Source: Evansella clarkii
GTDB lineage: Bacteria > Bacillota > Bacilli > Bacillales > Salisediminibacteriaceae
Reading direction: 5' to 3'
Length of the DNA stretch: 64,000 nt
Assembly (NCBI RefSeq): GCF_002019695.1
Contig: NZ_KV917376.1
Coordinates: 4,350,974-4,414,973 of the forward strand
The notes beneath the pieces were generated by a model that was given only the letters and a program-made list of their open reading frames with translations, did no database searches and was not told the DNA's origin. This document shows, piece after piece, positions 1-64,000 of this stretch (its first letter is position 1; every line of letters begins with the position of its first letter). A program made the translations under genes and the position numbers.

Positions 1-212
1 CTCCCGGCCTTCCTGATAATTTTGCCGGCAAGCTCATCCGTTAAGCTGCTGTAATATACCACTGCATAAACTGTCCTGCCAAATTTATCATTTAATTTCA
101 GTATTGTAAGTATTTCATCCGAGCTCTCTTCTAACCCGGCGGAGGTAAGGTTTTTGCTGATTATTTCCGGTTTTTCTGTAATTAATTTTACTGCATCTTT
201 TTGAGTAGTCAT
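1..212 (-). CDS. Unknown protein, 3' end outside window (partial)
   Basis: An open frame of about 70 codons runs leftward off the window from ATG at 212-210. A good ribosome binding site (GAGGAG) lies about 5 nt upstream on the minus strand. The visible N-terminus (MTTQKDAVKLITEKP...) is soluble, charged and without a signal peptide or membrane segment. I do not recognise the family. The clean start and the coding-like composition make it a probable gene, but its length and function cannot be judged from this end. Confidence 0.55.
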   Translation of the reverse strand, partial: MTTQKDAVKLITEKPEIISKNLTSAGLEESSDEILTILKLNDKFGRTVYAVVYYSSLTDELAGKIIRKAG

Positions 213-669
213 GCTGTCTCCTCTTTCGTTATCTAAACATTACACCCTCGTATGAAATAACCTGTTTTCTTAAACGTTAAACCTTGTACTTCATAATATA
301 AGAATAAGTGCCTGCTAACTCACTCCCTTTTAAATAATATGTCTTTTCCTGTATTGAGTAATCAGAAGAAGTAAAGTAACCGGTATAATCCGGTTATATG
401 CAGATTGGAGCTCATTTCGGGGGATATAAGGGAGGTTTTCCGGATATGTGAAGTTAAATCATCCATTTTCCAGTTTTTTTGAGTTAATAGGCGGAATCTT
501 TCCGTCTATTTAAGCGTTATTTAAAAAGAATTACGAATTAAGCAGAATTTATCCGTCTACTTATAAAAATGGTTGCTTCACTCGAACCACCAACCGATAA
601 GTACAAATCCACTTGATCCTGGATGCGGGTATAAGGAGCTTTTTATCGACCAGTTAATAAAGATTAATA
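213..669. other. Intergenic stretch with one double-palindrome repeat
   Basis: No open frame with a ribosome binding site is visible here. The left part must carry the promoter of the leftward gene starting at 212. The right part holds the 76-bp repeat at 486-562 and ends at the terminator at 670-705. Confidence 0.5.
486..562 (+). repeat. 76-bp double-palindrome element, copy 1
   Basis: A perfect-looking palindrome (AATAGGCGGAA, 3-nt centre, TTCCGTCTATT) at 486-510 is followed by an AT-rich spacer containing ATTACGAATTAA and a weaker second palindrome (GCAGAATTTATCCGTC) near 540-562. The whole unit aligns, in reverse complement, with 25783-25858. Two inversely placed copies with matching spacers argue for a small mobile or REP-like element rather than a terminator. 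Confidence 0.6.
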
Positions 670-705
670 AAGAAAAGACGTATGCCATTTCCTACGTCTT
701 TTCTT
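670..705 (-). terminator. Terminator of ferritin-like gene
   Basis: A 13-bp perfect stem (AAGAAAAGACGTA with its complement) closes a 10-nt loop. On the minus strand the descending arm ends in a T-rich run (TTTTCTTTATT). It lies downstream of the leftward gene ending at 780. Confidence 0.75.
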
Positions 706-779
706 GCCACTTTTGATTAAAAAACACCCGGTAACAGTGCCCTTTATGCTGTAAGCCGCTGTTTTTGTATGTTCTTGCT

Positions 780-1205
780 TTACCTCACCGTTAAATAAGA
801 CAGGAACCATACTGCATGATGCTGCTCATCCAATGCCGCCCGGCGGAACATACGGCGTGTGGATGAGTCAGGTGCTCTGTCAGCCATACTATTGTACAGG
901 TCTACTGTATTCTGCTCATCTTCAAATGCGGCCAGAAGCGCAAGCCGGTAATTGCCCGGGCACTCTTCGGTTACCACCGGTGAATGAGAACGGCCTGTTA
1001 TTGATGTATAAAGCATGAGAAACTGTTCAAAATGTTTTATTTCGTCCTTTCTGATTTCCAGTATCTGATTTCTCTCTTTTTCATTTGATGCCTGATCCGC
1101 CATTCTCTCGTAACATTCAATTGCACTGTATTCCCCATTTATCGCTTTTTCCAAATCTCTGATAAATTTATTTATTTCCTTCTTATTGCTTCCTCCTGAA
1201 TACAT
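780..1205 (-). CDS. Ferritin-like (rubrerythrin-type) diiron-fold protein
   Basis: The 141-aa protein is a predicted four-helix bundle of the ferritin-like superfamily. Helices carry spaced Glu/His ligands: EYSAIECYERM and RKDEIKHFEQF in the first half, AFEDEQNTVDLYNSM and ALDEQHHAVWF in the second, the usual ExxH-type diiron pattern of rubrerythrin-like proteins. No rubredoxin (CxxC) domain is present. A role in iron binding or peroxide handling is inferred from the fold. The gene stands alone, has its own terminator and is divergent from the ABC-F gene. Confidence 0.75.
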   Translation of the reverse strand: MYSGGSNKKEINKFIRDLEKAINGEYSAIECYERMADQASNEKERNQILEIRKDEIKHFEQFLMLYTSITGRSHSPVVTEECPGNYRLALLAAFEDEQNTVDLYNSMADRAPDSSTRRMFRRAALDEQHHAVWFLSYLTVR

Positions 1206-1280
1206 AATGCCTCTCCTTTCCCCGGGCGCTCCATACGTATGTATATGTCACTGAAGGAGCTGCTGTGAAAAATAGAAACC

Positions 1281-1309
1281 TCGTCTTTTTCCAGTTCTCA
1301 TGTTATAAT
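1281..1309 (+). promoter_or_regulatory. Extended -10 promoter of the ABC-F gene
   Basis: TGTTATAAT at 1301-1309 is an extended -10 element with a perfect TATAAT. The -35 region 17 bp upstream (TCGTCT) is poor, as is common for extended -10 promoters. The start codon follows at 1345. Confidence 0.5.
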
Positions 1310-1344
1310 TCTCTAAGACTTTATTAGCAGAGGATGAATATTAA

Positions 1345-2940
<1,596 letters not shown>

Positions 2941-2960
2941 AGAATAAACCGTGTATTCAA

Positions 2961-2998
2961 AATGGCTCTCACAGATGGTGAGAGCCATTTCTTTTTAC
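2961..2998 (+). terminator. Terminator of the ABC-F gene
   Basis: A 12-bp stem (AATGGCTCTCAC / GTGAGAGCCATT) with a 5-nt loop is followed by TTCTTTTT. Confidence 0.85.
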
Positions 2999-3101
2999 AT
3001 ATAATTTTCTTAAAGTAAACGATACACGATAAAGATCTCTTCCGCTAAAGTTATAGTCCCTCATAATAACAGAACTCAAGGATGCTTCCTTAACGACCAA
3101 C

Positions 3102-3139
3102 AAAAAAAGATTCCAATTACCAAACGATAATATGGAACC
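3102..3139 (-). terminator. Terminator of the DUF952 gene
   Basis: On the minus strand an imperfect hairpin pairs GGTTCCA with TGGAATC through an inner ATTA/TAAT stem. It ends in seven T residues, about 40 bp past the stop codon at 3177. Confidence 0.65.
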
Positions 3140-3176
3140 TCATTTATTTGAAAAAACTGTTTTTGCTCAGTCTTTC

Positions 3177-3515
3177 TTATGCTTCTCTAATATACTTTGT
3201 CAGATCAGCTGTATCATTGTTAGCGATCTGCGTTACAGACACAACAGCATCCAGGTTTAAATATCCGTAAACATGCGGATACATCGTTCCAGATTCGTTC
3301 AGATCCTCAAATATAACCAGGTTATCAAGCTTTGCTGAATCAATCTTAAGCAGAACGAGCTCCTTGCCTGGCGGATAGGCACTGCCGTCTGCCGTTTTTA
3401 ACTGTTGGTCTGTAAAACAGTGAATGTAACCTTCTTCGTCAACAGATTCAGGCCAGTACTGCTCTTCTTTCAACGCTGCTTCCCATTCTTCTGCTGTCAA
3501 AATGTGATATATCAT
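3177..3515 (-). CDS. DUF952 domain protein
   Basis: The 112-aa cytoplasmic protein opens MIYHILTAEEWEAAL and contains YIHCFTDQQL, LVLLKIDSAKL and YPHVYGYLNLDAV, which is the DUF952 pattern. Distant relatives include ADP-ribosyl transfer/removal folds, but no biochemical role is established. The His/Cys in IHCFT and the PHVYG motif are the conserved residues. It is a single gene with its own terminator, in a gap-rich region upstream of the glyoxylate operon's 3' end. Confidence 0.8.
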   Translation of the reverse strand: MIYHILTAEEWEAALKEEQYWPESVDEEGYIHCFTDQQLKTADGSAYPPGKELVLLKIDSAKLDNLVIFEDLNESGTMYPHVYGYLNLDAVVSVTQIANNDTADLTKYIREA

Positions 3516-3837
3516 TATTATTACTCCCCCCTGTTGCTGATTTCCCCATCTTGATTATAAATTTTTTCAGTGAAAAAGTGTACAATTTGATTGGAAAAGT
3601 CATATTTTTTTCACCATTTTGTTACAACTTTTTGAACTTTTTTGTTATGCGTACGAGTAACAGGATTACAGGTAATCATTTTGTTAAACTGAAGACCTGT
3701 TAATAACAGGTAAAAAACACAGTTGTTTCACGTTCCGCTAACAGGATAAAATTCAGTTGTTTACAATGGAGAAATAGAGAAACAGCGGAAGGAGGCAAGC
3801 CGCAAATTAGCACATTCGCTAAAAAGATACCAAAACG
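3516..3837. other. Gene-free stretch between DUF952 gene and aceA
   Basis: AT-rich DNA next to 3516 must hold the leftward DUF952 promoter. A GGAAGGAGG sequence near 3787 resembles a ribosome binding site, but no start codon or frame follows it. No repeat or structured element was recognised. Confidence 0.4.
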
Positions 3838-3869
3838 GCCTCAGCCCTATAGAATATAGAGCTAAAGCC
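3838..3869 (-). terminator. Terminator of the aceBA operon
   Basis: On the minus strand GGCTTTAGCTCTATA pairs imperfectly with TATAGGGCTGAGGCC around a 3-nt loop and is followed by a T-rich stretch. It lies about 65 bp after the aceA stop. Confidence 0.6.
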
Positions 3870-3934
3870 GCTTAGAATCCTCTTTACTATTGTCTCTGTC
3901 CACATAACAGGAACCAATTCACCTAACATTTTTA

Positions 3935-5212
3935 TCAGGTAGTGAACTGCTCTTCCTCAGTGGAACCTGCCAGAGCTGTTGTAGAGGATTTTCCTCCGGA
4001 AATAACTGTTGCAACATTATCAAAGTAACCTGTTCCTACTTCACGCTGATGCTTTGTAGCTGTGTAACCATCCTTTTCACTGGCGAACTCTGCCTGCTGG
4101 AGTTGAGAATATGCTGCCATTCCGCTCTCTTTATAACCTTTAGCCAGCTGGAACATGCTGTGGTTAAGAGCGTGGAAGCCGGCAAGAGTAACAAACTGGA
4201 ATTTATAACCCATTTTGCCCAGTTCATCCTGGAATTTAGCAATTGTCTCATCATCCAGTTTCTTCTTCCAGTTAAACGAAGGCGAGCAGTTATATGCGAG
4301 AAGCTTTCCAGGGTATTTTTCATGGATCGCTTCAGCAAACCGTCTTGCTTCTTCAAGATCTGGTTCAGAAGTTTCACACCAGATCATATCAGCATAAGGA
4401 GCGTAAGCCAGCCCGCGGTGAATTGCCTGATCGAGGCCTTCTCTTGTACGGTAAAAACCTTCCGAAGTTCTTTCTCCAGTAATGAACTCATGATCGTATT
4501 CATCGATGTCGCTCGTTATCAGATTTGCAGCATTCGCATCTGTACGTGCGATGATTACGGTAGGCACACCCATTACATCTGCTGCTAATCGGGCAGATAC
4601 TAAGTTTCCAACAGCCTGCTGTGTCGGAAGTAATACTTTTCCGCCAAGATGTCCGCATTTTTTCTCAGAGGACAGCTGATCTTCAAAGTGAACACCTGCA
4701 GCTCCGGATTCAATCATACCTTTCATCAGTTCAAATACATTAAGATGCCCCCCGAAACCGGCTTCCGCATCTGCCACGATTGGCACAAACCAGTCTCTGC
4801 CTTCGTAGCCTTCGCTGTATTCAATCTGGTCAGCGCGCTGCAGCGCCTGGTTAATCCTTTTTACTACGTGTGGCACACTGTTGGCAGGATATAAACTCTG
4901 GTCCGGGTACATCTGGCCAGCCAGGTTCGCATCTGCAGCAACTTGCCAGCCGCTTAAATAAATCGCTTCAAGACCTGCCTTTACCTGCTGGACTGCCTGA
5001 TTTCCAGTAAGCGCTCCAAGTGCTTTTACATAGCTGTCCCCGTTTACTTTTCCCCAAAGTTTTTCAGCTCCGCGGCGCGCCAGTGTATATTCAACCATTA
5101 AAGATCCTCTTAGCTTAATTACATCCTCTCCTGTATATGGCCGTTCCACTCCCGCCCATCTTTCTGATAACCAGCTCTGTTCTAATTCCTTAATTGCTTC
5201 TGTTCTGTTCAT
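3935..5212 (-). CDS. aceA: Isocitrate lyase
   Basis: This 425-aa enzyme cleaves isocitrate to succinate and glyoxylate, the first step of the glyoxylate shunt. The catalytic loop motif KKCGHLGGK is intact. Flanking family sequence ([34 protein letters not shown]) is also present, and the length is typical. Its ATG directly follows the aceB stop (TAAATG), with the ribosome binding site AAGGAG inside the aceB 3' end, so the two genes are co-transcribed and probably translationally coupled. It supports growth on acetate together with acsA at 43.6 kb. Confidence 0.97.
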
Positions 5213-6823
5213 TTATACCAGCTCCTTTTTTGTTAGTAGGAATTCATATGCATTTATTGTTAAGAATTCTTCAAATTCCTGTTTGCTTACCATCTCGTAA
5301 AATAGTTTTTCAGCTTGTGCAAATTTACCCTTACTGAACAGGCCTTCACCAAGCTGCGATTTAAGCTTTTCCATTTCTTCTTCTATGAAGGTTTCCACCA
5401 GCTCCAGGCTGATGTTCCGCCCATCGTTTAAAATGCCTTCTCGATGGAATATCCACTGCCACACCTGAGTTCGCGATATTTCCGCAGTAGCTGCATCCTC
5501 CATGAGATTGTTTATTGGAACAGCCCCATGGCCTCTGAGCCAGGCTTCCACATACTGTATTCCAACAGATATATTTGAGCGAAGGCCTTCTTCTGTTATC
5601 TCCCCCTCTGGTACAGCGAGAAGGTCTTCGGCTGTTATCTCAACATCATCCAGCTGTTTGGATAACTGGTTTTTTGCAGGCATAAACTCATTGAATACAT
5701 CCAGTGCAGTCGGGACTAATGCAGGGTGTGCGACCCATGTGCCATCGTGCCCGTCTTTTACTTCTCTTTCTTTATCTTCCTGCACTTTTTTAATGGCCTG
5801 CCTGTTTTTCTCTTCATCATTTTTTACAGGAATCTGTGCAGCCATCCCGCCGATCGCGTGCGCTCCCCGCTTATGGCATGTTTTAATAACGTACAGAGAA
5901 TAAGCTCTCATGAAATTTACAGTCATGGTCACCTTTGAACGATCAGGCAGGAGAAAGTTTTCATGGTTTCTCAGTTTCTTAATGTAACTGAAAATATAGT
6001 CCCATCTGCCGCAGTTCAGCCCTGCACTGTGATCCTGCAATTCATGCAGTATTTCATCAGCTTCGAATGCTCCTGTTAGCGTCTCAATAAGTACGGTCGC
6101 TTTGATGGTTCCTTTTGGGAACCCGTATCTTTTCTGGGCAAACAGGAATACTTCGTTCCATAGTGCAGCTTCTTCATGGTATTCCATTTTAGGAAGATAA
6201 AAATAAGGCGCTGTTCCTCTGTAAACCAGCTCATTCGCATTATGGAAAAAATATAATCCGAAATCAAAAAGGGATGCTGAGACAGGTTCACCGTTGACAA
6301 GGAAATGTTTCTCTGTAAGATGCCAGCCCCTCGGCCTGACAAATAATACTGCAGGCTTATCAGTAAGCTTGTATTCTTTTCCATTTTCCGCTTTGTAATC
6401 AATCTGTCTTCTGACAGCATCATACATATTCAGCTGCCCGTTGATACAATTTTCCCAGGAAGGAGAATTAGCATCTTCGAAATCCGCCATAAAAACCTTT
6501 GCTCCTGAATTGAGTGCGTTAATTACCATTTTACGGCTTCCCGCAGGACCGGTAATTTCAACTCTCCTGTCCTGAATATCATCAGGCACAGGCTTAACCT
6601 TCCAGTCACCTTTTCTGATATGCTCGGTGTCACCGGAAAAGTGAGGCAGAGTCCCCTGATCAATAAGCTCCTGTTTTACTTTTCTTTTCTGCAGCAATTC
6701 CTGTCTTTTTGTTTCAAATTTTTCATGGAGGCACTGAATGAAACAACATGCCTCCTCTGTGAGTATTCTCTCCGCAGCTTCACTTACCGGACCTTGCACA
6801 GAGAATTTTTTAGTTAGTTTCAA
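5213..6823 (-). CDS. aceB: Malate synthase A
   Basis: This enzyme condenses glyoxylate with acetyl-CoA to malate, the second step of the shunt. Family landmarks include MADFEDANSPSWENC, RPRGWHLTEKH, LIETLTGAFEADEIL and GTWVAHPALVPTA. A GTG nine bases farther upstream overlaps the ribosome binding site AGGAGTG, so the TTG at 6823-6821, 8 nt after AGGAG, is the better start and gives 536 aa. The gene lies between the small zinc peptide gene (25 bp upstream) and aceA. The order B-A fits a single glyoxylate operon. Confidence 0.96.
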   Translation of the reverse strand: MKLTKKFSVQGPVSEAAERILTEEACCFIQCLHEKFETKRQELLQKRKVKQELIDQGTLPHFSGDTEHIRKGDWKVKPVPDDIQDRRVEITGPAGSRKMVINALNSGAKVFMADFEDANSPSWENCINGQLNMYDAVRRQIDYKAENGKEYKLTDKPAVLFVRPRGWHLTEKHFLVNGEPVSASLFDFGLYFFHNANELVYRGTAPYFYLPKMEYHEEAALWNEVFLFAQKRYGFPKGTIKATVLIETLTGAFEADEILHELQDHSAGLNCGRWDYIFSYIKKLRNHENFLLPDRSKVTMTVNFMRAYSLYVIKTCHKRGAHAIGGMAAQIPVKNDEEKNRQAIKKVQEDKEREVKDGHDGTWVAHPALVPTALDVFNEFMPAKNQLSKQLDDVEITAEDLLAVPEGEITEEGLRSNISVGIQYVEAWLRGHGAVPINNLMEDAATAEISRTQVWQWIFHREGILNDGRNISLELVETFIEEEMEKLKSQLGEGLFSKGKFAQAEKLFYEMVSKQEFEEFLTINAYEFLLTKKELV

Positions 6824-6847
6824 AGTTATCACTCCTAAACTTTTTCG

Positions 6848-7015
6848 CTAATCAATAATTCCATTACCATAACAGTGTGTGCAGTGAACTTCTCCTGTAC
6901 CATTACAGTTACTACAATGTTCTTCAGCAGGTGAAGCGGAATAGTGACTCAATGAATGACCCTGACACTTATAACAGGTAATTTCCCCATTACCATGGCA
7001 TTTTTCACAGTTCAT
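6848..7015 (-). CDS. Small CxxCxGxG zinc-finger peptide (55 aa)
   Basis: ATG at 7015 follows ribosome binding site AAAGGCGGTG; the stop is at 6848. The peptide holds four CxxC pairs, three of them as CxxCxGxG-type knuckles (CEKCHGNG, CSNCNGTG, CTHCYGNG) and one as CYKCQGH. This is the repeat of the DnaJ central zinc domain, here without J domain or substrate-binding part. It is the first gene behind the promoter at 7060-7089 and is followed closely by aceB, so it is probably co-expressed with the glyoxylate enzymes. Function unknown; chaperone-like or redox zinc binding is only inference. Confidence 0.75.
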   Translation of the reverse strand: MNCEKCHGNGEITCYKCQGHSLSHYSASPAEEHCSNCNGTGEVHCTHCYGNGIID

Positions 7016-7031
7016 GTTTTCACCGCCTTTG

Positions 7032-7069
7032 TTATAATACAGTATACTTTATATTTTGTATTGTATAAC
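7032..7069. promoter_or_regulatory. Candidate operator of the aceBA operon
   Basis: An inverted repeat of TTATAATACA (7032-7041) with TGTATTGTATAA (7058-7069) overlaps the -10 box and the expected transcription start of the leftward operon. That position suits a repressor, but no regulator gene is adjacent. Confidence 0.35.
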
Positions 7070-7089
7070 AGCGAGTGAAAGAACGTCAA
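7060..7089 (-). promoter_or_regulatory. SigA-type promoter of the zinc peptide-aceB-aceA operon
   Basis: On the minus strand TTGACG (7089-7084) and TACAAT (7065-7060) are separated by 18 bp. The start codon of the small zinc peptide follows about 45 bp downstream. Confidence 0.6.
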
Positions 7090-7341
7090 CATTAAATTCA
7101 AATTTTTTAAAAATTTATGATATTTGGGCATGTAAGAGTTTCTGACACATGATTCACATACACATAAATCCCTTACCCGCCAAGGTGATAGTTCCTTCAC
7201 ACCCTCTTGCACCGTAAGTGTATAATGAGACAGCCACTGTCTTAATACAGAACGTATATGCAGACAACTGTCCCTTACTCTGTAAAGTAATCTCATTGAA
7301 GCTGTAACCGGCTGGAAAAAGGGTGAGTTCGTTTTATGGCC

Positions 7342-7372
7342 AAAAAAAGAGGCTGGTTTCTCCCAGCCTCTT
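7342..7372 (-). terminator. Terminator of the addBA-sbcDC operon
   Basis: On the minus strand AAGAGGCTGG pairs with CCAGCCTCTT around a short loop and runs into seven T residues, just past the sbcC stop at 7377. Confidence 0.85.
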
Positions 7373-7376
7373 CAAC

Positions 7377-10300
7377 TTACATCGATTCTATTTTTACAGT
7401 ACTGCCTGCCCCTCCTGGTTCTGCTGCACTCACAATGAGCTTTCTCGGCAATCTTTCTCTTAATTCAGGCACGTGGCTGATCACTCCAACGGATAAATGG
7501 GTTGTCCGCAGGCCTTCCAGTGCTGTTATAACAGTATCCAGAAGTTCCTGGTCTAATGTTCCGAAACCTTCATCCAGGAAGAAGAACTCAAGTGGATGTT
7601 CTCCTTTCAGCTGAATGGAGGCGGATAATGACAATGCAAGGGCCAGTGACGTTAAGAAGGTTTCCCCTCCTGACAAGGTTGTAACAGGCCTGCGGATACC
7701 CCCGTTAGCATCATCTCTTATCACAAACCCTCCGGAAGAATCCACTTCAATCGCATACCGGCCTCTCGTTAGTGAGTGAAGTCTTTCTGATGCGTGACGG
7801 CTCACCTGGACAAGCTGTTCTTCCGCAAGAAATTCCACGAATGCTTTTCCCCGGAATACATGATCCAGAGCAGAAAGCTGTTCATATTCAGAAACAAGTT
7901 TTTCCCGTTGCTTTTCCAGCTCTTCAAAACGGGTTACCCGCTTTTCGATTTCCTTAAGAGCCTCTCCCGCTCCGCCACTCTCTGCCTGAAGATCGTTCAG
8001 CCTGTTTACAGACTCCTGCAGCTGTTCTGCCGTTTTGTTAACCACTTCTTCCGTGACAGTACGCCCGGAAAGCTGTTTCAGGGAGTGGTCGAGCTGAATC
8101 TCCAGTTTTCTTTTCTCGTTTCTGTGTTTTTCAATAACTTCGGCCAGCTCGTTCTGTTTATTATCCGGCAAACTTGCTGCAAGGACACTTTCCTCAGTGG
8201 CAAAGTTCGTTTTGCCAAGCTGTTCGGACCAGTTTTTTTCAGCCCTCTCAAGCCTTGCTTCCGCCTGAAGATATGCTTCGGCAGCCTTGGCTCTCTTTTC
8301 TTCCGAGTTCCTGAGAGCTTCCTGTTCCCTTTTAAGTCTTTCTTCCGCCTGGTCAAATGCTTCCATCATTTTTTTCAGGCTTTCATTAAGGCTTTTAATA
8401 AGTACAGCTGGTTGTTCTCCATAAGTGATTTCGTATATTCGCTTCTTTTTCTCCGCACTGCTTTTTTCCTTGTGGGATATATCTGAGGTGACAGAAGACT
8501 GTTTCACTTTGCATCTGTTAATCTCCTCTTTAATCTCTTCTATTTCTTTTTGTTTTTTATCTATGAATGGCGTGCTGTTTTCGATTCTTTCTCTGTGTTT
8601 AGCAGCCTTTTCTTCCAGTTCATACAGTTTCTCCAGTTCCGCATCTGCTGTGTCAAAACTAAGGTCTGTATATTTTTCATTCCACTGTTTTACCTGTTCC
8701 TCGTATTGCCGCTTATATTCAGCCAGTTTTTCGGATAGCTCTTTGATGCGCTCTTCTATTCCTGTGTGACTATATTTTTTCTCATTCAAAACTTCTTTGT
8801 TTTGCTCAAATTGCTGTAAATAGTCTGTAATACTCTGCAAAAGTCTTGAGACCGCTTCTTTTTCTTTACTTAGTCTTTTTTTGCCGGCCTCCCACTGTTC
8901 TTTCCACTCTGCAGAGGATACATCTTTGAAACTCTTAATCAGTGGTTCTGTCTGCTCTTCAGCAGCTGCGGCTTCACTTTCACTGACGAAATCTTTCAGC
9001 TTTGCAGAGTTTTCTTCCAGCTTCCATTTATAAAGCTGAATTTCCCTCTCTTCTCCGTTCATATCCGTGATAAGGAAATCTATCGTTTCAGATAGTCCGT
9101 TTTCTTCAGATTCCGTCTCCATATACTCCTGTGAAACATTGTGGTCAACAGAACCACAAACAGGGCATGGCTCTCCCTCTGTTAAGCTCTCACGAAGTGA
9201 TTTTGCAAGAATATGGCGGTGTTTCCTTTCCAGACCCCGTTTTTCTTCTTCCAGAAATATGATGGAACGCTGGATTTCTCTTTCTTCTTCTGCTATTCTT
9301 TCATACCATTGGAATATCTGGCTGAAAGTTTGTGACAGCTTATCTCTCAGCTGGCCAAGCGACTGTTCAGATTCTTTCAGTTCTTCCGCACTCTTCTTTT
9401 CCTTAAGCTGCAGCTTTTCCAGATCCTGCTTAAATTCTTCCATAGAGGAAATGGCCTGCTGGATGTTTCTTTTTTCATCAACCGCTGTAAAAAGATACTT
9501 TCTTTTTCCGTCCGGTATTTCCAGTGACTCCAGCTCTTCCTTAAGTGTTTTCCTCACATCTTCATACCTTGATTTATCTTTCACTGCTTTTTGAAACTTG
9601 TCTTCCAGAGCAGTAAGCTGTTCCTTCAGGTTTTCCGCTTCCGTTTTCGCTGAACGTATTTCTTTTTCTTCCTCAGCGAGGGCAGACTGTTCTTCCTCCG
9701 CCCGCTTCAATTCCTCCAGCTTCAGCTTTGCAGGCGTTTCCTGGGCGAGCTTTTCCTGTCTCCATTTTTCCCAGTCAGCTTCCGCTTTTTCTTTCCTATC
9801 TATCACTGCTTCCAGATTTTCAAGGGCGGATTTTTTTTGAAGCTCCGCTTCTCTTCTGGCTGCCAGTCCTTCCTCTTTTTCCCTGAGATATGGAAGGAGG
9901 TTTGCGGCTTCCTGTGCCTCCTTTAAAGAACGTTCAGCCTCCAGAATCTGCTCCCTCTTATTGCTGAGGGAAACCAGTCCCTTTTCCGCTTCCTCCGCCT
10001 CTTTCTGCAGCTTTAAAATTTCTTTTTCTTCCTGATGCTTCTCTTCCAGATAAAGCCTTTTCTTTTGTTCCTTTTCGATATTTTTCTCAATTTCCTGTAC
10101 TTTCTTCACTGCCTGTTCCAGCATTTCACGGGAAGCTTCTCCAAGGCCGAGCTGTTCTTTCTCTATGAGTTCTTTGTTATGCTTTGTATTCATAAGCCGG
10201 CTTTTCAGTTTTTTAATGAGCTCGTCTCCGTATTTCTCCAGGTTAAAAAGACGCTGAAGCATTTGCCTTCTCTCGCTCCCTTTCAGAGAAAGAAACTCGG

Positions 10301-10766
10301 AAAACTTACCCTGGGGAAGAACTACCGCTCTTGTAAAGTCGTCGATGGACAGCCCGAGGAGCTCTTCCACAGCCCGTGTCACGTCCCCGGCTTTATCCGC
10401 AATTACAACCGGATCCCCAGTCACATCAAGAAACCTGCACGTTGCCGATCTGATATTGGTTTCTCCGGCTCTTTTGAAAGTCCGTTCCACCTCGTAGCTC
10501 CTGGCCCTGGTGCCATGGCCCAGCTGGAAAGTGAACGATACAGCAAGCGTGTCTTCGGCATGGTTCATAATCCCGGTAGTATTGTTCGCGGCCCGCTCCA
10601 CTTTTCCATAGAGTGCCAGTGTCATAGCATCAAGCAAGGAAGATTTCCCGCTGCCGGTGGGACCGAATATGCCAAAAACTCCACCTTCGCACAGAGTCCC
10701 GAAATCTACCGTCTGTTTTTCCCTGAAGCTGTGCAGTCCTTTGACAGTAAGTTTTAACGGCTTCAT
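7377..10766 (-). CDS. sbcC: Exonuclease subunit SbcC (Rad50-like ATPase)
   Basis: This 1129-aa SMC-like ATPase pairs with SbcD to cut DNA ends and hairpins. It has Walker A GPTGSGKSS (35-43), two very long coiled coils rich in Glu/Lys, the zinc hook CPVCG near residue 533 at the middle, and signature LSGGET plus Walker B FFLDEGFGTLD near the C-terminus. Length is normal for the Bacillus type. The ATG overlaps the sbcD stop by 4 nt, so translation is coupled. It is the last gene of the four-gene recombination operon. Confidence 0.96.
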   Translation of the reverse strand: MKPLKLTVKGLHSFREKQTVDFGTLCEGGVFGIFGPTGSGKSSLLDAMTLALYGKVERAANNTTGIMNHAEDTLAVSFTFQLGHGTRARSYEVERTFKRAGETNIRSATCRFLDVTGDPVVIADKAGDVTRAVEELLGLSIDDFTRAVVLPQGKFSEFLSLKGSERRQMLQRLFNLEKYGDELIKKLKSRLMNTKHNKELIEKEQLGLGEASREMLEQAVKKVQEIEKNIEKEQKKRLYLEEKHQEEKEILKLQKEAEEAEKGLVSLSNKREQILEAERSLKEAQEAANLLPYLREKEEGLAARREAELQKKSALENLEAVIDRKEKAEADWEKWRQEKLAQETPAKLKLEELKRAEEEQSALAEEEKEIRSAKTEAENLKEQLTALEDKFQKAVKDKSRYEDVRKTLKEELESLEIPDGKRKYLFTAVDEKRNIQQAISSMEEFKQDLEKLQLKEKKSAEELKESEQSLGQLRDKLSQTFSQIFQWYERIAEEEREIQRSIIFLEEEKRGLERKHRHILAKSLRESLTEGEPCPVCGSVDHNVSQEYMETESEENGLSETIDFLITDMNGEEREIQLYKWKLEENSAKLKDFVSESEAAAAEEQTEPLIKSFKDVSSAEWKEQWEAGKKRLSKEKEAVSRLLQSITDYLQQFEQNKEVLNEKKYSHTGIEERIKELSEKLAEYKRQYEEQVKQWNEKYTDLSFDTADAELEKLYELEEKAAKHRERIENSTPFIDKKQKEIEEIKEEINRCKVKQSSVTSDISHKEKSSAEKKKRIYEITYGEQPAVLIKSLNESLKKMMEAFDQAEERLKREQEALRNSEEKRAKAAEAYLQAEARLERAEKNWSEQLGKTNFATEESVLAASLPDNKQNELAEVIEKHRNEKRKLEIQLDHSLKQLSGRTVTEEVVNKTAEQLQESVNRLNDLQAESGGAGEALKEIEKRVTRFEELEKQREKLVSEYEQLSALDHVFRGKAFVEFLAEEQLVQVSRHASERLHSLTRGRYAIEVDSSGGFVIRDDANGGIRRPVTTLSGGETFLTSLALALSLSASIQLKGEHPLEFFFLDEGFGTLDQELLDTVITALEGLRTTHLSVGVISHVPELRERLPRKLIVSAAEPGGAGSTVKIESM

Positions 10767-11929
10767 TCTGTCTCCACCTCATTGACGAGCTCTAAAAATA
10801 ACGCGGTTAGTTTTTCATCAGGTATGGCTCCCCCGGTCTGCCTGGAGTAAAACCTTCGGAACATCTCATCCACAGGAAGCTGCTTTGTTCCGCCTTCCAT
10901 CGCTTTTTCCTGCTCTTCCGGAAAGACAGGCCGGATTGTCAACAGACCAGGATATTCTTTTTTCATCTGATGAATCATTTCCATAGAAGGAGACTTGTCC
11001 ATATGGACTTCCAGCTCAATCCATGCATCAGCGTCTCTTTTTTCCTCCATCCATGTAAGAACCTCTTTTAACCCTTCGGTTGCTCTCCACCTTACAAGAG
11101 GTTTCCCAGCGCTTAAAAATATTTCTTCTGTCACAGCTTCCTCACCAGCATTGATATCCACGACGGTTACAGACTTGGCATAGCCTGCTTCTGAAAAACT
11201 AAGGGCAAGGGGAGAGCCGGAGTACCTGGCAGGCTTTATAGAGTGTTTTATATTCTGCGGACGATGCAGGTGCCCAAGAGCTGTATACTGAACATTTTCC
11301 GGCAGGCTGACCCCTCTTATTGTATAGGCTCCGCCTACTTCAATGGGCCGTTCTGATTCCGTGCTGCTTCCGCCGGCAACAAACAGATGGCTCATTGCCA
11401 CGTTTACTTCTTTATCTGTAAAGTCTTTCGTAAGCTCCTCAAAAATCTTTTGGATCCTCACATCATATGCATCTCTAAGCCCCTCTTCATCCCCTTCCTC
11501 CACGAAGCTTTCCTTGAGCCTTGATTCTGAAGGGTACGGAAGGGCTGCAATATTAAGAAACTGTTCCTGCCTTGGTACATAAATCCTCATTTTTTCTTCG
11601 GAAGGATAACCAAGCACAGAGATATTCTGTTTTTTGATGAGCGAACGTGCAGCCCCAAGCCTGTCAGGGTGATCGTGATTTCCCGCTATTACTGCAACAG
11701 GTATATCACCTCCTGCAGTCAGGCGGGCCATGGATTCATAAAACAATTCCTCCGATCTGGCAGGAGGGTTAACAGAATCAAAAACATCTCCTGCCATAAG
11801 TACGGCGTCTATATTTTCATCTTTCACGATCTGCTGAAGCTCTTCCAGAAATGCTTCATGCTCAGGGTGCCGGTCTCTTCCTTCCAGTGTCCTGCCGAGA
11901 TGCCAGTCGGCTGTATGCAGCAATCTCAT
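10763..11929 (-). CDS. sbcD: Exonuclease subunit SbcD (Mre11-like nuclease)
   Basis: This 388-aa calcineurin-type phosphoesterase is the nuclease partner of SbcC. Metal-binding motifs are in order: DWHLGRT (8-14), MAGDVFDS, AGNHDHPDR and ALGHLHRPQ. Ribosome binding site AAAGGGGAG lies inside the addA 3' end, and the ATG is 3 nt after the addA stop. Gene order addB-addA-sbcD-sbcC is the Bacillus arrangement. Confidence 0.96.
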   Translation of the reverse strand: MRLLHTADWHLGRTLEGRDRHPEHEAFLEELQQIVKDENIDAVLMAGDVFDSVNPPARSEELFYESMARLTAGGDIPVAVIAGNHDHPDRLGAARSLIKKQNISVLGYPSEEKMRIYVPRQEQFLNIAALPYPSESRLKESFVEEGDEEGLRDAYDVRIQKIFEELTKDFTDKEVNVAMSHLFVAGGSSTESERPIEVGGAYTIRGVSLPENVQYTALGHLHRPQNIKHSIKPARYSGSPLALSFSEAGYAKSVTVVDINAGEEAVTEEIFLSAGKPLVRWRATEGLKEVLTWMEEKRDADAWIELEVHMDKSPSMEMIHQMKKEYPGLLTIRPVFPEEQEKAMEGGTKQLPVDEMFRRFYSRQTGGAIPDEKLTALFLELVNEVETE

Positions 11930-11932
11930 TAC

Positions 11933-14900
11933 TTACTCCCCTTTTTTCATAGATATCGCTTTTCCGCTGTCAAAAAAGTAGAGGCAAACCTGGCTTACCT
12001 CTTCGCCCCAGATTTGTTCAAGGGCTTCTGAATAAAGCTTTACCTGTACTGCGTAGCGTTCTTTTAATACAGGCAGTGCTTCTTCAAAGCCGCCATTAAA
12101 CCGTCCTTCAATTTTGTCAGTTTTGTAATCTATCAGGACGAGCTTTCCATCTTTGTCCCGGAATACACAGTCAACAATCCCCTGGATCAGTATGTTATCA
12201 TCATGCTTCTGATCCCATCCGGAATATACTTTTGAAGCAGGCATCCCAAGATTAAATGGAATTTCTCTTTTCACCCATTCAGCCAGAAGCAGCTGTTGTC
12301 CCAGCTCAGTAGTAAAGAAACTGCTGATTTTTTCTGTATCAACAGACTCTGCCTGCTCCTTAGTCAGCAATTCATCCTCCACCATCATGAAAACCTTTTT
12401 TTCTACATCTTCCTGTGATGGCTGGCTGGCGAGAGAAATATGCTGCATAACTGCATGCATCACGGTTCCTTTTTCTGCAGGACTAAGTGTCTTCTTTTGA
12501 AGAAACTTTGGACGTGCCGCATATTCCGATTTAAATCCTTTTATAAGCGCAGTGTCTGTGTACTCATCCGCTGCTTCCCGTTTCACCTCACTCACCGTCT
12601 GTTTCGAGCGGTGAACAGAAGAATCCAGGTAGCCATACTGCCATTCCAGTCGTTTATTAACAAGTTCCCTTTTTTCCGATTCAGCAGGGACTGGCATCTG
12701 TTTTTTCAGGTACCATTCCATGCTGCTTTCTTCATCTGGCATTTCTTCCGCTGTTTTCTGGAAATCTTCCTGTTCAATGATCTGTACAGCCCACTTTGAA
12801 GCGTCACTGTATATTTCTGAGCCTGAAGCAGCCGGTTCCCCGACTTCTCCAGCTAAAATCTCCCGGGCCGAGCGGTGCCGTAATACTGCAGGCCCTACCC
12901 AGTCAAGGTATGAGCTGCCTTTCTGCCTGTCCACAGCTGGCAGCAGCCATTCCGGTTCAGGAAGAAACTCCTTCCATTTCTCCAGGGACTTTTCCGCTTC
13001 GTTAACCGTTCCTACAAGGTAAAGTTTTTCCTTTGCTCTAGTTAGCGCTACATACAACACACGCATTTCCTCAGCGAGGCTTTCCAGATGCATCCTTTTT
13101 TTGATCGCCAGCTGCGGCAGGGTTGGATAAGAAACCCTTAGTTCAGGATCAATAAATTTTGACCCGAAACCTAAATCTTTATGAAGAAGATAAGGAGAAT
13201 GCAAATCTCTCATGTTAAACTTTTTATTCATTCCTGCAACAAAAACAACCGGAAACTCCAGCCCTTTACTTTTATGGATCGTCATGATTCTGACGACATC
13301 TTCCTGCTCTCCAAGGGCTCTGGCTGCTCCCAGGTCGTCGCCCCTGTCCTGCATCCGTTCAATAAATCTCAGAAAGCGGAACAGCCCCCTGAACGATGTG
13401 GACTCGTAAGCTCGCGCTCTGTCATAGAGCGCCCGCAGATTCGCCTGGCGCTGTTTTCCACCAGGCATCCCGCCGACATAGCTGAAATAGCCTGTTTCCC
13501 TGTAGAGCTCCCAGATTAAATCAGAGAGTGCGCCGGATCGCGCCTTTGTCCGCCAGCTCTCGAGCCTGTCCAGAAAATGAGACGCTTTGTCCCTTATGTT
13601 AAGATCCGGGGATTCGGAAGCAGTCGTCTTCAGTGCTTCATAATAAGACTTACCCTTTTCCATAATCCTGATATGGGCAAGTTCCCTGTCATCAAAATTA
13701 TACATAGGTGACCTGAGTACAGAAGCAAGAGGAATGTCCTGATACGGATTGTCGATCACTTTCAGAAGGGACATCATCACCTGTACTTCCACAGCTTCAA
13801 AATAACCGGTGGATAAATCAGCATACACTGGTATGCCTTCTTTTTTACATTCGTCCATCATCGTTGCCGCCCAGGGCATTGATCTCATTAAGATCACGAT
13901 ATCTCTGTAAGTTACAGGTCGTGTGCGCTTCAAGTTTTTATCATATACCGGGTACTGGGACTGGATAAGCTGCTTTATTTTATCAATAATAAAACGTGTT
14001 TCCATCTGGGAAGTCTCCAGATCCTCCTCCAGTTCCGTCTGTTCATCCCCTGGTTCTTTCATTTTGAGCGGAGTACCTTTATTAATAATCGCGAGTTCCG
14101 TTTCCAGACCGTCCTGGTCCGGATAATCCATGTTTCCGTGCCGCAGTTCCGCATCATCGTCATAGGAAATTTCACCAACAGCTTCGTCCATTATCTGGCG
14201 GAATACATAGTTTGTCGCATCAAGAATTTCGCAGCGGCTCCGGAAGTTTTTTGCAAGATCAATTCGCCACCCGTCGCTTTCCCCTTCTTTTTGATACGTC
14301 TTATATTTATTTAAAAACAAAGAAGGCTCTGCAAGGCGGAAACGATATATACTCTGCTTTACATCTCCTACCATAAACCGGTTTTTGCCGGTGGACAGCA
14401 AAGAGAGAATTGTTTCCTGCACAAAGTTTGTATCCTGATATTCGTCTGTAAGCACTTCCTCAAAATGTTCCTGAAATTCCACTGCCGTCCTCGTGGGTTC
14501 CCATGACCCTTTTTCAGCCGCTTTTTTCCCAAGTACTTCAAGACAAAGATGCTCAAGGTCATTGAAGTCCAGCAGCGCTTTTTCTTTTTTAGCTGATGCA
14601 TATCTTCTGCCAAACTCTTTTACGAGCCTCACGAGTGTGGCAACAGACGGCGCCATCGCTTTAAGCTCGTCCACCATCGTATCCGGTGATTTAAGGAATA
14701 AATCCTGTTTTACTGCCTCCACCTGTTTTTTCGCCTGGTCTCTGAGCCCTTTCACTCTTTCCTTTAACACTTCATCTACTTCGTCTTTTTTTGAGATGGA
14801 CTTCAGACGCCCGAACCCGCCTCGCTGAAAAGCATAATAGACATCCTCCCAGTTAGCGGCGTGGACAATTTGTTCCACATACCCCTTATCCTCTGTAAGA

Positions 14901-15676
14901 TTCTCCATATATTTAGCAGGTCCATCGGCCAGAGAAGCAAGCTCGATCCCTTTATTAATCCAGGACAGGGCCCCTGACAGTTGAAGCTTTACATCCTCCA
15001 GCAGTTCTTTTGTCCATGGCAGGTCATCTATCGTTTCAGCGTCTTCCAGGTCATAAATCCGTACCATTTCATCAAGCCACTCTCCAGGGTCCGGGTGGGA
15101 CCTGGAAAAATCATACAGCCTCCTTACAAGTGACCGGAGTGCATCGTCACTTCGGTCACCGCTGTATCTGTCCACCACATTATAAAACTCGGTGTTGTCT
15201 TCTTTTCCGTACTCTTCCTCAAATAGCTCGTCAATAATTTCTTCTCTGATGAGCTCTCCTTCCGCATCATCCACAATACGGAAGTTAGGGTCTGTTTCCA
15301 CTTCATAATAATGCTGGCGAATCACCTTCATACAGAAGGAATGAAGGGTCGATATATTAGCTCTGTTAAGAAGGGACAGCTGGCGCCTCAAGTGAAGGGA
15401 AGCGGGATTTTTCTTCAGTTCCTTCTCAAGAGCTTCCCCGATCCGGCTTCTCATCTCAGCAGCTGCAGCATTTGTGAACGTAACGATAAGCATCCTGTCC
15501 ACGTCCACAGGATTGTCCACGCTGATGACTTTGCGGATGATTCTTTCCACAAGTACCGCCGTTTTACCGCTCCCTGCCGCTGCCGCGACAAGGATGTTGT
15601 TTCCCCTTGCATCAATCGCTTTCCACTGGTCATCTGTCCAGGTGACATCTGCCGGCTTAGGACTTACCTTCATCAT
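11933..15676 (-). CDS. addA: ATP-dependent helicase/nuclease subunit A
   Basis: AddA is the UvrD-like 3'-5' helicase and RecB-type nuclease of the AddAB double-strand-break resection enzyme. Visible motifs are Q-motif TWTDDQWKAI, Walker A AAAAGSGKTAVL, TDEYQDTN, MVGDVKQSIYRFR and EEMRVLYVALTRAKEKLYL. The C-terminal nuclease motifs are GIVDCVF and LVLIDYKTDK. The open frame extends upstream to 15808 inside addB. The ATG pair at 15676/15673 sits 5-8 nt behind GGAGGGG, giving MMKVSPKPADVTWTDDQW, the normal AddA start, about 1247 aa. It overlaps the addB 3' end by 20 nt. Confidence 0.95.
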   Translation of the reverse strand: MMKVSPKPADVTWTDDQWKAIDARGNNILVAAAAGSGKTAVLVERIIRKVISVDNPVDVDRMLIVTFTNAAAAEMRSRIGEALEKELKKNPASLHLRRQLSLLNRANISTLHSFCMKVIRQHYYEVETDPNFRIVDDAEGELIREEIIDELFEEEYGKEDNTEFYNVVDRYSGDRSDDALRSLVRRLYDFSRSHPDPGEWLDEMVRIYDLEDAETIDDLPWTKELLEDVKLQLSGALSWINKGIELASLADGPAKYMENLTEDKGYVEQIVHAANWEDVYYAFQRGGFGRLKSISKKDEVDEVLKERVKGLRDQAKKQVEAVKQDLFLKSPDTMVDELKAMAPSVATLVRLVKEFGRRYASAKKEKALLDFNDLEHLCLEVLGKKAAEKGSWEPTRTAVEFQEHFEEVLTDEYQDTNFVQETILSLLSTGKNRFMVGDVKQSIYRFRLAEPSLFLNKYKTYQKEGESDGWRIDLAKNFRSRCEILDATNYVFRQIMDEAVGEISYDDDAELRHGNMDYPDQDGLETELAIINKGTPLKMKEPGDEQTELEEDLETSQMETRFIIDKIKQLIQSQYPVYDKNLKRTRPVTYRDIVILMRSMPWAATMMDECKKEGIPVYADLSTGYFEAVEVQVMMSLLKVIDNPYQDIPLASVLRSPMYNFDDRELAHIRIMEKGKSYYEALKTTASESPDLNIRDKASHFLDRLESWRTKARSGALSDLIWELYRETGYFSYVGGMPGGKQRQANLRALYDRARAYESTSFRGLFRFLRFIERMQDRGDDLGAARALGEQEDVVRIMTIHKSKGLEFPVVFVAGMNKKFNMRDLHSPYLLHKDLGFGSKFIDPELRVSYPTLPQLAIKKRMHLESLAEEMRVLYVALTRAKEKLYLVGTVNEAEKSLEKWKEFLPEPEWLLPAVDRQKGSSYLDWVGPAVLRHRSAREILAGEVGEPAASGSEIYSDASKWAVQIIEQEDFQKTAEEMPDEESSMEWYLKKQMPVPAESEKRELVNKRLEWQYGYLDSSVHRSKQTVSEVKREAADEYTDTALIKGFKSEYAARPKFLQKKTLSPAEKGTVMHAVMQHISLASQPSQEDVEKKVFMMVEDELLTKEQAESVDTEKISSFFTTELGQQLLLAEWVKREIPFNLGMPASKVYSGWDQKHDDNILIQGIVDCVFRDKDGKLVLIDYKTDKIEGRFNGGFEEALPVLKERYAVQVKLYSEALEQIWGEEVSQVCLYFFDSGKAISMKKGE

Positions 15677-18600
15677 TTTCCCCTCCTTCTCTGCGCATCT
15701 TTTCAAGTATTTCATCTGTTTCCATCTTTGGAAGCCTGCGGAATTCATTCGTTTCGATAGACGGATCAAACTGGCACAATGAACGATACGAACAGAAGGT
15801 GCAGGCATTTTTCTGTTTTTCCTTTACCGGGGTAATATCTATTACTCCGTCAGTTATAGACCTTCCTATTTCCGCAACTTTATTTCTCAAATAATTTCTC
15901 AACGCAGAATAATCGTTCTCAGAAATTACCGAAGAACCTGCGTAAAATTCCCCATTCTTTTTCAGGCCGGCAGGGATGATTTTCGATCTTCCTCCACTGT
16001 CTCCTATCTCATAGTCCATCATCCTGACTATCTCCGGATCAGCGGAGAGAAGCCCCTTCATTTTAAATTCTTTAAACAGCGCTTCCTCGATCTGATCGGC
16101 AGTCAGGCTTTCGTTCGACTGGACGAGGGGGTTATGCACGTGAAAATAAAGAACACCTGCAGGACTTGCTTCAGCGCCAAGCCATTGTTCTGAGAAGCTG
16201 ACAATCACATCAAGATAGATAAGCATTTGTAACGCAAGTCCGTAATAAACATCCGTAAGCCGGATATCTTTTTTACTGGATTTATAATCTATCACTCTGA
16301 GAAGGAGGCCCTTGGAACTGTCCTGGGATTTATCTACACGGTCGATCCTTCCTACCAGTTCCATCGTACAGCCATTCCCTAAATTAAACGTTAATGGGGG
16401 CAGCTCCTGGCCTGGCCCGAATGCAACTTCAAGGCCTATCGGTGAAAACCCGGATGCTCTGGACTGTTCCGCAAGAACTGCGGAAGCTCTCGCTACAACT
16501 TCCTCAAGTTTTTGTTTAATATAATTATACTTGTTGGAACTGAGCAGAATCTCACGCTGTATTTTCGGAGCAAGCTCAGCGACGATTCGTTTAGCAAGTT
16601 TTTTGGACTCGCCTTTCGTTAAATTAGAAAAATCCCGCCCCTGTTTTCTGAGAAAGTCTGCCATTTCTTTTAAAGCTGCGTGGAAAAGCGTCCCAACATC
16701 AGGAGCTTCCAGTTTGTATGTTTCTCTGTCTCTCAGCTTCAGGCCGTAATTAACAAACTGGGCGTAAGGACACTGCTGATGCTGTTCCATTCTTGAAACG
16801 CTTGTAAGGATATGGGTTCCGTATAGTTCCTGGCTTGTTTCTTTTGGGAGCTGTTTCGCTTCATTTTTATAATAAAGGCTTTCGATCACCTGGTTTAACG
16901 GTCTTTCCCAATCATTCTTTTCTGCATACCAGTTATACACATCCCACCAGAATTCAGGGACAGGGTAGCCTTTTTTCCAAGACTGAAGCTGATAGCTTAA
17001 ATACGATAACGTCCGCACCGGACTGCTGATAAAATGAAGCTGTTCTTTTTCTGTCATATCCGTAGGTTCATGAAGCCACAGCTTTTCCTCCAGTTTCGGG
17101 AAAGTGTCTGTGAGCCTCCTTAAGATGATGGAAGGCTGCATGCTCTTCCCCTCTGTATCTGCAAGTGGATAAGTAAAGTACAGGCATTCCGATGGAGTGG
17201 ACTGGGCCAGATAAATTAAAAAAGATTCGTTCAGAAGCTGGCTTGTATTGCCTGGAGCAAGGTTCATCCCTTCGCTCTGGAGAAATTCCCGCTCGTCTTC
17301 AGCAATTATCCCTCCTTCTTCAGGTTTCGCCGGAATGACACCCTCGTTCACACCCATAATAAACGCACAACGGACATTGGAAACACGTGAACGGGACATA
17401 TCCGCCACGATCACCTGGTCGATGGCTGGAGGTATAATGGAAAACTCCATACTTTCGAGGCCAGTATCAAGCATATTCCGGAATAAATCGAAGGATACTT
17501 TTTCCTCCCCGGCCATTTCCACCATTTGATCAAGAAGATCGATCACTGCCGACCAGACCTGGTCATGTTCCCGCGCACTCTGCAGATCGTTCGATTCGGT
17601 AGCTTTATCCCTCATCCGCTCCAGTTTTTCAGGTATGTTATTTTCGTCCAGAAATTTGTACAGCACTTCGCATCTTTCCTGAATTGATTTCGCCCGCTTC
17701 ATCCTTTTTTCCAGGACGATAAGCGGGGCGGTAAGCTGTTCTCTCAGCAGATTAATCTCCTGCTCAAATCCATTCTCCGCCTCTGTTTTACCCCTGTCAT
17801 CCTCTGCAGTAGTCCGTATCCTCCTGTATGTCCATGGCTCCTTGCTGTACCATCGCGAACCCTGGATGCCATAGGAAAGAACATAATTTTCAAGCTGGTC
17901 AACCCTCTCTCTCATACTGGAAGTATCTTCTTCGGCAGAATAAAGAAGGTCTGTTTTCAGGCAGCGGAAGACCGCTTCATATCGCCAGTGCCCATGAATG
18001 ATATCAAGTGAGGAACGAATAAATTCAATGACCGGATGATTGAGCATTGATCTTTTTTTATCCATGAACAAAGGTATCTCATAGTCTTCGAATATCGTTT
18101 CCAGTAGGTCCATATAATCGTTCATATTTCTGAGAAGGATAACGATGTCATTGTAACGGTATGATTTATCCCTGACGAGCTGGAGAATTTCCCTGGCAAC
18201 ACCCTCGACCTCGCTCCGCTGGTTTACTGCGGCAATTAAGTGGATCCCTTCACTGTCTTCTCTTTGCACAGGAGGACGAACCTCATTATATTTTTCAAGG
18301 TGAGCAAGCGCTGGAGTTTTAAAGCGTTTTGTTTCGAAGAACATTACTGGTTCGTTAATCTCAGTATCATTTGCTTTACAGATTTGTTTAATCACCTGGC
18401 TGCTTCCTGCTGTTTCGAAAAATAAATCAAGCTCGTTCAGTATCTCTCCGGACTCATAATTCCTGTCCAGCGTAAGGGCGGTAACCACTCCCCTGCTATG
18501 GATAATAAGCTGTTCAAAAACCTTCAGCTCCAGAGGTGTGAAACTATGAAAACCGTCAATATAAATTTCGGCTTCACGAATGTATTCTGATTTATGGATT

Positions 18601-19181
18601 TGCTCAGCAAGGAGGCTTAAATAGTCCTCTGAACCAAGATATTTGCCGGCCAGTTCCTGTTCAAGCATACTGAAAATAATATGCATGTCATGAAGTTTCT
18701 CTTCCAGGACAAATTCCTGTGGGCGTTTGTTTTCTTTGCTTTTCAGATGCTCGTAATTTTCATTCAGTGTTTCAAGGGAAATATCATACTTTTTCAGCTC
18801 GGAAAGCATTTGTTCGAGCTGGTCGATAAAACCGTTCGTATCAGTAGCTTTAGAGAATACCCTGAAGCTTTCTTTTTTTCTTTCAATAATTTTCCGCAGC
18901 AGCATATGTATTCCGGTCCGCTCGATAAAATACCGTGATATGCCGCCTGTTTCCTGTAAAACTCTCAGTGCAAGCCGGGAAAAACTAAGAACCTGCGCCC
19001 TTGTCATTCCTTTTTGCTTCGTATTAACAAGTGCCATTTCAGACTGGAAAGTCATTTGTTCAGGCACGATATATATAATTGGCCTGCCTGTTGGCTCTGA
19101 GATTGATTTTTCACAGATTTCATTAATAATCGCTGTTGTTTTCCCAGTGCCCGCACGGCCCAGATATAACGTCACTGACAT
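15657..19181 (-). CDS. addB: ATP-dependent helicase/nuclease subunit B
   Basis: AddB is the Chi-recognising and nuclease partner of AddA. It starts MSVTLYLGRAGTGKTT with a Walker A motif. Its C-terminus has nuclease motifs (VGRIDRVD, VIDYKSSKKD) and the iron-sulfur cysteines: one in MEQHQQCPYAQ and three in CTFCSYRSLC, the AddB 4Fe-4S pattern. The ATG at 19181 is preferred over an upstream in-frame codon at 19202 because GAGGTGAT lies 7 nt before it. It is the first gene of the operon. Confidence 0.95.
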   Translation of the reverse strand: MSVTLYLGRAGTGKTTAIINEICEKSISEPTGRPIIYIVPEQMTFQSEMALVNTKQKGMTRAQVLSFSRLALRVLQETGGISRYFIERTGIHMLLRKIIERKKESFRVFSKATDTNGFIDQLEQMLSELKKYDISLETLNENYEHLKSKENKRPQEFVLEEKLHDMHIIFSMLEQELAGKYLGSEDYLSLLAEQIHKSEYIREAEIYIDGFHSFTPLELKVFEQLIIHSRGVVTALTLDRNYESGEILNELDLFFETAGSSQVIKQICKANDTEINEPVMFFETKRFKTPALAHLEKYNEVRPPVQREDSEGIHLIAAVNQRSEVEGVAREILQLVRDKSYRYNDIVILLRNMNDYMDLLETIFEDYEIPLFMDKKRSMLNHPVIEFIRSSLDIIHGHWRYEAVFRCLKTDLLYSAEEDTSSMRERVDQLENYVLSYGIQGSRWYSKEPWTYRRIRTTAEDDRGKTEAENGFEQEINLLREQLTAPLIVLEKRMKRAKSIQERCEVLYKFLDENNIPEKLERMRDKATESNDLQSAREHDQVWSAVIDLLDQMVEMAGEEKVSFDLFRNMLDTGLESMEFSIIPPAIDQVIVADMSRSRVSNVRCAFIMGVNEGVIPAKPEEGGIIAEDEREFLQSEGMNLAPGNTSQLLNESFLIYLAQSTPSECLYFTYPLADTEGKSMQPSIILRRLTDTFPKLEEKLWLHEPTDMTEKEQLHFISSPVRTLSYLSYQLQSWKKGYPVPEFWWDVYNWYAEKNDWERPLNQVIESLYYKNEAKQLPKETSQELYGTHILTSVSRMEQHQQCPYAQFVNYGLKLRDRETYKLEAPDVGTLFHAALKEMADFLRKQGRDFSNLTKGESKKLAKRIVAELAPKIQREILLSSNKYNYIKQKLEEVVARASAVLAEQSRASGFSPIGLEVAFGPGQELPPLTFNLGNGCTMELVGRIDRVDKSQDSSKGLLLRVIDYKSSKKDIRLTDVYYGLALQMLIYLDVIVSFSEQWLGAEASPAGVLYFHVHNPLVQSNESLTADQIEEALFKEFKMKGLLSADPEIVRMMDYEIGDSGGRSKIIPAGLKKNGEFYAGSSVISENDYSALRNYLRNKVAEIGRSITDGVIDITPVKEKQKNACTFCSYRSLCQFDPSIETNEFRRLPKMETDEILEKMRREGGENDEGKS

Positions 19182-19486
19182 ATTAATCACCTCTTCCGTC
19201 AACTTGGCCGGTAAGTCCAGCGGCCTCCTGGTTTATATGTCTGTATTCTATTTTAAAGTAAAAATTGTGCTGATTAAATAAGCAAAGACAGAAATAAGAG
19301 AACAAATGTTTCCAGTTCCTATTATAACTTATTTTACTTTAGAGATGTAGTTTAAGAGAATGGTATACTTTTAGTAGAAAAGAGCCTTATATTAACAAAA
19401 CACAGGTTAACAGTCCTTCTTGAAGTTGCCGGCAAATACGATGATTAACATAACAGATGAAGTAATATGGAACCAGGTGATAAATT
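19182..19486. other. Divergent intergenic region between addB and the ArAE exporter gene
   Basis: An AT-rich region of about 300 bp must contain the leftward recombination-operon promoter and the rightward exporter promoter. No convincing -35/-10 pair or structured leader stands out. Confidence 0.4.
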
Positions 19487-20506
19487 ATGCTGCTCCTTAA
19501 GAACTTTACAAACAAATGGATTGGGCACCGGGTGCTGAAAACCGGAGTGGCGGTTTTCCTCACGGCCGCTGTTTGCAATGCACTCGGGTTTCCAGCTGTA
19601 TTTGCAGTTATTACAGCAATTGTTACACTCGAGCCCACCGCTTCCGATTCTATAAAAAAGGGGCTGGTCCGTTTTCCTGCCTCAGCGATCGGGGCAGCGC
19701 TGGCCGTCTTTTTTGTATCTGTGCTCGGCCCTTCGCCGCTGACATTTGCCCTGGCGGCAACACTTACTATCTATATTTGCCAGAAACTTCGCCTGGAACA
19801 AGGAACACTCGTAGCTGCACTTACCTCAGTTGCGATGATACCAGACGTGCATGACCATTTTTTTCTTGCATTTCTCACGAGGCTGGGTACAACAACGATT
19901 GGCCTTACTGTATCTACACTGATAAATCTTCTGCTTCTTCCTCCGGATTATACTGGGACTGCCTCAGAAAGGATGAAGATTCATAAACGGGATCTTGCCG
20001 ATTTGCTAACAAAAACAGTAAATCAATTTATTGACGAAGAACACTTTCAGCACAGCGAATCACATAAGAAAGACTACAGTAAATTAAGAAAAAATATTGA
20101 CAGGTCAGAAGAACTGATTATTTTTCAGAAAAAAGAGTGGAAGTACCACCGTTTTCGTTACAGTGATTACCGGAATCTCGCAGATCTGGAAAAACAGCTC
20201 CATATTCTGCAGAGGGCTGTTCTCCACCTTGGGAATCTCCAGTATGTACATGTGGATGCTAAAGCTGGTTTTAACGATTATGAAAAAAAGTTATTGAGTA
20301 AATCAGCTGGTTACATGGCTTATTATTTCGGAAATCTGGAAGGAGACTTTTCAGATAGCTACTATCATACTATTAATGAGGTCGATCAATATTTGAAATA
20401 TGACTTTACTGCAGGGCAGAAAAAAAGCGGGGACTATTTCCATCACTTCCATGCCAAAACTGTCATATTCTATGAACTGCTTTCCATCCATGATACGCTC
20501 GAATAA
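19487..20506 (+). CDS. Aromatic acid exporter family protein (YqjA-like)
   Basis: The 339-aa protein has an N-terminal membrane half of four to five hydrophobic segments (about residues 15-150), including the family block VFAVITAIVTLEPTASDSIKKG. A soluble C-terminal domain of about 180 residues is rich in charged and aromatic residues. This matches the ArAE_1/FUSC type of which B. subtilis YqjA is a member. Transport of aromatic carboxylates is assumed from family, not shown. Ribosome binding site CCAGGTGAT precedes the ATG. The gene is monocistronic and divergent from addB. Confidence 0.85.
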   Translation: MLLLKNFTNKWIGHRVLKTGVAVFLTAAVCNALGFPAVFAVITAIVTLEPTASDSIKKGLVRFPASAIGAALAVFFVSVLGPSPLTFALAATLTIYICQKLRLEQGTLVAALTSVAMIPDVHDHFFLAFLTRLGTTTIGLTVSTLINLLLLPPDYTGTASERMKIHKRDLADLLTKTVNQFIDEEHFQHSESHKKDYSKLRKNIDRSEELIIFQKKEWKYHRFRYSDYRNLADLEKQLHILQRAVLHLGNLQYVHVDAKAGFNDYEKKLLSKSAGYMAYYFGNLEGDFSDSYYHTINEVDQYLKYDFTAGQKKSGDYFHHFHAKTVIFYELLSIHDTLE

Positions 20507-20589
20507 TTACATCAGCAACACAGCAAAAATTTAAAAAGAAAAGGAAATTGGGCCCGGGACGGGGAAATTTAACTTATTATACATTTGAG

Positions 20590-20953
20590 TGATTTCATAT
20601 ATAGACTTTGCATAAAAAAGTCGGAAACATTATGTTTCGATTGCAGCGTAAGACGGCGACTGTCTCTTCCTTTGCTCCTGCGGTTACTCGTCGCAAAAGA
20701 GACCTGCTCCTGCGGTTACTCGTCGCAAAAAGAGTTTTGCCAGCTTAGCTCCGTAGAATATCCGTCGAGACAACTTGAGGCATTTGCGGTGAAGAAGATG
20801 CTCGTTCCTGCGGGAAAAGCATGAGAAGCTGAAAATCCATTTTTGACGGTGTTCAGCCGTCAAAAATTAGTTGAAGCCGTGCCCGCAGAACGCGTCCGTC
20901 TGTAGCGCAAATTGAACAACAAAGTAACATTTTAAGATAATGTTTGTATTAAT
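20590..20953 (+). repeat. MITE-like element, copy A
   Basis: About 350 bp match 34358-34697 almost throughout, including ATTTCATATATAGAC at the left and TTAAGATAA...TTAATGA at the right. Inside lie imperfect inverted repeats (TTCGATTGCAGCG...AGACGG versus CCGTCTG...GCGCAAATTGAA). This copy has an extra 32-bp tandem duplication of TGCTCCTGCGGTTACTCG (20673 and 20705). The frames across it are not genes. The matching sequence runs to about 20985, past the first ATG of the next open frame. Confidence 0.75.
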
Positions 20954-21008
20954 GATGAAAATCTTGAATTATGAAATTGATTCATTTAATGAAGGGACAG
21001 TGGAGCTG

Positions 21009-22055
21009 ATGAAAAAAGAAGCGAAAAAATATTTTACCGATGAGATACTTCATAAAGGTGCCGAATTATTTTCAGCAGATAAGACATCTTTAACTGAACT
21101 TGCAGGTTTCGAGAATTTCATTTACGGAGTTCACAACAATATTAATCAGGAAGCTATATTAAGATTCTGCCACTCAAGTCACCGTTCAGGAGAGCAAATA
21201 GAAGCTGAGCTGGACTGGCTTCGTTATTTAGAAAGTGAAGGTGCAGCAGTTTGCGCTCCCCTTCCCTCCAGGAACGGCAGACTTATGGAGGAGATTAAAA
21301 CCGGTGGTACATCTTTCTTTGTCAGTATGTTTGAAAAAGCTCGAGGCCAGGCAGTGAAAATCCCGGAAAACAGAAATAATCTTAATCTCTTCTTCGATTG
21401 GGGCAAGGCCGTGGGCGAGCTTCACAGGCTGACAGGTAAATATAAGCCATCACCTTCCCTCCCGGCTCTGAGAGAAGATTATATGGAAATGTCCAGCAAA
21501 ATGTTTGCAGATTTTATGCCACAAGACCCTGATGTGAGAAATAAAACGTACGAGTTAATCAGCAGGATTTCTGCGTTGCCTAAAACCGAGAACGTCTATG
21601 GCCTCACTCACACTGATCTTCATTCAGGTAATTTTTTCTATGATTACAGCCGGCTCTGGATTTTCGACTTTGACGATTGCGCCTATCATTATTTCATTCA
21701 CGACCTGGCAATGCCATTATATTATTCTGTCTGGATGTTTGAGGGGACAACAGAAGAACGCAATTCATTCAGTGAACAATTTCTCACCGAATTTCTGAAA
21801 GGTTATTTACCGGAAAACTATCTCCCTCTCGAAGAAATAGAAAAAATTTCTTTGTTTCTGAGGCTGAGGGACTGTGATTTATACGGAATTCTCCACCATG
21901 AATGGGAACCAGAAGATCTTACTGAACAAAGAAAAAAAGTCTTACAGAATATCAGGGAGCGGATTGTAAATGAGTCTCCCGTCGTTAACCTTCCATATGA
22001 TAAAATATATAATCATGCAATGGAAGAGCGGGGAAAAAGGATGCCATCAGGCTGA
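21009..22055 (+). CDS. APH-fold phosphotransferase (small-molecule kinase)
   Basis: The aminoglycoside phosphotransferase/choline kinase fold is shown by the catalytic loop THTDLHSGNFFYD and the metal-binding DFDDCAYHYFIHDLA. The substrate is unknown; resistance is not implied. The open frame reaches back to 20940, but those first codons lie in the MITE-like repeat and lack a ribosome binding site. Homologous proteins begin near KKEAKKYFTDEIL, so ATG 21009 is the likely start (348 aa), though with a weak, close GGAG. A terminator overlaps its stop. Confidence 0.75.
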   Translation: MKKEAKKYFTDEILHKGAELFSADKTSLTELAGFENFIYGVHNNINQEAILRFCHSSHRSGEQIEAELDWLRYLESEGAAVCAPLPSRNGRLMEEIKTGGTSFFVSMFEKARGQAVKIPENRNNLNLFFDWGKAVGELHRLTGKYKPSPSLPALREDYMEMSSKMFADFMPQDPDVRNKTYELISRISALPKTENVYGLTHTDLHSGNFFYDYSRLWIFDFDDCAYHYFIHDLAMPLYYSVWMFEGTTEERNSFSEQFLTEFLKGYLPENYLPLEEIEKISLFLRLRDCDLYGILHHEWEPEDLTEQRKKVLQNIRERIVNESPVVNLPYDKIYNHAMEERGKRMPSG

Positions 22056-22087
22056 CCAGCATAAGCTGGAAGGCCTGTTCTTTTTTC
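22048..22087 (+). terminator. Terminator of the APH-fold kinase gene
   Basis: Nested stems CAGGC/GCCTG and CCAGC/GCTGG are followed by TTCTTTTTT. Confidence 0.7.
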
Positions 22088-22189
22088 GTGAATAATTAAC
22101 TTTTCCAGTAACTTACTGAAAGAGTGTATGCAGAATATCCGGAGAAGGAAATTGATAGCTTCCTATTATAGCAGAATGGAGAATGCAGG

Positions 22190-23158
22190 ATGAACAACGA
22201 AAATAACGTTTTAAAATTGGGGATACTTTCCGGGGCAGGAGCTTACATTTTATGGGGTCTCCTTCCGTTATACTGGAAGTTGCTGGACCATGTTCCTTCG
22301 GAAGAAGTTCTGGCGCACAGAATTATCTGGTCCCTTATATTCGTTTCCCTGTTGCTGTTACTTACTGGCAAAGGGAAAGGTTTCGTAAAAGAATGGAAGA
22401 TAATACTTAAACAGCCCCGGCTGATTGCTGGAGTGACTGCCGCAGCTGTTTTAATTACAGGCAACTGGTATATTTATATATGGTCAGTAGCAAATGAACG
22501 TGTTGTAGAAGCAAGTCTTGGCTACTATATAAATCCCCTGGTGAGTGTGCTGCTCGGCGTTATTTTTCTCAAAGAGCGTCTCCTCAAAATCCAATGGATC
22601 TCTGTCATAATGGCTGGTATAGCAGTCACAATACTGACAGCATCATCAGGAGCTTTCCCGTATGTCGCCTTAGGGCTGGCATTCAGTTTCGGCCTGTACG
22701 GATTAACGAAAAAAATTGTACAGGTTGGTGCACTAAACGGGGTGGCCCTTGAAACACTGATAATGATTCCTCTGGCAGCCGGCTTTCTGCTCTTTCAGCA
22801 CGGTTTATCACCTGATATGTTTTATGCAGGGGATACAGCCACTTTCTTGCTTTTAGCGGGGGCAGGAGCAGCAACCGCTGTTCCACTTCTGTTATTCGGC
22901 GCCGGGGCTAAAAGGATTCCTCTTTCACTTATGGGGTTCCTGCAGTACGTTGCACCTACAATGATGCTTCTGCTGGGAATCTTTCTGTATGGAGAAACCT
23001 TTACCGCTGTTCATCTTGCTGCCTATTCAATAATCTGGATTGCTCTGATCATGTTTACAGCGAGCCGCTGGATATCATACAGGAAAACAAAGTACGGTAA
23101 AAAGCCGGTTATTACCGGAGAAGAAAAAACTGCTGTAACAGCAGCCAAAACACATTAG
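22190..23158 (+). CDS. rarD: EamA-family transporter RarD
   Basis: The 322-aa protein has about ten hydrophobic segments arranged as two EamA repeats, with RarD landmarks LWGLLPLYWKLLDHVPSEEVLAHR near the N-terminus, GNWYIYIWSVANERVVEASLGYYINPL and LQYVAPTMMLLLGIFLYGE. It is a drug/metabolite-superfamily permease of the inner membrane whose substrate is not established. Start ATG follows GGAG in GGAGAATGCAGG. The C-terminal tail is soluble and Lys-rich. The structured repeat at 23165 begins just after the stop. Confidence 0.92.
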   Translation: MNNENNVLKLGILSGAGAYILWGLLPLYWKLLDHVPSEEVLAHRIIWSLIFVSLLLLLTGKGKGFVKEWKIILKQPRLIAGVTAAAVLITGNWYIYIWSVANERVVEASLGYYINPLVSVLLGVIFLKERLLKIQWISVIMAGIAVTILTASSGAFPYVALGLAFSFGLYGLTKKIVQVGALNGVALETLIMIPLAAGFLLFQHGLSPDMFYAGDTATFLLLAGAGAATAVPLLLFGAGAKRIPLSLMGFLQYVAPTMMLLLGIFLYGETFTAVHLAAYSIIWIALIMFTASRWISYRKTKYGKKPVITGEEKTAVTAAKTH

Positions 23159-23164
23159 TTACAG

Positions 23165-23324
23165 GATAAAGTGAACCTTCAATCAGTGGGGGTTTTGTTC
23201 ATCCCCCACTGATTGTTAGTTGAACCAATCGGGATGTTAGCGTCCGTTATCTCCCACCTAAACATCTTCGCTTCCACTCATGTTTTGAGGTGGGAGTTTT
23301 ACGGACGATTTCATCGGGATAAAA
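23165..23324 (+). repeat. Two-hairpin repeat element, copy 1
   Basis: After ATAAAGTGAACC come hairpin 1 (AATCAGTGGGGG / CCCCCACTGATT, loop about 10 nt) and a conserved single-stranded core (GTTAGTTGAACCAATCGGGA). Hairpin 2 is a long interrupted stem pairing CGTCCGT and TCCCACCT with AGGTGGGA and ACGGACG. The element ends TCATCGGGATAAA. Copies 2 and 3 are at 41241 and 57273. It could be a small non-autonomous mobile element or a structured RNA; I cannot assign a known family. Confidence 0.75.
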
Positions 23325-23350
23325 CAATGTCTCAGAGAAAGGAGCTGACT

Positions 23351-23668
23351 ATGGAAAATAAAGACTATATTGTATTTTCCTTACTATTACTTGGAGGAAC
23401 GTCATATTTGTTTTACTCTGCAGAAGCGGTCCGGCAATATCCTTTTTTTATGGCTGTTACCTTTTCAGTGGTAGTGAGTATAGCAGCTTTTTTTATCTTT
23501 CTCCCGAAACTCAGGCGGGAATGGTTCTACCCGCTCATAATTGTAAATGGAGGACTCTCTGCCGCCCTGCCAATAGTACAGGGGATGAGCTGGATATGGT
23601 TCTCCCTTCTGTACCTTATCCTTCTCTCCTTTCTTATGATTGGCTATTCACTTTATAAGAAAAAATAA
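23351..23668 (+). CDS. Small four-helix membrane protein, unknown function
   Basis: An ATG at 23351 with strong AAAGGAG 7 nt upstream gives 105 aa. Four hydrophobic segments are visible (near residues 6-22, 33-52, 59-78 and 82-100), with basic residues between segments 2 and 3 (PKLRRE) and at the C-terminus (YKKK). I do not recognise the family. The open frame upstream of this ATG runs into the two-hairpin repeat and should not be counted. The gene begins 27 bp after that repeat, so the element would sit in its 5' leader if transcription starts upstream. Confidence 0.65.
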   Translation: MENKDYIVFSLLLLGGTSYLFYSAEAVRQYPFFMAVTFSVVVSIAAFFIFLPKLRREWFYPLIIVNGGLSAALPIVQGMSWIWFSLLYLILLSFLMIGYSLYKKK

Positions 23669-23702
23669 ACGAGCCGGCAAACTAACTGCCAGCTCGTTTA
23701 TT
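23664..23702. terminator. Bidirectional terminator
   Basis: AATAAACGAGC pairs with GCTCGTTTATT. It separates the small membrane gene (+) from the TVP38 gene (-), serving both. Confidence 0.8.
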
Positions 23703-23712
23703 ATTTTGACGA

Positions 23713-24384
23713 TTAAAGCTGTTCGTCTGGCAAAAGGTCAATTGGGACATTTTTCTTTTCCATGCGTTTTCTTATTATGACTGGTACTGTAAATGCAATA
23801 ATAAACATGAGTGCTGTAAGTAGAATCAGTGGCCACTCCAGATCAGCGAAGGTAGCTCCGAGGAGATTAAAAGCAAGGGTTCCAGGTATAATTCCCACCA
23901 TCGTAGCACCGATATATTTACTGAATCGTACCCGGGAAAGCCCTGATAAATAACTTACAAAGTCAAAATTTATAACCGGGATCAGCCTAAGCGCCAGGAT
24001 ATAGAAAAAACCGTTTTTTTCTATCCTCCGCTGAATCTTTTCCCCTTTTCCTTTCCAGTTCCGCTGTACCACAGACTTTCCTGCTTTTCTGACAGCAAGA
24101 AACGATAGTGCTGCGCCTGATAAAGATCCAATATATGTTACAATCGGCCCCAGGACCGGTCCGAATGACAGACCCCCTGCTATAGCGAGGATGGAGGCAG
24201 GAAATAAAACAAAAGGCCGGAGAGCAAATATTAATATAAATACAAAGGGAGCCCACCAGCCAAGGGAAAGCATTCTTTCCTGAATTTCTTCCGGATGTAA
24301 TCTCAGGTAGGACTGATTTATCCAGAGAAGCAGCAATATTATCGCTGTAAATAGTGCGAGTTTGATTAATAATTTCTTCGGCAT
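23713..24384 (-). CDS. TVP38/TMEM64 family membrane protein
   Basis: The 223-aa protein of the VTT/DedA-like group has an N-terminal membrane segment and the conserved block ALRPFVLFPASILAIAGGLSFG. A polar re-entrant region with AALSFLAVRKAGKS and FFYILALRLIPVINFDFVSYLSG follows. Members of the fold scramble or transport lipids; the specific role here is unknown. AAGGAGCCTCC precedes the ATG. It stands alone. Confidence 0.88.
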   Translation of the reverse strand: MPKKLLIKLALFTAIILLLLWINQSYLRLHPEEIQERMLSLGWWAPFVFILIFALRPFVLFPASILAIAGGLSFGPVLGPIVTYIGSLSGAALSFLAVRKAGKSVVQRNWKGKGEKIQRRIEKNGFFYILALRLIPVINFDFVSYLSGLSRVRFSKYIGATMVGIIPGTLAFNLLGATFADLEWPLILLTALMFIIAFTVPVIIRKRMEKKNVPIDLLPDEQL

Positions 24385-24421
24385 AAAATGGAGGCTCCTT
24401 TTTTACATATATATTATTATA

Positions 24422-24667
24422 TTACCTGATCATACGCTCCTTAAGCTTGTTTTCTTTATCCAGATATTTTTTTATATATTTACTATTCTTCTTTACATGT
24501 ATTTTTTCGAAATGCTCTGTTAACTCTATTGTTGATTTTTGCTTCTGCGCCGCTTTAGTTTGCTCGTCCCAGGTAAAAAACGCTAAAGGATATTCCGTTT
24601 CCCGGGCATTGCTCGAAAGAGTGCCGCTATGCGCTGATAGGACGATTTGTTGCGAAGAATATTCCAA
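24422..24667 (-). CDS. Doubtful small reading frame
   Basis: An 81-codon frame opens with TTG and no ribosome binding site. Its C-terminal half is Lys/Glu-rich (EHFEKIHVKKNSKYIKKYLDKE) and looks protein-like. A neighbouring-frame ATG at about 24680 would read MDNYIGIFFATNRP and stop, so a frameshifted or degraded gene is possible. I do not recognise it and would not rely on it. Confidence 0.2.
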   Translation of the reverse strand: MEYSSQQIVLSAHSGTLSSNARETEYPLAFFTWDEQTKAAQKQKSTIELTEHFEKIHVKKNSKYIKKYLDKENKLKERMIR

Positions 24668-24787
24668 TGTAGTTATCCATCTATCAACTTTTCAATCAAT
24701 TCTCATTGATGCTAGTTCTATAACTATACAAGCTCCTCTCTATTACATATTCTGTATTAACCCTTTATCGAAAGGGGGTGGCTACAG

Positions 24788-24916
24788 ATGAGTTATTACT
24801 ACGGTCACAGCTACGGACACTGTTATCCTGTGACACGAGGCACAGGAGGCTTTGCACTCGTGCTGGTCCTGTTCATCCTGCTTGTTATTATCGGAGCAGC
24901 AGTAGTAAGATTCTAA
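24788..24916 (+). CDS. YjcZ family sporulation peptide (42 aa)
   Basis: ATG 24788 follows a strong AAAGGGGGTGG. The peptide begins MSYYYGHSYGHCYPV, a Tyr/Gly/His-rich head, and ends in a single hydrophobic helix (GGFALVLVLFILLVIIGAAVVRF). That is the pattern of YjcZ/SscA-like small spore peptides in Bacillus. A role in the spore coat or forespore membrane is inferred from the family. It has its own terminator. Confidence 0.8.
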   Translation: MSYYYGHSYGHCYPVTRGTGGFALVLVLFILLVIIGAAVVRF

Positions 24917-24943
24917 ATGGCTTTTCCAGCTTCCCTTCTTTTT

Positions 24944-24974
24944 AAAGCGCCTTTGCACCAGGCGCTTTTTTTCT
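24944..24974 (+). terminator. Terminator of the YjcZ-like gene
   Basis: AAAGCGCC pairs with GGCGCTTT, followed by TTTTTC. Confidence 0.85.
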
Positions 24975-25039
24975 TTTTACTATGCTATGTTATCATAATT
25001 GAGTATACTGGCCGTTTTTAAATAAAGGAGGTGGATTAT

Positions 25040-25609
25040 TTGGACTTTATGCTGATCCATAAAGCAGTTGCTTTTGCATCAGAAGCACATGCTGGACAAG
25101 TCAGAAAAACTTCAGATTTACCTTATGTCACCCACCCTGTTACTGCTGCACTTTACGCTCAGCCCTTCGTGACAGAAACAGACTTCTCTCCTGAGATGAA
25201 AACAAATATAATTTGTGCTGTTATACTCCACGATGTATGGGAAGACACAGAAATTGAATTGACTGAGATAGAACACCAATTTGGAATCAACATAACTGAG
25301 CTTGTCAGGGGGGCCTCCGAAGCAAATAAACAGAAAAGCTGGACTGAGAGAAAAGCAGAAACGATTAACAAGGCCGGCAAAGCTTCTCTTGCAGTGAAAT
25401 ATGTTATTTGTGCTGATAAGCTTCATAATCTTATATCAATGGAAGAGAGCATACAAACTCTCGGGGAAGACATATGGGGGTCTTTCAAACAAGGCAGAGA
25501 TAAACAAAAGTGGTATTATGAAAGCCTTTATGAGGCGCTGGTTGAGAATACTGACGAACCTCCTCTATTTCTGGCAGTAAAAAAGCAGATTGAGACAGTT
25601 TTTTTATAA
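25040..25609 (+). CDS. HD-domain hydrolase, (p)ppGpp hydrolase-like
   Basis: The protein has the HD-superfamily pattern of the SpoT/RelA hydrolase or MESH1 type: HAGQVRK, PYVTHPV, AVILHDVWEDTE (the HD dyad) and VKYVICADKLHNL. No synthetase or regulatory domain is present, so it resembles stand-alone small alarmone hydrolases. The substrate is inferred. The frame opens with GTG at 25031, but that GTG is part of the ribosome binding site AAAGGAGGTG. TTG 25040, 8 nt downstream of GGAGG, is the better start (189 aa). Confidence 0.8.
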   Translation: MDFMLIHKAVAFASEAHAGQVRKTSDLPYVTHPVTAALYAQPFVTETDFSPEMKTNIICAVILHDVWEDTEIELTEIEHQFGINITELVRGASEANKQKSWTERKAETINKAGKASLAVKYVICADKLHNLISMEESIQTLGEDIWGSFKQGRDKQKWYYESLYEALVENTDEPPLFLAVKKQIETVFL

Positions 25610-25782
25610 TTAATCCGGCTTAACTGGGTTTAGAGGTAAGAATTTACTGCACTCGTTCCTCTGATTGCATGGGAACATTCTATCCAGGAGGGGGATTCAT
25701 CCCTTGACTGCAGGCTCTGCACCAAAAGGATTACCTGAATAAGGGGGACTCATCAATTGATTGGAGGGCCTCCCCTGGAATA

Positions 25783-25858
25783 AATAGGCGGAAAAATTCC
25801 GGTTAATTCGTAATTTTAAACAAAGCACGCTTAAATAGCCGGAGAGTTTCCGCCTATT
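25783..25858 (-). repeat. 76-bp double-palindrome element, copy 2 (inverted)
   Basis: Reverse-complemented, this unit matches 486-562: outer palindrome AATAGGCGGAA, middle TATTTAAGCGT, then AATTACGAATTAA and the second palindrome. Single related palindromes follow at 25895-25920 and 25947-25972 (ATAAGCGGAAAATCTCCG), as if further solo ends had accumulated here. Confidence 0.6.
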
Positions 25859-26009
25859 ACCTCAAAAAAGTCTAAAATACCAGATTTTAATTTGGATAGC
25901 CGGAAAACCTCCCCTTACTTCTCCCCGAAACGTCTCTAACCTTCATATAAGCGGAAAATCTCCGTTTATTATATGCTGATTCCATAAGTTTGCGGAATTA
26001 ATAGTACAG

Positions 26010-26095
26010 CAGCGACCGGTATTTTAACGCTCACCATCTTCGCTTCACCTTATGTTTTGCATCGGGAAATTTGCGTAAAGTTACCTCGGAATATA
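26010..26095 (+). repeat. Decayed copy of the two-hairpin repeat
   Basis: Partial match to the hairpin 2 region of copy 1: ACCATCTTCGCTTCACC, TATGTTTTG, CGGGA and GCGTAAAG appear in the same order. Hairpin 1 is missing and the stem is degraded. Confidence 0.4.
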
Positions 26096-26124
26096 TAAAG
26101 TTCTAAACTCCCTGCCTAATAAAG

Positions 26125-26152
26125 AAACTCGCCAATGGGCATTGGCGAGTTT
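26125..26152. terminator. Terminator downstream of odhB
   Basis: AAACTCGCCAATG pairs perfectly with CATTGGCGAGTTT over a 2-nt loop. On the minus strand it is followed by CTTTATT. It lies about 90 bp beyond the odhB stop. Confidence 0.6.
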
Positions 26153-26243
26153 CACTTATTCTAATAAGACCGTTTTTAAGCGAAGCTGCTTAAGAAAGAA
26201 CCCACTGGTTTCTAAATGGTAATCTTTTTATACGCGTCTATTA

Positions 26244-27518
26244 TTAACCTTCCAGCAATAAAGACTCAGGGTCTTCTATTAATTCTTTCACTTTAACCAG
26301 GAATCCAACTGCGTCTTTTCCGTCAATTACACGATGGTCGTATGACAGAGCAATATACATCATTGGACGATTTTCAAAACGCTCATTGTCGATTGCAACA
26401 GGGCGCATCTGAACAGTATGCATTCCAAGGATACCTACCTGTGGAGTATTCAGGATAGGAGTTGAGAACAGGGAGCCAAATACTCCTCCATTTGTGATAG
26501 TAAACGTTCCGCCCTGCAAGTCGTTTAAGCCGAGCTTTTTATCGTGTGCTTTTTTAGCCAGGTTGCCAATCTCACGTTCAATACCTGCGAAGTCCAGCCT
26601 GTCTGCATCCCTAAGTACCGGAACCACAAGACCTTCTTCGGTGGACACAGCCACACCAATATCATAGAACTTCTTCAGTACGAGTTCGTCACCTTGTATC
26701 TCTGCGTTTACGTAAGGATACTGTTTTAACGCCCCTACTACCGCTTTAGTGAAGAATGACATAAATCCAAGCTTAACTCCATTCTTATCGAGGAACTTAT
26801 CTTTTCTTCGTTTACGAAGATCCATTAAGTTTGTCATGTCCACTTCGTTGAACGTTGTCAGCATTGCTGCTGTTTGCTGCGCTTCAACAAGGCGTTTGGC
26901 GATTGTCTGGCGGCGGCGTGACATGCGGATTCTTTCAACTGGTTTTGCCGGATCATCTTTAGGAGCATCTGACTGTTGCGTCTTTTGCTTTTCCTGTTTA
27001 GGTTCAGCTTTTTTCTGCTGGCCTGCTTCATGCTCCATGACGTCCTCTTTCCTGACTCTTCCTAGCGGATCTCTTGATGAAATTTCGTTCAGATCAATTC
27101 CTTTTTCTCTCGCAAGCTTACGTGCAGCCGGAGAAGCGATTGGACGGGATTGCTGTCCGGAAGTTTCTTTCTGCTGTTCTTCTCCAGCTTCACTTCCAGT
27201 CTCCTGGGCCTCTGCAGATGTTTCACCTTTATCTGCAGGTTTTTCTCCTGCTGAACCGGAAGCAGCCTGACCGCTCTCTTCACCAGAAGCATCTATTTTT
27301 GCGATCACATCGCCTACTTTTACAGTATCTCCCGCTTCTGCAAGGGTTTCCTTCAGTACACCAGATTCATCGGCTGAGATTTCCACATTTACTTTATCTG
27401 TTTCAAGCTCTACGAGGTCTTCCCCTTTTTCCACGTAGTCACCTGGCTGCTTAAGCCATTCTGCTACCGTACCTTCTGTAACGGATTCTGCTAATTCAGG
27501 AACTTTTATTTCTATCAT
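26244..27518 (-). CDS. odhB: 2-oxoglutarate dehydrogenase E2 (dihydrolipoyl succinyltransferase)
   Basis: This 424-aa core enzyme of the 2-oxoglutarate dehydrogenase complex transfers the succinyl group to CoA. Domains in order: lipoyl domain with modified Lys42 in [10 protein letters not shown]; a long Glu/Gln/Ala-rich linker; the peripheral subunit-binding domain ([17 protein letters not shown]); and the catalytic domain with the HRVIDGKDA active-site motif near the end. It overlaps odhA by 4 nt, so the two are coupled. The E3 gene is not in this window. Confidence 0.97.
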
Positions 27519-30370
27519 TTCCCGTCTCTCCCTTCACTGTTTCGAGTCAGAGCTTCATTTATAATGCGTTGCTGTTCTTTTTTATGTGTTTTAGGATCCC
27601 CTTCAGCAGTACTTGAGCGGCGGCGGCGGCCAATATACCTCAATGGCAGTTCATCGCCTCCGATATCACGGAGATAAGGAAGGGCGTAATGCCATGGCCC
27701 CATGTTTCTCGGCTCCTCCTGAACCCAGAACCACTCTTCCACATTTAGGTATTCCTGTTTAATTTTTTGTACTTGTTCTGTAGGGAACGGATATAGTTCT
27801 TCCACACGTGCTATATGGAGCCAGTCAGGGTTTCCGTATTCTTCAAGTGATTCTTCAAGGTCAACAGCTATTTTTCCTGAGCAGAACACAATACGTTTTA
27901 CTTTCTCTTTTTCTTCTCCCAGGCCAGGCTGCATTACTACAGGCTGGAACTTACCTTCTGATAAATCGGATACGGAAGAAGCAACTCTTTCATTTCTAAG
28001 CAGGCTCTTCGGTGTCATAATAACAAGCGGCCTCACTTCATCTTTTCCAAGTAACTCTGCCTGTCGTCTGAGAATATGGAAGTACTGACCTGCCTTCGTT
28101 AAGTTGGCAACATGCCAGTTATTCTCAGCAGCCAGCTGGAGGAACCTTTCCACACGTCCGCTGGAATGCTCAGGACCCTGTCCTTCATACCCGTGAGGAA
28201 GAAGGAGAACAAGACCTGACTTCTGGCCCCATTTTGCTCTTCCTGCGGAAATAAACTGGTCAAACATCACCTGCGCTCCGTTAGAGAAATCCCCATATTG
28301 TGCTTCCCAGATAGTGAGAGTTTCAGGAGCATGTACATTATAACCGTATTCGAAGCCGACACAGGCCATCTCTGAAAGCGGGCTGTTAAACACCGCGAAT
28401 GACGCTTTAGCGGAAGGCATTGTATGCAATGGCGAATATATTTTGTCTGTTTCGTGGTCATGGAGCACTATATGCCTTTGTGAGAACGTTCCTCTTTCCG
28501 TATCCTGCCCTGTCATCCGGATAGGCGTACCGTCATTGATAATACTTGCAAGGGACAGCGTCTCAGCAAGTGCCCAGTCGATTTTGCCCCCTTCATCAAA
28601 AGCATGAAGCCTTCTCTTAAGTATTTTCTCAAGTTTAGGAAATACGTTGAACTCCTCTGGGAATTCCAGTAACTCCTTATTTATTCTGGCAAGTACGTCA
28701 GAATCCACCTTTGTTTCAATACCTCCAAGTGTGTTTCGTACATACTCAGGAGGCTGCATTTCATCGTCAATTTCAGACTTCTTCTTTTTCTTTACTTCTT
28801 CAAACTGCCCTTCCAGATCCTTCAGAAAGGCTTGTCTTCGTTCATCAATCTCATTGCTGCTGATGATATTTTCCTCAACAAGCCGCTGTCCATATAAATT
28901 GTAAACTGTTGGATGCTTTTTGATTTTCTTATAAAGTTTCGGCTGTGTCGCTAAAGGCTCGTCCATTTCATTATGGCCGAATCTGCGGTAACCGATCAGG
29001 TCGATAACGATATCCTTTCTGAACTTCCTTCTGTATAAATAAGCCAGGTGAGCCGCAGCCACACATGCTTCCGGATCATCTGCATTTACGTGGATAACTG
29101 GCACTTCGTATCCTTTTGCCAGGTCACTGGCATATGTCGTAGACCTGGAATCTGAGCTCGTCGTTGTAAAACCGATCATATTATTGGCAATGAGGTGGAC
29201 AGTTCCGCCAGTTGCATATCCTCTCAGTTTACTAAGGTTAAGTGTTTCGGCAACTACTCCCTGTCCCGGGAACGCAGCGTCTCCATGGATAAGAACTGCC
29301 ATAGCTTTTCTCTGGTCCTGTTTAGGGTATCCAGGCTCTCTCCGATCGTCCTGTGCTGCTCTTGCGAAACCTTCAACAACCGGATTAACGAATTCCAGAT
29401 GACTTGGGTTATTAGCCAGTGTAACTGTCGCCTGAGCAGTTTCCCCTTTAATTTCACGATCAGCACCCAGATGATATTTCACGTCCCCAGTCCAGCCATA
29501 GTTAATGCCGATTGAACCTTCCGACGGAACGAGTTCCTTGTTTGGCGCATCATGGAATTCGGAAAAGATCGCTTCATATGGTTTGCCAAGTACATGAGCA
29601 AGGACATTCAGGCGTCCTCTGTGCGCCATACCGATCATAATATTTTCCATGCCGTCCTGGCAGGATTCTCTCACAAGATCATCGAGCAGCGGCACCATAG
29701 CATCAAGTCCTTCAATGGAAAAGCGCTTCTGCCCTACAAATGTTTTATGCAGAAAGTGTTCAAAGCCTTCCACCTTGTTCAGACGCTCCAGTATCTCTTT
29801 TTTCGTCTCTGAAGTAAAATCAGGCTTGTATTCTCCCGATTCTACCATTTTCAGAAGCCAGTAGCGTTCTTCTATATCGTGCACCTGATTGAATTCAAAT
29901 GCCATTGTACTTGTATAAACTTTTCTCAGATGCTTAATTGCATCTAAACCATTTTTCACGTGGGCAGGTGCGTGAGGGGCGAGAAGTTTCGCAGGCAGGC
30001 TTCTCAACGCATCTTCGGTGAGATCATAGTCTTCATATTCAAACGATTCGTCACCTCTGTCTTTTTCAAGAGGAGATATTTCCGCTAACAGATGACCATT
30101 TCTGCGGATAGCTTCCGCTAGTTTAATCGCATTAGCAGCACTGAAAATACTATCTTCGGAAAAACCGGAAGCGGGAGAATATGATGATGACTCTCCTGAT
30201 TTATCTTCTGATACCGAAGGAGCTCCCCATTTTTCGAAAAAGATACTCAGCTCTTCACTGACCGACTCAGGATTTTCCTTATAATCCTCGTATAACTCAA
30301 GCATATAACCCAGGTTTGGCCCGTAAAACTGGCTCCACCCCTGGTCAAAACGAATTCCACTGTTACTCAT
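27515..30370 (-). CDS. odhA: 2-oxoglutarate dehydrogenase E1
   Basis: This 951-aa thiamine-diphosphate-dependent decarboxylase works in the TCA cycle. Landmarks include [50 protein letters not shown], the ThDP-fold segments near [12 protein letters not shown] and [17 protein letters not shown]. Length is typical for Bacillus OdhA, with a short N-terminal extension ([16 protein letters not shown]). The start follows GGAGGG by about 10 nt. It is the first gene of odhAB. Confidence 0.97.
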
Positions 30371-30459
30371 TGCCTGTAACCCTCCATTGTCCTCTTTTGA
30401 ACACGAAATAGTTTTTTCTTAATTATCACTATGTAAACAGTTTAAACGCTTCCATAGAT

Positions 30460-30488
30460 ATTTTATCACTATAGGAATTTTTACTCAA
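30460..30488 (-). promoter_or_regulatory. Candidate SigA promoter of odhAB
   Basis: On the minus strand TTGAGT (30488-30483) and TAAAAT (30465-30460) are 17 bp apart, about 90 bp before the odhA start. The leader between them and the gene is AT-rich. Confidence 0.5.
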
Positions 30489-30630
30489 AAGAAATTCATC
30501 AATTTTTTAAAATTTTCTATCCAAATATTTATATTCCCTGTTTTTTTGCCGGCAATCGTGAAATTTACATGCTTCTTTGTAAATAATACTCTTGTTTTTC
30601 CGATCCTGGTTTTTTAATTTTAATACCACT

Positions 30631-31284
30631 TTACATTGCCTGAATACAGGACGGGGAATTATTTCGCGGATTATTCACCTCTTCTGCCACAGGGTACGCT
30701 GTCATCAGCTCCGATGGAAAAGGATCGAAAAAGTGACTCGCCTCTCTGCTGGCAACCCATTCCTGCCACTTGTCTTCCTGAAGAATAACCGGCATCCTGT
30801 CATGCAGTGAGTTCATTAATTTATTTGGCCTCGTGGTAAGTATGGTACAGGTGGTGAGCAACTTCCCATCATCACTTTTCCACCGGTCCCACAGACCGGC
30901 AAACAGGACAGGGGCATTATTCGCCATCTTAATATAATATGGCTGCTTCCCCTCTCCCTCCTGCTTCCATTCATAAAATCCATCCGCTGGAATCACACAT
31001 CTCCTTTTTTCTACAAGATGTTTGAACGCGGGTTTTTCATGAACTGTTTCTGACCGTGCATTAATCATTTTGTAACGTGAAGAAGGAGCAGCACTCCAGG
31101 ATGGAATGAGCCCCCACTTTATTAAACCGCCTCTGTAGCTTATTTTCCCCTTAACCACAGCGAATACAAACTGGCCAGGTGCTATATTATAGCGGGCTTC
31201 CATCTGAAAGTCTTCTTTGTTTTCCAGATTAAAATAGCCAGCGAGAAAGTCAGGATCTGCATACAGTGTAAAACGTCCGCACAT
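30631..31284 (-). CDS. SRAP domain protein (YedK/HMCES type)
   Basis: SRAP proteins form covalent thiazolidine crosslinks to abasic sites in single-stranded DNA through the Cys exposed after Met removal. The frame opens at 31293, but the catalytic MCGRF must be the N-terminus, so ATG 31284 is the start (217 aa). Also visible are the conserved ARYNIAPGQ, WGLIPSW, INARSET, CVIPADGFYEW and the active-site HDRMPVIL. Its start lies at the 3' end of patA, so it is likely co-transcribed. Confidence 0.92.
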   Translation of the reverse strand: MCGRFTLYADPDFLAGYFNLENKEDFQMEARYNIAPGQFVFAVVKGKISYRGGLIKWGLIPSWSAAPSSRYKMINARSETVHEKPAFKHLVEKRRCVIPADGFYEWKQEGEGKQPYYIKMANNAPVLFAGLWDRWKSDDGKLLTTCTILTTRPNKLMNSLHDRMPVILQEDKWQEWVASREASHFFDPFPSELMTAYPVAEEVNNPRNNSPSCIQAM

Positions 31285-31289
31285 TTCAC

Positions 31290-32453
31290 TCACCTTCTTT
31301 GTACTTTTTTCCAGAACTGTTCAAGCCTGTTAAGTGCCTCTTCAAGTTCCTCCATGCGGTAGGCATAAGACAATCTGATATAGCCTTCACCATAGGAAGA
31401 AAAAGCATTTCCCGGCACAACAGCAAGTTTTTCTTCCTCAAGGAGCCTCACAGCAAATTCAAACGAACTAAGCCCTGATTCACTTACCGACGGGAAAACG
31501 TAAAAAGCTCCTGAAGGTTCATTCACTTTCATCCCCATATCTTTCAGCCTGCTGATGACAAAGTCTCTTCTCTTCCTGTATTCCTGTTTCATATACAACG
31601 GATCTTCCGCGCCATTTTTTAGGGCTTCCAGTGCGGCACGCTGAGACACAGAAGAGGCACAAGTAATATTATACTGGTGCACTTTTAACATATGTTTCAC
31701 GATATAAGCAGGGGCAAGGGCGAACCCAATCCTCCATCCTGTCATAGAATGCGATTTAGAAACCCCATTAATAACGATAGTCTTTTCTTTCATATGGGGA
31801 AAAGAAGCGATAGAAATATGCTCCTGCCCATAATTCAGTTCAGAATAAATTTCATCGGAAATAACGAACAGCTCTTTTCCTGCTAAAAAGGATGCCAGCT
31901 TTTCAGCCTGGCTGTACGTAAGGACCGCGCCTGTAGGGTTTGAAGGGTAGGGAAGTATGACCGCTTTCGTTTTTGCAGTCAGATTAGCTTCTATTTGTTC
32001 GCTTGTTATTACAAAGTCAGATTCTGTCGTATCTACAAATACCGGGGTTCCTCCACATAATGAAACAATCGGAGCATAAGCAGGATAAACAGGTGCAGGA
32101 ATAATTACTTCGGATCCTTCTTCTAAGATTGTCCGCATCGCAATATCGATTGCCTGAGAAGCCCCTGCAGTAGTAATAATTTCACTATTCCAGTCATAAG
32201 AGAGGTTGTATTTTGATTCCATAAAATGTGCAGCTGCTTTAAGAAGCTCCTCCTCACCGGCATTTTTTGTATAGCCGGTTCTGTTTTCATCAATAGCCAG
32301 TTTTGCGGCCTCTTTGATGTGGTGAGGAGTATGGAAGTCAGGCTGCCCCAAGGTGAGCTGTACTGCGTCAGGCACCTTGGCGACCCTGTTAAAAAACTGC
32401 CTTATACCGGATATTTCTATATTTCTTACTTTAGAATTGATTAAGTGTTCCAT
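31290..32453 (-). CDS. patA: PLP-dependent aminotransferase A
   Basis: This 387-aa class I/II aminotransferase resembles Bacillus PatA (N-acetyl-L,L-diaminopimelate/aromatic type). The start MEHLINSKVRNIEISGIRQF and LTLGQPDFHTPHHIKEAA are the PatA pattern. PLP-binding features are PYPSNPTGAVL, DEIYSEL and the Schiff-base Lys in GVSKSHSMTGWR, with the C-terminal Arg in IRLSYAY. Substrate preference cannot be read from sequence alone. The SRAP gene follows directly. Confidence 0.88.
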   Translation of the reverse strand: MEHLINSKVRNIEISGIRQFFNRVAKVPDAVQLTLGQPDFHTPHHIKEAAKLAIDENRTGYTKNAGEEELLKAAAHFMESKYNLSYDWNSEIITTAGASQAIDIAMRTILEEGSEVIIPAPVYPAYAPIVSLCGGTPVFVDTTESDFVITSEQIEANLTAKTKAVILPYPSNPTGAVLTYSQAEKLASFLAGKELFVISDEIYSELNYGQEHISIASFPHMKEKTIVINGVSKSHSMTGWRIGFALAPAYIVKHMLKVHQYNITCASSVSQRAALEALKNGAEDPLYMKQEYRKRRDFVISRLKDMGMKVNEPSGAFYVFPSVSESGLSSFEFAVRLLEEEKLAVVPGNAFSSYGEGYIRLSYAYRMEELEEALNRLEQFWKKVQRR

Positions 32454-32477
32454 TGTATACCTGCCTTTTTGGTCTGT

Positions 32478-32987
32478 TTACAAAAACCAGTCTATGCTTA
32501 ATATCATAATTATAAAATAAATCATATAAAGAATTATTGCACTTATTGCAACTAAAAACAAAAGTTTTGTGCCTGAGTATTCCACCTTAAACAATCTGCG
32601 TACATAACCGCTGGAAAAGAGGCTGATCATAGCCAGGAACAGGACAAGAAGTATAATATCTGCTATGAAGAGGTTCAGCTGCAGTGTTTCTGCTATAGTT
32701 CCTGCCATTATATTTAAAACAACCACTGCAAGAGCGATAGCATTAGCAAGAAACAGTTTACTGTGAAGAATAATTGTTAACCACCAGCTCCAGGTTTTCT
32801 TCATCAGCAGACCAACAGAAGATATAATCAGAAGCAGATAGACACTATCTGATATAAGATCAAGAAGTATCCTCTCCGTAAATCCCCACTGTATACCGAT
32901 ATAAGCATAATATATAAAATAAACGGCTACTAATAAAATCTGAAGTATTGCAATGATTTTTACAAATAAAGGTGTTTTTTCATCCAT
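32478..32987 (-). CDS. Membrane protein of unknown function
   Basis: ATG 32987, 8 nt after GAAGGAGAG, gives 169 aa. The longer frame to 33086 crosses the terminator of the gene upstream and is unlikely. Four to five hydrophobic helices fill most of the protein, with almost no soluble part. The family is not recognised. It sits between the esterase and patA, same strand, with its own ribosome binding site and 24 bp before patA. Confidence 0.6.
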   Translation of the reverse strand: MDEKTPLFVKIIAILQILLVAVYFIYYAYIGIQWGFTERILLDLISDSVYLLLIISSVGLLMKKTWSWWLTIILHSKLFLANAIALAVVVLNIMAGTIAETLQLNLFIADIILLVLFLAMISLFSSGYVRRLFKVEYSGTKLLFLVAISAIILYMIYFIIMILSIDWFL

Positions 32988-33020
32988 TAGATTCTCTCCT
33001 TCAGCCGCTGTTTTCAGACA

Positions 33021-33049
33021 GACAAAAAGCGGGAAGGCCCGCTTTTGTC
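33021..33049 (-). terminator. Terminator of the esterase gene
   Basis: GACAAAAGCGGG pairs with CCCGCTTTTTGTC on the minus strand just past the stop at 33052, with T residues inside the descending arm. Confidence 0.7.
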
Positions 33050-33051
33050 TT

Positions 33052-34233
33052 TTACTGATTAATAAAATTAGCTCCTGTTCTTCCAAGAAGGTATGCAGCT
33101 ATCGCAAAAGCTTCCGTCTGGTCCCTGACCCTGTCGAAGCCCTGAGGCGGCTGTCTTACCTGCAGCTGATACGGGTCTGTTACCTGCAGTGTATCATCAT
33201 GAGCGTGGCGAAGGAAGCTGGCTGCTTCCTGGAGACCATACTGGCCGCTCTGCATCACTTCATAGAAGGAAACAAATCCATGCATTACTCCTCTGTATCT
33301 GGTGGCTCTCACCGGTACTCCTGATTGAGCCAGCCTCTCAGCATAAGCTTCCCCTTCGTCTCTTAACGGATCGAATTCCGCGGTTATCACCAGCGCAGGA
33401 GGAAGGCCGCTCAAATCTTCAGCCTGCAGAGGGGAAGTATACGGACTTCCCCACATCGTCTCATCCGGGGTGTATAAGTCTCTTGCCCGGTACATCACTG
33501 ATCTGGATAACAAATAATATCCGCTGTCGTATATATCCCGGGACTCCAGAGGAACGTCCTGAAATGTTGTTAACGGGTAAAGGAGAACCTGGGAAGTAAT
33601 ATCAGGACCGTTCCTGTCTCTCGCCATGAGTGTCATTACCGTTGCCAGGTTTCCACCTGCGCTGTCTCCAGCTACACTTAACCTGTCAGCATCCCCATTA
33701 AAGGTTTCTGAGTTTTCAACGGCCCAGTTAATCGCAGCATAACTGTCTTCCACGGCAGCCGGAAAAACATGTTCCGGTGCCACTCTGTATCCAACTGCAA
33801 CAACTACACTTTGCGTTCTGGCAGCTAATGAACGTACAATATTGTCATGAGAATCTATATCACCAAAGCCTTGCATGAAAGCTCCACCATGGTAATACAT
33901 TACGATTGGAAAAGGTCCCTCTCCCTGAGGCCTGTACACTCTTACAGGAATCTGGACATCATCCTGAACAGGAATATACAGGTCTTCCCTGAGGAGGGGA
34001 TTTCCTCCTCCGCCGCTCCCTCCTGAAACAATTTGCGGGACTCGGATATTTATATCTAAATTAACGAGGTTATTATTAATAGCATGAAGCACGACTGCAG
34101 TTTTTGCAGGCAGCCTTCCTTCATCAGTTGTCTGCCATAAATATACTGAAATGGCAATCAGGACAAATAAGGAAGCGGTCAGCAATGAGCCGAGAAGAAA
34201 TATATTTTTTAGCAGACGGCTGGCCCATTTCAT
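33052..34233 (-). CDS. Membrane-anchored alpha/beta hydrolase (HSL-type esterase)
   Basis: The 393-aa protein carries an N-terminal hydrophobic anchor (about residues 10-34, FLLGSLLTASLFVLIAISVYL) and an extracytoplasmic hormone-sensitive-lipase-type hydrolase domain. Visible are the oxyanion motif YYHGGAFMQGF, nucleophile elbow VAGDSAGGNLA, acid AEFDPLRDEGEAYA and His in VMHGFVSF, so the catalytic triad is complete. A Gly/Ser-rich stretch (VSGGSGGGGNPL) links anchor and enzyme. Substrate unknown, probably short acyl esters. Ribosome binding site GGGGAGGGGG; monocistronic. Confidence 0.85.
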   Translation of the reverse strand: MKWASRLLKNIFLLGSLLTASLFVLIAISVYLWQTTDEGRLPAKTAVVLHAINNNLVNLDINIRVPQIVSGGSGGGGNPLLREDLYIPVQDDVQIPVRVYRPQGEGPFPIVMYYHGGAFMQGFGDIDSHDNIVRSLAARTQSVVVAVGYRVAPEHVFPAAVEDSYAAINWAVENSETFNGDADRLSVAGDSAGGNLATVMTLMARDRNGPDITSQVLLYPLTTFQDVPLESRDIYDSGYYLLSRSVMYRARDLYTPDETMWGSPYTSPLQAEDLSGLPPALVITAEFDPLRDEGEAYAERLAQSGVPVRATRYRGVMHGFVSFYEVMQSGQYGLQEAASFLRHAHDDTLQVTDPYQLQVRQPPQGFDRVRDQTEAFAIAAYLLGRTGANFINQ

Positions 34234-34357
34234 ACTACGTTCCCCCTCCCCGGTTGATGTTTAATATAGTATATTATTAAACTGCCTTTTAAGTGATTTT
34301 ACCATCTCCGCTAAGTAAATAAAACGGAAGGAAGACAATTATTTTCCTTACATAATG

Positions 34358-34697
34358 AATTTCATATATAGACATTGAAAAAACTAACATTACTTTTCGA
34401 TTGCAGCGTAAGACGGCGACTGTCTCTTCCTCTGCTCCTGCAGTTACTCGTCGCAAAAAGAGTTTTGCCAGCTCAGCTCCGCAAGAATATCCGTCGATAC
34501 AAATCGATGCATTTGCGGTGAAGAAGATGCTCGTTCCGACGGGAGAAGCGCGGGCTGAAAATCCATTTTTGGCGGCGGTCAGCCGGCAAAAATTAGTTGA
34601 AGCCGTGCCCGCAGAACGCGTCCGTCTGAAGCGCAAATCGAACAACAAAATAACATTATAAGATAAGGTTCCTATTAATGAGGAAGATCTGGAATTA
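34358..34697 (+). repeat. MITE-like element, copy B
   Basis: Same element as 20590-20953, in the same orientation, without the 32-bp duplication. Imperfect terminal inverted repeats are clearer here: TTCGATTGCAGCGTAAGACGG near 34396 against the complement of CCGTCTGAAGCGCAAATCGAA near 34620. It fills the space between the esterase promoter side and the 3' end of the carboxypeptidase gene. The 86-codon frame through it is a by-product. Confidence 0.75.
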
Positions 34698-34704
34698 ACT
34701 TCAC

Positions 34705-35868
34705 TTATGGCTGTGTAATCCCGTTTGTGAGGATCAGTGGAAACCCAGTAATAATAAATAAGTCCAGGAGTCTCTTCAACCGGGAGTCGTCCTCATTTTC
34801 GATTTCTGTATAAGGCCCGTCAATACTGAACCAGGGAAGTTCCACCATTTTTCTTTCCTCAAGCTCTACTTTCATAATTTCCCGATCATCCTCTCCGTAA
34901 ACGAAGACAATTCCCTGATCAGAAGAAATATTCCAGCTTACCTCTTCCCCTTTCCTCACGGTAACGGGGATTGGTTCCGGAAAAAGATAATCCCGCAAGT
35001 ATGGTTCATTTTCAAAGCTAATGTACCTCGTTTCATAACCGCTTAATGCATACTCGGCAGCCGCAAGTGCATCAAGACGGGCATGCTCCTTAGAAGGAGC
35101 CTTCAGAGTGACGATGATAATTTCCGTCCCGTCTCTTTCAACTGCTGTGGATAAAGTATATCCAGACATAGTAACAAACCCGTTCTTAATGCCGATTACT
35201 TCTTCTTCAGATCGGAGCAGAGGGTGGTGATTGTAAAGACGGGTCTCCCACCCTTCTCCTGTCCAGTCAGTATATTCTGTAGCAACAAGCTCCCGAAAAG
35301 CCTCGTTTTTCATCGCGTACGCACTTATTTTCGCCATATCAGCTGCTGTAGTAATATGCTCTTCTTCAAAAAGACCATGAGGATTCGAGAATGATGAACG
35401 GGTAGTGCCTGCTTTCGTTTCTGTAAAACGGTTCATTCTATCAGCAAATGCTTCGACAGAACCGTCTATATGCTCAGCGATAGCGATTGCCGCATCATTA
35501 CCTGAAGAAATCATAAGACCTTGTAAGAGCTGGCCAAGTGCCATTTCTTCCCCTTCCAGCAAATACACTCTCGTGCCTTCTGCATGCACTGCCTTACTGC
35601 TGACTGTAACCATTTCATCAGGATCATTTGTTTCAATAGCTATAATTGCTGTGATTATCTTCGTGATACTCGCAGGGTACATCTGTTTTTCGCCGTTTTT
35701 TTGAAAAAGAATCTGGCCCGTGTTACTATCAATTATTACTACGGACTCACTGAAAAAATCAGGAACCGTTATTCTTTTTGAAGCCGCAGCTCCCGCCGGC
35801 TGAATAAGAACAAAAAGGGAAACAAACAAGATTATCATTATTTTTATAAAAGAATGCATCAATCTCAT
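34705..35868 (-). CDS. D-alanyl-D-alanine carboxypeptidase (S11, DacF-like)
   Basis: This secreted low-molecular-weight penicillin-binding protein has a signal peptide (FIKIMIILFVSLFVLIQPAGA), SxxK in YPASITKIITA, SGN in SSGNDAAIAIAEH, and a C-terminal domain for membrane association. The third motif, normally KTG, reads KNG in GIKNGFVTMSGYTL, a Thr-to-Asn change at a binding residue. A sporulation role like DacF is possible but not shown. ATG 35868, 9 nt after AAGGA, is preferred over the ATG at 35877 that abuts the AAGGA. Confidence 0.85.
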   Translation of the reverse strand: MRLMHSFIKIMIILFVSLFVLIQPAGAAASKRITVPDFFSESVVIIDSNTGQILFQKNGEKQMYPASITKIITAIIAIETNDPDEMVTVSSKAVHAEGTRVYLLEGEEMALGQLLQGLMISSGNDAAIAIAEHIDGSVEAFADRMNRFTETKAGTTRSSFSNPHGLFEEEHITTAADMAKISAYAMKNEAFRELVATEYTDWTGEGWETRLYNHHPLLRSEEEVIGIKNGFVTMSGYTLSTAVERDGTEIIIVTLKAPSKEHARLDALAAAEYALSGYETRYISFENEPYLRDYLFPEPIPVTVRKGEEVSWNISSDQGIVFVYGEDDREIMKVELEERKMVELPWFSIDGPYTEIENEDDSRLKRLLDLFIITGFPLILTNGITQP

Positions 35869-36032
35869 ATTTTTCATTCCTTTTTAATAGGAGGTACTTT
35901 AGTCCTAACTATAAGGCGCTTTACTGTAAAAAACAATATATTTTTTAAAATATTTTGATAACATTTTTTTCTAACAGTTCAGGTTGAATTTAAATGGAAC
36001 ACTCTATCCTTAACAGAAGAGGTGAAATTGAA

Positions 36033-37715
36033 ATGAATAAACTGGCAGATCAGCTTATGAAACTCGATGGGAAAGGATACAAGGCTCTAAAATCAGTAAC
36101 AGGTACTTACACAGGAGCTTTTTACAAGTTACATATTGATTATGTACAAGGAGATCCATTTGCAAGCCCCTCAAGAATAAGAGTATATGTGCCGTTTTCT
36201 GAAACAGATTTTAAAAAGAATGATTTTGACAGGAAACACAGGAAAACAGCTTTTGAACATTTTTTCGCAAAAGTAACAAGCTGTAATATTCGCTCCCTTC
36301 CCAACCCAGTTAAAGGTACGGGTAAAAGCGGCGTTGTATTTATAGATACTCCCGGGCAGCAGATGCTGGACAGAACGGCGGTAAGAATATCTGAAATGGG
36401 TATTGAATTCCGCCTCTCAATTGGACTCCCAGCCCGGGGCAGAACAATCCTGGGAAAACAGGCGGCTAACCTTTTAAAACAATTTATCCCTTCAGTCATT
36501 GAAAAAACAATCAGAAACTATGACCGGAAAAAGCTCCGCCGAATTATTAGTTTATCTGATGAACAAAATGATATCCGCAAGTACATAAAAGAAAACCAGC
36601 TTATTTGTTTTGTTGGCAATGAGGCTGTACTTCCAAGGATAAGTGGCGTGAGTGATAAACCTATGCAGGAAAAGACAGTGATATCGTTCCGAACTCCGGC
36701 AGAATACGCCGTTACTATTCCTCTGTCTACAGGAAGAGAAATAGCCGGAATGGGAGTGCCTGAAGGGATTACTGTCATAACAGGCGGTGGATATCACGGT
36801 AAAAGCACACTTCTTCAGGCAATTGAAAAAGGAGTTTATAATCATGAACCAGAAGATGGCAGAGAATATGTGATTACCGATGATACTGCCATGAAAATCA
36901 GAGCAGAAGACGGACGGTCCATACAAAATGTAAATATATCGCCGTTCATAAACCAGCTTCCGTTTAATAAAGATACTGTTAAATTTTCCAGCCCTGACGC
37001 AAGCGGAAGCACCTCACAGGCAGCAAATATTATCGAAGCCATGGAAATGAGATCGGGCGTCCTCCTTATTGACGAGGATACAAGCGCTACTAATTTTATG
37101 ATCAGGGATGCACGAATGCAGAAACTTATAAAAAAAGAGAAGGAGCCAATTACCCCATTCATCGACCGTGTAAGGCAGTTATATACGGAAAAAGGTGTAT
37201 CTACCATTCTCGTAATAGGAGGATCTGGTGATTATTTTGATGCTGCTGACCATGTCATTGCTATGGATGAATATCTCCCATACGACCGGACGGAGGAAGC
37301 GAAGGAAATTGCCGGGCAATTAAAAAGCGGACGGGTAACAGAATCAAAAGATGCTATTGGCAGCCTGATGTTAAGGCCTGCAGCACGGCGTAAAATCGCT
37401 GCTTCTCTGGACAGAAAAGGAAAAGTTGACAGCAAAGGGCTTCACACCATTCTGATTGGAAAAAACAAGCTTTCACTGAACGCTGTTGAGCAGCTGACAG
37501 ATGAAAGCCAGACGAGAGCGATCGCCTTGATGATTAAAAAGATAATAACAGAAAGCGGACCTGAGGAAATGATTCGGTCCATCGATCAACTGTACAGGGA
37601 AATCGAGGAAAAGGGGCTGGAGGCTGTTTCGCCATTTAAAGGCCAGCATCCTGGAGATTTAGCCTTACCGAGAAAAAATGAGGTTGCCGCGGCGTTTAAC
37701 AGAATCAGGGTTTAA
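36033..37715 (+). CDS. ABC-class P-loop ATPase (COG3044 / PF09818 type)
   Basis: The roughly 560-aa cytoplasmic protein is a single-chain predicted ATPase. It has a conserved N-terminal region (LDGKGYKALKSVTGTY, DPFASPSRIRV), Walker A-like GGGYHGKSTLLQAIEKGVYNH, Walker B-like GVLLIDEDTSATNFMIRD, and VIGGSGDYFDAADHVIAMDEY, which together mark this family. Function is not established; no transporter partner is adjacent. ATG 36033 follows AGAGGTG; the earlier in-frame ATG at 35994 has no ribosome binding site. Confidence 0.88.
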   Translation: MNKLADQLMKLDGKGYKALKSVTGTYTGAFYKLHIDYVQGDPFASPSRIRVYVPFSETDFKKNDFDRKHRKTAFEHFFAKVTSCNIRSLPNPVKGTGKSGVVFIDTPGQQMLDRTAVRISEMGIEFRLSIGLPARGRTILGKQAANLLKQFIPSVIEKTIRNYDRKKLRRIISLSDEQNDIRKYIKENQLICFVGNEAVLPRISGVSDKPMQEKTVISFRTPAEYAVTIPLSTGREIAGMGVPEGITVITGGGYHGKSTLLQAIEKGVYNHEPEDGREYVITDDTAMKIRAEDGRSIQNVNISPFINQLPFNKDTVKFSSPDASGSTSQAANIIEAMEMRSGVLLIDEDTSATNFMIRDARMQKLIKKEKEPITPFIDRVRQLYTEKGVSTILVIGGSGDYFDAADHVIAMDEYLPYDRTEEAKEIAGQLKSGRVTESKDAIGSLMLRPAARRKIAASLDRKGKVDSKGLHTILIGKNKLSLNAVEQLTDESQTRAIALMIKKIITESGPEEMIRSIDQLYREIEEKGLEAVSPFKGQHPGDLALPRKNEVAAAFNRIRV

Positions 37716-37717
37716 TT

Positions 37718-37798
37718 ATGGTGTGAGGGAGTGCGTCTCTTACGGTACCCCGATGGTCAGACTGACATCACTCAGTGACTGCAAGACCCTCCTGAATC
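37718..37798 (+). other. Possible structured 3' region
   Basis: About 80 nt after the ATPase stop contain GAGGGAGTGC facing GCAAGACCCTC, with the self-complementary GTCAGACTGAC and TCACTCAGTGA between them. It could fold, but no family is recognised. Confidence 0.25.
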
Positions 37799-37800
37799 AA

Positions 37801-37836
37801 AAAAGTGCCGCAGTTTATAATGCTGCGGCACTTTCA
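37801..37836. terminator. Bidirectional terminator between ATPase gene and msrB
   Basis: AAAGTGCCGCAG pairs with CTGCGGCACTTT. Six T residues follow on the minus strand, TTTCATTT on the plus strand. Confidence 0.85.
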
Positions 37837-37844
37837 TTTAAATG

Positions 37845-38279
37845 CTATTCTCCAAAAATCGCTTTATACTCGCCGTAGCCTTCTTCATCAAGTTTATCTT
37901 TCGGGATGAACCTGATTGAGGCCGAATTAATACAATACCTCAGTCCTGTCGGTTCCGGACCATCATTAAAAACGTGCCCTAAATGGGAATCCCCTTCCCT
38001 GCTCCTTACTTCAGTCCGTACCATAAAATGGGTAAAATCGTCTTTTTCCACAATGTTTTCTTCCTCTAAAGGCTTGAAAAAGCTTGGCCATCCGCATGTT
38101 GAATGAAATTTCTCACGAGAGCTGAACAATGGCTCCCCTGAAACAACATCCACATAAAGACCTTCTTCAAAAAAGTCCCAGTATTCATTATTAAACGGCT
38201 GCTCTGTAGCATCATTTTGTGTAACTTCAAACTGGATAGGAGTCAGTTTCTTCTTTAGTTCTTCTTTATTTTTAGCCAT
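37845..38279 (-). CDS. msrB: Peptide-methionine (R)-S-oxide reductase
   Basis: This 144-aa enzyme repairs the R-form of methionine sulfoxide. Core motifs are [28 protein letters not shown] and the catalytic Cys in [13 protein letters not shown]. The structural CxxC zinc pairs of some MsrB proteins are absent (SGEPLF instead), as in the zinc-free Bacillus type. It overlaps msrA by 8 nt, indicating an msrA-msrB operon. Confidence 0.95.
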
Positions 38280-38814
38280 TTACATCACTCCAATTTTTAT
38301 TAATAAAGTCTTCTCTGCCGCTCCCCTTACGATATGCTTTGTAATGGAGAGGATTTTTACGGTAGTAATCCTGATGGTACTGCTCAGCAGGATAAAAAAC
38401 AGACGCTTCACGTATTTCTGTTACAATCGGTTTGCTGAAGCGGCCGCTCTCTTCAAGAGCCTTTTTTGATGCTTCGGCTTTTTCTTTCTGTTCCTGATTA
38501 TGGCAGAAAATCGCGGTTTGATAAGATTCTCCACGATCGTGGAACTGTCCGCCTGGATCTGTAGGATCAATCTGTGCCCAGAACAGCTCCAGAAGCCTGT
38601 CATAAGAAAATATTTCCGGGTTGAATGTTATTTGTACTGCCTCAAGATGCCCTGTTGTATTGGAACAAACTTCTTCATACGTTGGATTTTCTGTATGTCC
38701 TCCTGTATAACCGGAAATAACCTGATGGATTCCCGGCTGTTCATCAAAGGGGGATACCATGCACCAGAAGCATCCACCTGCAAATGTAGCTTTCTGTAAT
38801 GAATCGCCTGCCAT
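38272..38814 (-). CDS. msrA: Peptide-methionine (S)-S-oxide reductase
   Basis: This 180-aa enzyme has the catalytic motif [13 protein letters not shown], with [35 protein letters not shown] and [15 protein letters not shown], all typical of MsrA. It reduces the S-diastereomer of methionine sulfoxide. Ribosome binding site GAAGGAGG. It is first gene of the pair with msrB. Confidence 0.95.
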
Positions 38815-38920
38815 AGAAAAACCTCCTTCACTTTTGTTTCCAGATATTTTAACAGATATATAATTATTTTTCTTACGAGGCGACTTATATTCATAAGTAA
38901 TTAAATCAGGTACAGTCTTA

Positions 38921-39784
38921 TCAGACAGTATACTTCTGAATCACTTTGTCAACATGCCATCCGTACATCTCACCAAAACTATTCAGATGAACGAGCAGAT
39001 AAAACAGCTGATACAACTCTTTCCTGTTATCATACTCCTGATCCAATGGTTTGCAGCCGGAATATGCTTCATAAAACTCCGCTGAAAACCCTCCAAACAA
39101 TTCTGTAAACGCTATTTCCATCTCATTGTGGCCGTAAAATACAGAAGGGTCGATAAATACAGGTTCCCCATTAAAGCGCGACATCCAGTTACCTGACCAG
39201 AGATCCCCATGAAGAAGTGCAGGCACAGGCTGTGCAGGTATCCATTTTTCAAGATTGGCTGCAATATATTCTGCCCCGGTTCTTCGTTTCCCCAGGAGAA
39301 GGTCCTTGGCGGCTGCCTGTTCCAGCTGTGGAATAAGACGTTTCTCCCTGTAGTAATCAACCCAGTTTTCCCACCAGCCATTTTCCTGTTTCATTTCCCC
39401 TATGTATGTGTCTGACCGGTAACCGAAACGTTCAGCAGTAACTCCGTGCAGGCGAGCAACAGCTTCTCCAAGCAATGACTGTAGATTGTTTTCCGGTCTC
39501 TCCTCAATCCATTCAAGAATAAGCCCATTATATCCCATACCTTCATATAACCCGTACACTTCCGGAACGTATACTCCTCCTTTTGTTTGCAGCTCCAGGA
39601 GGCCGTCTTTTTCACTTTGAAAAAATTCCGCCGATACATTTCTGTTAAGTTTAAGAAAATAAGGCTTTTTCTCTGTTTCAGCATAGAAAGCTTCGTTGAT
39701 GTCTCCTCCAGACAACTTTTTTATATTTAATATCCGTTCCTTATCTCCCATGGCTTTAATTGCTTTTCTTATGACGTTTTCCAT
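38921..39784 (-). CDS. Fructosamine/ketosamine kinase family protein
   Basis: The 287-aa APH-fold kinase of the fructosamine-3-kinase family shows the pattern LSGGDINEAFYAE, PYFLKLN, LLHGDLWSGNW and FIDPSVFYGHNEMEIAFTELFGGF. Such enzymes phosphorylate glycated amines or proteins so the adduct decomposes; the substrate here is unknown. ATG 39784 follows AGGGGTGAT. The longer frame to 39826 lacks a ribosome binding site. Confidence 0.88.
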   Translation of the reverse strand: MENVIRKAIKAMGDKERILNIKKLSGGDINEAFYAETEKKPYFLKLNRNVSAEFFQSEKDGLLELQTKGGVYVPEVYGLYEGMGYNGLILEWIEERPENNLQSLLGEAVARLHGVTAERFGYRSDTYIGEMKQENGWWENWVDYYREKRLIPQLEQAAAKDLLLGKRRTGAEYIAANLEKWIPAQPVPALLHGDLWSGNWMSRFNGEPVFIDPSVFYGHNEMEIAFTELFGGFSAEFYEAYSGCKPLDQEYDNRKELYQLFYLLVHLNSFGEMYGWHVDKVIQKYTV

Positions 39785-39894
39785 AATATCACCCCTGAAA
39801 TTATCATAAAAAGGAAGAATACCCAAAGAAATTTTGCAGCATGTACCTCCTGGTTTTATAATGGTATTAATCCCTTAAAAAGGAGGCTGCTATA

Positions 39895-40065
39895 TTGCCA
39901 GAAAATAAAAGATGCCCTGAATGCGGCGGATTGTTAGTAGAAGATGCATGGGAAACTGTAAAAACAAATGACGATGGGTCCTATACAATTGATGCATTTC
40001 TAGCTTATAAGTGTATACAGCGATGCGGGTATTATATACCTATAGACAGGAAGGACCAGCCATAA
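39895..40065 (+). CDS. Zinc-ribbon peptide (56 aa)
   Basis: TTG start 8 nt after AAGGAGG. The peptide reads MPENKRCPECGG... and later YKCIQRCGYYIP, so two Cys pairs (CxxC and CxxxC) probably bind one zinc. Between them is a polar beta-type segment (TNDDGSYTIDAFLA). No family is recognised. It has its own terminator directly after the stop, which supports it being a real gene. Confidence 0.65.
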   Translation: MPENKRCPECGGLLVEDAWETVKTNDDGSYTIDAFLAYKCIQRCGYYIPIDRKDQP

Positions 40066-40092
40066 TCATTCTGGCCGGTCCTGTTTTCTTTT
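40052..40092 (+). terminator. Terminator of the zinc-ribbon gene
   Basis: AGGACC(A)GCCA pairs with TGGC(C)GGTCCT and is followed by GTTTTCTTTT. The stem begins inside the last codons. Confidence 0.75.
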
Positions 40093-40142
40093 GACTTCAT
40101 AAACACAGCTTTCAAAAGTGCCAGCTGGGCAGATGATTTTCC

Positions 40143-41063
40143 CTAAGGCAGTCTCTTCAATATATTTTCGTATGCGAATCCTCTTACAGTTTCTTCACTG
40201 TATCTTTTTAATAGTTCATTAATCAGATTCTGGTACTGCCCGGCATTTTCCAAATTATCCACATACTCGGTAATACCATCGAAGTCAGAACCGAAGGCAA
40301 GATGCTCCCGCCCCCCCAGCTCACAAAAATGTTCTATATGCCGGATCAAATCATTAAAATCCGCCTTATCTCCTCCTGTAATAAACGGCGGAGTGAAAAC
40401 AAGGCCGATAAATCCCCCTTTACTGAACAGAGCCTGCGCCTGTTCGTCTGTTAAGTTACGGGGATGCTCGCAAATAGCCATTGAGTTGGAGTGGGAAGCT
40501 ATTGGATATGCGGCTGTTTCCATCACATCCCAGAAGCCTCCCTGTGATAAATGGGAAACATCGGTCCAGACTCCGTATTTATTGTTTAGCTTTACTACTT
40601 CAAATCCCAGCTGAGTGAGGCCTCCACCCCTTGGCTCACCTGCCCCGTCAGCACACAGATTAGCATTATTCCATGTGAGCCCGAGAGATTTTACCCCAAG
40701 CTGGTAGAGCGTTCGAAGTTTCATCAGGTCGTTTCCGAATGCATCAGCGCCTTCAAGAGAAAGTACCGCGCCAATTTCTCCGTCCTTGAGCTGGCGGATA
40801 TCGCTCCAGTTATGTATTTTCTTAACATTATCATGTTTTCCTACGACTTCCTGATGAAATAGATCAATTTGCTCAAGAGCATACTGGAATTTCATGTCGC
40901 TGGGCAGTTCCGGCTCAATAAAAACAGCAAAGAGCTGTAAATTAACTTTGCCTTTTAACAGCCTTTTATAGCTTGCATCCAGGTCTGGATGATCGGTAAA
41001 AGACCGGCCTCTGTCTTCCCAGAGCCTTAATAATACGTCGCAATGAAGATCGAATATTTTCAT
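40143..41063 (-). CDS. Membrane-type dipeptidase (peptidase M19)
   Basis: The 306-aa protein of the renal dipeptidase family hydrolyses dipeptides with a binuclear zinc site. The first metal motif is DLHCDVL at the N-terminus; LSLEGADAFG, GLTWNNANLCADGA, WTDVSHLSQGGFWDVM, PIASHSNS and FGSDFDGI follow in family order. ATG 41063 comes 5 nt after GGAGGAAAA; the longer frame to 41150 is unsupported. No signal peptide, so cytoplasmic. Single gene. Confidence 0.9.
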   Translation of the reverse strand: MKIFDLHCDVLLRLWEDRGRSFTDHPDLDASYKRLLKGKVNLQLFAVFIEPELPSDMKFQYALEQIDLFHQEVVGKHDNVKKIHNWSDIRQLKDGEIGAVLSLEGADAFGNDLMKLRTLYQLGVKSLGLTWNNANLCADGAGEPRGGGLTQLGFEVVKLNNKYGVWTDVSHLSQGGFWDVMETAAYPIASHSNSMAICEHPRNLTDEQAQALFSKGGFIGLVFTPPFITGGDKADFNDLIRHIEHFCELGGREHLAFGSDFDGITEYVDNLENAGQYQNLINELLKRYSEETVRGFAYENILKRLP

Positions 41064-41240
41064 GATTTTCCTCCGTGCTCTATAGTTTTCTACAACAATA
41101 GCATACTCCGAACCATTAATAAACTTGTTTAATTTTTGCCTTGGAGGCAAATTTATAATTCCAGATTTTCATTTTAAATACGAAGGTTATCTGAAAATAT
41201 TACTTTTCCGAATGTTCGTCTTTTTTTATACAAAGCCAAC
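41064..41240. other. Upstream region of the dipeptidase gene
   Basis: AT-rich DNA that must carry the leftward promoter of the dipeptidase gene. No open frame or repeat is visible before the two-hairpin element at 41241. Confidence 0.4.
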
Positions 41241-41399
41241 TATAAAGTGAACTTTCAATCAGTGGGGGTTTTGTTCCTCCCCCACTGATTGTTAGTTGAA
41301 CCAATCGGGATGTTAGCGTCCGTTATCTCCCACCTAAACGTCACCGGTTAAATTCATGTTTTGAGGTGGGAGTTTTACGGACGCTTTCATCGGGATAAA
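41241..41399 (+). repeat. Two-hairpin repeat element, copy 2
   Basis: Nearly identical to copy 1 in both stems and in the GAACCAATCGGGATG core. The loop of hairpin 2 differs (GTCACCGGTTAAATTC). The lower stem is extended here to nine pairs (AGCGTCCGT / ACGGACGCT). It lies between two leftward genes, downstream side of neither, with no transposase gene in sight. Confidence 0.75.
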
Positions 41400-41555
41400 A
41401 TTGATTCCCTTTAATTAACAATATAAAGAAAACTCGCCGATTGGCGAGCCTTAAGGCGAAGACAGAGGCGTAGTTGCACTTATACTTTAGCCCTGAAAAT
41501 TTTCTCTGCGCCGAATCAACTTCCCTGCTAAAATTTTATACTTTCTTAAAGTGTA
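41400..41555. other. Gene-free stretch between repeat and fumC terminator
   Basis: Contains a short palindrome (CTCGCC-GAT-TGGCGAG, 41430-41447) resembling the odhB terminator stem at 26125. No open frame is seen. Confidence 0.35.
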
Positions 41556-41586
41556 AGAAAAACCCCCTTATGCTAAGCAAAGGGGG
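41556..41586 (-). terminator. Terminator of fumC
   Basis: On the minus strand CCCCCTT pairs with AAGGGGG around a loop that itself pairs (GCTTAGC), then TTTTTC. Confidence 0.8.
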
Positions 41587-41595
41587 CAGTAAAAG

Positions 41596-42987
41596 TTATT
41601 CTGACGGGCTGACCATCTTTTCAGGGTTTACATACTCGTCAAACTCTTCTTCTGACAGGTACCCGAGTGACAGCGCCGCCTCTTTTAGTGTGGAATCATC
41701 ATTAAATGCTTTTTTAGCTATTTCCGCTGCTTTTTCATAACCAATATGCGGATTTAATGCCGTTACGAGCATTAAGGAATTTCTTACATGCTCTCCGATA
41801 ACTTCTTCATTTGCTTCCACTCCAACCATGCACTTTTCATTGAAGGAGTCCATTCCATCACTTAACAGCCTTACTGACTGAAGGAAGTTGTATATAATTA
41901 CCGGCTTAAAGACATTAAGTTCAAAGTTCCCCTGGCTTGCAGCAAAGCCGATTGTCGCATCATTCCCGAAAATCTGGGAAGCCACCATTGTAAGAGCTTC
42001 ACTTTGAGTCGGGTTAACTTTACCAGGCATAATCGAACTTCCAGGCTCATTCGCGGGAATCGTAATTTCTCCAATACCTGAGCGTGGGCCGCTGGCAAGC
42101 CATCTCACATCGTTGGCAACTTTCATCAAGTCTGCCGCAAGAGCTTTTAAAGCTCCGTGAGCGTAAGTGATTTCATCATGGCTTGTTAAAGCATGGAATT
42201 TGTTGGAGGAAGAAGTGAATTTCCTGCCAGTGATTCTGCTGATCTCTTCAGCTGTATAATCCCCGAAGTCTCGGTGTGCGTTGATTCCTGTACCAACTGC
42301 TGTCCCGCCAATCGCCAGAGATCTTAAATGTTCTGCTGATTCTTTAACCATTTCTTCGCTTTTTTCCAGCATATACTCCCAGCCGCTGAATTCCTGGCCA
42401 AGGGTAAGAGGTGTAGCATCCTGAAGATGAGTACGTCCGATTTTTATTATTCCTTCAAACTCCTGTTTTTTACTGCTGATTGTTTCCTTCAGCCGCTGAA
42501 GAGACGGGAGAAGTCTTTCTTCAAGACTTGATAAAGCAGCTATGTGCATAGCTGTTGGAAAAGTATCATTGGAGCTTTGGGACCGGTTCACATCATCGTT
42601 AGGATGTATTCTCGTTTCCTTTCCCTGCTCCCGGAATTTCTCATTCGCACGGAATGCCACCACTTCATTCATATTCATATTTGACTGGGTTCCGCTCCCG
42701 GTCTGCCACACTACTAATGGAAAATGCTCGAAATTTCCTTCTTCACGAATTTCACGGCAGACTTCTCCGATCATTTCCGCTTTTTCTTCCTCCAGTTTAC
42801 CAAGACGTTTATTAGCTGCTGCTGCAGCTTCTTTCAGAATACTGAAAGCTTCCACGACTTCCCGGGGCATTTTTTCCGTGCCTATTTTAAAGTTTTCAAG
42901 GCTTCGCTGTGTCTGCGCCCCCCACCATTTATCCGCCGGGACATTAATTTCACCGAGTGTATCTTTTTCTTTTCTCGTTTCCATCAA
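41596..42987 (-). CDS. fumC: Class II fumarate hydratase
   Basis: This 463-aa TCA-cycle enzyme interconverts fumarate and malate without an iron-sulfur cluster. It carries the superfamily signature [13 protein letters not shown], plus [38 protein letters not shown] and [19 protein letters not shown]. Length is normal. AAGGAGG precedes the ATG. Monocistronic with a strong terminator. Confidence 0.97.
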
Positions 42988-43052
42988 AACAGCCTCCTTT
43001 AATATGTAATCCAGTTCATATATTTACCCTGCCGCTCTCCACAGTTAAACAA

Positions 43053-43211
43053 CTACAGGGAAAACGAAGCGGCAGTTTCCACCATTGACCGTACAAAATA
43101 AATGACTAATAGTACAAGGCCGGCAAAAGCTGCCAGTTTAATAACTGTCCACAAAAACCTAATGAGCAGTATGCCTATTAAAATAACCGCCGCCCATGCA
43201 AGCAGTTCCAT
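43053..43211 (-). CDS. Small membrane peptide (52 aa)
   Basis: ATG 43211 lies about 9 nt after AAGGGGG. Two hydrophobic helices (MELLAWAAVILIGILLIRFLW and LAAFAGLVLLVIYFV) are separated by a short turn. The longer upstream frame is unsupported. Function unknown; its only support is the ribosome binding site and its regular helical pattern. Confidence 0.5.
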   Translation of the reverse strand: MELLAWAAVILIGILLIRFLWTVIKLAAFAGLVLLVIYFVRSMVETAASFSL

Positions 43212-43370
43212 GTTGAGTTTCCCCCTTAATGACATCATTAACAAAATAATTGTGCGGGTTCCTCTTCCTTTACCATACAATTAACAGCAAATAAAAATCA
43301 AAAATTCTGCTTTCTTTATGTTCTGAATGAAAGCTCGGGATCAGCATAATAAGAAACCGAGGGGATTTAG

Positions 43371-43471
43371 TTTCGTTGAGTGATTACGTTTCGTTCATTG
43401 AACCACCAGTTTCGTTGATTGAACATTCGATTTCGTTCATTGAATTTCCATTAGTTGATTGAACCATCACG
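43371..43471 (+). repeat. Degenerate ~21-bp tandem repeat
   Basis: Units of TTTCGTTSATTGAA followed by about 7 variable bases begin near 43371, 43389, 43410, 43431 and 43451. Intervals are 18-21 bp, about two helical turns. The array ends 48 bp before the acsA -35 box. Confidence 0.65.
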
Positions 43472-43518
43472 AATCGCGTTAACTGGACCATAAATTAAAA
43501 CATATTAGTTTATTTAAA

Positions 43519-43547
43519 TTGAACTTTCTGAATTTTGTGTTTATGAT
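43519..43547 (+). promoter_or_regulatory. SigA promoter of acsA
   Basis: TTGAAC (43519-43524), 17-bp spacer, TATGAT (43542-43547). The expected start near 43554 leaves a 36-nt leader before the acsA ATG. Confidence 0.65.
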
Positions 43548-43589
43548 AAAATTAGATTTGTAGTTTTGAATATTTTTGGAGGTGTTTAT

Positions 43590-45302
43590 ATGCAAGCATT
43601 GAAGCCAAAAGAAGGACATTACAACTTGCAAAACTACGAAAAAACACGGAATAATTTTCACTGGGACCAGGTAAAAGAAAAATTTACCTGGTCACGGACA
43701 GGTAAAGTAAACATGGCTTATGAAGCCATTGACCGGCATGCAGACGAAGGGAATGGAAACAAAACAGCACTTTTGTATTCTGATCAGGCAAGAGAGGAAA
43801 CTTATACATTTTCTCAATTAAAGGAACTGACAAATCAGGCTGCCCATATGTACAGGAGGCTGGGTGTCAATAAGGGAGACAGAGTTTTCATCTTCATGCC
43901 CCGCACCCCTGAACTTTATACCTCCCTGCTTGGCGCTATAAAAGCTGGCGCAGTAGTTGGCCCCCTTTTCGAAGCGTTCATGAAGGAAGCTGTAAGAAGC
44001 CGGCTGGAAGACAGCGGAGCGAAAGTACTGGTGACCACCCCTGATCTCCTTTCAAGAGTTCCCTATAAGGAACTTCCGGACCTGGAAACCATCATTATTG
44101 CAGGAGGTGCAGCTCCCCAGGAAAAAGGGTTCGTTTCTTTAAATGAGGAAATGCAGGCATCTCCAGCAGATGATACAGCTATCGAATGGCTTGACCTGGA
44201 AGATGGGATGATTCTTCACTACACGTCAGGTTCAACAGGCAAACCAAAAGGCGTTTATCATGTACACAATGCTATGATTCAGCAGTACCAGTCCGCCAAA
44301 TGGGTTATGGACTTACAGGAGGACGATGTTTACTGGTGTACCGCTGATCCAGGCTGGGTAACCGGTACTTCATACGGCATTTTCGGACCCTGGTTGAACG
44401 GTGTGACGAATGTAGTCAGAGGGGGGCGTTTCTCTCCTGACGACTGGTACAGCACGCTTGAAAAATACAAAGTTACCGTATGGTACAGTGCTCCTACTGC
44501 TTTTCGCATGCTTATGTCAGCAGGTGCTGATAAAGTTGAAAACTATAACCTGTCCTCGCTGAGGCACATACTCAGTGTCGGCGAACCGCTGAATCCGGAA
44601 GTTGTAAGATGGGGCTACGACACTTTCAAACTAAGAATTCATGATACGTGGTGGATGACTGAAACTGGAGCATTACTCATTTGTAACTACTTATCGGAGC
44701 CAATAAAGCCAGGATCAATGGGGAAACCTCTGCCTGGTATTGAAGCAGCGATTATAGATGATAAGGGAAATGAACTCCCTCCTTTCCAGATGGGCAATCT
44801 TGCTATTAAAGCCGGCTGGCCGTCCATGATGAGAAAAGTGTGGAACAACCAGCCGAAATATGACGAGTATTTTTCCATCCCTGGCTGGTATGTTTCAGGA
44901 GATACAGCATATAGAGACAAAGAAGGGTATTTCTGGTTCCAGGGACGAAATGATGATGTAATAAACACATCCGGCGAAAGGGTCGGCCCATTTGAAATCG
45001 AAAGCAAGCTTGTTGAACACCCGGCAGTTGCAGAAGCAGGAGTAATCGGAAAACCAGATGAAGTCAGGGGCGAGATTATCAAGGCGTTTATTTCTTTAAG
45101 GGAAGGTTACGAATATAGTGAGGAATTAAAAGAGGAGATACAAAAGTTTATTAAGACAGAACTTTCCGCTCATGCAGTACCGAAAGAAATTGAGTATAAA
45201 GAGAAATTGCCTAAAACAAGAAGCGGGAAGATCATGCGCCGTGTCCTGAAAGCGTGGGAACTGGGACAGCCTGCCGGCGATTTATCCACTATGGAAGACT
45301 GA
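43590..45302 (+). CDS. acsA: Acetate-CoA ligase (acetyl-CoA synthetase)
   Basis: The 570-aa ANL-superfamily enzyme activates acetate to acetyl-AMP and then acetyl-CoA. Motifs are YTSGSTGKPKGVYHVH, TADPGWVTGTSYGIFGPW, DTWWMTETG, GDTAYRDKEGYFWFQGRNDDVI and the C-terminal PKTRSGKIMRR lysine that is acetylated in related enzymes. Length matches the short Bacillus AcsA. ATG 43590 follows GGAGGTG; the in-frame ATG at 43566 lies before the ribosome binding site. The acuABC genes that are divergent in B. subtilis are not here. Confidence 0.95.
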   Translation: MQALKPKEGHYNLQNYEKTRNNFHWDQVKEKFTWSRTGKVNMAYEAIDRHADEGNGNKTALLYSDQAREETYTFSQLKELTNQAAHMYRRLGVNKGDRVFIFMPRTPELYTSLLGAIKAGAVVGPLFEAFMKEAVRSRLEDSGAKVLVTTPDLLSRVPYKELPDLETIIIAGGAAPQEKGFVSLNEEMQASPADDTAIEWLDLEDGMILHYTSGSTGKPKGVYHVHNAMIQQYQSAKWVMDLQEDDVYWCTADPGWVTGTSYGIFGPWLNGVTNVVRGGRFSPDDWYSTLEKYKVTVWYSAPTAFRMLMSAGADKVENYNLSSLRHILSVGEPLNPEVVRWGYDTFKLRIHDTWWMTETGALLICNYLSEPIKPGSMGKPLPGIEAAIIDDKGNELPPFQMGNLAIKAGWPSMMRKVWNNQPKYDEYFSIPGWYVSGDTAYRDKEGYFWFQGRNDDVINTSGERVGPFEIESKLVEHPAVAEAGVIGKPDEVRGEIIKAFISLREGYEYSEELKEEIQKFIKTELSAHAVPKEIEYKEKLPKTRSGKIMRRVLKAWELGQPAGDLSTMED

Positions 45303-45317
45303 CAATAACTACACAAT

Positions 45318-45363
45318 AGAGGGTGTCCTGAAAGCTCGCTTTTGGCGGCCCCTCTTTCTTTTA
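45318..45363 (+). terminator. Terminator of acsA
   Basis: AGAGGG pairs with CCCTCT across an imperfect stem and a loop of about 25 nt, followed by TTCTTTT. Confidence 0.6.
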
Positions 45364-45616
45364 ACCTTAAAGTAATTTTAAATAGTGCTGTCGAACCGTT
45401 CCAGAATACCAAATTCCATAAGGAGCGCTGTTTCCCCGCCTGCCACCCTTCCCTATAATCGGTCTGATGACTCCATGGTATTACATCACATACATTCTGA
45501 AGAGATTCTAAAGAGAATTTTTAAGCTGCGGCACTGATTTCCCAAGTAATCCAGATATGAAGACCGAATATCGCCTGAAATTCAGCCTATCTGTAATTAT
45601 TCCCCTAAAACAGGCA
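45364..45616. other. Gene-free stretch upstream of the sigma-54 activator gene
   Basis: No open frame is supported. A half-site like the activator palindrome (CGGCACTGATTT) occurs near 45530. Confidence 0.35.
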
Positions 45617-45645
45617 TTGCCTCTTCTCTATTAAAATTATATGAT
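45617..45645 (+). promoter_or_regulatory. SigA promoter of the sigma-54 activator gene
   Basis: TTGCCT (45617-45622), 17-bp spacer, TATGAT (45640-45645). Expected start near 45652, immediately before the palindrome at 45657. Confidence 0.6.
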
Positions 45646-45656
45646 AAGATTGAATA

Positions 45657-45672
45657 TGCTGAAAATTCGGCA
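45657..45672. promoter_or_regulatory. Palindromic operator at the activator promoter
   Basis: TGCTGAAAATTCGGCA, an inverted repeat placed at about +5 to +20 of the predicted start. A near-identical site is at 47123-47140. This position fits autorepression by the encoded regulator. Confidence 0.5.
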
Positions 45673-45707
45673 CTAAGATGGATTTCCGGCATTAACCAGG
45701 AGGGTGT

Positions 45708-47120
45708 ATGTTTGCATCAGATAAAGATACTACAGAAATGTTAAAAGCAATTTTGGAAAGTATTGACGAAGGAATCCACGTAGTGGATAAGAACGGAATT
45801 ACCATTTATTATAATGAAACCGCCGCAGGGCATGATGGACTGTCTAGCAGAGAAGTGATCGGAAAACCTTTACTGGAGGTTTTTCCTTCCCTTTCCCACC
45901 AGACATCCACCTTACTTCAGGTAATCAAATCAGGGCTTCCGATTTATAACCAGCCCCAGTCATACAGGAATATCAAGGGCGAGCTTATAGATACAATTAA
46001 TACAACCATTCCCGTCATGGCAGATAATAATATAGCAGGTGCAGTAGAGATTGCTAAAGATTATTCGAGAATTAAAAAACTGTCTAACATGCTTATTGAA
46101 GTACAGACAGAAAATGACCGCAGGAAAGTAAAGGCCGAAAATGTAAGCGATAACCAGGCTTTATACCGTTTTACGGATATTCTCACAAGGAATGCTTCGA
46201 TGACGGAGGTACTTCGGAAAGCTGAAAAAATAGCGAGAACATCCTCCCCTGTATTTGTCTACGGTGAAACAGGTACAGGAAAAGAACTTCTCGTGCAAAG
46301 TATTCATCACAGCTCTCCAAGAAGCAACGGGCCGTTTATATCCCAAAACTGTGCTGCTATCCCCCCTTCTCTGCTGGAAAGCACATTATTTGGTACTGTA
46401 AAAGGGAGTTTTACAGGTTCAGAAGATAAGGAGGGTCTGTTTGAACTGGCCCATACAGGAACATTGTTTTTAGATGAGATTCATACCCTTTCTTATGAAC
46501 TGCAGGCTAAACTGCTCCGGGTGCTGGAAGACGGCGTCATAAGAAGAGTTGGCTCTAATAAAAGCATTAAAACAAATGTCAGGGTGCTTGCTGCGACAAA
46601 TGAGCCTCCTGAAAAACTGCTGGAGAAAAAAGTGCTGCGAAAAGATCTCTTCTACCGCTTAAAAGTCGCCTCTCTTTCGCTGCCTCCGCTAAAAGAAAGA
46701 ATGGATGACCTGGATGTTCTTGTACCGGCTTTTATCAGGTTTTACAATGCTCAATTCAGTAAATGTATAGAAGATGTTAACGAACCGGCCATGAGAGCGA
46801 TGAAATCATACAGCTGGCCAGGCAATGTCAGAGAGCTGAAGCACTGTGTAGAATCAGCCATGAACCTTGTTGAGGGAAAGACCATCAGGCTTGAAGATCT
46901 CCCTGCAGAGCTGCTGAAAAACCAAAGCAACAGCACTCAACAGATAAATTTCTTTGAGACTGAAGGCTCTGGATTAAAGGAAACCCTTGAAATATTAGAA
47001 AAAAAACTGATAACAGAGAAACTGAACAACGTGAACGGCAACGTTAAGAAAGCTGCAAAACTATTAAAAATTCCCAGGCAGACACTGCAATATAAAATAG
47101 CAAAATATAATATAGAGTAA
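45708..47120 (+). CDS. PAS-containing sigma-54-dependent transcriptional activator
   Basis: This 470-aa enhancer-binding protein has a PAS sensor (about 10-115), an AAA+ domain with Walker A GETGTGKE (186-193) and LFLDEIHTL, and a C-terminal Fis-type helix-turn-helix (VKKAAKLLKIPRQTLQYKI). The sigma-54 contact loop, normally GAFTGA, reads GSFTGS (233-238). It lies directly upstream of kamA-yokU, whose promoter is of -24/-12 type, so it most likely activates those genes. AGGAGG is close (about 5 nt) to the ATG. The ligand of the PAS domain is unknown. Confidence 0.9.
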   Translation: MFASDKDTTEMLKAILESIDEGIHVVDKNGITIYYNETAAGHDGLSSREVIGKPLLEVFPSLSHQTSTLLQVIKSGLPIYNQPQSYRNIKGELIDTINTTIPVMADNNIAGAVEIAKDYSRIKKLSNMLIEVQTENDRRKVKAENVSDNQALYRFTDILTRNASMTEVLRKAEKIARTSSPVFVYGETGTGKELLVQSIHHSSPRSNGPFISQNCAAIPPSLLESTLFGTVKGSFTGSEDKEGLFELAHTGTLFLDEIHTLSYELQAKLLRVLEDGVIRRVGSNKSIKTNVRVLAATNEPPEKLLEKKVLRKDLFYRLKVASLSLPPLKERMDDLDVLVPAFIRFYNAQFSKCIEDVNEPAMRAMKSYSWPGNVRELKHCVESAMNLVEGKTIRLEDLPAELLKNQSNSTQQINFFETEGSGLKETLEILEKKLITEKLNNVNGNVKKAAKLLKIPRQTLQYKIAKYNIE

Positions 47121-47122
47121 AA

Positions 47123-47140
47123 GTGCTGATTTTTCGGCAC
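47123..47140. promoter_or_regulatory. Palindrome: candidate activator site (UAS) for kamA, also a terminator stem
   Basis: GTGCTGATTTTTCGGCAC repeats the 45657 palindrome. Its centre lies about 75 bp before the -24 element, normal for a sigma-54 enhancer site. As RNA it extends to AAAGTGC/GCACTTT followed by CTTT, so it could also end the activator transcript. Confidence 0.55.
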
Positions 47141-47202
47141 TTTCTTTATTATTAACGTCTTCCATTTTTTATAAAACCCTCATGTATCAGCATTTCTCCT
47201 CT

Positions 47203-47219
47203 TTGGCATAAAACTTGCA
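47203..47219 (+). promoter_or_regulatory. Sigma-54 (-24/-12) promoter of kamA-yokU
   Basis: TTGGCAT, 5 bp, TTGCA matches the TGGCAC-N5-TTGCW consensus with the invariant GG and GC at the right distance. Expected start near 47229, 35 bp before the kamA ATG. Confidence 0.75.
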
Positions 47220-47263
47220 TTACTAAGTATGCGAGAAACCGTAAAACGAGGAGGAAATTAGAA

Positions 47264-48688
47264 ATGAAGATGGATTTGTACAAACCTGAACGCCACTGGA
47301 AGGAGATAGAATTGTGGGAGGATGTTACGGAGGAGCAATGGAACGACTGGATGTGGCAGCTTACTAATACGATCAGGACACTGGACGACCTGAAAAAAGT
47401 AATTAATTTAACCCCTGAAGAGGAAGAAGGAGTACGGATTTCCACAAAAACCATTCCTTTAAATATTACACCATACTATGCATCCCTGATGAATCCTGAC
47501 GACCCGCGCTGTCCGGTCAGAATGCAGTCTGTCCCTATATCACAGGAGATACAGAAAACAAAGTATGACCTTGAGGACCCTTTGTTTGAAGATGAAGATT
47601 CTCCAGTGCCAGGCTTAACTCACCGTTATCCGGACCGAGTCTTATTCCTGGTAACAAATCAATGTTCCATGTACTGCCGTTACTGTACGAGACGCCGTTT
47701 TTCAGGGCAGATCGGCATGGGTGTTCCGAAAAAACAACTGGACGGAGCAATTCAGTATATTGCCAGCAATCCTGAAATCAGGGACGTACTCATCTCTGGC
47801 GGTGATGGACTGTTAATAAATGACCAGATTCTTGAATATGTACTGAAAAACCTTCGGGAAATAGACCATGTGGAGATCATCCGGATTGGCACGAGAGCCC
47901 CTGTCGTGTTCCCACAGCGTATTACAGAAAACCTCTGCAATATATTGAAAAAGTATCACCCGATCTGGCTGAATACACACTTTAACACTTCCATTGAAAT
48001 AACCGAAGAGTCAAAAAAAGCGTGTGAGATGCTCGCTAATGCAGGAGTTCCGCTTGGAAACCAGGCTGTTATACTCGCCGGTATAAATGATAGTGTTGAA
48101 ATTATGAAAAAATTAATGCATGACCTCGTAAAAATCCGGGTCCGGCCTTATTATATTTATCAGTGCGATTTATCTGAAGGAATCGGCCATTTCCGGGCTC
48201 CTGTATCGAAAGGGCTGGAGATCATTGAAGGATTAAGAGGACACACTTCTGGCTACGCCGTGCCCGCTTTCGTAGTCGATGCACCAGGTGGCGGCGGAAA
48301 AATTACACTTCAGCCAAATTACCTGATCTCCCAGAGCCCGGATAAAGTTGTTCTCCGGAACTTTGAAGGAGTGATTACTTCTTATCCGGAACCTCAGAAC
48401 TACGTACCGGGAAGAGCAAATGATTATTTTTATTCTTACTATGAAAAGAAAGAACAAAAACGTGTTGGTGTATCTGCCCTGATGAATGATGAGAAATTCA
48501 ACCTGGTTCCGGAAGGTTTGAACCGCCTTGACAGACGAAAACAGTATGAAGCAAGCGAAAACCATCAGACGCTTAAGCAGCTGCGGGAAAAACGGGATCA
48601 AATGAAAGAAAGAAAATGGAAAAAGGAACAGGAAAGGCTTAAAGAAAAGAATACGACAGAAACACCGGAAACGCCGGAACAGGTATAG
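47264..48688 (+). CDS. kamA: Lysine 2,3-aminomutase
   Basis: This 474-aa radical-SAM, PLP-dependent enzyme converts L-lysine to L-beta-lysine. The cluster-binding CxxxCxxC is C134, C138, C141 (CSMYCRYC). The PLP lysine motif PGGGGKI lies near residue 345, and the DVLISGGDGL loop is present. Highly charged C-terminal tail (KERKWKKEQERLKEK) as in Bacillus YodO. AGGAGG precedes the ATG. It is controlled by the sigma-54 promoter at 47203. With AblB, encoded on the opposite strand, it could make N-acetyl-beta-lysine, a known osmolyte, or feed lysine breakdown. Confidence 0.95.
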   Translation: MKMDLYKPERHWKEIELWEDVTEEQWNDWMWQLTNTIRTLDDLKKVINLTPEEEEGVRISTKTIPLNITPYYASLMNPDDPRCPVRMQSVPISQEIQKTKYDLEDPLFEDEDSPVPGLTHRYPDRVLFLVTNQCSMYCRYCTRRRFSGQIGMGVPKKQLDGAIQYIASNPEIRDVLISGGDGLLINDQILEYVLKNLREIDHVEIIRIGTRAPVVFPQRITENLCNILKKYHPIWLNTHFNTSIEITEESKKACEMLANAGVPLGNQAVILAGINDSVEIMKKLMHDLVKIRVRPYYIYQCDLSEGIGHFRAPVSKGLEIIEGLRGHTSGYAVPAFVVDAPGGGGKITLQPNYLISQSPDKVVLRNFEGVITSYPEPQNYVPGRANDYFYSYYEKKEQKRVGVSALMNDEKFNLVPEGLNRLDRRKQYEASENHQTLKQLREKRDQMKERKWKKEQERLKEKNTTETPETPEQV

Positions 48689-48702
48689 GACGGAGGATGA
48701 TT

Positions 48703-48975
48703 ATGGTTTGTAAATGGTGCGAGTCGGAAGAAGCGATTGTTTCGCCCGAATCCGCTTACTGGGAGCTTCCTGACGGGACACGGGCAGTTGAGATTAAAAA
48801 GGTGCCTTCAGTTAAATGCCCGTCATGCAGCATGATATATGTAGAAGAAGATCTAATCGGAGAGATTGAGGAGCAGATGATGCTGATCAATACGAGAAAT
48901 CTTCCTAAAGAATTTACTTTTGAAGATTTGATGGAACAGCCAAGGTTGCTGAAGAAAAATTATTTTAATCTGTGA
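48703..48975 (+). CDS. yokU: YokU family zinc-motif protein
   Basis: This 90-aa protein is adjacent to kamA in many Bacillus genomes. It begins MVCKWCESEEA and has a second pair in VKCPSCSMIYV, so a zinc knuckle of two CxxC pairs is likely. The C-terminal part resembles YgiT-type antitoxin zinc heads only in these pairs. ATG 48703 is preferred over 48697 because the earlier ATG overlaps GGAGG. Second gene of the kamA operon. Function unknown. Confidence 0.8.
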   Translation: MVCKWCESEEAIVSPESAYWELPDGTRAVEIKKVPSVKCPSCSMIYVEEDLIGEIEEQMMLINTRNLPKEFTFEDLMEQPRLLKKNYFNL

Positions 48976-48978
48976 CAA

Positions 48979-49016
48979 AAAAAGGGCTGACTTTTTCATA
49001 AGTCGGCCCTTTTTCT
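48979..49016. terminator. Bidirectional terminator between yokU and ablB
   Basis: AAAGGGCTGACTT pairs with AAGTCGGCCCTTT, with T-rich runs on both strands. It separates convergent genes. Confidence 0.85.
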
Positions 49017-49841
49017 TTATCCAAGTTTTTTTGTCCACATATTCATGTCCTCGTAGCCAGTAGAGATAATACAGTTGTTCGTGAGCGTCCCCTGATAATG
49101 GTAACCTAGTCTTTTCACAGTCATGTTCATCCCAAAAGATTTAGCTCTTGTGATAGAATATACGTGTTTTATCCCCTGCCTCATAAGCTCTTTTTCAAGC
49201 TCAAGGATTATACCGTGCAGTATCTGCTTGCCTCGGTACTCCGGAAGAACCGCACAGTCAGTTATTTCCGCACTCCCGTACTCGGAGTCCATAGCGGACG
49301 CTGCACCGATAATTTTCCCGCTCTCGTCTCTTGCTGCAAAAAAAGTGTATTCCGTTTCCATGGCAGCTTTTAAGTAGTCCGGATCAAATACATTTGTGGG
49401 ATATACAGGAAATACTATTTTAAAAAGTTCAGCCAGTTCCGGCAGATCGGCTTCTGTTACCTTTTCAACTGTAAACTCCGGTTTAAAACCTGTAAGGTCC
49501 TTTGTATCCTCCCCTGCAGCTTTCAGCACTTGTTCATTTTCTTCTGCTTGCTTCGAGACAGCTCTGCTATTATTGAAATACCTCGTCATTACTACCGCGT
49601 CATTTCCCTGAAAGAAACCAGCCATTTCCGCTTCTGTCGTGAAATCCATATTTGTCAGCTTCTCTTCGTACAGGGATGAGGTGTAAATAATCAGCTTGCC
49701 AGGTTCTTCAGGAAAAAACTTATTCGTAATGATAGCTGCTTCTGCTTCATTAATAGCTGGAAAATAAGCAACGATCCGGTCATTTGGCCGGTCAAACTCC
49801 CACTTGTTTTTCATAATTCTGTACACCCTTCCTGCGGCCAT
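49017..49841 (-). CDS. ablB: Beta-lysine N-acetyltransferase
   Basis: This GNAT acetyltransferase of the AblB/YodP type acetylates beta-lysine. The C-terminal GNAT core is visible in EKVTEADLPELAELFKIVFPVYP, AEITDCAVLPEYRGKQILHGII and the closing RLGYHYQGTLTNNC. The open frame extends to 50033, but that part lies in the MITE-like repeat and cannot be native N-terminus. ATG 49841 (274 aa) or 49814 (265 aa) are candidates, neither with a strong ribosome binding site. It follows yodT-S-R on the same strand after the repeat. Confidence 0.82.
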   Translation of the reverse strand: MAAGRVYRIMKNKWEFDRPNDRIVAYFPAINEAEAAIITNKFFPEEPGKLIIYTSSLYEEKLTNMDFTTEAEMAGFFQGNDAVVMTRYFNNSRAVSKQAEENEQVLKAAGEDTKDLTGFKPEFTVEKVTEADLPELAELFKIVFPVYPTNVFDPDYLKAAMETEYTFFAARDESGKIIGAASAMDSEYGSAEITDCAVLPEYRGKQILHGIILELEKELMRQGIKHVYSITRAKSFGMNMTVKRLGYHYQGTLTNNCIISTGYEDMNMWTKKLG

Positions 49842-49924
49842 AAATAAACCACTTTCTTTTCTGAATAATTCTATATGAGTATCAATATTTCTTAGAATTA
49901 TCTTTATTACTTTAGATAAGGTGT

Positions 49925-50130
49925 GTTGATGAGCTCTACACAAACTCGCTTTCCTCGGGCAACGCCTCAGCCCCCTCGGATACCCCTCCCTGCGGGGTCT
50001 TCGGCCGTTGCTTTTCCCGACCGGAAAGAGCATCGCTCCTCCGCAAATGCTTCGATTTGTCTCGACGGATATTCTGCGGAGCTAATCTGGAAGAGGAAGA
50101 GACAGTCTCCTTTGCTCCGATCTCATCAAC
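49925..50130 (-). repeat. MITE-like element with GTTGATGAG terminal repeats
   Basis: A 206-bp element is bounded by GTTGATGAG and CTCATCAAC. Its core, read on the minus strand (GAGACTGTCTCTTCC, TAGCTCCGCAGAATATCCGTC, GCATTTGCGG), matches the core of the 20.6-kb and 34.4-kb elements, while the remaining part is GC-richer and different. It lies between yodR and ablB. Confidence 0.7.
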
Positions 50131-50234
50131 ATCTCTATTATAAATGAATTTTATAGTCATTCTGAGCTAATGACACACTTATTTAATTTCTATTATACAT
50201 GTACAGCTCGTCTATTTGGGTCTTTAGACTCCAT

Positions 50235-50894
50235 TCATGATATAGTGCTGACCTTTTCAGGCATTAAAAACTCCGCTCCTGTTTTGTTCTTCACTTCCTC
50301 TGCAGTAAAAGGCTCAAATACTTCCCTGAGAATGAGACCTTTCTCTTCTATGGTAAACACCGCCATTTCGGTTATTATCATATTTACGCATTTTTCAGAA
50401 GTGAGAGGGAGGCTGCACTGTTTGACTATTTTCGGATTACCGTATTTATCCGTATGATTCATCAGAATAATAACCTTTTTTGCTTTTTGTGCCAGCTCAA
50501 TCGCCCCGCCCATTCCAGGGACCCGTTTTCCCGGAACAATCCAGTTGGCCAGATCTCCTTTTTCACTCACTTCCAGGGCGCCAAGTATCGTTATATCAAG
50601 AAGTCCTTTACGGATAAGCGCGAACGCTGTTGCACTGTCAAAATAGGAAGCTCCCTTCACCACTGTGATTGGAAAGCCCCCTGCATTACAAAGATGAGGA
50701 TTTTCTTCTCCTTCTGCAGGGCTCGGCCCTGTGCCGAGGACTCCGTTCTCTGCGTGGAACATCACAGAACTGTCCTCTACAAAATCAGCAACTAATGTAG
50801 GTATACCGATTCCTAAATTAACGATCATGCCCGGCTCAATTTCTTTGGCAGCTCTTCTTGCAATTGCATTTCTTATTTCTTTTCCCATGCCCAT
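50235..50894 (-). CDS. CoA-transferase subunit B (YodR-like)
   Basis: The beta-type subunit of a class I 3-oxoacid CoA-transferase, about 219 aa. It carries GIGIPTLVADF and the catalytic Glu in MFHAENGVLGTGP. With the A subunit it moves CoA between acyl groups. In the Bacillus yod cluster the substrate is proposed to be an acetylated beta-amino acid intermediate, but this is not proven. ATG 50894 follows GAAGGAG by 10 nt; a TTG at 50900 is the alternative. It overlaps the 3' end of the A subunit gene by about 22 nt. Confidence 0.9.
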   Translation of the reverse strand: MGMGKEIRNAIARRAAKEIEPGMIVNLGIGIPTLVADFVEDSSVMFHAENGVLGTGPSPAEGEENPHLCNAGGFPITVVKGASYFDSATAFALIRKGLLDITILGALEVSEKGDLANWIVPGKRVPGMGGAIELAQKAKKVIILMNHTDKYGNPKIVKQCSLPLTSEKCVNMIITEMAVFTIEEKGLILREVFEPFTAEEVKNKTGAEFLMPEKVSTIS

Positions 50895-51583
50895 GTCCAA
50901 TTCACTCCTTCACTCTGGACGATATAGTCTACAAATGCTCCCGGGGTAACAATCTCTTCCGGATCAAGTTCCCCAGCCTCCACAATTTCCTCCGCCTCTG
51001 CGATCGTTATATCTCCAGCCATTGCCACAAGTGGATTGGTGTTTCTCGCACTGGTATCATAAACGAGGTTTCCAAGCGTATCAGCTTTTTTAGCAAATAC
51101 GAGTGAAACTTCTGCAGTCAGTGCCGGTTCCACCAAATATTCTTTTCCATCTATTTCAATCTTTTTCTTTCCTGCTTCTATAATCGGATTCTCTGCTCCA
51201 ATATCGGTAAGTATACCGCCAAGCCCTGCTCCCCCCGCCCGAATGCGTTCTGCCAGCGTACCTTGCGGAGAGAAAATAACCTCCAGTTCTCCGTCAGTCA
51301 TTTGTTTACCTGCATTAGGGTTGGAACCAATATGGCTTGCGATCAATTTTTTGATACGTTTTGCTGTTACGAGCTGGCCGACGCCAATATGAGGAAAACC
51401 AGCATCATTACAAATGAGTGTAAGCTCCCCCACTCCACTTTCCATCATTTCCCTGATTAATGAAGGCGGATTACCTACTCCGCCAAAACCGCCAATCATC
51501 ACGGTCATCTCATTATTAATAAATTCAGCGGCCCTCACTGCTTCAATCACCTTGTTCTTTTTCTCTGCATTCACTTTGTTCAT
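50873..51583 (-). CDS. CoA-transferase subunit A (YodS-like)
   Basis: This 236-aa alpha-type subunit has the glycine-rich MIGGFGGVGNPPSLIREM near the N-terminus, AGGAGLGGILTDIGAENP and AKKADTLGNLVYDTSARNTNP, the normal class I CoA-transferase pattern. It is placed between the aminotransferase (12 bp upstream) and subunit B (overlapping), so the three are one operon. Confidence 0.9.
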   Translation of the reverse strand: MNKVNAEKKNKVIEAVRAAEFINNEMTVMIGGFGGVGNPPSLIREMMESGVGELTLICNDAGFPHIGVGQLVTAKRIKKLIASHIGSNPNAGKQMTDGELEVIFSPQGTLAERIRAGGAGLGGILTDIGAENPIIEAGKKKIEIDGKEYLVEPALTAEVSLVFAKKADTLGNLVYDTSARNTNPLVAMAGDITIAEAEEIVEAGELDPEEIVTPGAFVDYIVQSEGVNWTWAWEKK

Positions 51584-51595
51584 TATTTTTCCCTC

Positions 51596-52957
51596 CTAAC
51601 CTGCTGAATGAAAAAAACCCTTTACTTGAAGTTCCTCCTGCAAATCTTTGATAACGCTTTCAAAGATAGTGATTATCTTATCGATTTCTTCATTTTTTAC
51701 TATAAGCGGCGGAGCAAGAATTACTGCGTCCCCATTCATTTCCGGCCCACCGGCTGATGCCGGGTAAACGAGCAGGCCCTTATCTCGACAGGCTGAAGTC
51801 ACTGCTTTTGTAACATTTATTTCCTTCGAAAAAGGAAGTTTATTAAATATATTTGAAACGAATTCCACACCAGTTAACAAACCTTTTCCTCTTACATGGC
51901 CAATGACAGGATACTTTTGCCTTAGCTCCTGCAGTTTTTCAAGCAGATAAACACCTTTCACCTCTGCTTCTTTTATTAAATTATTTTTTTCAATATATTC
52001 AAGAACCGCCAGCCCGACAGCTGCGGACTGAGGATTTGCACTGTAAGTGTGTCCACTCATAATAAGTTTTGACCCGTTGAAGATCGGTTCCATAACTCTG
52101 TCACTTATAATTGTTGCCGCAAGAGGAGTATAACCGGCACTCATGCCTTTGCCGGCAGCGATAATGTCAGGCACCACATTCCAGTGATCTATGGCGAATT
52201 TTGCACCGCAGCGGCCGATCCCGGTCATTACCTCATCCGCTATAAATAGTATACTGTGATGGTCGCAAATTTCCCGAATTTCTTCATAATATCCTTTCGG
52301 GGGTACGATAGCAGCTCCCGAAGCCCCAATCACAGGCTCTGCAATGAATGCAGCTATATTTTCTGATCCAGTCCTTCTTATTGCTGTATCAAGGTCTTTG
52401 GCGCACATTAGCTGGCATTCAGGATAAGTGGTGTTGAAGGGGCAGCGGAAGCAATATGGCGGTTCCACACCAGGAAACTCTTCCAGAAGAGGCTCGAATC
52501 TTGCTCTTCTCTCCACATGCCCTGACATTGACAGAGAACCAAGGGTAATCCCATGATAGCTCATCCATCTGGACAAAATTTTAGTTTTTCTTGGTTTCCC
52601 TTTTTCCTGCCAGTATTGAAGAGCAACTTTTAAGGCAGTTTCTGTTGCTTCTGAACCACTGTTTACAAAAAAGGACCAGTTCAGGTCGCCTGGTGCCCAT
52701 TCCTTCAGCTTTTCAGCAAGTTTTTCAGCAGGCTCGCTCGTAAATTGGGAGCGGTACACAAAAGAAACTTTTTCAGCCTGTTCTCTCATCACTGCTGCTA
52801 TTTCAGGCACACCATGTCCTATGCTCGATGTTACTGCTCCTGATGAACCATCTATATATTCTTTTCCGGCAGAATCATACAGGTAAATTCCCTTCCCATA
52901 CTCTGCCTGGGGATATTCCTCATTTAGAGCAGGCTTTATCAAGAAGCTGTCCTTCAT
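51596..52957 (-). CDS. Class III aminotransferase (YodT-like)
   Basis: The 453-aa PLP enzyme of the omega-aminotransferase class shows the pattern GIYLYDSAGKEYIDGSSG, FVNSGSEATETALKVALQYW, SYHGITLGSLSMSGH, IADEVMTGIGRCG and the PLP lysine in AAGKGMSAGYTPLAA. In this cluster it probably removes an amino group from a beta-lysine derivative; inference from neighbours. ATG 52957 follows AGGAGGGAT by 6-8 nt. First gene of the operon, divergent from the PucR gene. Confidence 0.9.
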   Translation of the reverse strand: MKDSFLIKPALNEEYPQAEYGKGIYLYDSAGKEYIDGSSGAVTSSIGHGVPEIAAVMREQAEKVSFVYRSQFTSEPAEKLAEKLKEWAPGDLNWSFFVNSGSEATETALKVALQYWQEKGKPRKTKILSRWMSYHGITLGSLSMSGHVERRARFEPLLEEFPGVEPPYCFRCPFNTTYPECQLMCAKDLDTAIRRTGSENIAAFIAEPVIGASGAAIVPPKGYYEEIREICDHHSILFIADEVMTGIGRCGAKFAIDHWNVVPDIIAAGKGMSAGYTPLAATIISDRVMEPIFNGSKLIMSGHTYSANPQSAAVGLAVLEYIEKNNLIKEAEVKGVYLLEKLQELRQKYPVIGHVRGKGLLTGVEFVSNIFNKLPFSKEINVTKAVTSACRDKGLLVYPASAGGPEMNGDAVILAPPLIVKNEEIDKIITIFESVIKDLQEELQVKGFFHSAG

Positions 52958-53111
52958 TTTTAATCCCTCCTGTCTGGAAGTAAAATATTGCTGTCTTAAC
53001 ATTAAGAAAGTAAACTAAAATGAGATTATATATCCTTTCCTATATCGTATTCAAAATCGACCTTACAAACTATTCTCTCTTCTAAAGGAATTTTACGCAG
53101 AATTTTTATAC

Positions 53112-53144
53112 ATCTTGTATAATTTCTTATTAAAATCTTGTATA
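53112..53144 (+). promoter_or_regulatory. Direct repeat and -10 region before the PucR-type gene
   Basis: ATCTTGTATA occurs at 53112 and 53135, 23 bp apart. The first includes a TATAAT (53118-53123) suitable as -10 box, but no good -35 is visible. It could be a binding site for the regulator itself. Confidence 0.35.
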
Positions 53145-53157
53145 GAGGTGTCCAAAT

Positions 53158-54813
53158 ATGCTGACTATCTACGAAGCAATGAACCTTCCTGCGTTAAAGG
53201 GGACAAAATTGATCGCTGGAAAAAAAGGAAGGGATAATCCGATTAACTGGGTAACAACCATTGAGATTATTGAAGATATTTCACGTTTTAACGAAGGGGA
53301 ATTTATCGTCACTACTGGCTACGGACTCATTGATAATCCAGTGTATATTGACAGATTAACCGAGCTTATTAAGTCAGGCAGGCTGTCTGGACTCGCTTTT
53401 CATACAGGATTTTATCTCCAATCGATTCCCGAGGCTCTGACAGATGCAGCTGATGAACATCATCTTCCTTTAATAGAAATTCCTAAGTCCATCAATTTTT
53501 CTACAATTACTAAAACTATTGTCGAAGAAATTGGCAACGAACAAATGCGTCTGCTTCAGGATTCCCTTAAAATACATAAAGAAATGACTAAGCTGGCATT
53601 GAACAATAAAGGTCTGGATGAAGTGCTTAAAAGAATAAGCAATCTTACACATTCTACATTTCTCGTATTTAATGATATTGGAGAGCTTCAGGCTGTGGAA
53701 AATATACATCAGGACTTTGTTTCAGTAACCGAAGAATACGTTACAGTTTCAGAAGAAAAGCATTCTGCCGCTTCACTCTTTGAAATGATTAATAACCACA
53801 CGCCGGGAGAACCAATTAAGATCGCAAACTTTTATTGTTTCAGCACCCCCGTATCTGCCGAGTCCTTTACTTATGGATACCTTGTTGCTCTGCAGCATAA
53901 ACCCTTCTGGTCTGAGATGGACAGTATTATTATGGATCACGTATCCACACTGGTGGGAATCGAATTAGTAAAACAATATGCTGTGGAAGAAACGAGGGTG
54001 CGGCTCAAAGGGGAACTGGCGGAAGAAATTCTGCTTAAAGATAAATTTAATAAGGAGGCAGCGCTCAAACGGGGGACAAAATTAGGCTACGACCTTTCAA
54101 AACCCCACGCTGTTTTATATTTAAGAATTCATGTTAAAGAAGATGAGCGGTATAGCATTAATGAAGATTTAAGCAGCCATCTTCATTATGTAGCTGCCCA
54201 GACTCTCCAGCATTCAGGAAGGCAATATATTATATTGCCGAAAGCGGAAGAACTGTATGCCCTGGTCCAGGTCGATTTTTATGACAAAATCAATGAAAAA
54301 GATGGATTGAAAAACATATCTGCAAAAATACAGGACAGATGGACAGTTAATTTCAAACAGCAGTTAACAATTGGTATTGGAAACGGCTATCGCCAGCTGA
54401 ACGAAGTATCCCAAAGTGCAAAAGAGGCTGAATATGCAGTCCGGTACGCCCCATTGTTCTTAAACGGACCTTCCGTTGTCCATTTTGATGAGCTTGGATT
54501 TTATCAGATGCTTATCAGGATGCAGGAAGCGGGTATTTCACTTAAAGTGTTTTACGAAACTCATTTAGGGAACCTGCTCGTAAATAAACAGCACAGAACG
54601 GATTTAATACTTACGCTGGAAGTTTATCTTGCCCATAACTGCAATATTCAGCAAGCTGCTTCCAGCCTTTTTATACACAGACATACGTTAAAGTACCGGC
54701 TGTCTCAAATTGAGAAGTATACAGGGCTCAGTCTGCAGTCACCTGATGACCGATTTAATCTTCATCTCGCGATACTTGCTTATAAATTCGCCGGGATGCA
54801 GTCTTCAGACTAA
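53158..54813 (+). CDS. PucR family transcriptional regulator
   Basis: The 551-aa regulator has an N-terminal PucR ligand/purine-catabolism domain (LTIYEAMNLPALKGTKLIAG through VTTGYGLIDNP), a central GAF/GGDEF-like region and a C-terminal PucR helix-turn-helix (NIQQAASSLFIHRHTLKYRLSQIEKYTGL). Divergent from yodT-S-R, so it most likely controls that operon, possibly sensing a lysine-pathway metabolite. Ribosome binding site AGAGGTG. Alternative: a regulator of an unlinked amino-acid or purine pathway. Confidence 0.88.
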   Translation: MLTIYEAMNLPALKGTKLIAGKKGRDNPINWVTTIEIIEDISRFNEGEFIVTTGYGLIDNPVYIDRLTELIKSGRLSGLAFHTGFYLQSIPEALTDAADEHHLPLIEIPKSINFSTITKTIVEEIGNEQMRLLQDSLKIHKEMTKLALNNKGLDEVLKRISNLTHSTFLVFNDIGELQAVENIHQDFVSVTEEYVTVSEEKHSAASLFEMINNHTPGEPIKIANFYCFSTPVSAESFTYGYLVALQHKPFWSEMDSIIMDHVSTLVGIELVKQYAVEETRVRLKGELAEEILLKDKFNKEAALKRGTKLGYDLSKPHAVLYLRIHVKEDERYSINEDLSSHLHYVAAQTLQHSGRQYIILPKAEELYALVQVDFYDKINEKDGLKNISAKIQDRWTVNFKQQLTIGIGNGYRQLNEVSQSAKEAEYAVRYAPLFLNGPSVVHFDELGFYQMLIRMQEAGISLKVFYETHLGNLLVNKQHRTDLILTLEVYLAHNCNIQQAASSLFIHRHTLKYRLSQIEKYTGLSLQSPDDRFNLHLAILAYKFAGMQSSD

Positions 54814-54946
54814 AGGCAGTGTGAACACATGAAATCTCTGTACCTGCTAACAATAAAAGTATCACAGCATTCAGCCAGGAACTTCAGCTCAATAGCTGGC
54901 TGATATGAACTACCGTTTAAAACAATCAGAAAGGGGGCATTACTAA

Positions 54947-55090
54947 ATGAAAAATAACAGCGAAAAGGCTAAAGATACAAGCACCCGGCGATCAGAAAAA
55001 AATAAACAGGACAGGAAGCTGCATTACCAGGTTTATTTGGATGAGAACCGCCCGCTCCAGCCGAAAGAAGTGGACGAAATCGAATATTGA
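54947..55090 (+). CDS. Small charged peptide (47 aa)
   Basis: ATG 54947 with AAAGGGGG 8-10 nt upstream. The peptide is highly hydrophilic (KNNSEKAKDTSTRRSEKNKQDRK), then a short HYQVYLDENRPLQP segment and an acidic end. No family is recognised. The ribosome binding site and lack of in-frame stops are the only support. Confidence 0.5.
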   Translation: MKNNSEKAKDTSTRRSEKNKQDRKLHYQVYLDENRPLQPKEVDEIEY

Positions 55091-55211
55091 GAAACTTCAT
55101 GTAAATACATGTCAGATTATTACTTTTTTTCGGGAAGCTATTTAAATTTCATACTGCTTGTACGATAATATAACAGAAGAATCTGAAGATTTACTATATG
55201 GAGAGTGCCTT

Positions 55212-55367
55212 ATGAGTATAAAAACTGAAATAGAGCAGAAACGTAAGGAATTGCTTAATATTGCTAAAACCAGCGGGTTATCATCAGAAGCAACCCTTCT
55301 TTGTTCCGAAGAACTGGATCAGCTGATTACAGCATACCAGCTGGAGAAAGCAAAAAATAATGGCTGA
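55212..55367 (+). CDS. Spo0E-like aspartyl-phosphate phosphatase (51 aa)
   Basis: The peptide MSIKTEIEQKRKELL... carries the family motif S-x-x-L-D-x-L-I in CSEELDQLITAYQ, on a predicted two-helix hairpin. Such proteins dephosphorylate Spo0A~P and delay sporulation. ATG 55212 follows GGAGAG; the longer frame to 55158 lacks a start signal. Own terminator. Confidence 0.85.
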   Translation: MSIKTEIEQKRKELLNIAKTSGLSSEATLLCSEELDQLITAYQLEKAKNNG

Positions 55368-55380
55368 GCATTATACGATA

Positions 55381-55415
55381 AAAACAAGGTGCACACTGGC
55401 ACCTTGTTTTATTTT
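55381..55415. terminator. Bidirectional terminator after the Spo0E-like gene
   Basis: AAAACAAGGTGC pairs with GCACCTTGTTTT; T-rich runs on both sides. It also ends the leftward protease gene. Confidence 0.8.
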
Positions 55416-55423
55416 TCTTCCTG

Positions 55424-57241
55424 TCACCTGTTATTAGCTTCTCCCGTTTTTTTCAAAGCTCTTTCTGCATTAATAATCCCGTAGCCATAGTAAGGGTCAT
55501 ATCCCTTGTCTCCTGCATCATCAGATGTGCTTCGAATTATCTCATATACTTCTTCATTAGAAAGATCCGGGTTTACAGAACGAATTAAGCCTGCCAATCC
55601 TGCAACATGGGGAGAAGCCATAGATGTTCCGCTCATAACTACGTACTGGCTGCCTGGATATGTGCCGGGAATATGTTCGCCAGGAGCACTCACATCAATA
55701 TGATTACCATAGTTAGAAAAGAATGCCCTTTCCCGGTGAGGTGTTACCGCTGCTACCGCTAATACCTCTTCATAAGCTGCCGGATACATCGGTATATGGA
55801 CATTGTCATTCCCTGAAGCTGCAATCAGAACTACGTCCTTTTCATAAGCATAACGGATTGCATCGTGCATCAATTCAGAATCATGGCTGTCCCCTAAACT
55901 TAAATTTATTACTTTAGCTCCGTTATCGGCAGCCCAGACAATTCCTCTGGCGATAGAGAGAGAGCTGCCTTCCGCGTTATGATCAAGCGCTTTTACCGGG
56001 AGGAGCGGATTATTCCAGGATAAACCGGCTATTCCGTCACTGTTATTAGTTACTGCTCCGGCTATTCCTGCTACATGAGTGCCATGGCCGTGTTCATCGT
56101 GGTAATCTCCATTGTTTTCAAATGCATTATACCCCCTGGATATCCTTCCGCTAAGATCGGGATGCTCCGGGTCCGCCCCGCTGTCTATTACCGCTATCGG
56201 AACGGTCTCATCTCCTGTGGAAAATAGCCATGCTTTATTTGCACCAACCTGCTCGAGATTCCACTGGTACGGCTTATAAAATTCATCATCGGGGGAAGAC
56301 GTATCAGCTTCCTTTCCTGACACGCTATTTCTCGCCCGCCCTCCACTCTTTTCAATCTTCCCCTGTCTTGAATACATATAATTGGGTTCCAGCCACGTGA
56401 CGGCCGGATCCCCGAACAAACCCTCCATCAATTGTTCCGTTGTCCGTCCAGGTGCCCGTATAATTGCCTTACTGTCTAATTTATCTATAACTACAGCACC
56501 TTTTTTCTCTGCCCATTCTTCGGCCTCAATTTCCGGGAGGAGGTTTACAATAACCTCCCCTTCTTTGGCATGTGGGCCATCGGGCTCTTCTTCCCCGCTC
56601 TGGACATATATCTGCCAGCCAATATCCTCTATTTGCTTCTTAGTGTAAGGTAGTTCTGCTTCTTCTTCTGAAAAAGAGAGATCCATTTCCTCATTTCCAA
56701 TAAAAAATTGTCCATTGCTGTCAGCCAGTGCTGCTGTGTCTTTAACAAAGTCCTCGATAAATGTAAGATTCACTTCAGCCATCCAGTACTCTGTCTCATC
56801 ACCCGCGCCCATAAGCATTCTTTTAGTGCCTTCTTTAACATATGGACTCGAAAGTCTTATGCCATTCGATTTTTCATTTGTCAGTTCAGCAAAGCTTTCT
56901 TCAGGCTTCTCTCCGGCTTCAGCTATATTCACACCGTTTTGCGACAGTTTCAATCCATTTATATGAGGATGTTCATCAATCTCTTCCCTTAGCTGTTCCT
57001 TCTGTTCTTCCAGCGGAACAGACCCTGAGCTCCACCTTAACAAATCTCTTTCAAGCTGCGAAATAAACATATTTATCGTCAGGCTCATGTCTTCAGCTGC
57101 CAGCTCGTCCATCGAAGCTTTAAACGCTGGGTTATCTTCCTCCCCAGTGCTATTTTGCTGATGATCAGACATAAACCAGATAACCAGAACTAAAAGCAAT
57201 ACTGCACTGAAGGAAAAAGCTAATCTTCTGAAATGATCCAT
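55424..57241 (-). CDS. Membrane-anchored subtilisin-family serine protease (S8)
   Basis: This 605-aa protein has a hydrophobic N-terminal segment (about 7-24) followed by a soluble region of about 180 residues of unknown type. An I9-like propeptide (about 228-290, ending WLEPNYMYS) and the S8 domain follow. The triad is intact: Asp353 (VIDSGAD), His386 (GHGTHVAG), Ser540 (GTSMASPHVAG), with oxyanion Asn478 (ASGND). The N-terminal segment may be a signal peptide or an anchor; no lipobox. Extracellular or surface role is inferred. AAGGGGAG about 11 nt before the ATG. Confidence 0.9.
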   Translation of the reverse strand: MDHFRRLAFSFSAVLLLVLVIWFMSDHQQNSTGEEDNPAFKASMDELAAEDMSLTINMFISQLERDLLRWSSGSVPLEEQKEQLREEIDEHPHINGLKLSQNGVNIAEAGEKPEESFAELTNEKSNGIRLSSPYVKEGTKRMLMGAGDETEYWMAEVNLTFIEDFVKDTAALADSNGQFFIGNEEMDLSFSEEEAELPYTKKQIEDIGWQIYVQSGEEEPDGPHAKEGEVIVNLLPEIEAEEWAEKKGAVVIDKLDSKAIIRAPGRTTEQLMEGLFGDPAVTWLEPNYMYSRQGKIEKSGGRARNSVSGKEADTSSPDDEFYKPYQWNLEQVGANKAWLFSTGDETVPIAVIDSGADPEHPDLSGRISRGYNAFENNGDYHDEHGHGTHVAGIAGAVTNNSDGIAGLSWNNPLLPVKALDHNAEGSSLSIARGIVWAADNGAKVINLSLGDSHDSELMHDAIRYAYEKDVVLIAASGNDNVHIPMYPAAYEEVLAVAAVTPHRERAFFSNYGNHIDVSAPGEHIPGTYPGSQYVVMSGTSMASPHVAGLAGLIRSVNPDLSNEEVYEIIRSTSDDAGDKGYDPYYGYGIINAERALKKTGEANNR

Positions 57242-57272
57242 TTGTCTGTATACTCCCCTTTTTAACCGTCTG

Positions 57273-57427
57273 TATAAAGTGAACCTTCAATCAGTGGGGA
57301 GGTTATTCCTCCCCCACTGATTGTTAGCTGAACCAATCGGGATGTTAACGTCCGTTATCTCCCGCCTGAATTCGCTTCATCTCATGTTTTGAGGCGGGAA
57401 GTTTACGGACGATGACATCGGGATAAA
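57273..57427 (+). repeat. Two-hairpin repeat element, copy 3
   Basis: Same layout as copies 1 and 2. In hairpin 2 the upper stem reads CCCGCCT / AGGCGGG instead of CCCACCT / AGGTGGG, a compensatory change. Hairpin 1 has a changed loop side (GGGGAGG) with complementarity kept in the AATCAGTGGGG arm. It lies 32 bp upstream of the leftward protease gene, in opposite orientation. Confidence 0.75.
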
Positions 57428-57521
57428 TTTAGGGTACCCATAAATACAAGGGATATCAGGGAAGTTTGGGTTAATGGAAGTCCAAAACGATTATAGTGCC
57501 AGTTAACAAATCAAATTGCAT

Positions 57522-57559
57522 AAAAAAAGGTCCCAATTATCAATTCGATAACCGGAACC
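57522..57559 (-). terminator. Terminator of the DUF420 gene
   Basis: On the minus strand GGTTCCGGTTATC pairs imperfectly with GATAATTGGGACC around a 5-nt loop, then seven T residues. Confidence 0.75.
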
Positions 57560-57601
57560 ATTTTGACTTTATTGAAGCTGTTCTGCCCCAGCCTCTGTCC
57601 A

Positions 57602-58144
57602 TTAACTGTAGTATGGAGATATAAGAATGTAGACCAATACTCCTGTAAAGCTGACGTACAGCCAGAGAGGCATTGTCCAGCGCACCCATTTTCTGTGGCG
57701 TGCCTCTTCCCGCTTATAGCCAGTAAAAAAGCTCATGAGCGCAAGAGGAACTATTACAGCTGCCAGTATAATATGAGTGATAAGAATGAAGTAATAAAAA
57801 CCTGCTATAAAACCAGTACCTCCAAAAGCAGTGGATTCAGCAAGGAAGTGGTATGTTACATATGACAGCAGGAAGAAAAAGGTAGTAGTAAATGCTGCAT
57901 AGATAAATTTCTGGTGCCTGTCAATATTCCTTTTCTTAATAGCAATCAGGGCGAGCAGCAGAAAAACGAATGTTAAACTATTTAATGAAGCATTCAGCAA
58001 TGGCAGCTGTCTAACCCACGCTGGAAGGTCTCCTTCATATGGAGGGATGTATGACAGGGCCACCACAAGCAGGTTAATAACTATGGCAAGGATAATAACT
58101 GTCTTGCCTGAATTGTCTAAGATTGTATTCCATAGCTTTTTCAT
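57602..58144 (-). CDS. DUF420 membrane protein (CtaM/YozB type)
   Basis: The 180-aa protein has about five membrane helices and family His residues in IDRHQKFIYAAF and SYVTYHFLAESTAFGG. DUF420 proteins of Firmicutes include CtaM, needed to assemble haem-copper oxidases in Staphylococcus; a similar respiratory role is inferred. It is followed by nothing on this strand and lies 18 bp downstream of the lipoprotein gene, possibly co-transcribed with it. Confidence 0.85.
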   Translation of the reverse strand: MKKLWNTILDNSGKTVIILAIVINLLVVALSYIPPYEGDLPAWVRQLPLLNASLNSLTFVFLLLALIAIKKRNIDRHQKFIYAAFTTTFFFLLSYVTYHFLAESTAFGGTGFIAGFYYFILITHIILAAVIVPLALMSFFTGYKREEARHRKWVRWTMPLWLYVSFTGVLVYILISPYYS

Positions 58145-58161
58145 AATATTTCTCCTTGTTA

Positions 58162-59067
58162 TTATTGGCTGTCTTCGATGATAAATTCGTTAAATCCATC
58201 TGTCTTGAGTATAAGACTTCCGTAAATATTTGTTTCATAAACCGGAATTTTTTCCTTTTCCAGGGCATCAAGGACCTCAGGACTTGTGTTTTCTTCCTTG
58301 CTGTTGTATATAGCTATTTCAGGATTAATTTCTTTAAGAAGTTCAGCTGCATCCTGAACGGATGAATCATGGCGGCCTGGTATAAACACCTGTGCATTTA
58401 AATCAAGCCCTCTGTTTAATATTTCATTCTCCCCGCCAGCATCAATATCACCAGTTAGAAGAAAACTGAAGTTTCCGTAACTCACTCTAATGCTCAAAGA
58501 ATCACTGAGAATATCCCCTGATATAGATTCAGGATGAATCACTTCCACTTTTAGAGAGCCAAATTCGAAATGCTCACCGGCACGTGGTTCATAATAATTC
58601 AGATCAGAAGACATAATAACTTCCACTGTCCGCTCAAATGCATGAGAATTACTGACTCCACCTGACATCCAGATCTCCTTTACAGCAAATTCAGAAATTA
58701 CGTTGGAAAACTGATCGATAGACTCACCGGAAGGGCTTGGACCTACCAGCAGATCGATCTTTTTTATTCCACGATCTTTCAGATAAGAAATTACATCGTA
58801 TCGTCCTGTATAATCATCATGTACTAATATAACTGTATTGTCTGCCTGAAATAATGCTGCATCACCCTGTCCGGCATCAATAAAATGAACTTGAAGAAAC
58901 CCTTCTGTGTCACCATTTGTGTTTTGATCATGCAGCGCTTCACTGTTCAATGAAACCTCGTCAAGCGAACTTGATTTAGAAACTGCCTTGAGGTTTTCAC
59001 CTGCACTGCATCCAGTAATAATTAAAAACAGAAGTGTCCACATATAAAACACTGGACTGAACTTCAT
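58162..59067 (-). CDS. Lipoprotein with degenerate ComEC-type metallo-beta-lactamase fold
   Basis: The 301-aa protein begins with a lipoprotein signal ending ITGCS, so Cys20 is the likely lipid anchor. The body matches the extracellular MBL domain of ComEC/Rec2 relatives (VHFIDAGQGDAALFQ, FSFLLTGDIDAGGE, FIPGRHDSS). The metal ligands are missing: the HxHxDH motif is replaced by GPSPSGESIDQ, and the second-site DGG by HDD. It may be a non-catalytic, nucleotide- or DNA-binding relative. It directly precedes the DUF420 gene. Confidence 0.8.
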   Translation of the reverse strand: MKFSPVFYMWTLLFLIITGCSAGENLKAVSKSSSLDEVSLNSEALHDQNTNGDTEGFLQVHFIDAGQGDAALFQADNTVILVHDDYTGRYDVISYLKDRGIKKIDLLVGPSPSGESIDQFSNVISEFAVKEIWMSGGVSNSHAFERTVEVIMSSDLNYYEPRAGEHFEFGSLKVEVIHPESISGDILSDSLSIRVSYGNFSFLLTGDIDAGGENEILNRGLDLNAQVFIPGRHDSSVQDAAELLKEINPEIAIYNSKEENTSPEVLDALEKEKIPVYETNIYGSLILKTDGFNEFIIEDSQ

Positions 59068-59192
59068 TTTGTTTCTCCCCTTTTTTACTTCTCTCTGTAC
59101 TATGTTTAATGGCAGGGTCAGGATATCCTCCCTGCTGAATTATCTGGAAAAACATTGAAAGAGCCATTGCTGGACAATGGCTGCACAGTAAT

Positions 59193-59363
59193 CTATAACT
59201 TTGATGGTTTAACTTTATTAACCTTTTCGTTTCTGTTATTTTGCTCTAATTTATCTAAAAGCTGATTGATCTCTTTTTTATCTTCTTTTAAACCGAACAC
59301 TCGTCTCTTTTCTTTCTTCAGCAGACGAATTAGCAATTGTTTCTCCTTTTTAGTAATTAGCAT
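59193..59363 (-). CDS. Small basic peptide (56 aa)
   Basis: ATG 59363 with AAGGAG 13 nt upstream, rather far. The peptide (MLITKKEKQLLIRLLKKEKRR...) is rich in Lys/Glu and likely forms a coiled coil. No family is recognised. An in-frame stop directly precedes the ATG, so no earlier start is possible. Confidence 0.45.
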   Translation of the reverse strand: MLITKKEKQLLIRLLKKEKRRVFGLKEDKKEINQLLDKLEQNNRNEKVNKVKPSKL

Positions 59364-59450
59364 TTATTTACCGGCACTCCTTCACAATCAGACACTATAC
59401 TATTATTCTAGCATGTTATTGCTTCAACGTGAATTATTTGGTAAACAGTC

Positions 59451-60682
59451 TTAAGATTCTGAGAATGTTCCTTTTTCAGAAGAGGCTGATTTCACTCTTA
59501 CAACAAGATATAAACCAGCCGCTGCCAGGAAAAATAACAAGGAGGAAAAATAAAAGACAGAGGATATAGAGAAATATCCAGCAATCAGGCCTCCTGCCAC
59601 AGGGCCGACTACATTTCCAAGAAAACGAAAACTCTGGTTGTACCCAAGGACTTCTCCCTGTACAGAAAGAGGGACTGCCCGCCTGATATAAGCAGTAACA
59701 TTTGGAATAATTCCGCCTATCTGGAGGCCGAATAAGAAACGTAAAATGACTAGTTGCCAAATATCAACCGCGAAAGCCTGAGGCAGAAAGAAAAGCCCTG
59801 CCAGGATAAGGCATATGATAAGTACTTTTTCATGGCCGATTCTGTCACCAAGTATTCCCCATGCTCTTGTGGTAAGCGCATTTCCAAGGCCTGTTACTGA
59901 AAAGGCAAGCCCCGCGAGGAAGGCAATGTTCTGGGTTTCAAGAAGCTGGTTTACATAGAGAGCAAGCTGTGGCTGTATACTGAAATTAGCAGTCTGTATA
60001 ACAAATGATAATATCATTACCATGAGAAGGACAGGATTTTTAAAAATTACAAAAACACTTCTTTCATGCTTCGGTACTCTTTTTCACTCTGCTTTCTTTC
60101 AGCAGTTGAGATTTCTTTCACACCAAAAATCACAAGTACAGAGGCGGCTGAAATAACAACAGCGGTAATTATAAAGGTATAGGTAAAACCAAAGGAGTCA
60201 GCAAGGGAACCGCCAAGCAGAGGACCAAACAATCCTCCGGAAACAGTACCCATTTGAAGAGTTCCAAGCACCCTGCCTGCTGTTTCTTTATTTGTCTGGG
60301 CTGCAATGAGGGCCATCGAAGTAGGAACAAAGCCTGTCACAATACCCATAAAAAATCTAAGGACAAATAAACCTTGCACAGAATTTACATGGCCCATCAG
60401 AAATATGGAAAATGCAATTCCAAACCCGGTTATAATAAGTATTTTTTTTCTGCCGAAGCGGTCGCCGAATCTTCCCCATAAAGGTGATACGGCAAATGCA
60501 ACCAGAAATGTAATCCCAAAAACAAAGCCTGACCACCTTTGTACATACGCATCGGAAAATTCTCCGAAAGTTTCTATGTATAAAGAAAGGAAAGGCAGAA
60601 CCATTGTAGCACTCGCTGCCACAAAAAAGTTAGCTATACACATAATGAGAAGATTTCGTTTCTGAGGATTAATAGTATACAC
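59451..60682 (-). pseudogene. Frameshifted MFS multidrug-type transporter
   Basis: Two adjacent frames together give a complete 12-helix MFS antiporter of the DHA1 type. The first part (60682 down to a TAA near 60047) has helices 1-6 with GRFGDRFGRKK. The second (60023 down to 59451) has helices 7-12 with GILGDRIGHEK. The break is at a run of five T residues on the coding strand (plus strand A 60051-60055); one extra T restores the frame through VFFVIFKNPVLL. Either an inactivated gene, a phase-variable or slippage site, or a sequencing error. Confidence 0.85.
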
Positions 60683-60822
60683 CTTCTCCAGGATAATATT
60701 TCGCTTCTCTAAGGATTAGTATATAAGAAACCTGAAACAAATAACAGGAATAAAGAAAACTGCATACGCCTTCTGTGGAAGCGAACGCAGCTCATCTGTC
60801 GATCTGCAAGTTGCTTTTAACT

Positions 60823-61242
60823 TTATCTGTCCTTTAACGAATACTTCAGTAAATTATATATTCCATTGACAGCCAGTAAAGAGCCGGTAATTACAGAGAA
60901 GATTAACACAGCAGGCACATCTGTCATGATCTCTGACTCACTGAGAAGGAAAACCCGCCCGGTCAGTCCGCTCACGCCGTAAATTGCCATAATTATTCCT
61001 GTGCTTAGAAACAACGCGGGCACCCATGCCCCGGACAAGCCTCTTTTTGAGCCTGTACCTGCTTCCTGTGTACCTGCATTCCCGATGTCTTTTCTGTTCT
61101 TCCGGTCTGCGCTTAAAAGGAGAATTATACTCACTGCAACAACCGTTGAAAGTATTAAGTAAATGATTGATCGTGAAATTAAACTTATAAAAGCTATAAA
61201 TAAAAATAATGCGAGTAGCCGGTAACCCTTTTTCCGGTTCAT
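60823..61242 (-). CDS. Membrane protein of unknown function
   Basis: ATG 61242 follows AGCAGGTG and gives 139 aa. Two hydrophobic helices lie near the N-terminus and two near the C-terminus, with a charged middle loop (DRKNRKDIGNAGTQEAGTGSKR). No family is recognised. The longer frame to 61347 runs through a terminator hairpin. Confidence 0.6.
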   Translation of the reverse strand: MNRKKGYRLLALFLFIAFISLISRSIIYLILSTVVAVSIILLLSADRKNRKDIGNAGTQEAGTGSKRGLSGAWVPALFLSTGIIMAIYGVSGLTGRVFLLSESEIMTDVPAVLIFSVITGSLLAVNGIYNLLKYSLKDR

Positions 61243-61311
61243 CTGAACACCTGCTTTATCTGAAGTATAAAAGCTTATGACAGTGTTATGTACAAAACAG
61301 CAATGCAGACG

Positions 61312-61347
61312 AAAGAGCTCTGTCAAAATAACAGAGCTCTTTTTCAA
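61312..61347. terminator. Terminator hairpin downstream of the patatin gene
   Basis: AAAGAGCTCTGT pairs with ACAGAGCTCTTT; the plus strand continues TTC, the minus strand only TTTCG. It lies directly after the patatin stop. Confidence 0.55.
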
Positions 61348-62225
61348 TTCCCTGTAGCCTGGCGGCGAACAGGCTCGGATTGTAAAAATGATTTTAGTGC
61401 TTCATGCTGTTGTTTTGCCTGTTCATAACCATGGTCATATAAAGCCTGCAGCCTTTCTTTTTTCCGTTCAATTCTGGATACGCCTTGTAAATTTTCAGGG
61501 CGAAAAACGAATGCCTTTCCTTCCTGTTCAAGCTGACGGACTTTTATCAGGGAGTCGTTATACACCTTGGAGCGGTTTTCGATAATTTCAATAAGCCCCG
61601 GGTAATCGCGGTATTTTCTGCGATACCACCATATCCCCCGTTTTACAGGCTTTTTCATGTAATCTTCACATTGGGTGAGAATTATAACATGTTTTTCATT
61701 ACCATCATTCAGTGATTTATTAACAGGAATTGGATCACTTATTCCTCCGTCAAGAAGAAAACGGCCGTCATATTCAATGAAAGGGGAAAGCATCGGTAAA
61801 GAACATGAAGCACGGAGTATTTTATTAAGATCTTCTCCTATTTCTGACTTTTCATAATAGATGGTTTCTCCCGTTTTACAATCTGTAGTACCGATATAAA
61901 ACTTTTCTTCAGAACTGTTAAAGGTTCTGTAATCGAATAGATTTTCTCTGTTTGGTATTTGGTCAAAGATCAAGTCAAAGTTAAATAATTCGCCGTTTTT
62001 AAACAGCCTTTTAAAAGAAATATATTCAGGATGATCGGCGTAACCAATCGTTACTGCTTTATTCCTTCCCTTCTGCCTGGATATAAAGGATGACGCATTA
62101 CAAGCCCCGGCAGAAACTGCGGTAACATATGGAAAACGTATATTGTTTTCCAGAAAATATTCCAGTATTCCCCCTGTATATACTCCTCTCATACCTCCGC
62201 CTTCCAATATTAAGCCTGTTCGCAT
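61344..62225 (-). CDS. Patatin-like phospholipase
   Basis: The 293-aa protein has the oxyanion loop EGGGMRGVYTGG near the N-terminus, nucleophile motif AVSAGACNASS (GxSxG variant SAGA) and the catalytic Asp in FLLDGGISDPIPV, so the Ser-Asp dyad is complete. It probably deacylates phospholipids or related esters in the cytoplasm. ATG 62225 follows AAGGAGGCAAGGAAG; the longer frame to 62285 is not supported. Confidence 0.9.
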   Translation of the reverse strand: MRTGLILEGGGMRGVYTGGILEYFLENNIRFPYVTAVSAGACNASSFISRQKGRNKAVTIGYADHPEYISFKRLFKNGELFNFDLIFDQIPNRENLFDYRTFNSSEEKFYIGTTDCKTGETIYYEKSEIGEDLNKILRASCSLPMLSPFIEYDGRFLLDGGISDPIPVNKSLNDGNEKHVIILTQCEDYMKKPVKRGIWWYRRKYRDYPGLIEIIENRSKVYNDSLIKVRQLEQEGKAFVFRPENLQGVSRIERKKERLQALYDHGYEQAKQQHEALKSFLQSEPVRRQATGN

Positions 62226-62349
62226 TGTCTTCCTTGCCTCCTTTACATATCTCTCATTGTAACTTATTTGGAATTTAGTTAACAATAATTAATTCTGTAT
62301 GAACCTGTGGCCTAGGAAAATAAATGAGATCATCAGTGGGAAAAACAAA

Positions 62350-62389
62350 TAAAACGAATTTCTGCTATTATCAGAAATTCGTTTTATTT
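62350..62389. terminator. Bidirectional terminator
   Basis: AAAACGAATTTCTG pairs with CAGAAATTCGTTTT, followed by ATTT on the plus strand and ATTTG on the minus strand. It sits just past the degV stop. Confidence 0.75.
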
Positions 62390-62404
62390 AACCGCACGAT
62401 CGCT

Positions 62405-63256
62405 TCATTTATCGTCTGTATAGTACATAAATGCAATAGCACCTGGACCAGTATGCGTACTGATTATCGGGGTGGTGTCAACGATTGGTATATCTCTGAA
62501 ACTGGTAGAGTCTTTAATAACTCCACGGAGCTCTCCTGCAAGTTCCCGCGCTTCCACCTGGGCAATTCCCATCCCTCTGACTATTTTACCTGCTGTTTCT
62601 TCTTCAAAACGCTTTTTCATATATTTAACCATCTGCATATAGGACCTGACTTTTGAAACAGGTGTATATACTCCATCCTGAAGGGAAGCAACTGGCTTAA
62701 TTTTTAACAGAGATCCTACTAAAGCCTTCCCACGGCCAATACGGCCGCCTTTAACTAAATATTCCAGCGTATCTACCATAATATATAGAGAGGTATTTTT
62801 CCTGACTGTTTCCAGTCGATTTACGATCTCTTCAACAGCAGCCCCGCTCTTCGCCATTTCACTTGCTTCCTTCACCTGGAAACCAAGTGCACAGGATATA
62901 TATTTGGAATCGATAACTGTAACATCGCTTTTCGACATATCCGCTGCTGTTTTTGCAGAGGAGTAGGTGCCGCTCATTCCGCTTGTCATGTGGATGGACA
63001 AAACAGGACTGCCATCCTTTCCCAGTTCATCATATACTTCAACGAAAGATCCTACAGATGGCTGAGAGCTTCGGGGCATTTCATCTGAGTTAACGAGCAT
63101 GTTCACAAATTCATGGGCTGTTATGTCCACTCCATCTATATAAGATTCATCTCCTATAGTTACAGAAAGGGGCACAATTGTTATGCCTAACTGTTCTATT
63201 TCTTCTTTTCTCATATCAAGTGTAGAATCAGTTACTATTTTTACCTTTTGGCTCAT
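62405..63256 (-). CDS. DegV family fatty-acid-binding protein
   Basis: The 283-aa protein shows the DegV pattern: KIVTDSTLDMRKEEI, ITIVPLSVTIGDESYIDG, SQPSVGSF, HMTSGMSGTYSSA, VIDSKYISCALGF, VDTLEYLVKGGRIGR and a C-terminal THTGPGAIAF. DegV proteins bind long-chain fatty acids; some act with a fatty-acid kinase. AAAGGAGGTG lies 6 nt before ATG 63256. Confidence 0.93.
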   Translation of the reverse strand: MSQKVKIVTDSTLDMRKEEIEQLGITIVPLSVTIGDESYIDGVDITAHEFVNMLVNSDEMPRSSQPSVGSFVEVYDELGKDGSPVLSIHMTSGMSGTYSSAKTAADMSKSDVTVIDSKYISCALGFQVKEASEMAKSGAAVEEIVNRLETVRKNTSLYIMVDTLEYLVKGGRIGRGKALVGSLLKIKPVASLQDGVYTPVSKVRSYMQMVKYMKKRFEEETAGKIVRGMGIAQVEARELAGELRGVIKDSTSFRDIPIVDTTPIISTHTGPGAIAFMYYTDDK

Positions 63257-63524
63257 TAGAACACCTCCTTTATAAATCACTCCGTCAATCATACTATAGG
63301 AACTGCTGCTTGTTAAGAATAGTTACCTTCCCGAACCTTATTCAAACGGATTTAATTAATATATTTCCGCAAAAAGACAAGTATAAAAGTAAATATAATA
63401 GGTTTCCTTCTCGTTAGAATATGGTAGAATTAAATTTGTTTTTACTTAAATCGACATTTTTCAACGAATGCAAACAAAATAGTTAAGAAAGTAAATTATT
63501 CAAAGAAAGGAGGCGTTTTACGAT

Positions 63525-64000
63525 ATGAGCCAGCAGTTTCGCGTCCCGTTCATCGCTGTAGAAGGCCCAATAGGAGCCGGCAAGACCTCCCTGGCTGAGC
63601 TGTTGTCGTACTATTATAAGTTTGCACTGCTGAAGGAGATTGTGGACGAAAACCCTTTTCTTGGAAAATTTTATGAAAACACCGAAGAATGGAGTTTTCA
63701 GACTGAGATGTTTTTCTTATGCAACCGCTATAAACAGCTGGAAGATACATACGAAAATTTTCTGTCCCAGGGGCTTCCTGTCATTAGTGATTACCATATA
63801 TTTAAAAATCTTATCTTTGCCAAACAGACTTTATCGCAGGATCACTTCGATAAATATGACCGAATTTACAGGATTCTTACGAATGACCTTCCAAAGCCGA
63901 ATATTATCATTTACCTGGACGCAAGTCTGCCAACGCTTCTTGAAAGGATAAAGAAAAGGGGACGTAAAATTGAAAAATCTATAGATCCTCTTTATCTTGA
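63525..64000 (+). CDS. Deoxynucleoside kinase (partial, 3' end outside window)
   Basis: The N-terminal 158 residues of a Bacillus deoxynucleoside kinase (dAK/dGK type) are visible: P-loop EGPIGAGKTSLAE, VDENPFLGKFYEN, WSFQTEMFFLCNRYKQ, the DRS-like SDYHIFKNLIFAKQ and IIYLDASLPTLLERIKKRGRKIE with the lid arginines. It phosphorylates deoxynucleosides for salvage. AAAGGAGG is 9-10 nt before the ATG. In Bacillus a second such kinase often follows; not visible here. Confidence 0.92.
   Translation, partial: MSQQFRVPFIAVEGPIGAGKTSLAELLSYYYKFALLKEIVDENPFLGKFYENTEEWSFQTEMFFLCNRYKQLEDTYENFLSQGLPVISDYHIFKNLIFAKQTLSQDHFDKYDRIYRILTNDLPKPNIIIYLDASLPTLLERIKKRGRKIEKSIDPLYL

Follow-up and report, generated by a model that had tools for sequence, protein, structure and literature searches.

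A conserved 16-bp palindrome beside kamR and kamA is a candidate operator for sigma-54-dependent control in Evansella clarkii

Candidate regulatory sites flank the activator gene kamR

The window analysed here, the whole 64,000-nucleotide stretch of Evansella clarkii DNA, encodes on its forward strand a transcriptional activator, kamR (45708–47120), followed by kamA (ablA; 47264–48688) for lysine 2,3-aminomutase (TIGR03820, with 641 bits where 525 is the cut-off) and, 3′ of kamA, yokU (48697–48975) for a small zinc-finger protein (TIGR03829, above its cut-off) that is probably carried on the same transcript as kamA. The 470-residue kamR product has a PAS–AAA+ (sigma-54 activator)–HTH_8 architecture, in which an AAA+ sigma-54 interaction domain (PF00158, 211 bits) combined with a Fis-type helix-turn-helix (PF02954, 45.9 bits) gives the domain content of a sigma-54 enhancer-binding protein. 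Its sigma-54 contact loop reads GSFTGS, compared with the canonical GAFTGA; relatives carry GSYTGA, GSFTGA and similar loops that keep F/Y-T-G, and GAFTGA itself occurs in none of the KamR-type rows compared. Sigma-54 is encoded in the same genome (PF04552 match, 223.8 bits). The protein scores 405 bits against NCBIfam NF041552, below the cut-off of 795 for identification as PrdR. We use the name KamR because kamA adjoins the activator gene and carries a −12/−24 promoter, and the clade is named after this kamA neighbourhood, the data searched having yielded no KamR sequence from B. thuringiensis.

Upstream of kamR lies a SigA-type promoter, TTGCCT-17-TATGAT (45617–45645, forward strand), which matches the consensus at 9/12 positions, in a scan where such matches were no commoner than in shuffles. 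Given this promoter position, candidate UAS/operator site 1 begins about 5 nt past the expected transcription start. Site 1 is a full palindrome, TGCTGAAAATTCGGCA (45657–45672, forward strand), of the form TGCTGA-N4-TCGGCA, and it scores 26.2 bits, being itself a member of the training set of the matrix. A second candidate, site 2 (AGATGGATTTCCGGCA; 45676–45691, forward strand; 9.8 bits, left half weak), follows at a spacing of 19 bp. A preliminary description of this DNA had placed a SigA promoter and a palindrome at the activator gene, both of which can be read directly, but noted no copy of the full palindrome beyond those at kamR and kamA and missed the weaker tandem site. It had correctly recognized a palindrome common to kamR and kamA; the motif it gave, TGCTGA-N4-CGGCA, is one base short and, taken literally, hits six positions elsewhere in the genome and neither of the two sites.

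Directly 3′ of the kamR stop codon, candidate UAS site 3 (TGCTGATTTTTCGGCA; 47124–47139, forward strand) has the same form as site 1 and scores 20.1 bits from outside the training set. Its centre is 73 bp from the GG of a −24/−12 sigma-54 promoter, TTGGCATAAAACTTGCA (47203–47219, forward strand), a perfect match and one of 16 exact TTGGCAYNNNNNTTGCW matches in the genome, against 2 for a reversed-pattern control. The earlier placement of a palindrome about 75 bp upstream of a well-formed kamA promoter agrees with this measurement. Site 3 also forms the core of a terminator-like hairpin with tail (47120–47153, forward strand; stem 47120–47143), comprising a 10-bp stem with 4 GC pairs, a 4-nt loop and then the tail CTTTATTATT. 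This is the form of an intrinsic terminator, a GC-containing stem-loop followed by a T run, and it folds at −15.8 kcal/mol (z −4.97). That site 3 makes up the stem of this hairpin had been overlooked.

The 5.48-Mb genome holds three exact copies of TGCTGA-N4-TCGGCA, the third (C1:4161094) inside an ORF. Allowing up to one mismatch yields 33 matches, in a count that enters symmetric ones once per strand, versus 10 for a reversed-pattern control, and contig 2 has two motif matches of 14.6 bits each, placed against ORFs only. The possibility of a wider KamR regulon was considered and rejected for this genome: across the 3-kb stretches around the 16 exact −24/−12 matches, the best motif is the 20.1-bit site at kamA, followed by 16.8 bits at L125 and 14.2 bits at L131, whose distances to their promoters are about 1.5 kb and about 1 kb, respectively.

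The palindrome is conserved with KamR-clade activators

To score sites we used a matrix trained only on the upstream sites of 17 loci from the host's family, with a threshold of at least 9.2 bits, so that the matrix is tested only by loci from the wider order and by end-of-gene sites. The family set comprises 18, 17 or 16 loci depending on the analysis (L023 is truncated and L024 is arranged differently) and includes two close relatives of other members (L008 of L007, and L019 of L018). The 54 order loci (L137–L190) were chosen, at about one per genus with some second members, from the 148 genomes, out of 397, that gave a match; their kamR coordinates are the ends of tblastn hits, and distances may thus be a few bases off.

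Within the family, a counterpart of site 1 occupies the corresponding place in 17 of 18 loci, and a second tandem copy, kept in relatives, is listed in 16 of the 17 that have site 1. Among the order loci, 37 of 54 have a site reaching threshold no more than 200 bp upstream of kamR. Of the 48 with kamA downstream, 31 have one in the 300 bp that precede kamA, and 45 (all but L160, L164 and L165) have one at either place. Dinucleotide shuffles reach this threshold in 0.5–0.6%. Conservation next to orthologous activators, on which the preliminary description had made its proposal depend beforehand, is thus borne out. Spacing is held as well, with the best partner copy 20–22 bp away in 36 of the 37 order loci that have an upstream site. 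A sigma-54 promoter matching at least 9/12 positions is present in 67 of 70 loci scored, and in 48 of those 67 a site of at least 9.2 bits lies 50–203 bp from it. Comparison of orthologous loci therefore supports well the earlier proposal that site placement fits activation at kamA.

Of the 48 loci with kamA downstream, 14 have no upstream site of at least 9.2 bits, though a site of that strength is present near kamA in 11 of them; 10 of the 11 carry two or more there, in counts that represent loci rather than events, with 7 of the 11 falling in one clade. Another 14 loci have only the upstream site above threshold, 7 with a sub-threshold site near kamA (7.0–8.3 bits) and 7 with none. In ten of the 48 (L146, L156, L160, L163, L164, L165, L168, L177, L187 and L188) the near-kamA score is below 1 bit, leaving the only candidate enhancer about 1.5 kb away.

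These patterns bear on what recognizes the palindrome. It is found with activators of the KamR clade even when their target genes are different, and among 12 paralogous activators it occurs upstream of none and downstream of one, which makes binding by a regulator other than KamR very improbable. When L038–L046 were scanned, from among at least 80 related activator loci listed, mostly distant, a site of at least 9.2 bits lay a short way upstream of the activator gene in L038, L039 and L041 and within the operon in L040, and the motif was not seen beside the activator in the more distant L042–L046. The published B. thuringiensis kamA promoter sequence was looked for in sets of 36 and 397 genomes and found in none of them. 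Judged from these comparisons, the 16-bp palindrome common to kamR and kamA is most likely the binding site of the activator.

An alternative is that the palindromes act as RNA, in leader hairpins or a riboswitch, rather than as protein-binding DNA, since site 1 is palindromic and, going by the predicted promoter, transcribed. This can hardly be credited, given that the left half of site 2 is weak in the window, that the upstream region folds not clearly better than shuffles (z −0.85), that the sites keep a distance of about two turns of DNA, and that no Rfam match occurs between 38 and 58 kb of the window. The kamA gene of Dehalobacter is reported to be under RNA regulation by Na+ and c-di-AMP riboswitches (PMC9337991); riboswitch control of that kind was considered here and set aside on the same lack of Rfam matches.

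The site ending kamR coincides with a terminator-like hairpin

Across loci, 38 terminator-like hairpins lie directly after kamR, detected without use of the motif, and 29 of them contain it at 9.2 bits or more. The motif also occurs in 14 of 249 other hairpins, all 14 of which are by position the kamR-flanking sites themselves, and in none of the remaining 235. The flanks of the end-of-gene site pair at 0.76–0.84 (positions 1–4) through varied pair types, as opposed to only 0.36–0.50 for the flanks of the upstream site. Rows entered this comparison according to their motif score (at least 7.5 bits at the end of the gene, 45 of 67 loci; at least 9.2 bits upstream, 50 of 67), so that constancy of the core in them is partly by choice; flank pairing is unaffected.

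Such a site could be a terminator only, resembling the upstream palindrome through shared ancestry or chance. It does fold into a hairpin with a T-rich tail, its flanks covary, and 4 of the 38 hairpins after kamR (L141, L163, L188 and L189) have no motif at all. Terminators can also match the motif by chance, as an unrelated hairpin of this genome scores 19.7 bits (L135, C1:2671944), lying between ORFs, 3′ of an opposite-strand ORF and near none of the 16 sigma-54 promoter matches. We nevertheless consider this explanation unlikely, because the motif is concentrated in kamR-end hairpins, because the site in L020 lies about 190 nt beyond kamR and is not called as a terminator hairpin, and because loci missing the upstream site tend to carry two or more sites beside kamA. 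The end-of-gene site instead looks to be under selection both as an enhancer and as a terminator, a double role for one site copy that may not have been described before. If one element is selected as DNA enhancer and RNA terminator, occupancy and termination could influence each other.

Autorepression is plausible within the host's family

Among the 17 family loci, 16 have their best SigA-like match ending 7–17 nt before site 1, a place suited to a repressor, and the match scores at least 9 in 10 of the 17, against 16% of shuffles; promoter matches ahead of the family tandem sites are thus above chance, only modestly. A competing explanation is that the tandem pair serves solely as a distant kamA enhancer and that KamR exerts no control over its own gene. 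Across the order the pair often lies between ablB and kamR, where no obvious promoter is seen by eye, 11 of 48 loci have their sites near kamA only, and the UAS of SoxR is reported to act over a distance of 1.7 kb that spans the activator gene itself (PMC4941409). On the other side stand the promoter placement in the family and the report that SoxR, the nearest known case, represses its own gene (PMC4941409). We regard the enhancer-only explanation as a serious possibility, though somewhat doubtful. The earlier proposal of autorepression accordingly survives in part: most family loci have a SigA-like promoter ahead of the tandem sites, and autorepression is plausible in this family, but the arrangement does not look general across the order. 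With ablB–kamR pairs that have no obvious promoter and loci that have near-kamA sites only, the enhancer role looks general and autorepression at best local.

Discussion

We infer with considerable confidence that the gene at 45708–47120 encodes the sigma-54 activator KamR, which would bind the repeat, loop and activate kamA, in the following scheme taken as one claim. A KamR dimer would use its Fis-type helix-turn-helix to contact TGCYRR-N4-YYRGCA, an inverted repeat of 16 bp, and bound KamR would loop to sigma-54 RNA polymerase waiting at TTGGCATAAAACTTGCA, leading to opening of the kamA promoter. A signal, probably lysine or a lysine product, may act on the PAS domain to switch on kamA and hence formation of beta-lysine. 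Sites 1 and 2, spaced by 19 bp here and in most relatives by 20–22 bp, or about two turns of the helix, would form a tandem operator able to act on the kamA promoter at a distance of about 1.5 kb, with kamR lying in between. In the host's family, where they lie just past a SigA-like promoter, KamR would probably limit its own synthesis through them. Site 3, at 73 bp, would be the near enhancer and also the stem of the kamR terminator.

The preliminary description had suggested that this wiring may be undescribed. That is incorrect, as kamA expression in B. thuringiensis HD73 is reported to need KamR and sigma-54 (PMC4428206). According to the available text of that source, a PAS-type sigma-54 activator gene likewise adjoins kamA in the same direction, and kamA and six upstream genes form two operons; kamR there belongs to an operon with its upstream genes, whereas here it stands behind its own SigA-like promoter (PMC4428206). 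The wiring is thus known from one species, and the binding site of the activator may be newly described, none for KamR having been found in the literature searched, which left out the key paper, Zhang et al. 2014. The sox locus of B. thuringiensis offers a further parallel, in that its UAS lies upstream of the activator gene and its target sigma-54 promoter, activated from at least 1.7 kb, beyond that gene; its site differs, being an 11-bp inverted repeat with a 7-bp spacer, and the available text of PMC4941409 mentions no terminator-embedded site for SoxR. RocR of B. subtilis is likewise a sigma-54 activator of amino-acid catabolism acting at long range (the rocG enhancer, cited in PMC4941409), with other target genes. 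PrdR and other Clostridiales activators are similarly Fis-type, many with multiple UAS, mostly 100–250 bp from their sigma-54 promoters, but fifteen Clostridiales groups including PrdR use TGT-N10-12-ACA (PMC6615313), and the main text of that source contains neither kamA nor aminomutase.

A broader reading, which we consider evenly poised, is that a lysine-responsive activator family would use one operator code, TGCYRR-N4-YYRGCA in tandem at about 21 bp, across Bacillota and would have been rewired to at least three lysine routes, with the end-of-gene 16-bp element selected as both enhancer and terminator. The routes would be those of lysine 2,3-aminomutase, of an Orn/Lys/Arg-type decarboxylase (L149 and L179) and of lysine fermentation genes (L040), the last two each together with a permease of the LysP type.

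A concrete candidate for the KamR binding site means that the regulon and the signal could be worked out. The architecture, with a tandem operator beyond the activator gene and a further site inside the activator's terminator-like hairpin, is kept over many genera, and kamR–kamA would offer a clean case for long-range sigma-54 activation and for doubly selected elements.

Candidate operators at the kamR–kamA locus

In the Evansella clarkii window, the gene kamR (45708-47120), encoding a 470-aa PAS-AAA+-Fis activator, is flanked by an acyl-CoA synthetase gene (43566-45302), which passes the cut-off of an acetate--CoA ligase model, and by the lysine 2,3-aminomutase gene kamA (47264-48688). Downstream of kamA lie yokU and, on the opposite strand, ablB, genes for two CoA-transferase subunits and an aminotransferase gene. 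A PucR-type regulator gene (53158-54813) divergent from the aminotransferase, CoA-transferase and ablB genes possibly controls them, and an interspersed repeat (49918-50145) immediately 5′ of ablB has at least 50 genome matches, some of them pieces of one copy (40 of 128 first-look candidates scored). The 5.48-Mb genome encodes sigma-54, and the well-formed promoter previously described before kamA, TTGGCATAAAACTTGCA (47203-47219), matches the -24/-12 pattern perfectly. A genome scan located the palindrome TGCTGA-N4-TCGGCA, noted earlier (one base short) before both kamR and kamA, exactly at 45657-45672 and 47124-47139; no other full copy had been noticed, and the scan places a third exact copy within an ORF elsewhere in the genome. 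The first site is followed by a second, weaker copy (45676-45691), and the palindrome at 47124-47139 doubles as the stem of a terminator-like hairpin immediately 3′ of the kamR stop.

Conservation across the family and order

Phylogenetic footprinting of activator–kamA regions demonstrated that the palindrome is conserved in both the family and the order. A search of 35 family genomes, including this one, yielded 18 close orthologues (53-100% identity; next matches at most 45%). The palindrome centre lies 43-60 nt 5′ of the match start in 17 of these 18 loci, and in 16 of the 17 another copy was listed 19-21 bp beyond it; in the exception, L024, an ablB-like reading frame separates kamR from kamA by eye. 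In 16 of 17 loci, 7-17 nt separate the end of the top-scoring SigA-like promoter match from the first site downstream of it, and such matches exceed chance only modestly (score at least 9 in 59% of family loci versus 16% of shuffles). Near kamA, 14 of 16 family loci have a site of at least 9.2 bits, the others scoring 5.7 (L011) and 8.5 bits (L013). At L023, which retains the tandem site upstream of kamR, the kamR match ends at residue 346 and a transposase-like reading frame follows, by eye.

Matches at E ≤ 1e-125 occur in 148 of 397 genomes of the order, from which we fetched 54 loci, about one per genus, and scanned them with a matrix trained on family first sites only. Sites of at least 9.2 bits, a threshold reached in 0.5-0.6% of shuffled regions, occur within 200 bp upstream of kamR in 37 of 54 loci and within the 300 bp preceding kamA in 31 of the 48 loci with kamA downstream. 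At least one of these positions is occupied in 45 of the 48; L160 (8.0 bits), L164 (6.6) and L165 (8.8) have no site at threshold in either. When partners were sought within 60 bp of the strongest upstream site with no spacing imposed, the best partner lay 20-22 bp away in 36 of 37 loci (20 bp, 2; 21 bp, 17; 22 bp, 17).

Site position relative to the kamA promoter

Fourteen of the 48 loci lack an upstream site at threshold; near kamA, a site is present in 11 of the 14, and 10 of the 11 have two or more there. The predicted site thus seems to move with the kamA promoter, as expected of an enhancer. All six loci with the order kamR-ablB-kamA fall within these 11 and, together with L138, form part of a ten-row clade (support 100/98), so the pattern in these loci may stem from a single event; the sister rows L147 and L186, as well as L170 and L174, sit elsewhere in the tree and suggest further events. 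Many loci carry the tandem pair between ablB and kamR, with no obvious promoter there by eye. Another 14 of 48 loci have only the upstream site above threshold. Seven of them show a weaker, sub-threshold match near kamA; in the remainder, activation by KamR would need to span about 1.5 kb. Long-range action of this kind is documented for Bacillus thuringiensis SoxR, which represses its own gene and, through a site preceding soxR, switches on a promoter 1.7 kb or more distant (PMC4941409).

A possible combined terminator and enhancer

A motif-independent search of 54 order and 16 family loci (70 in all) for terminator-like hairpins found one directly 3′ of kamR in 38. The motif reaches 9.2 bits in 29 of these and 7.8-8.5 bits in five more, and is absent from four (L141, L163, L188 and L189). 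Among the other hairpins, 14 of 249 reach 9.2 bits; by position these are all kamR-flanking sites, picked up on the opposite strand, 5′ of kamR or, in L022, further downstream. Across 45 end-of-gene sites, selected on motif score so that core constancy partly reflects that choice, each of the four positions flanking the core forms a pair in 76-84% of rows, varying among AT, TA, GC, CG and GU types, versus pairing in only 36-50% for the flanks of 50 upstream sites. Motif-bearing hairpins with paired but varied flanks are what selection as both protein site and RNA hairpin would leave. The L020 site, about 190 nt past kamR, did not register as a terminator hairpin, and one unrelated hairpin of the E. 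clarkii genome scores 19.7 bits for the motif, which calls for caution.

Specificity and other lysine pathways

In 12 paralogous activators, which share 42-44% identity with the window protein, the helices read [SKQ]RQSLQYR as against PRQTLQYK; the motif is absent from the 260 bp upstream of all 12 and matches within 600 bp downstream of one. The sigma-54 contact loop shows natural variation, reading GSYTGA (36), GSFTGA (28) or GSFTGS (9) across the whole tree, and the nine GAFTGA loops counted are all in paralogues, none in KamR-type rows.

Three KamR-clade loci, L149, L179 and L183, have no kamA in the fetched stretch; each has the tandem pair ahead of its activator gene, a site at that gene's end and a sigma-54 promoter. 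In L149 and L179 this promoter precedes other genes in place of kamA, the first being Orn/Lys/Arg-type decarboxylase-like (best model lysine decarboxylase, 124 and 133 bits; cut-off 968). Both have an amino acid permease, assigned by eye in L179 and by PRK10836 in L149 (747 bits; cut-off 735), the latter presumably LysP. A more distant relative, L040 (Pelosinus fermentans MAG), which falls outside the KamR clade when the tree is midpoint-rooted, has its activator amid the lysine-fermentation genes KDD, lysine 5,6-aminomutase and KCE (2500-11383; all over cut-offs). Motif copies lie there 5′ of two sigma-54-like promoters, TTGGCATGGTTATTGCA before a permease gene cut by the stretch end (best model PRK10836) and TTGGAACGTAATTTGCA before the KDD gene of the fermentation operon. 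No motif was seen beside the activator in the still more distant L042-L046. L039 (Ammoniphilus resinae) has a KamR-clade activator with an upstream palindrome, then a CCG-domain (Fe-S oxidoreductase-type) gene and a thiolase gene, and no kamA match in its 11.4-kb stretch. The L149, L179 and L040 cases would tie the putative operator to lysine catabolism, and because the motif recurs at other lysine-pathway loci, the signal is likely to be lysine or a lysine product.

Relation to known regulation

The palindromes and sigma-54 promoter of the preliminary description are real, and its functional reading appears largely right, kamA activation being well supported by comparison and autorepression plausible in this family. 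Its suggestion that this exact wiring might be undescribed is superseded: KamR and sigma-54 control of kamA in B. thuringiensis is in print (PMC4428206, Table 2, citing Zhang et al. 2014), and a 2025 survey places lysine 2,3-aminomutase among genes predominantly regulated by sigma-54 in Bacilli (PMC12316311). The main text of a Clostridiales survey of upstream enhancer motifs mentions neither kamA nor the aminomutase (PMC6615313), and the literature searched yielded no statement of a KamR binding site, although Zhang et al. 2014 could contain one. What merits following is the candidate operator code, its tandem spacing and its place within the activator's predicted terminator, together with its apparent reuse for other lysine pathways.
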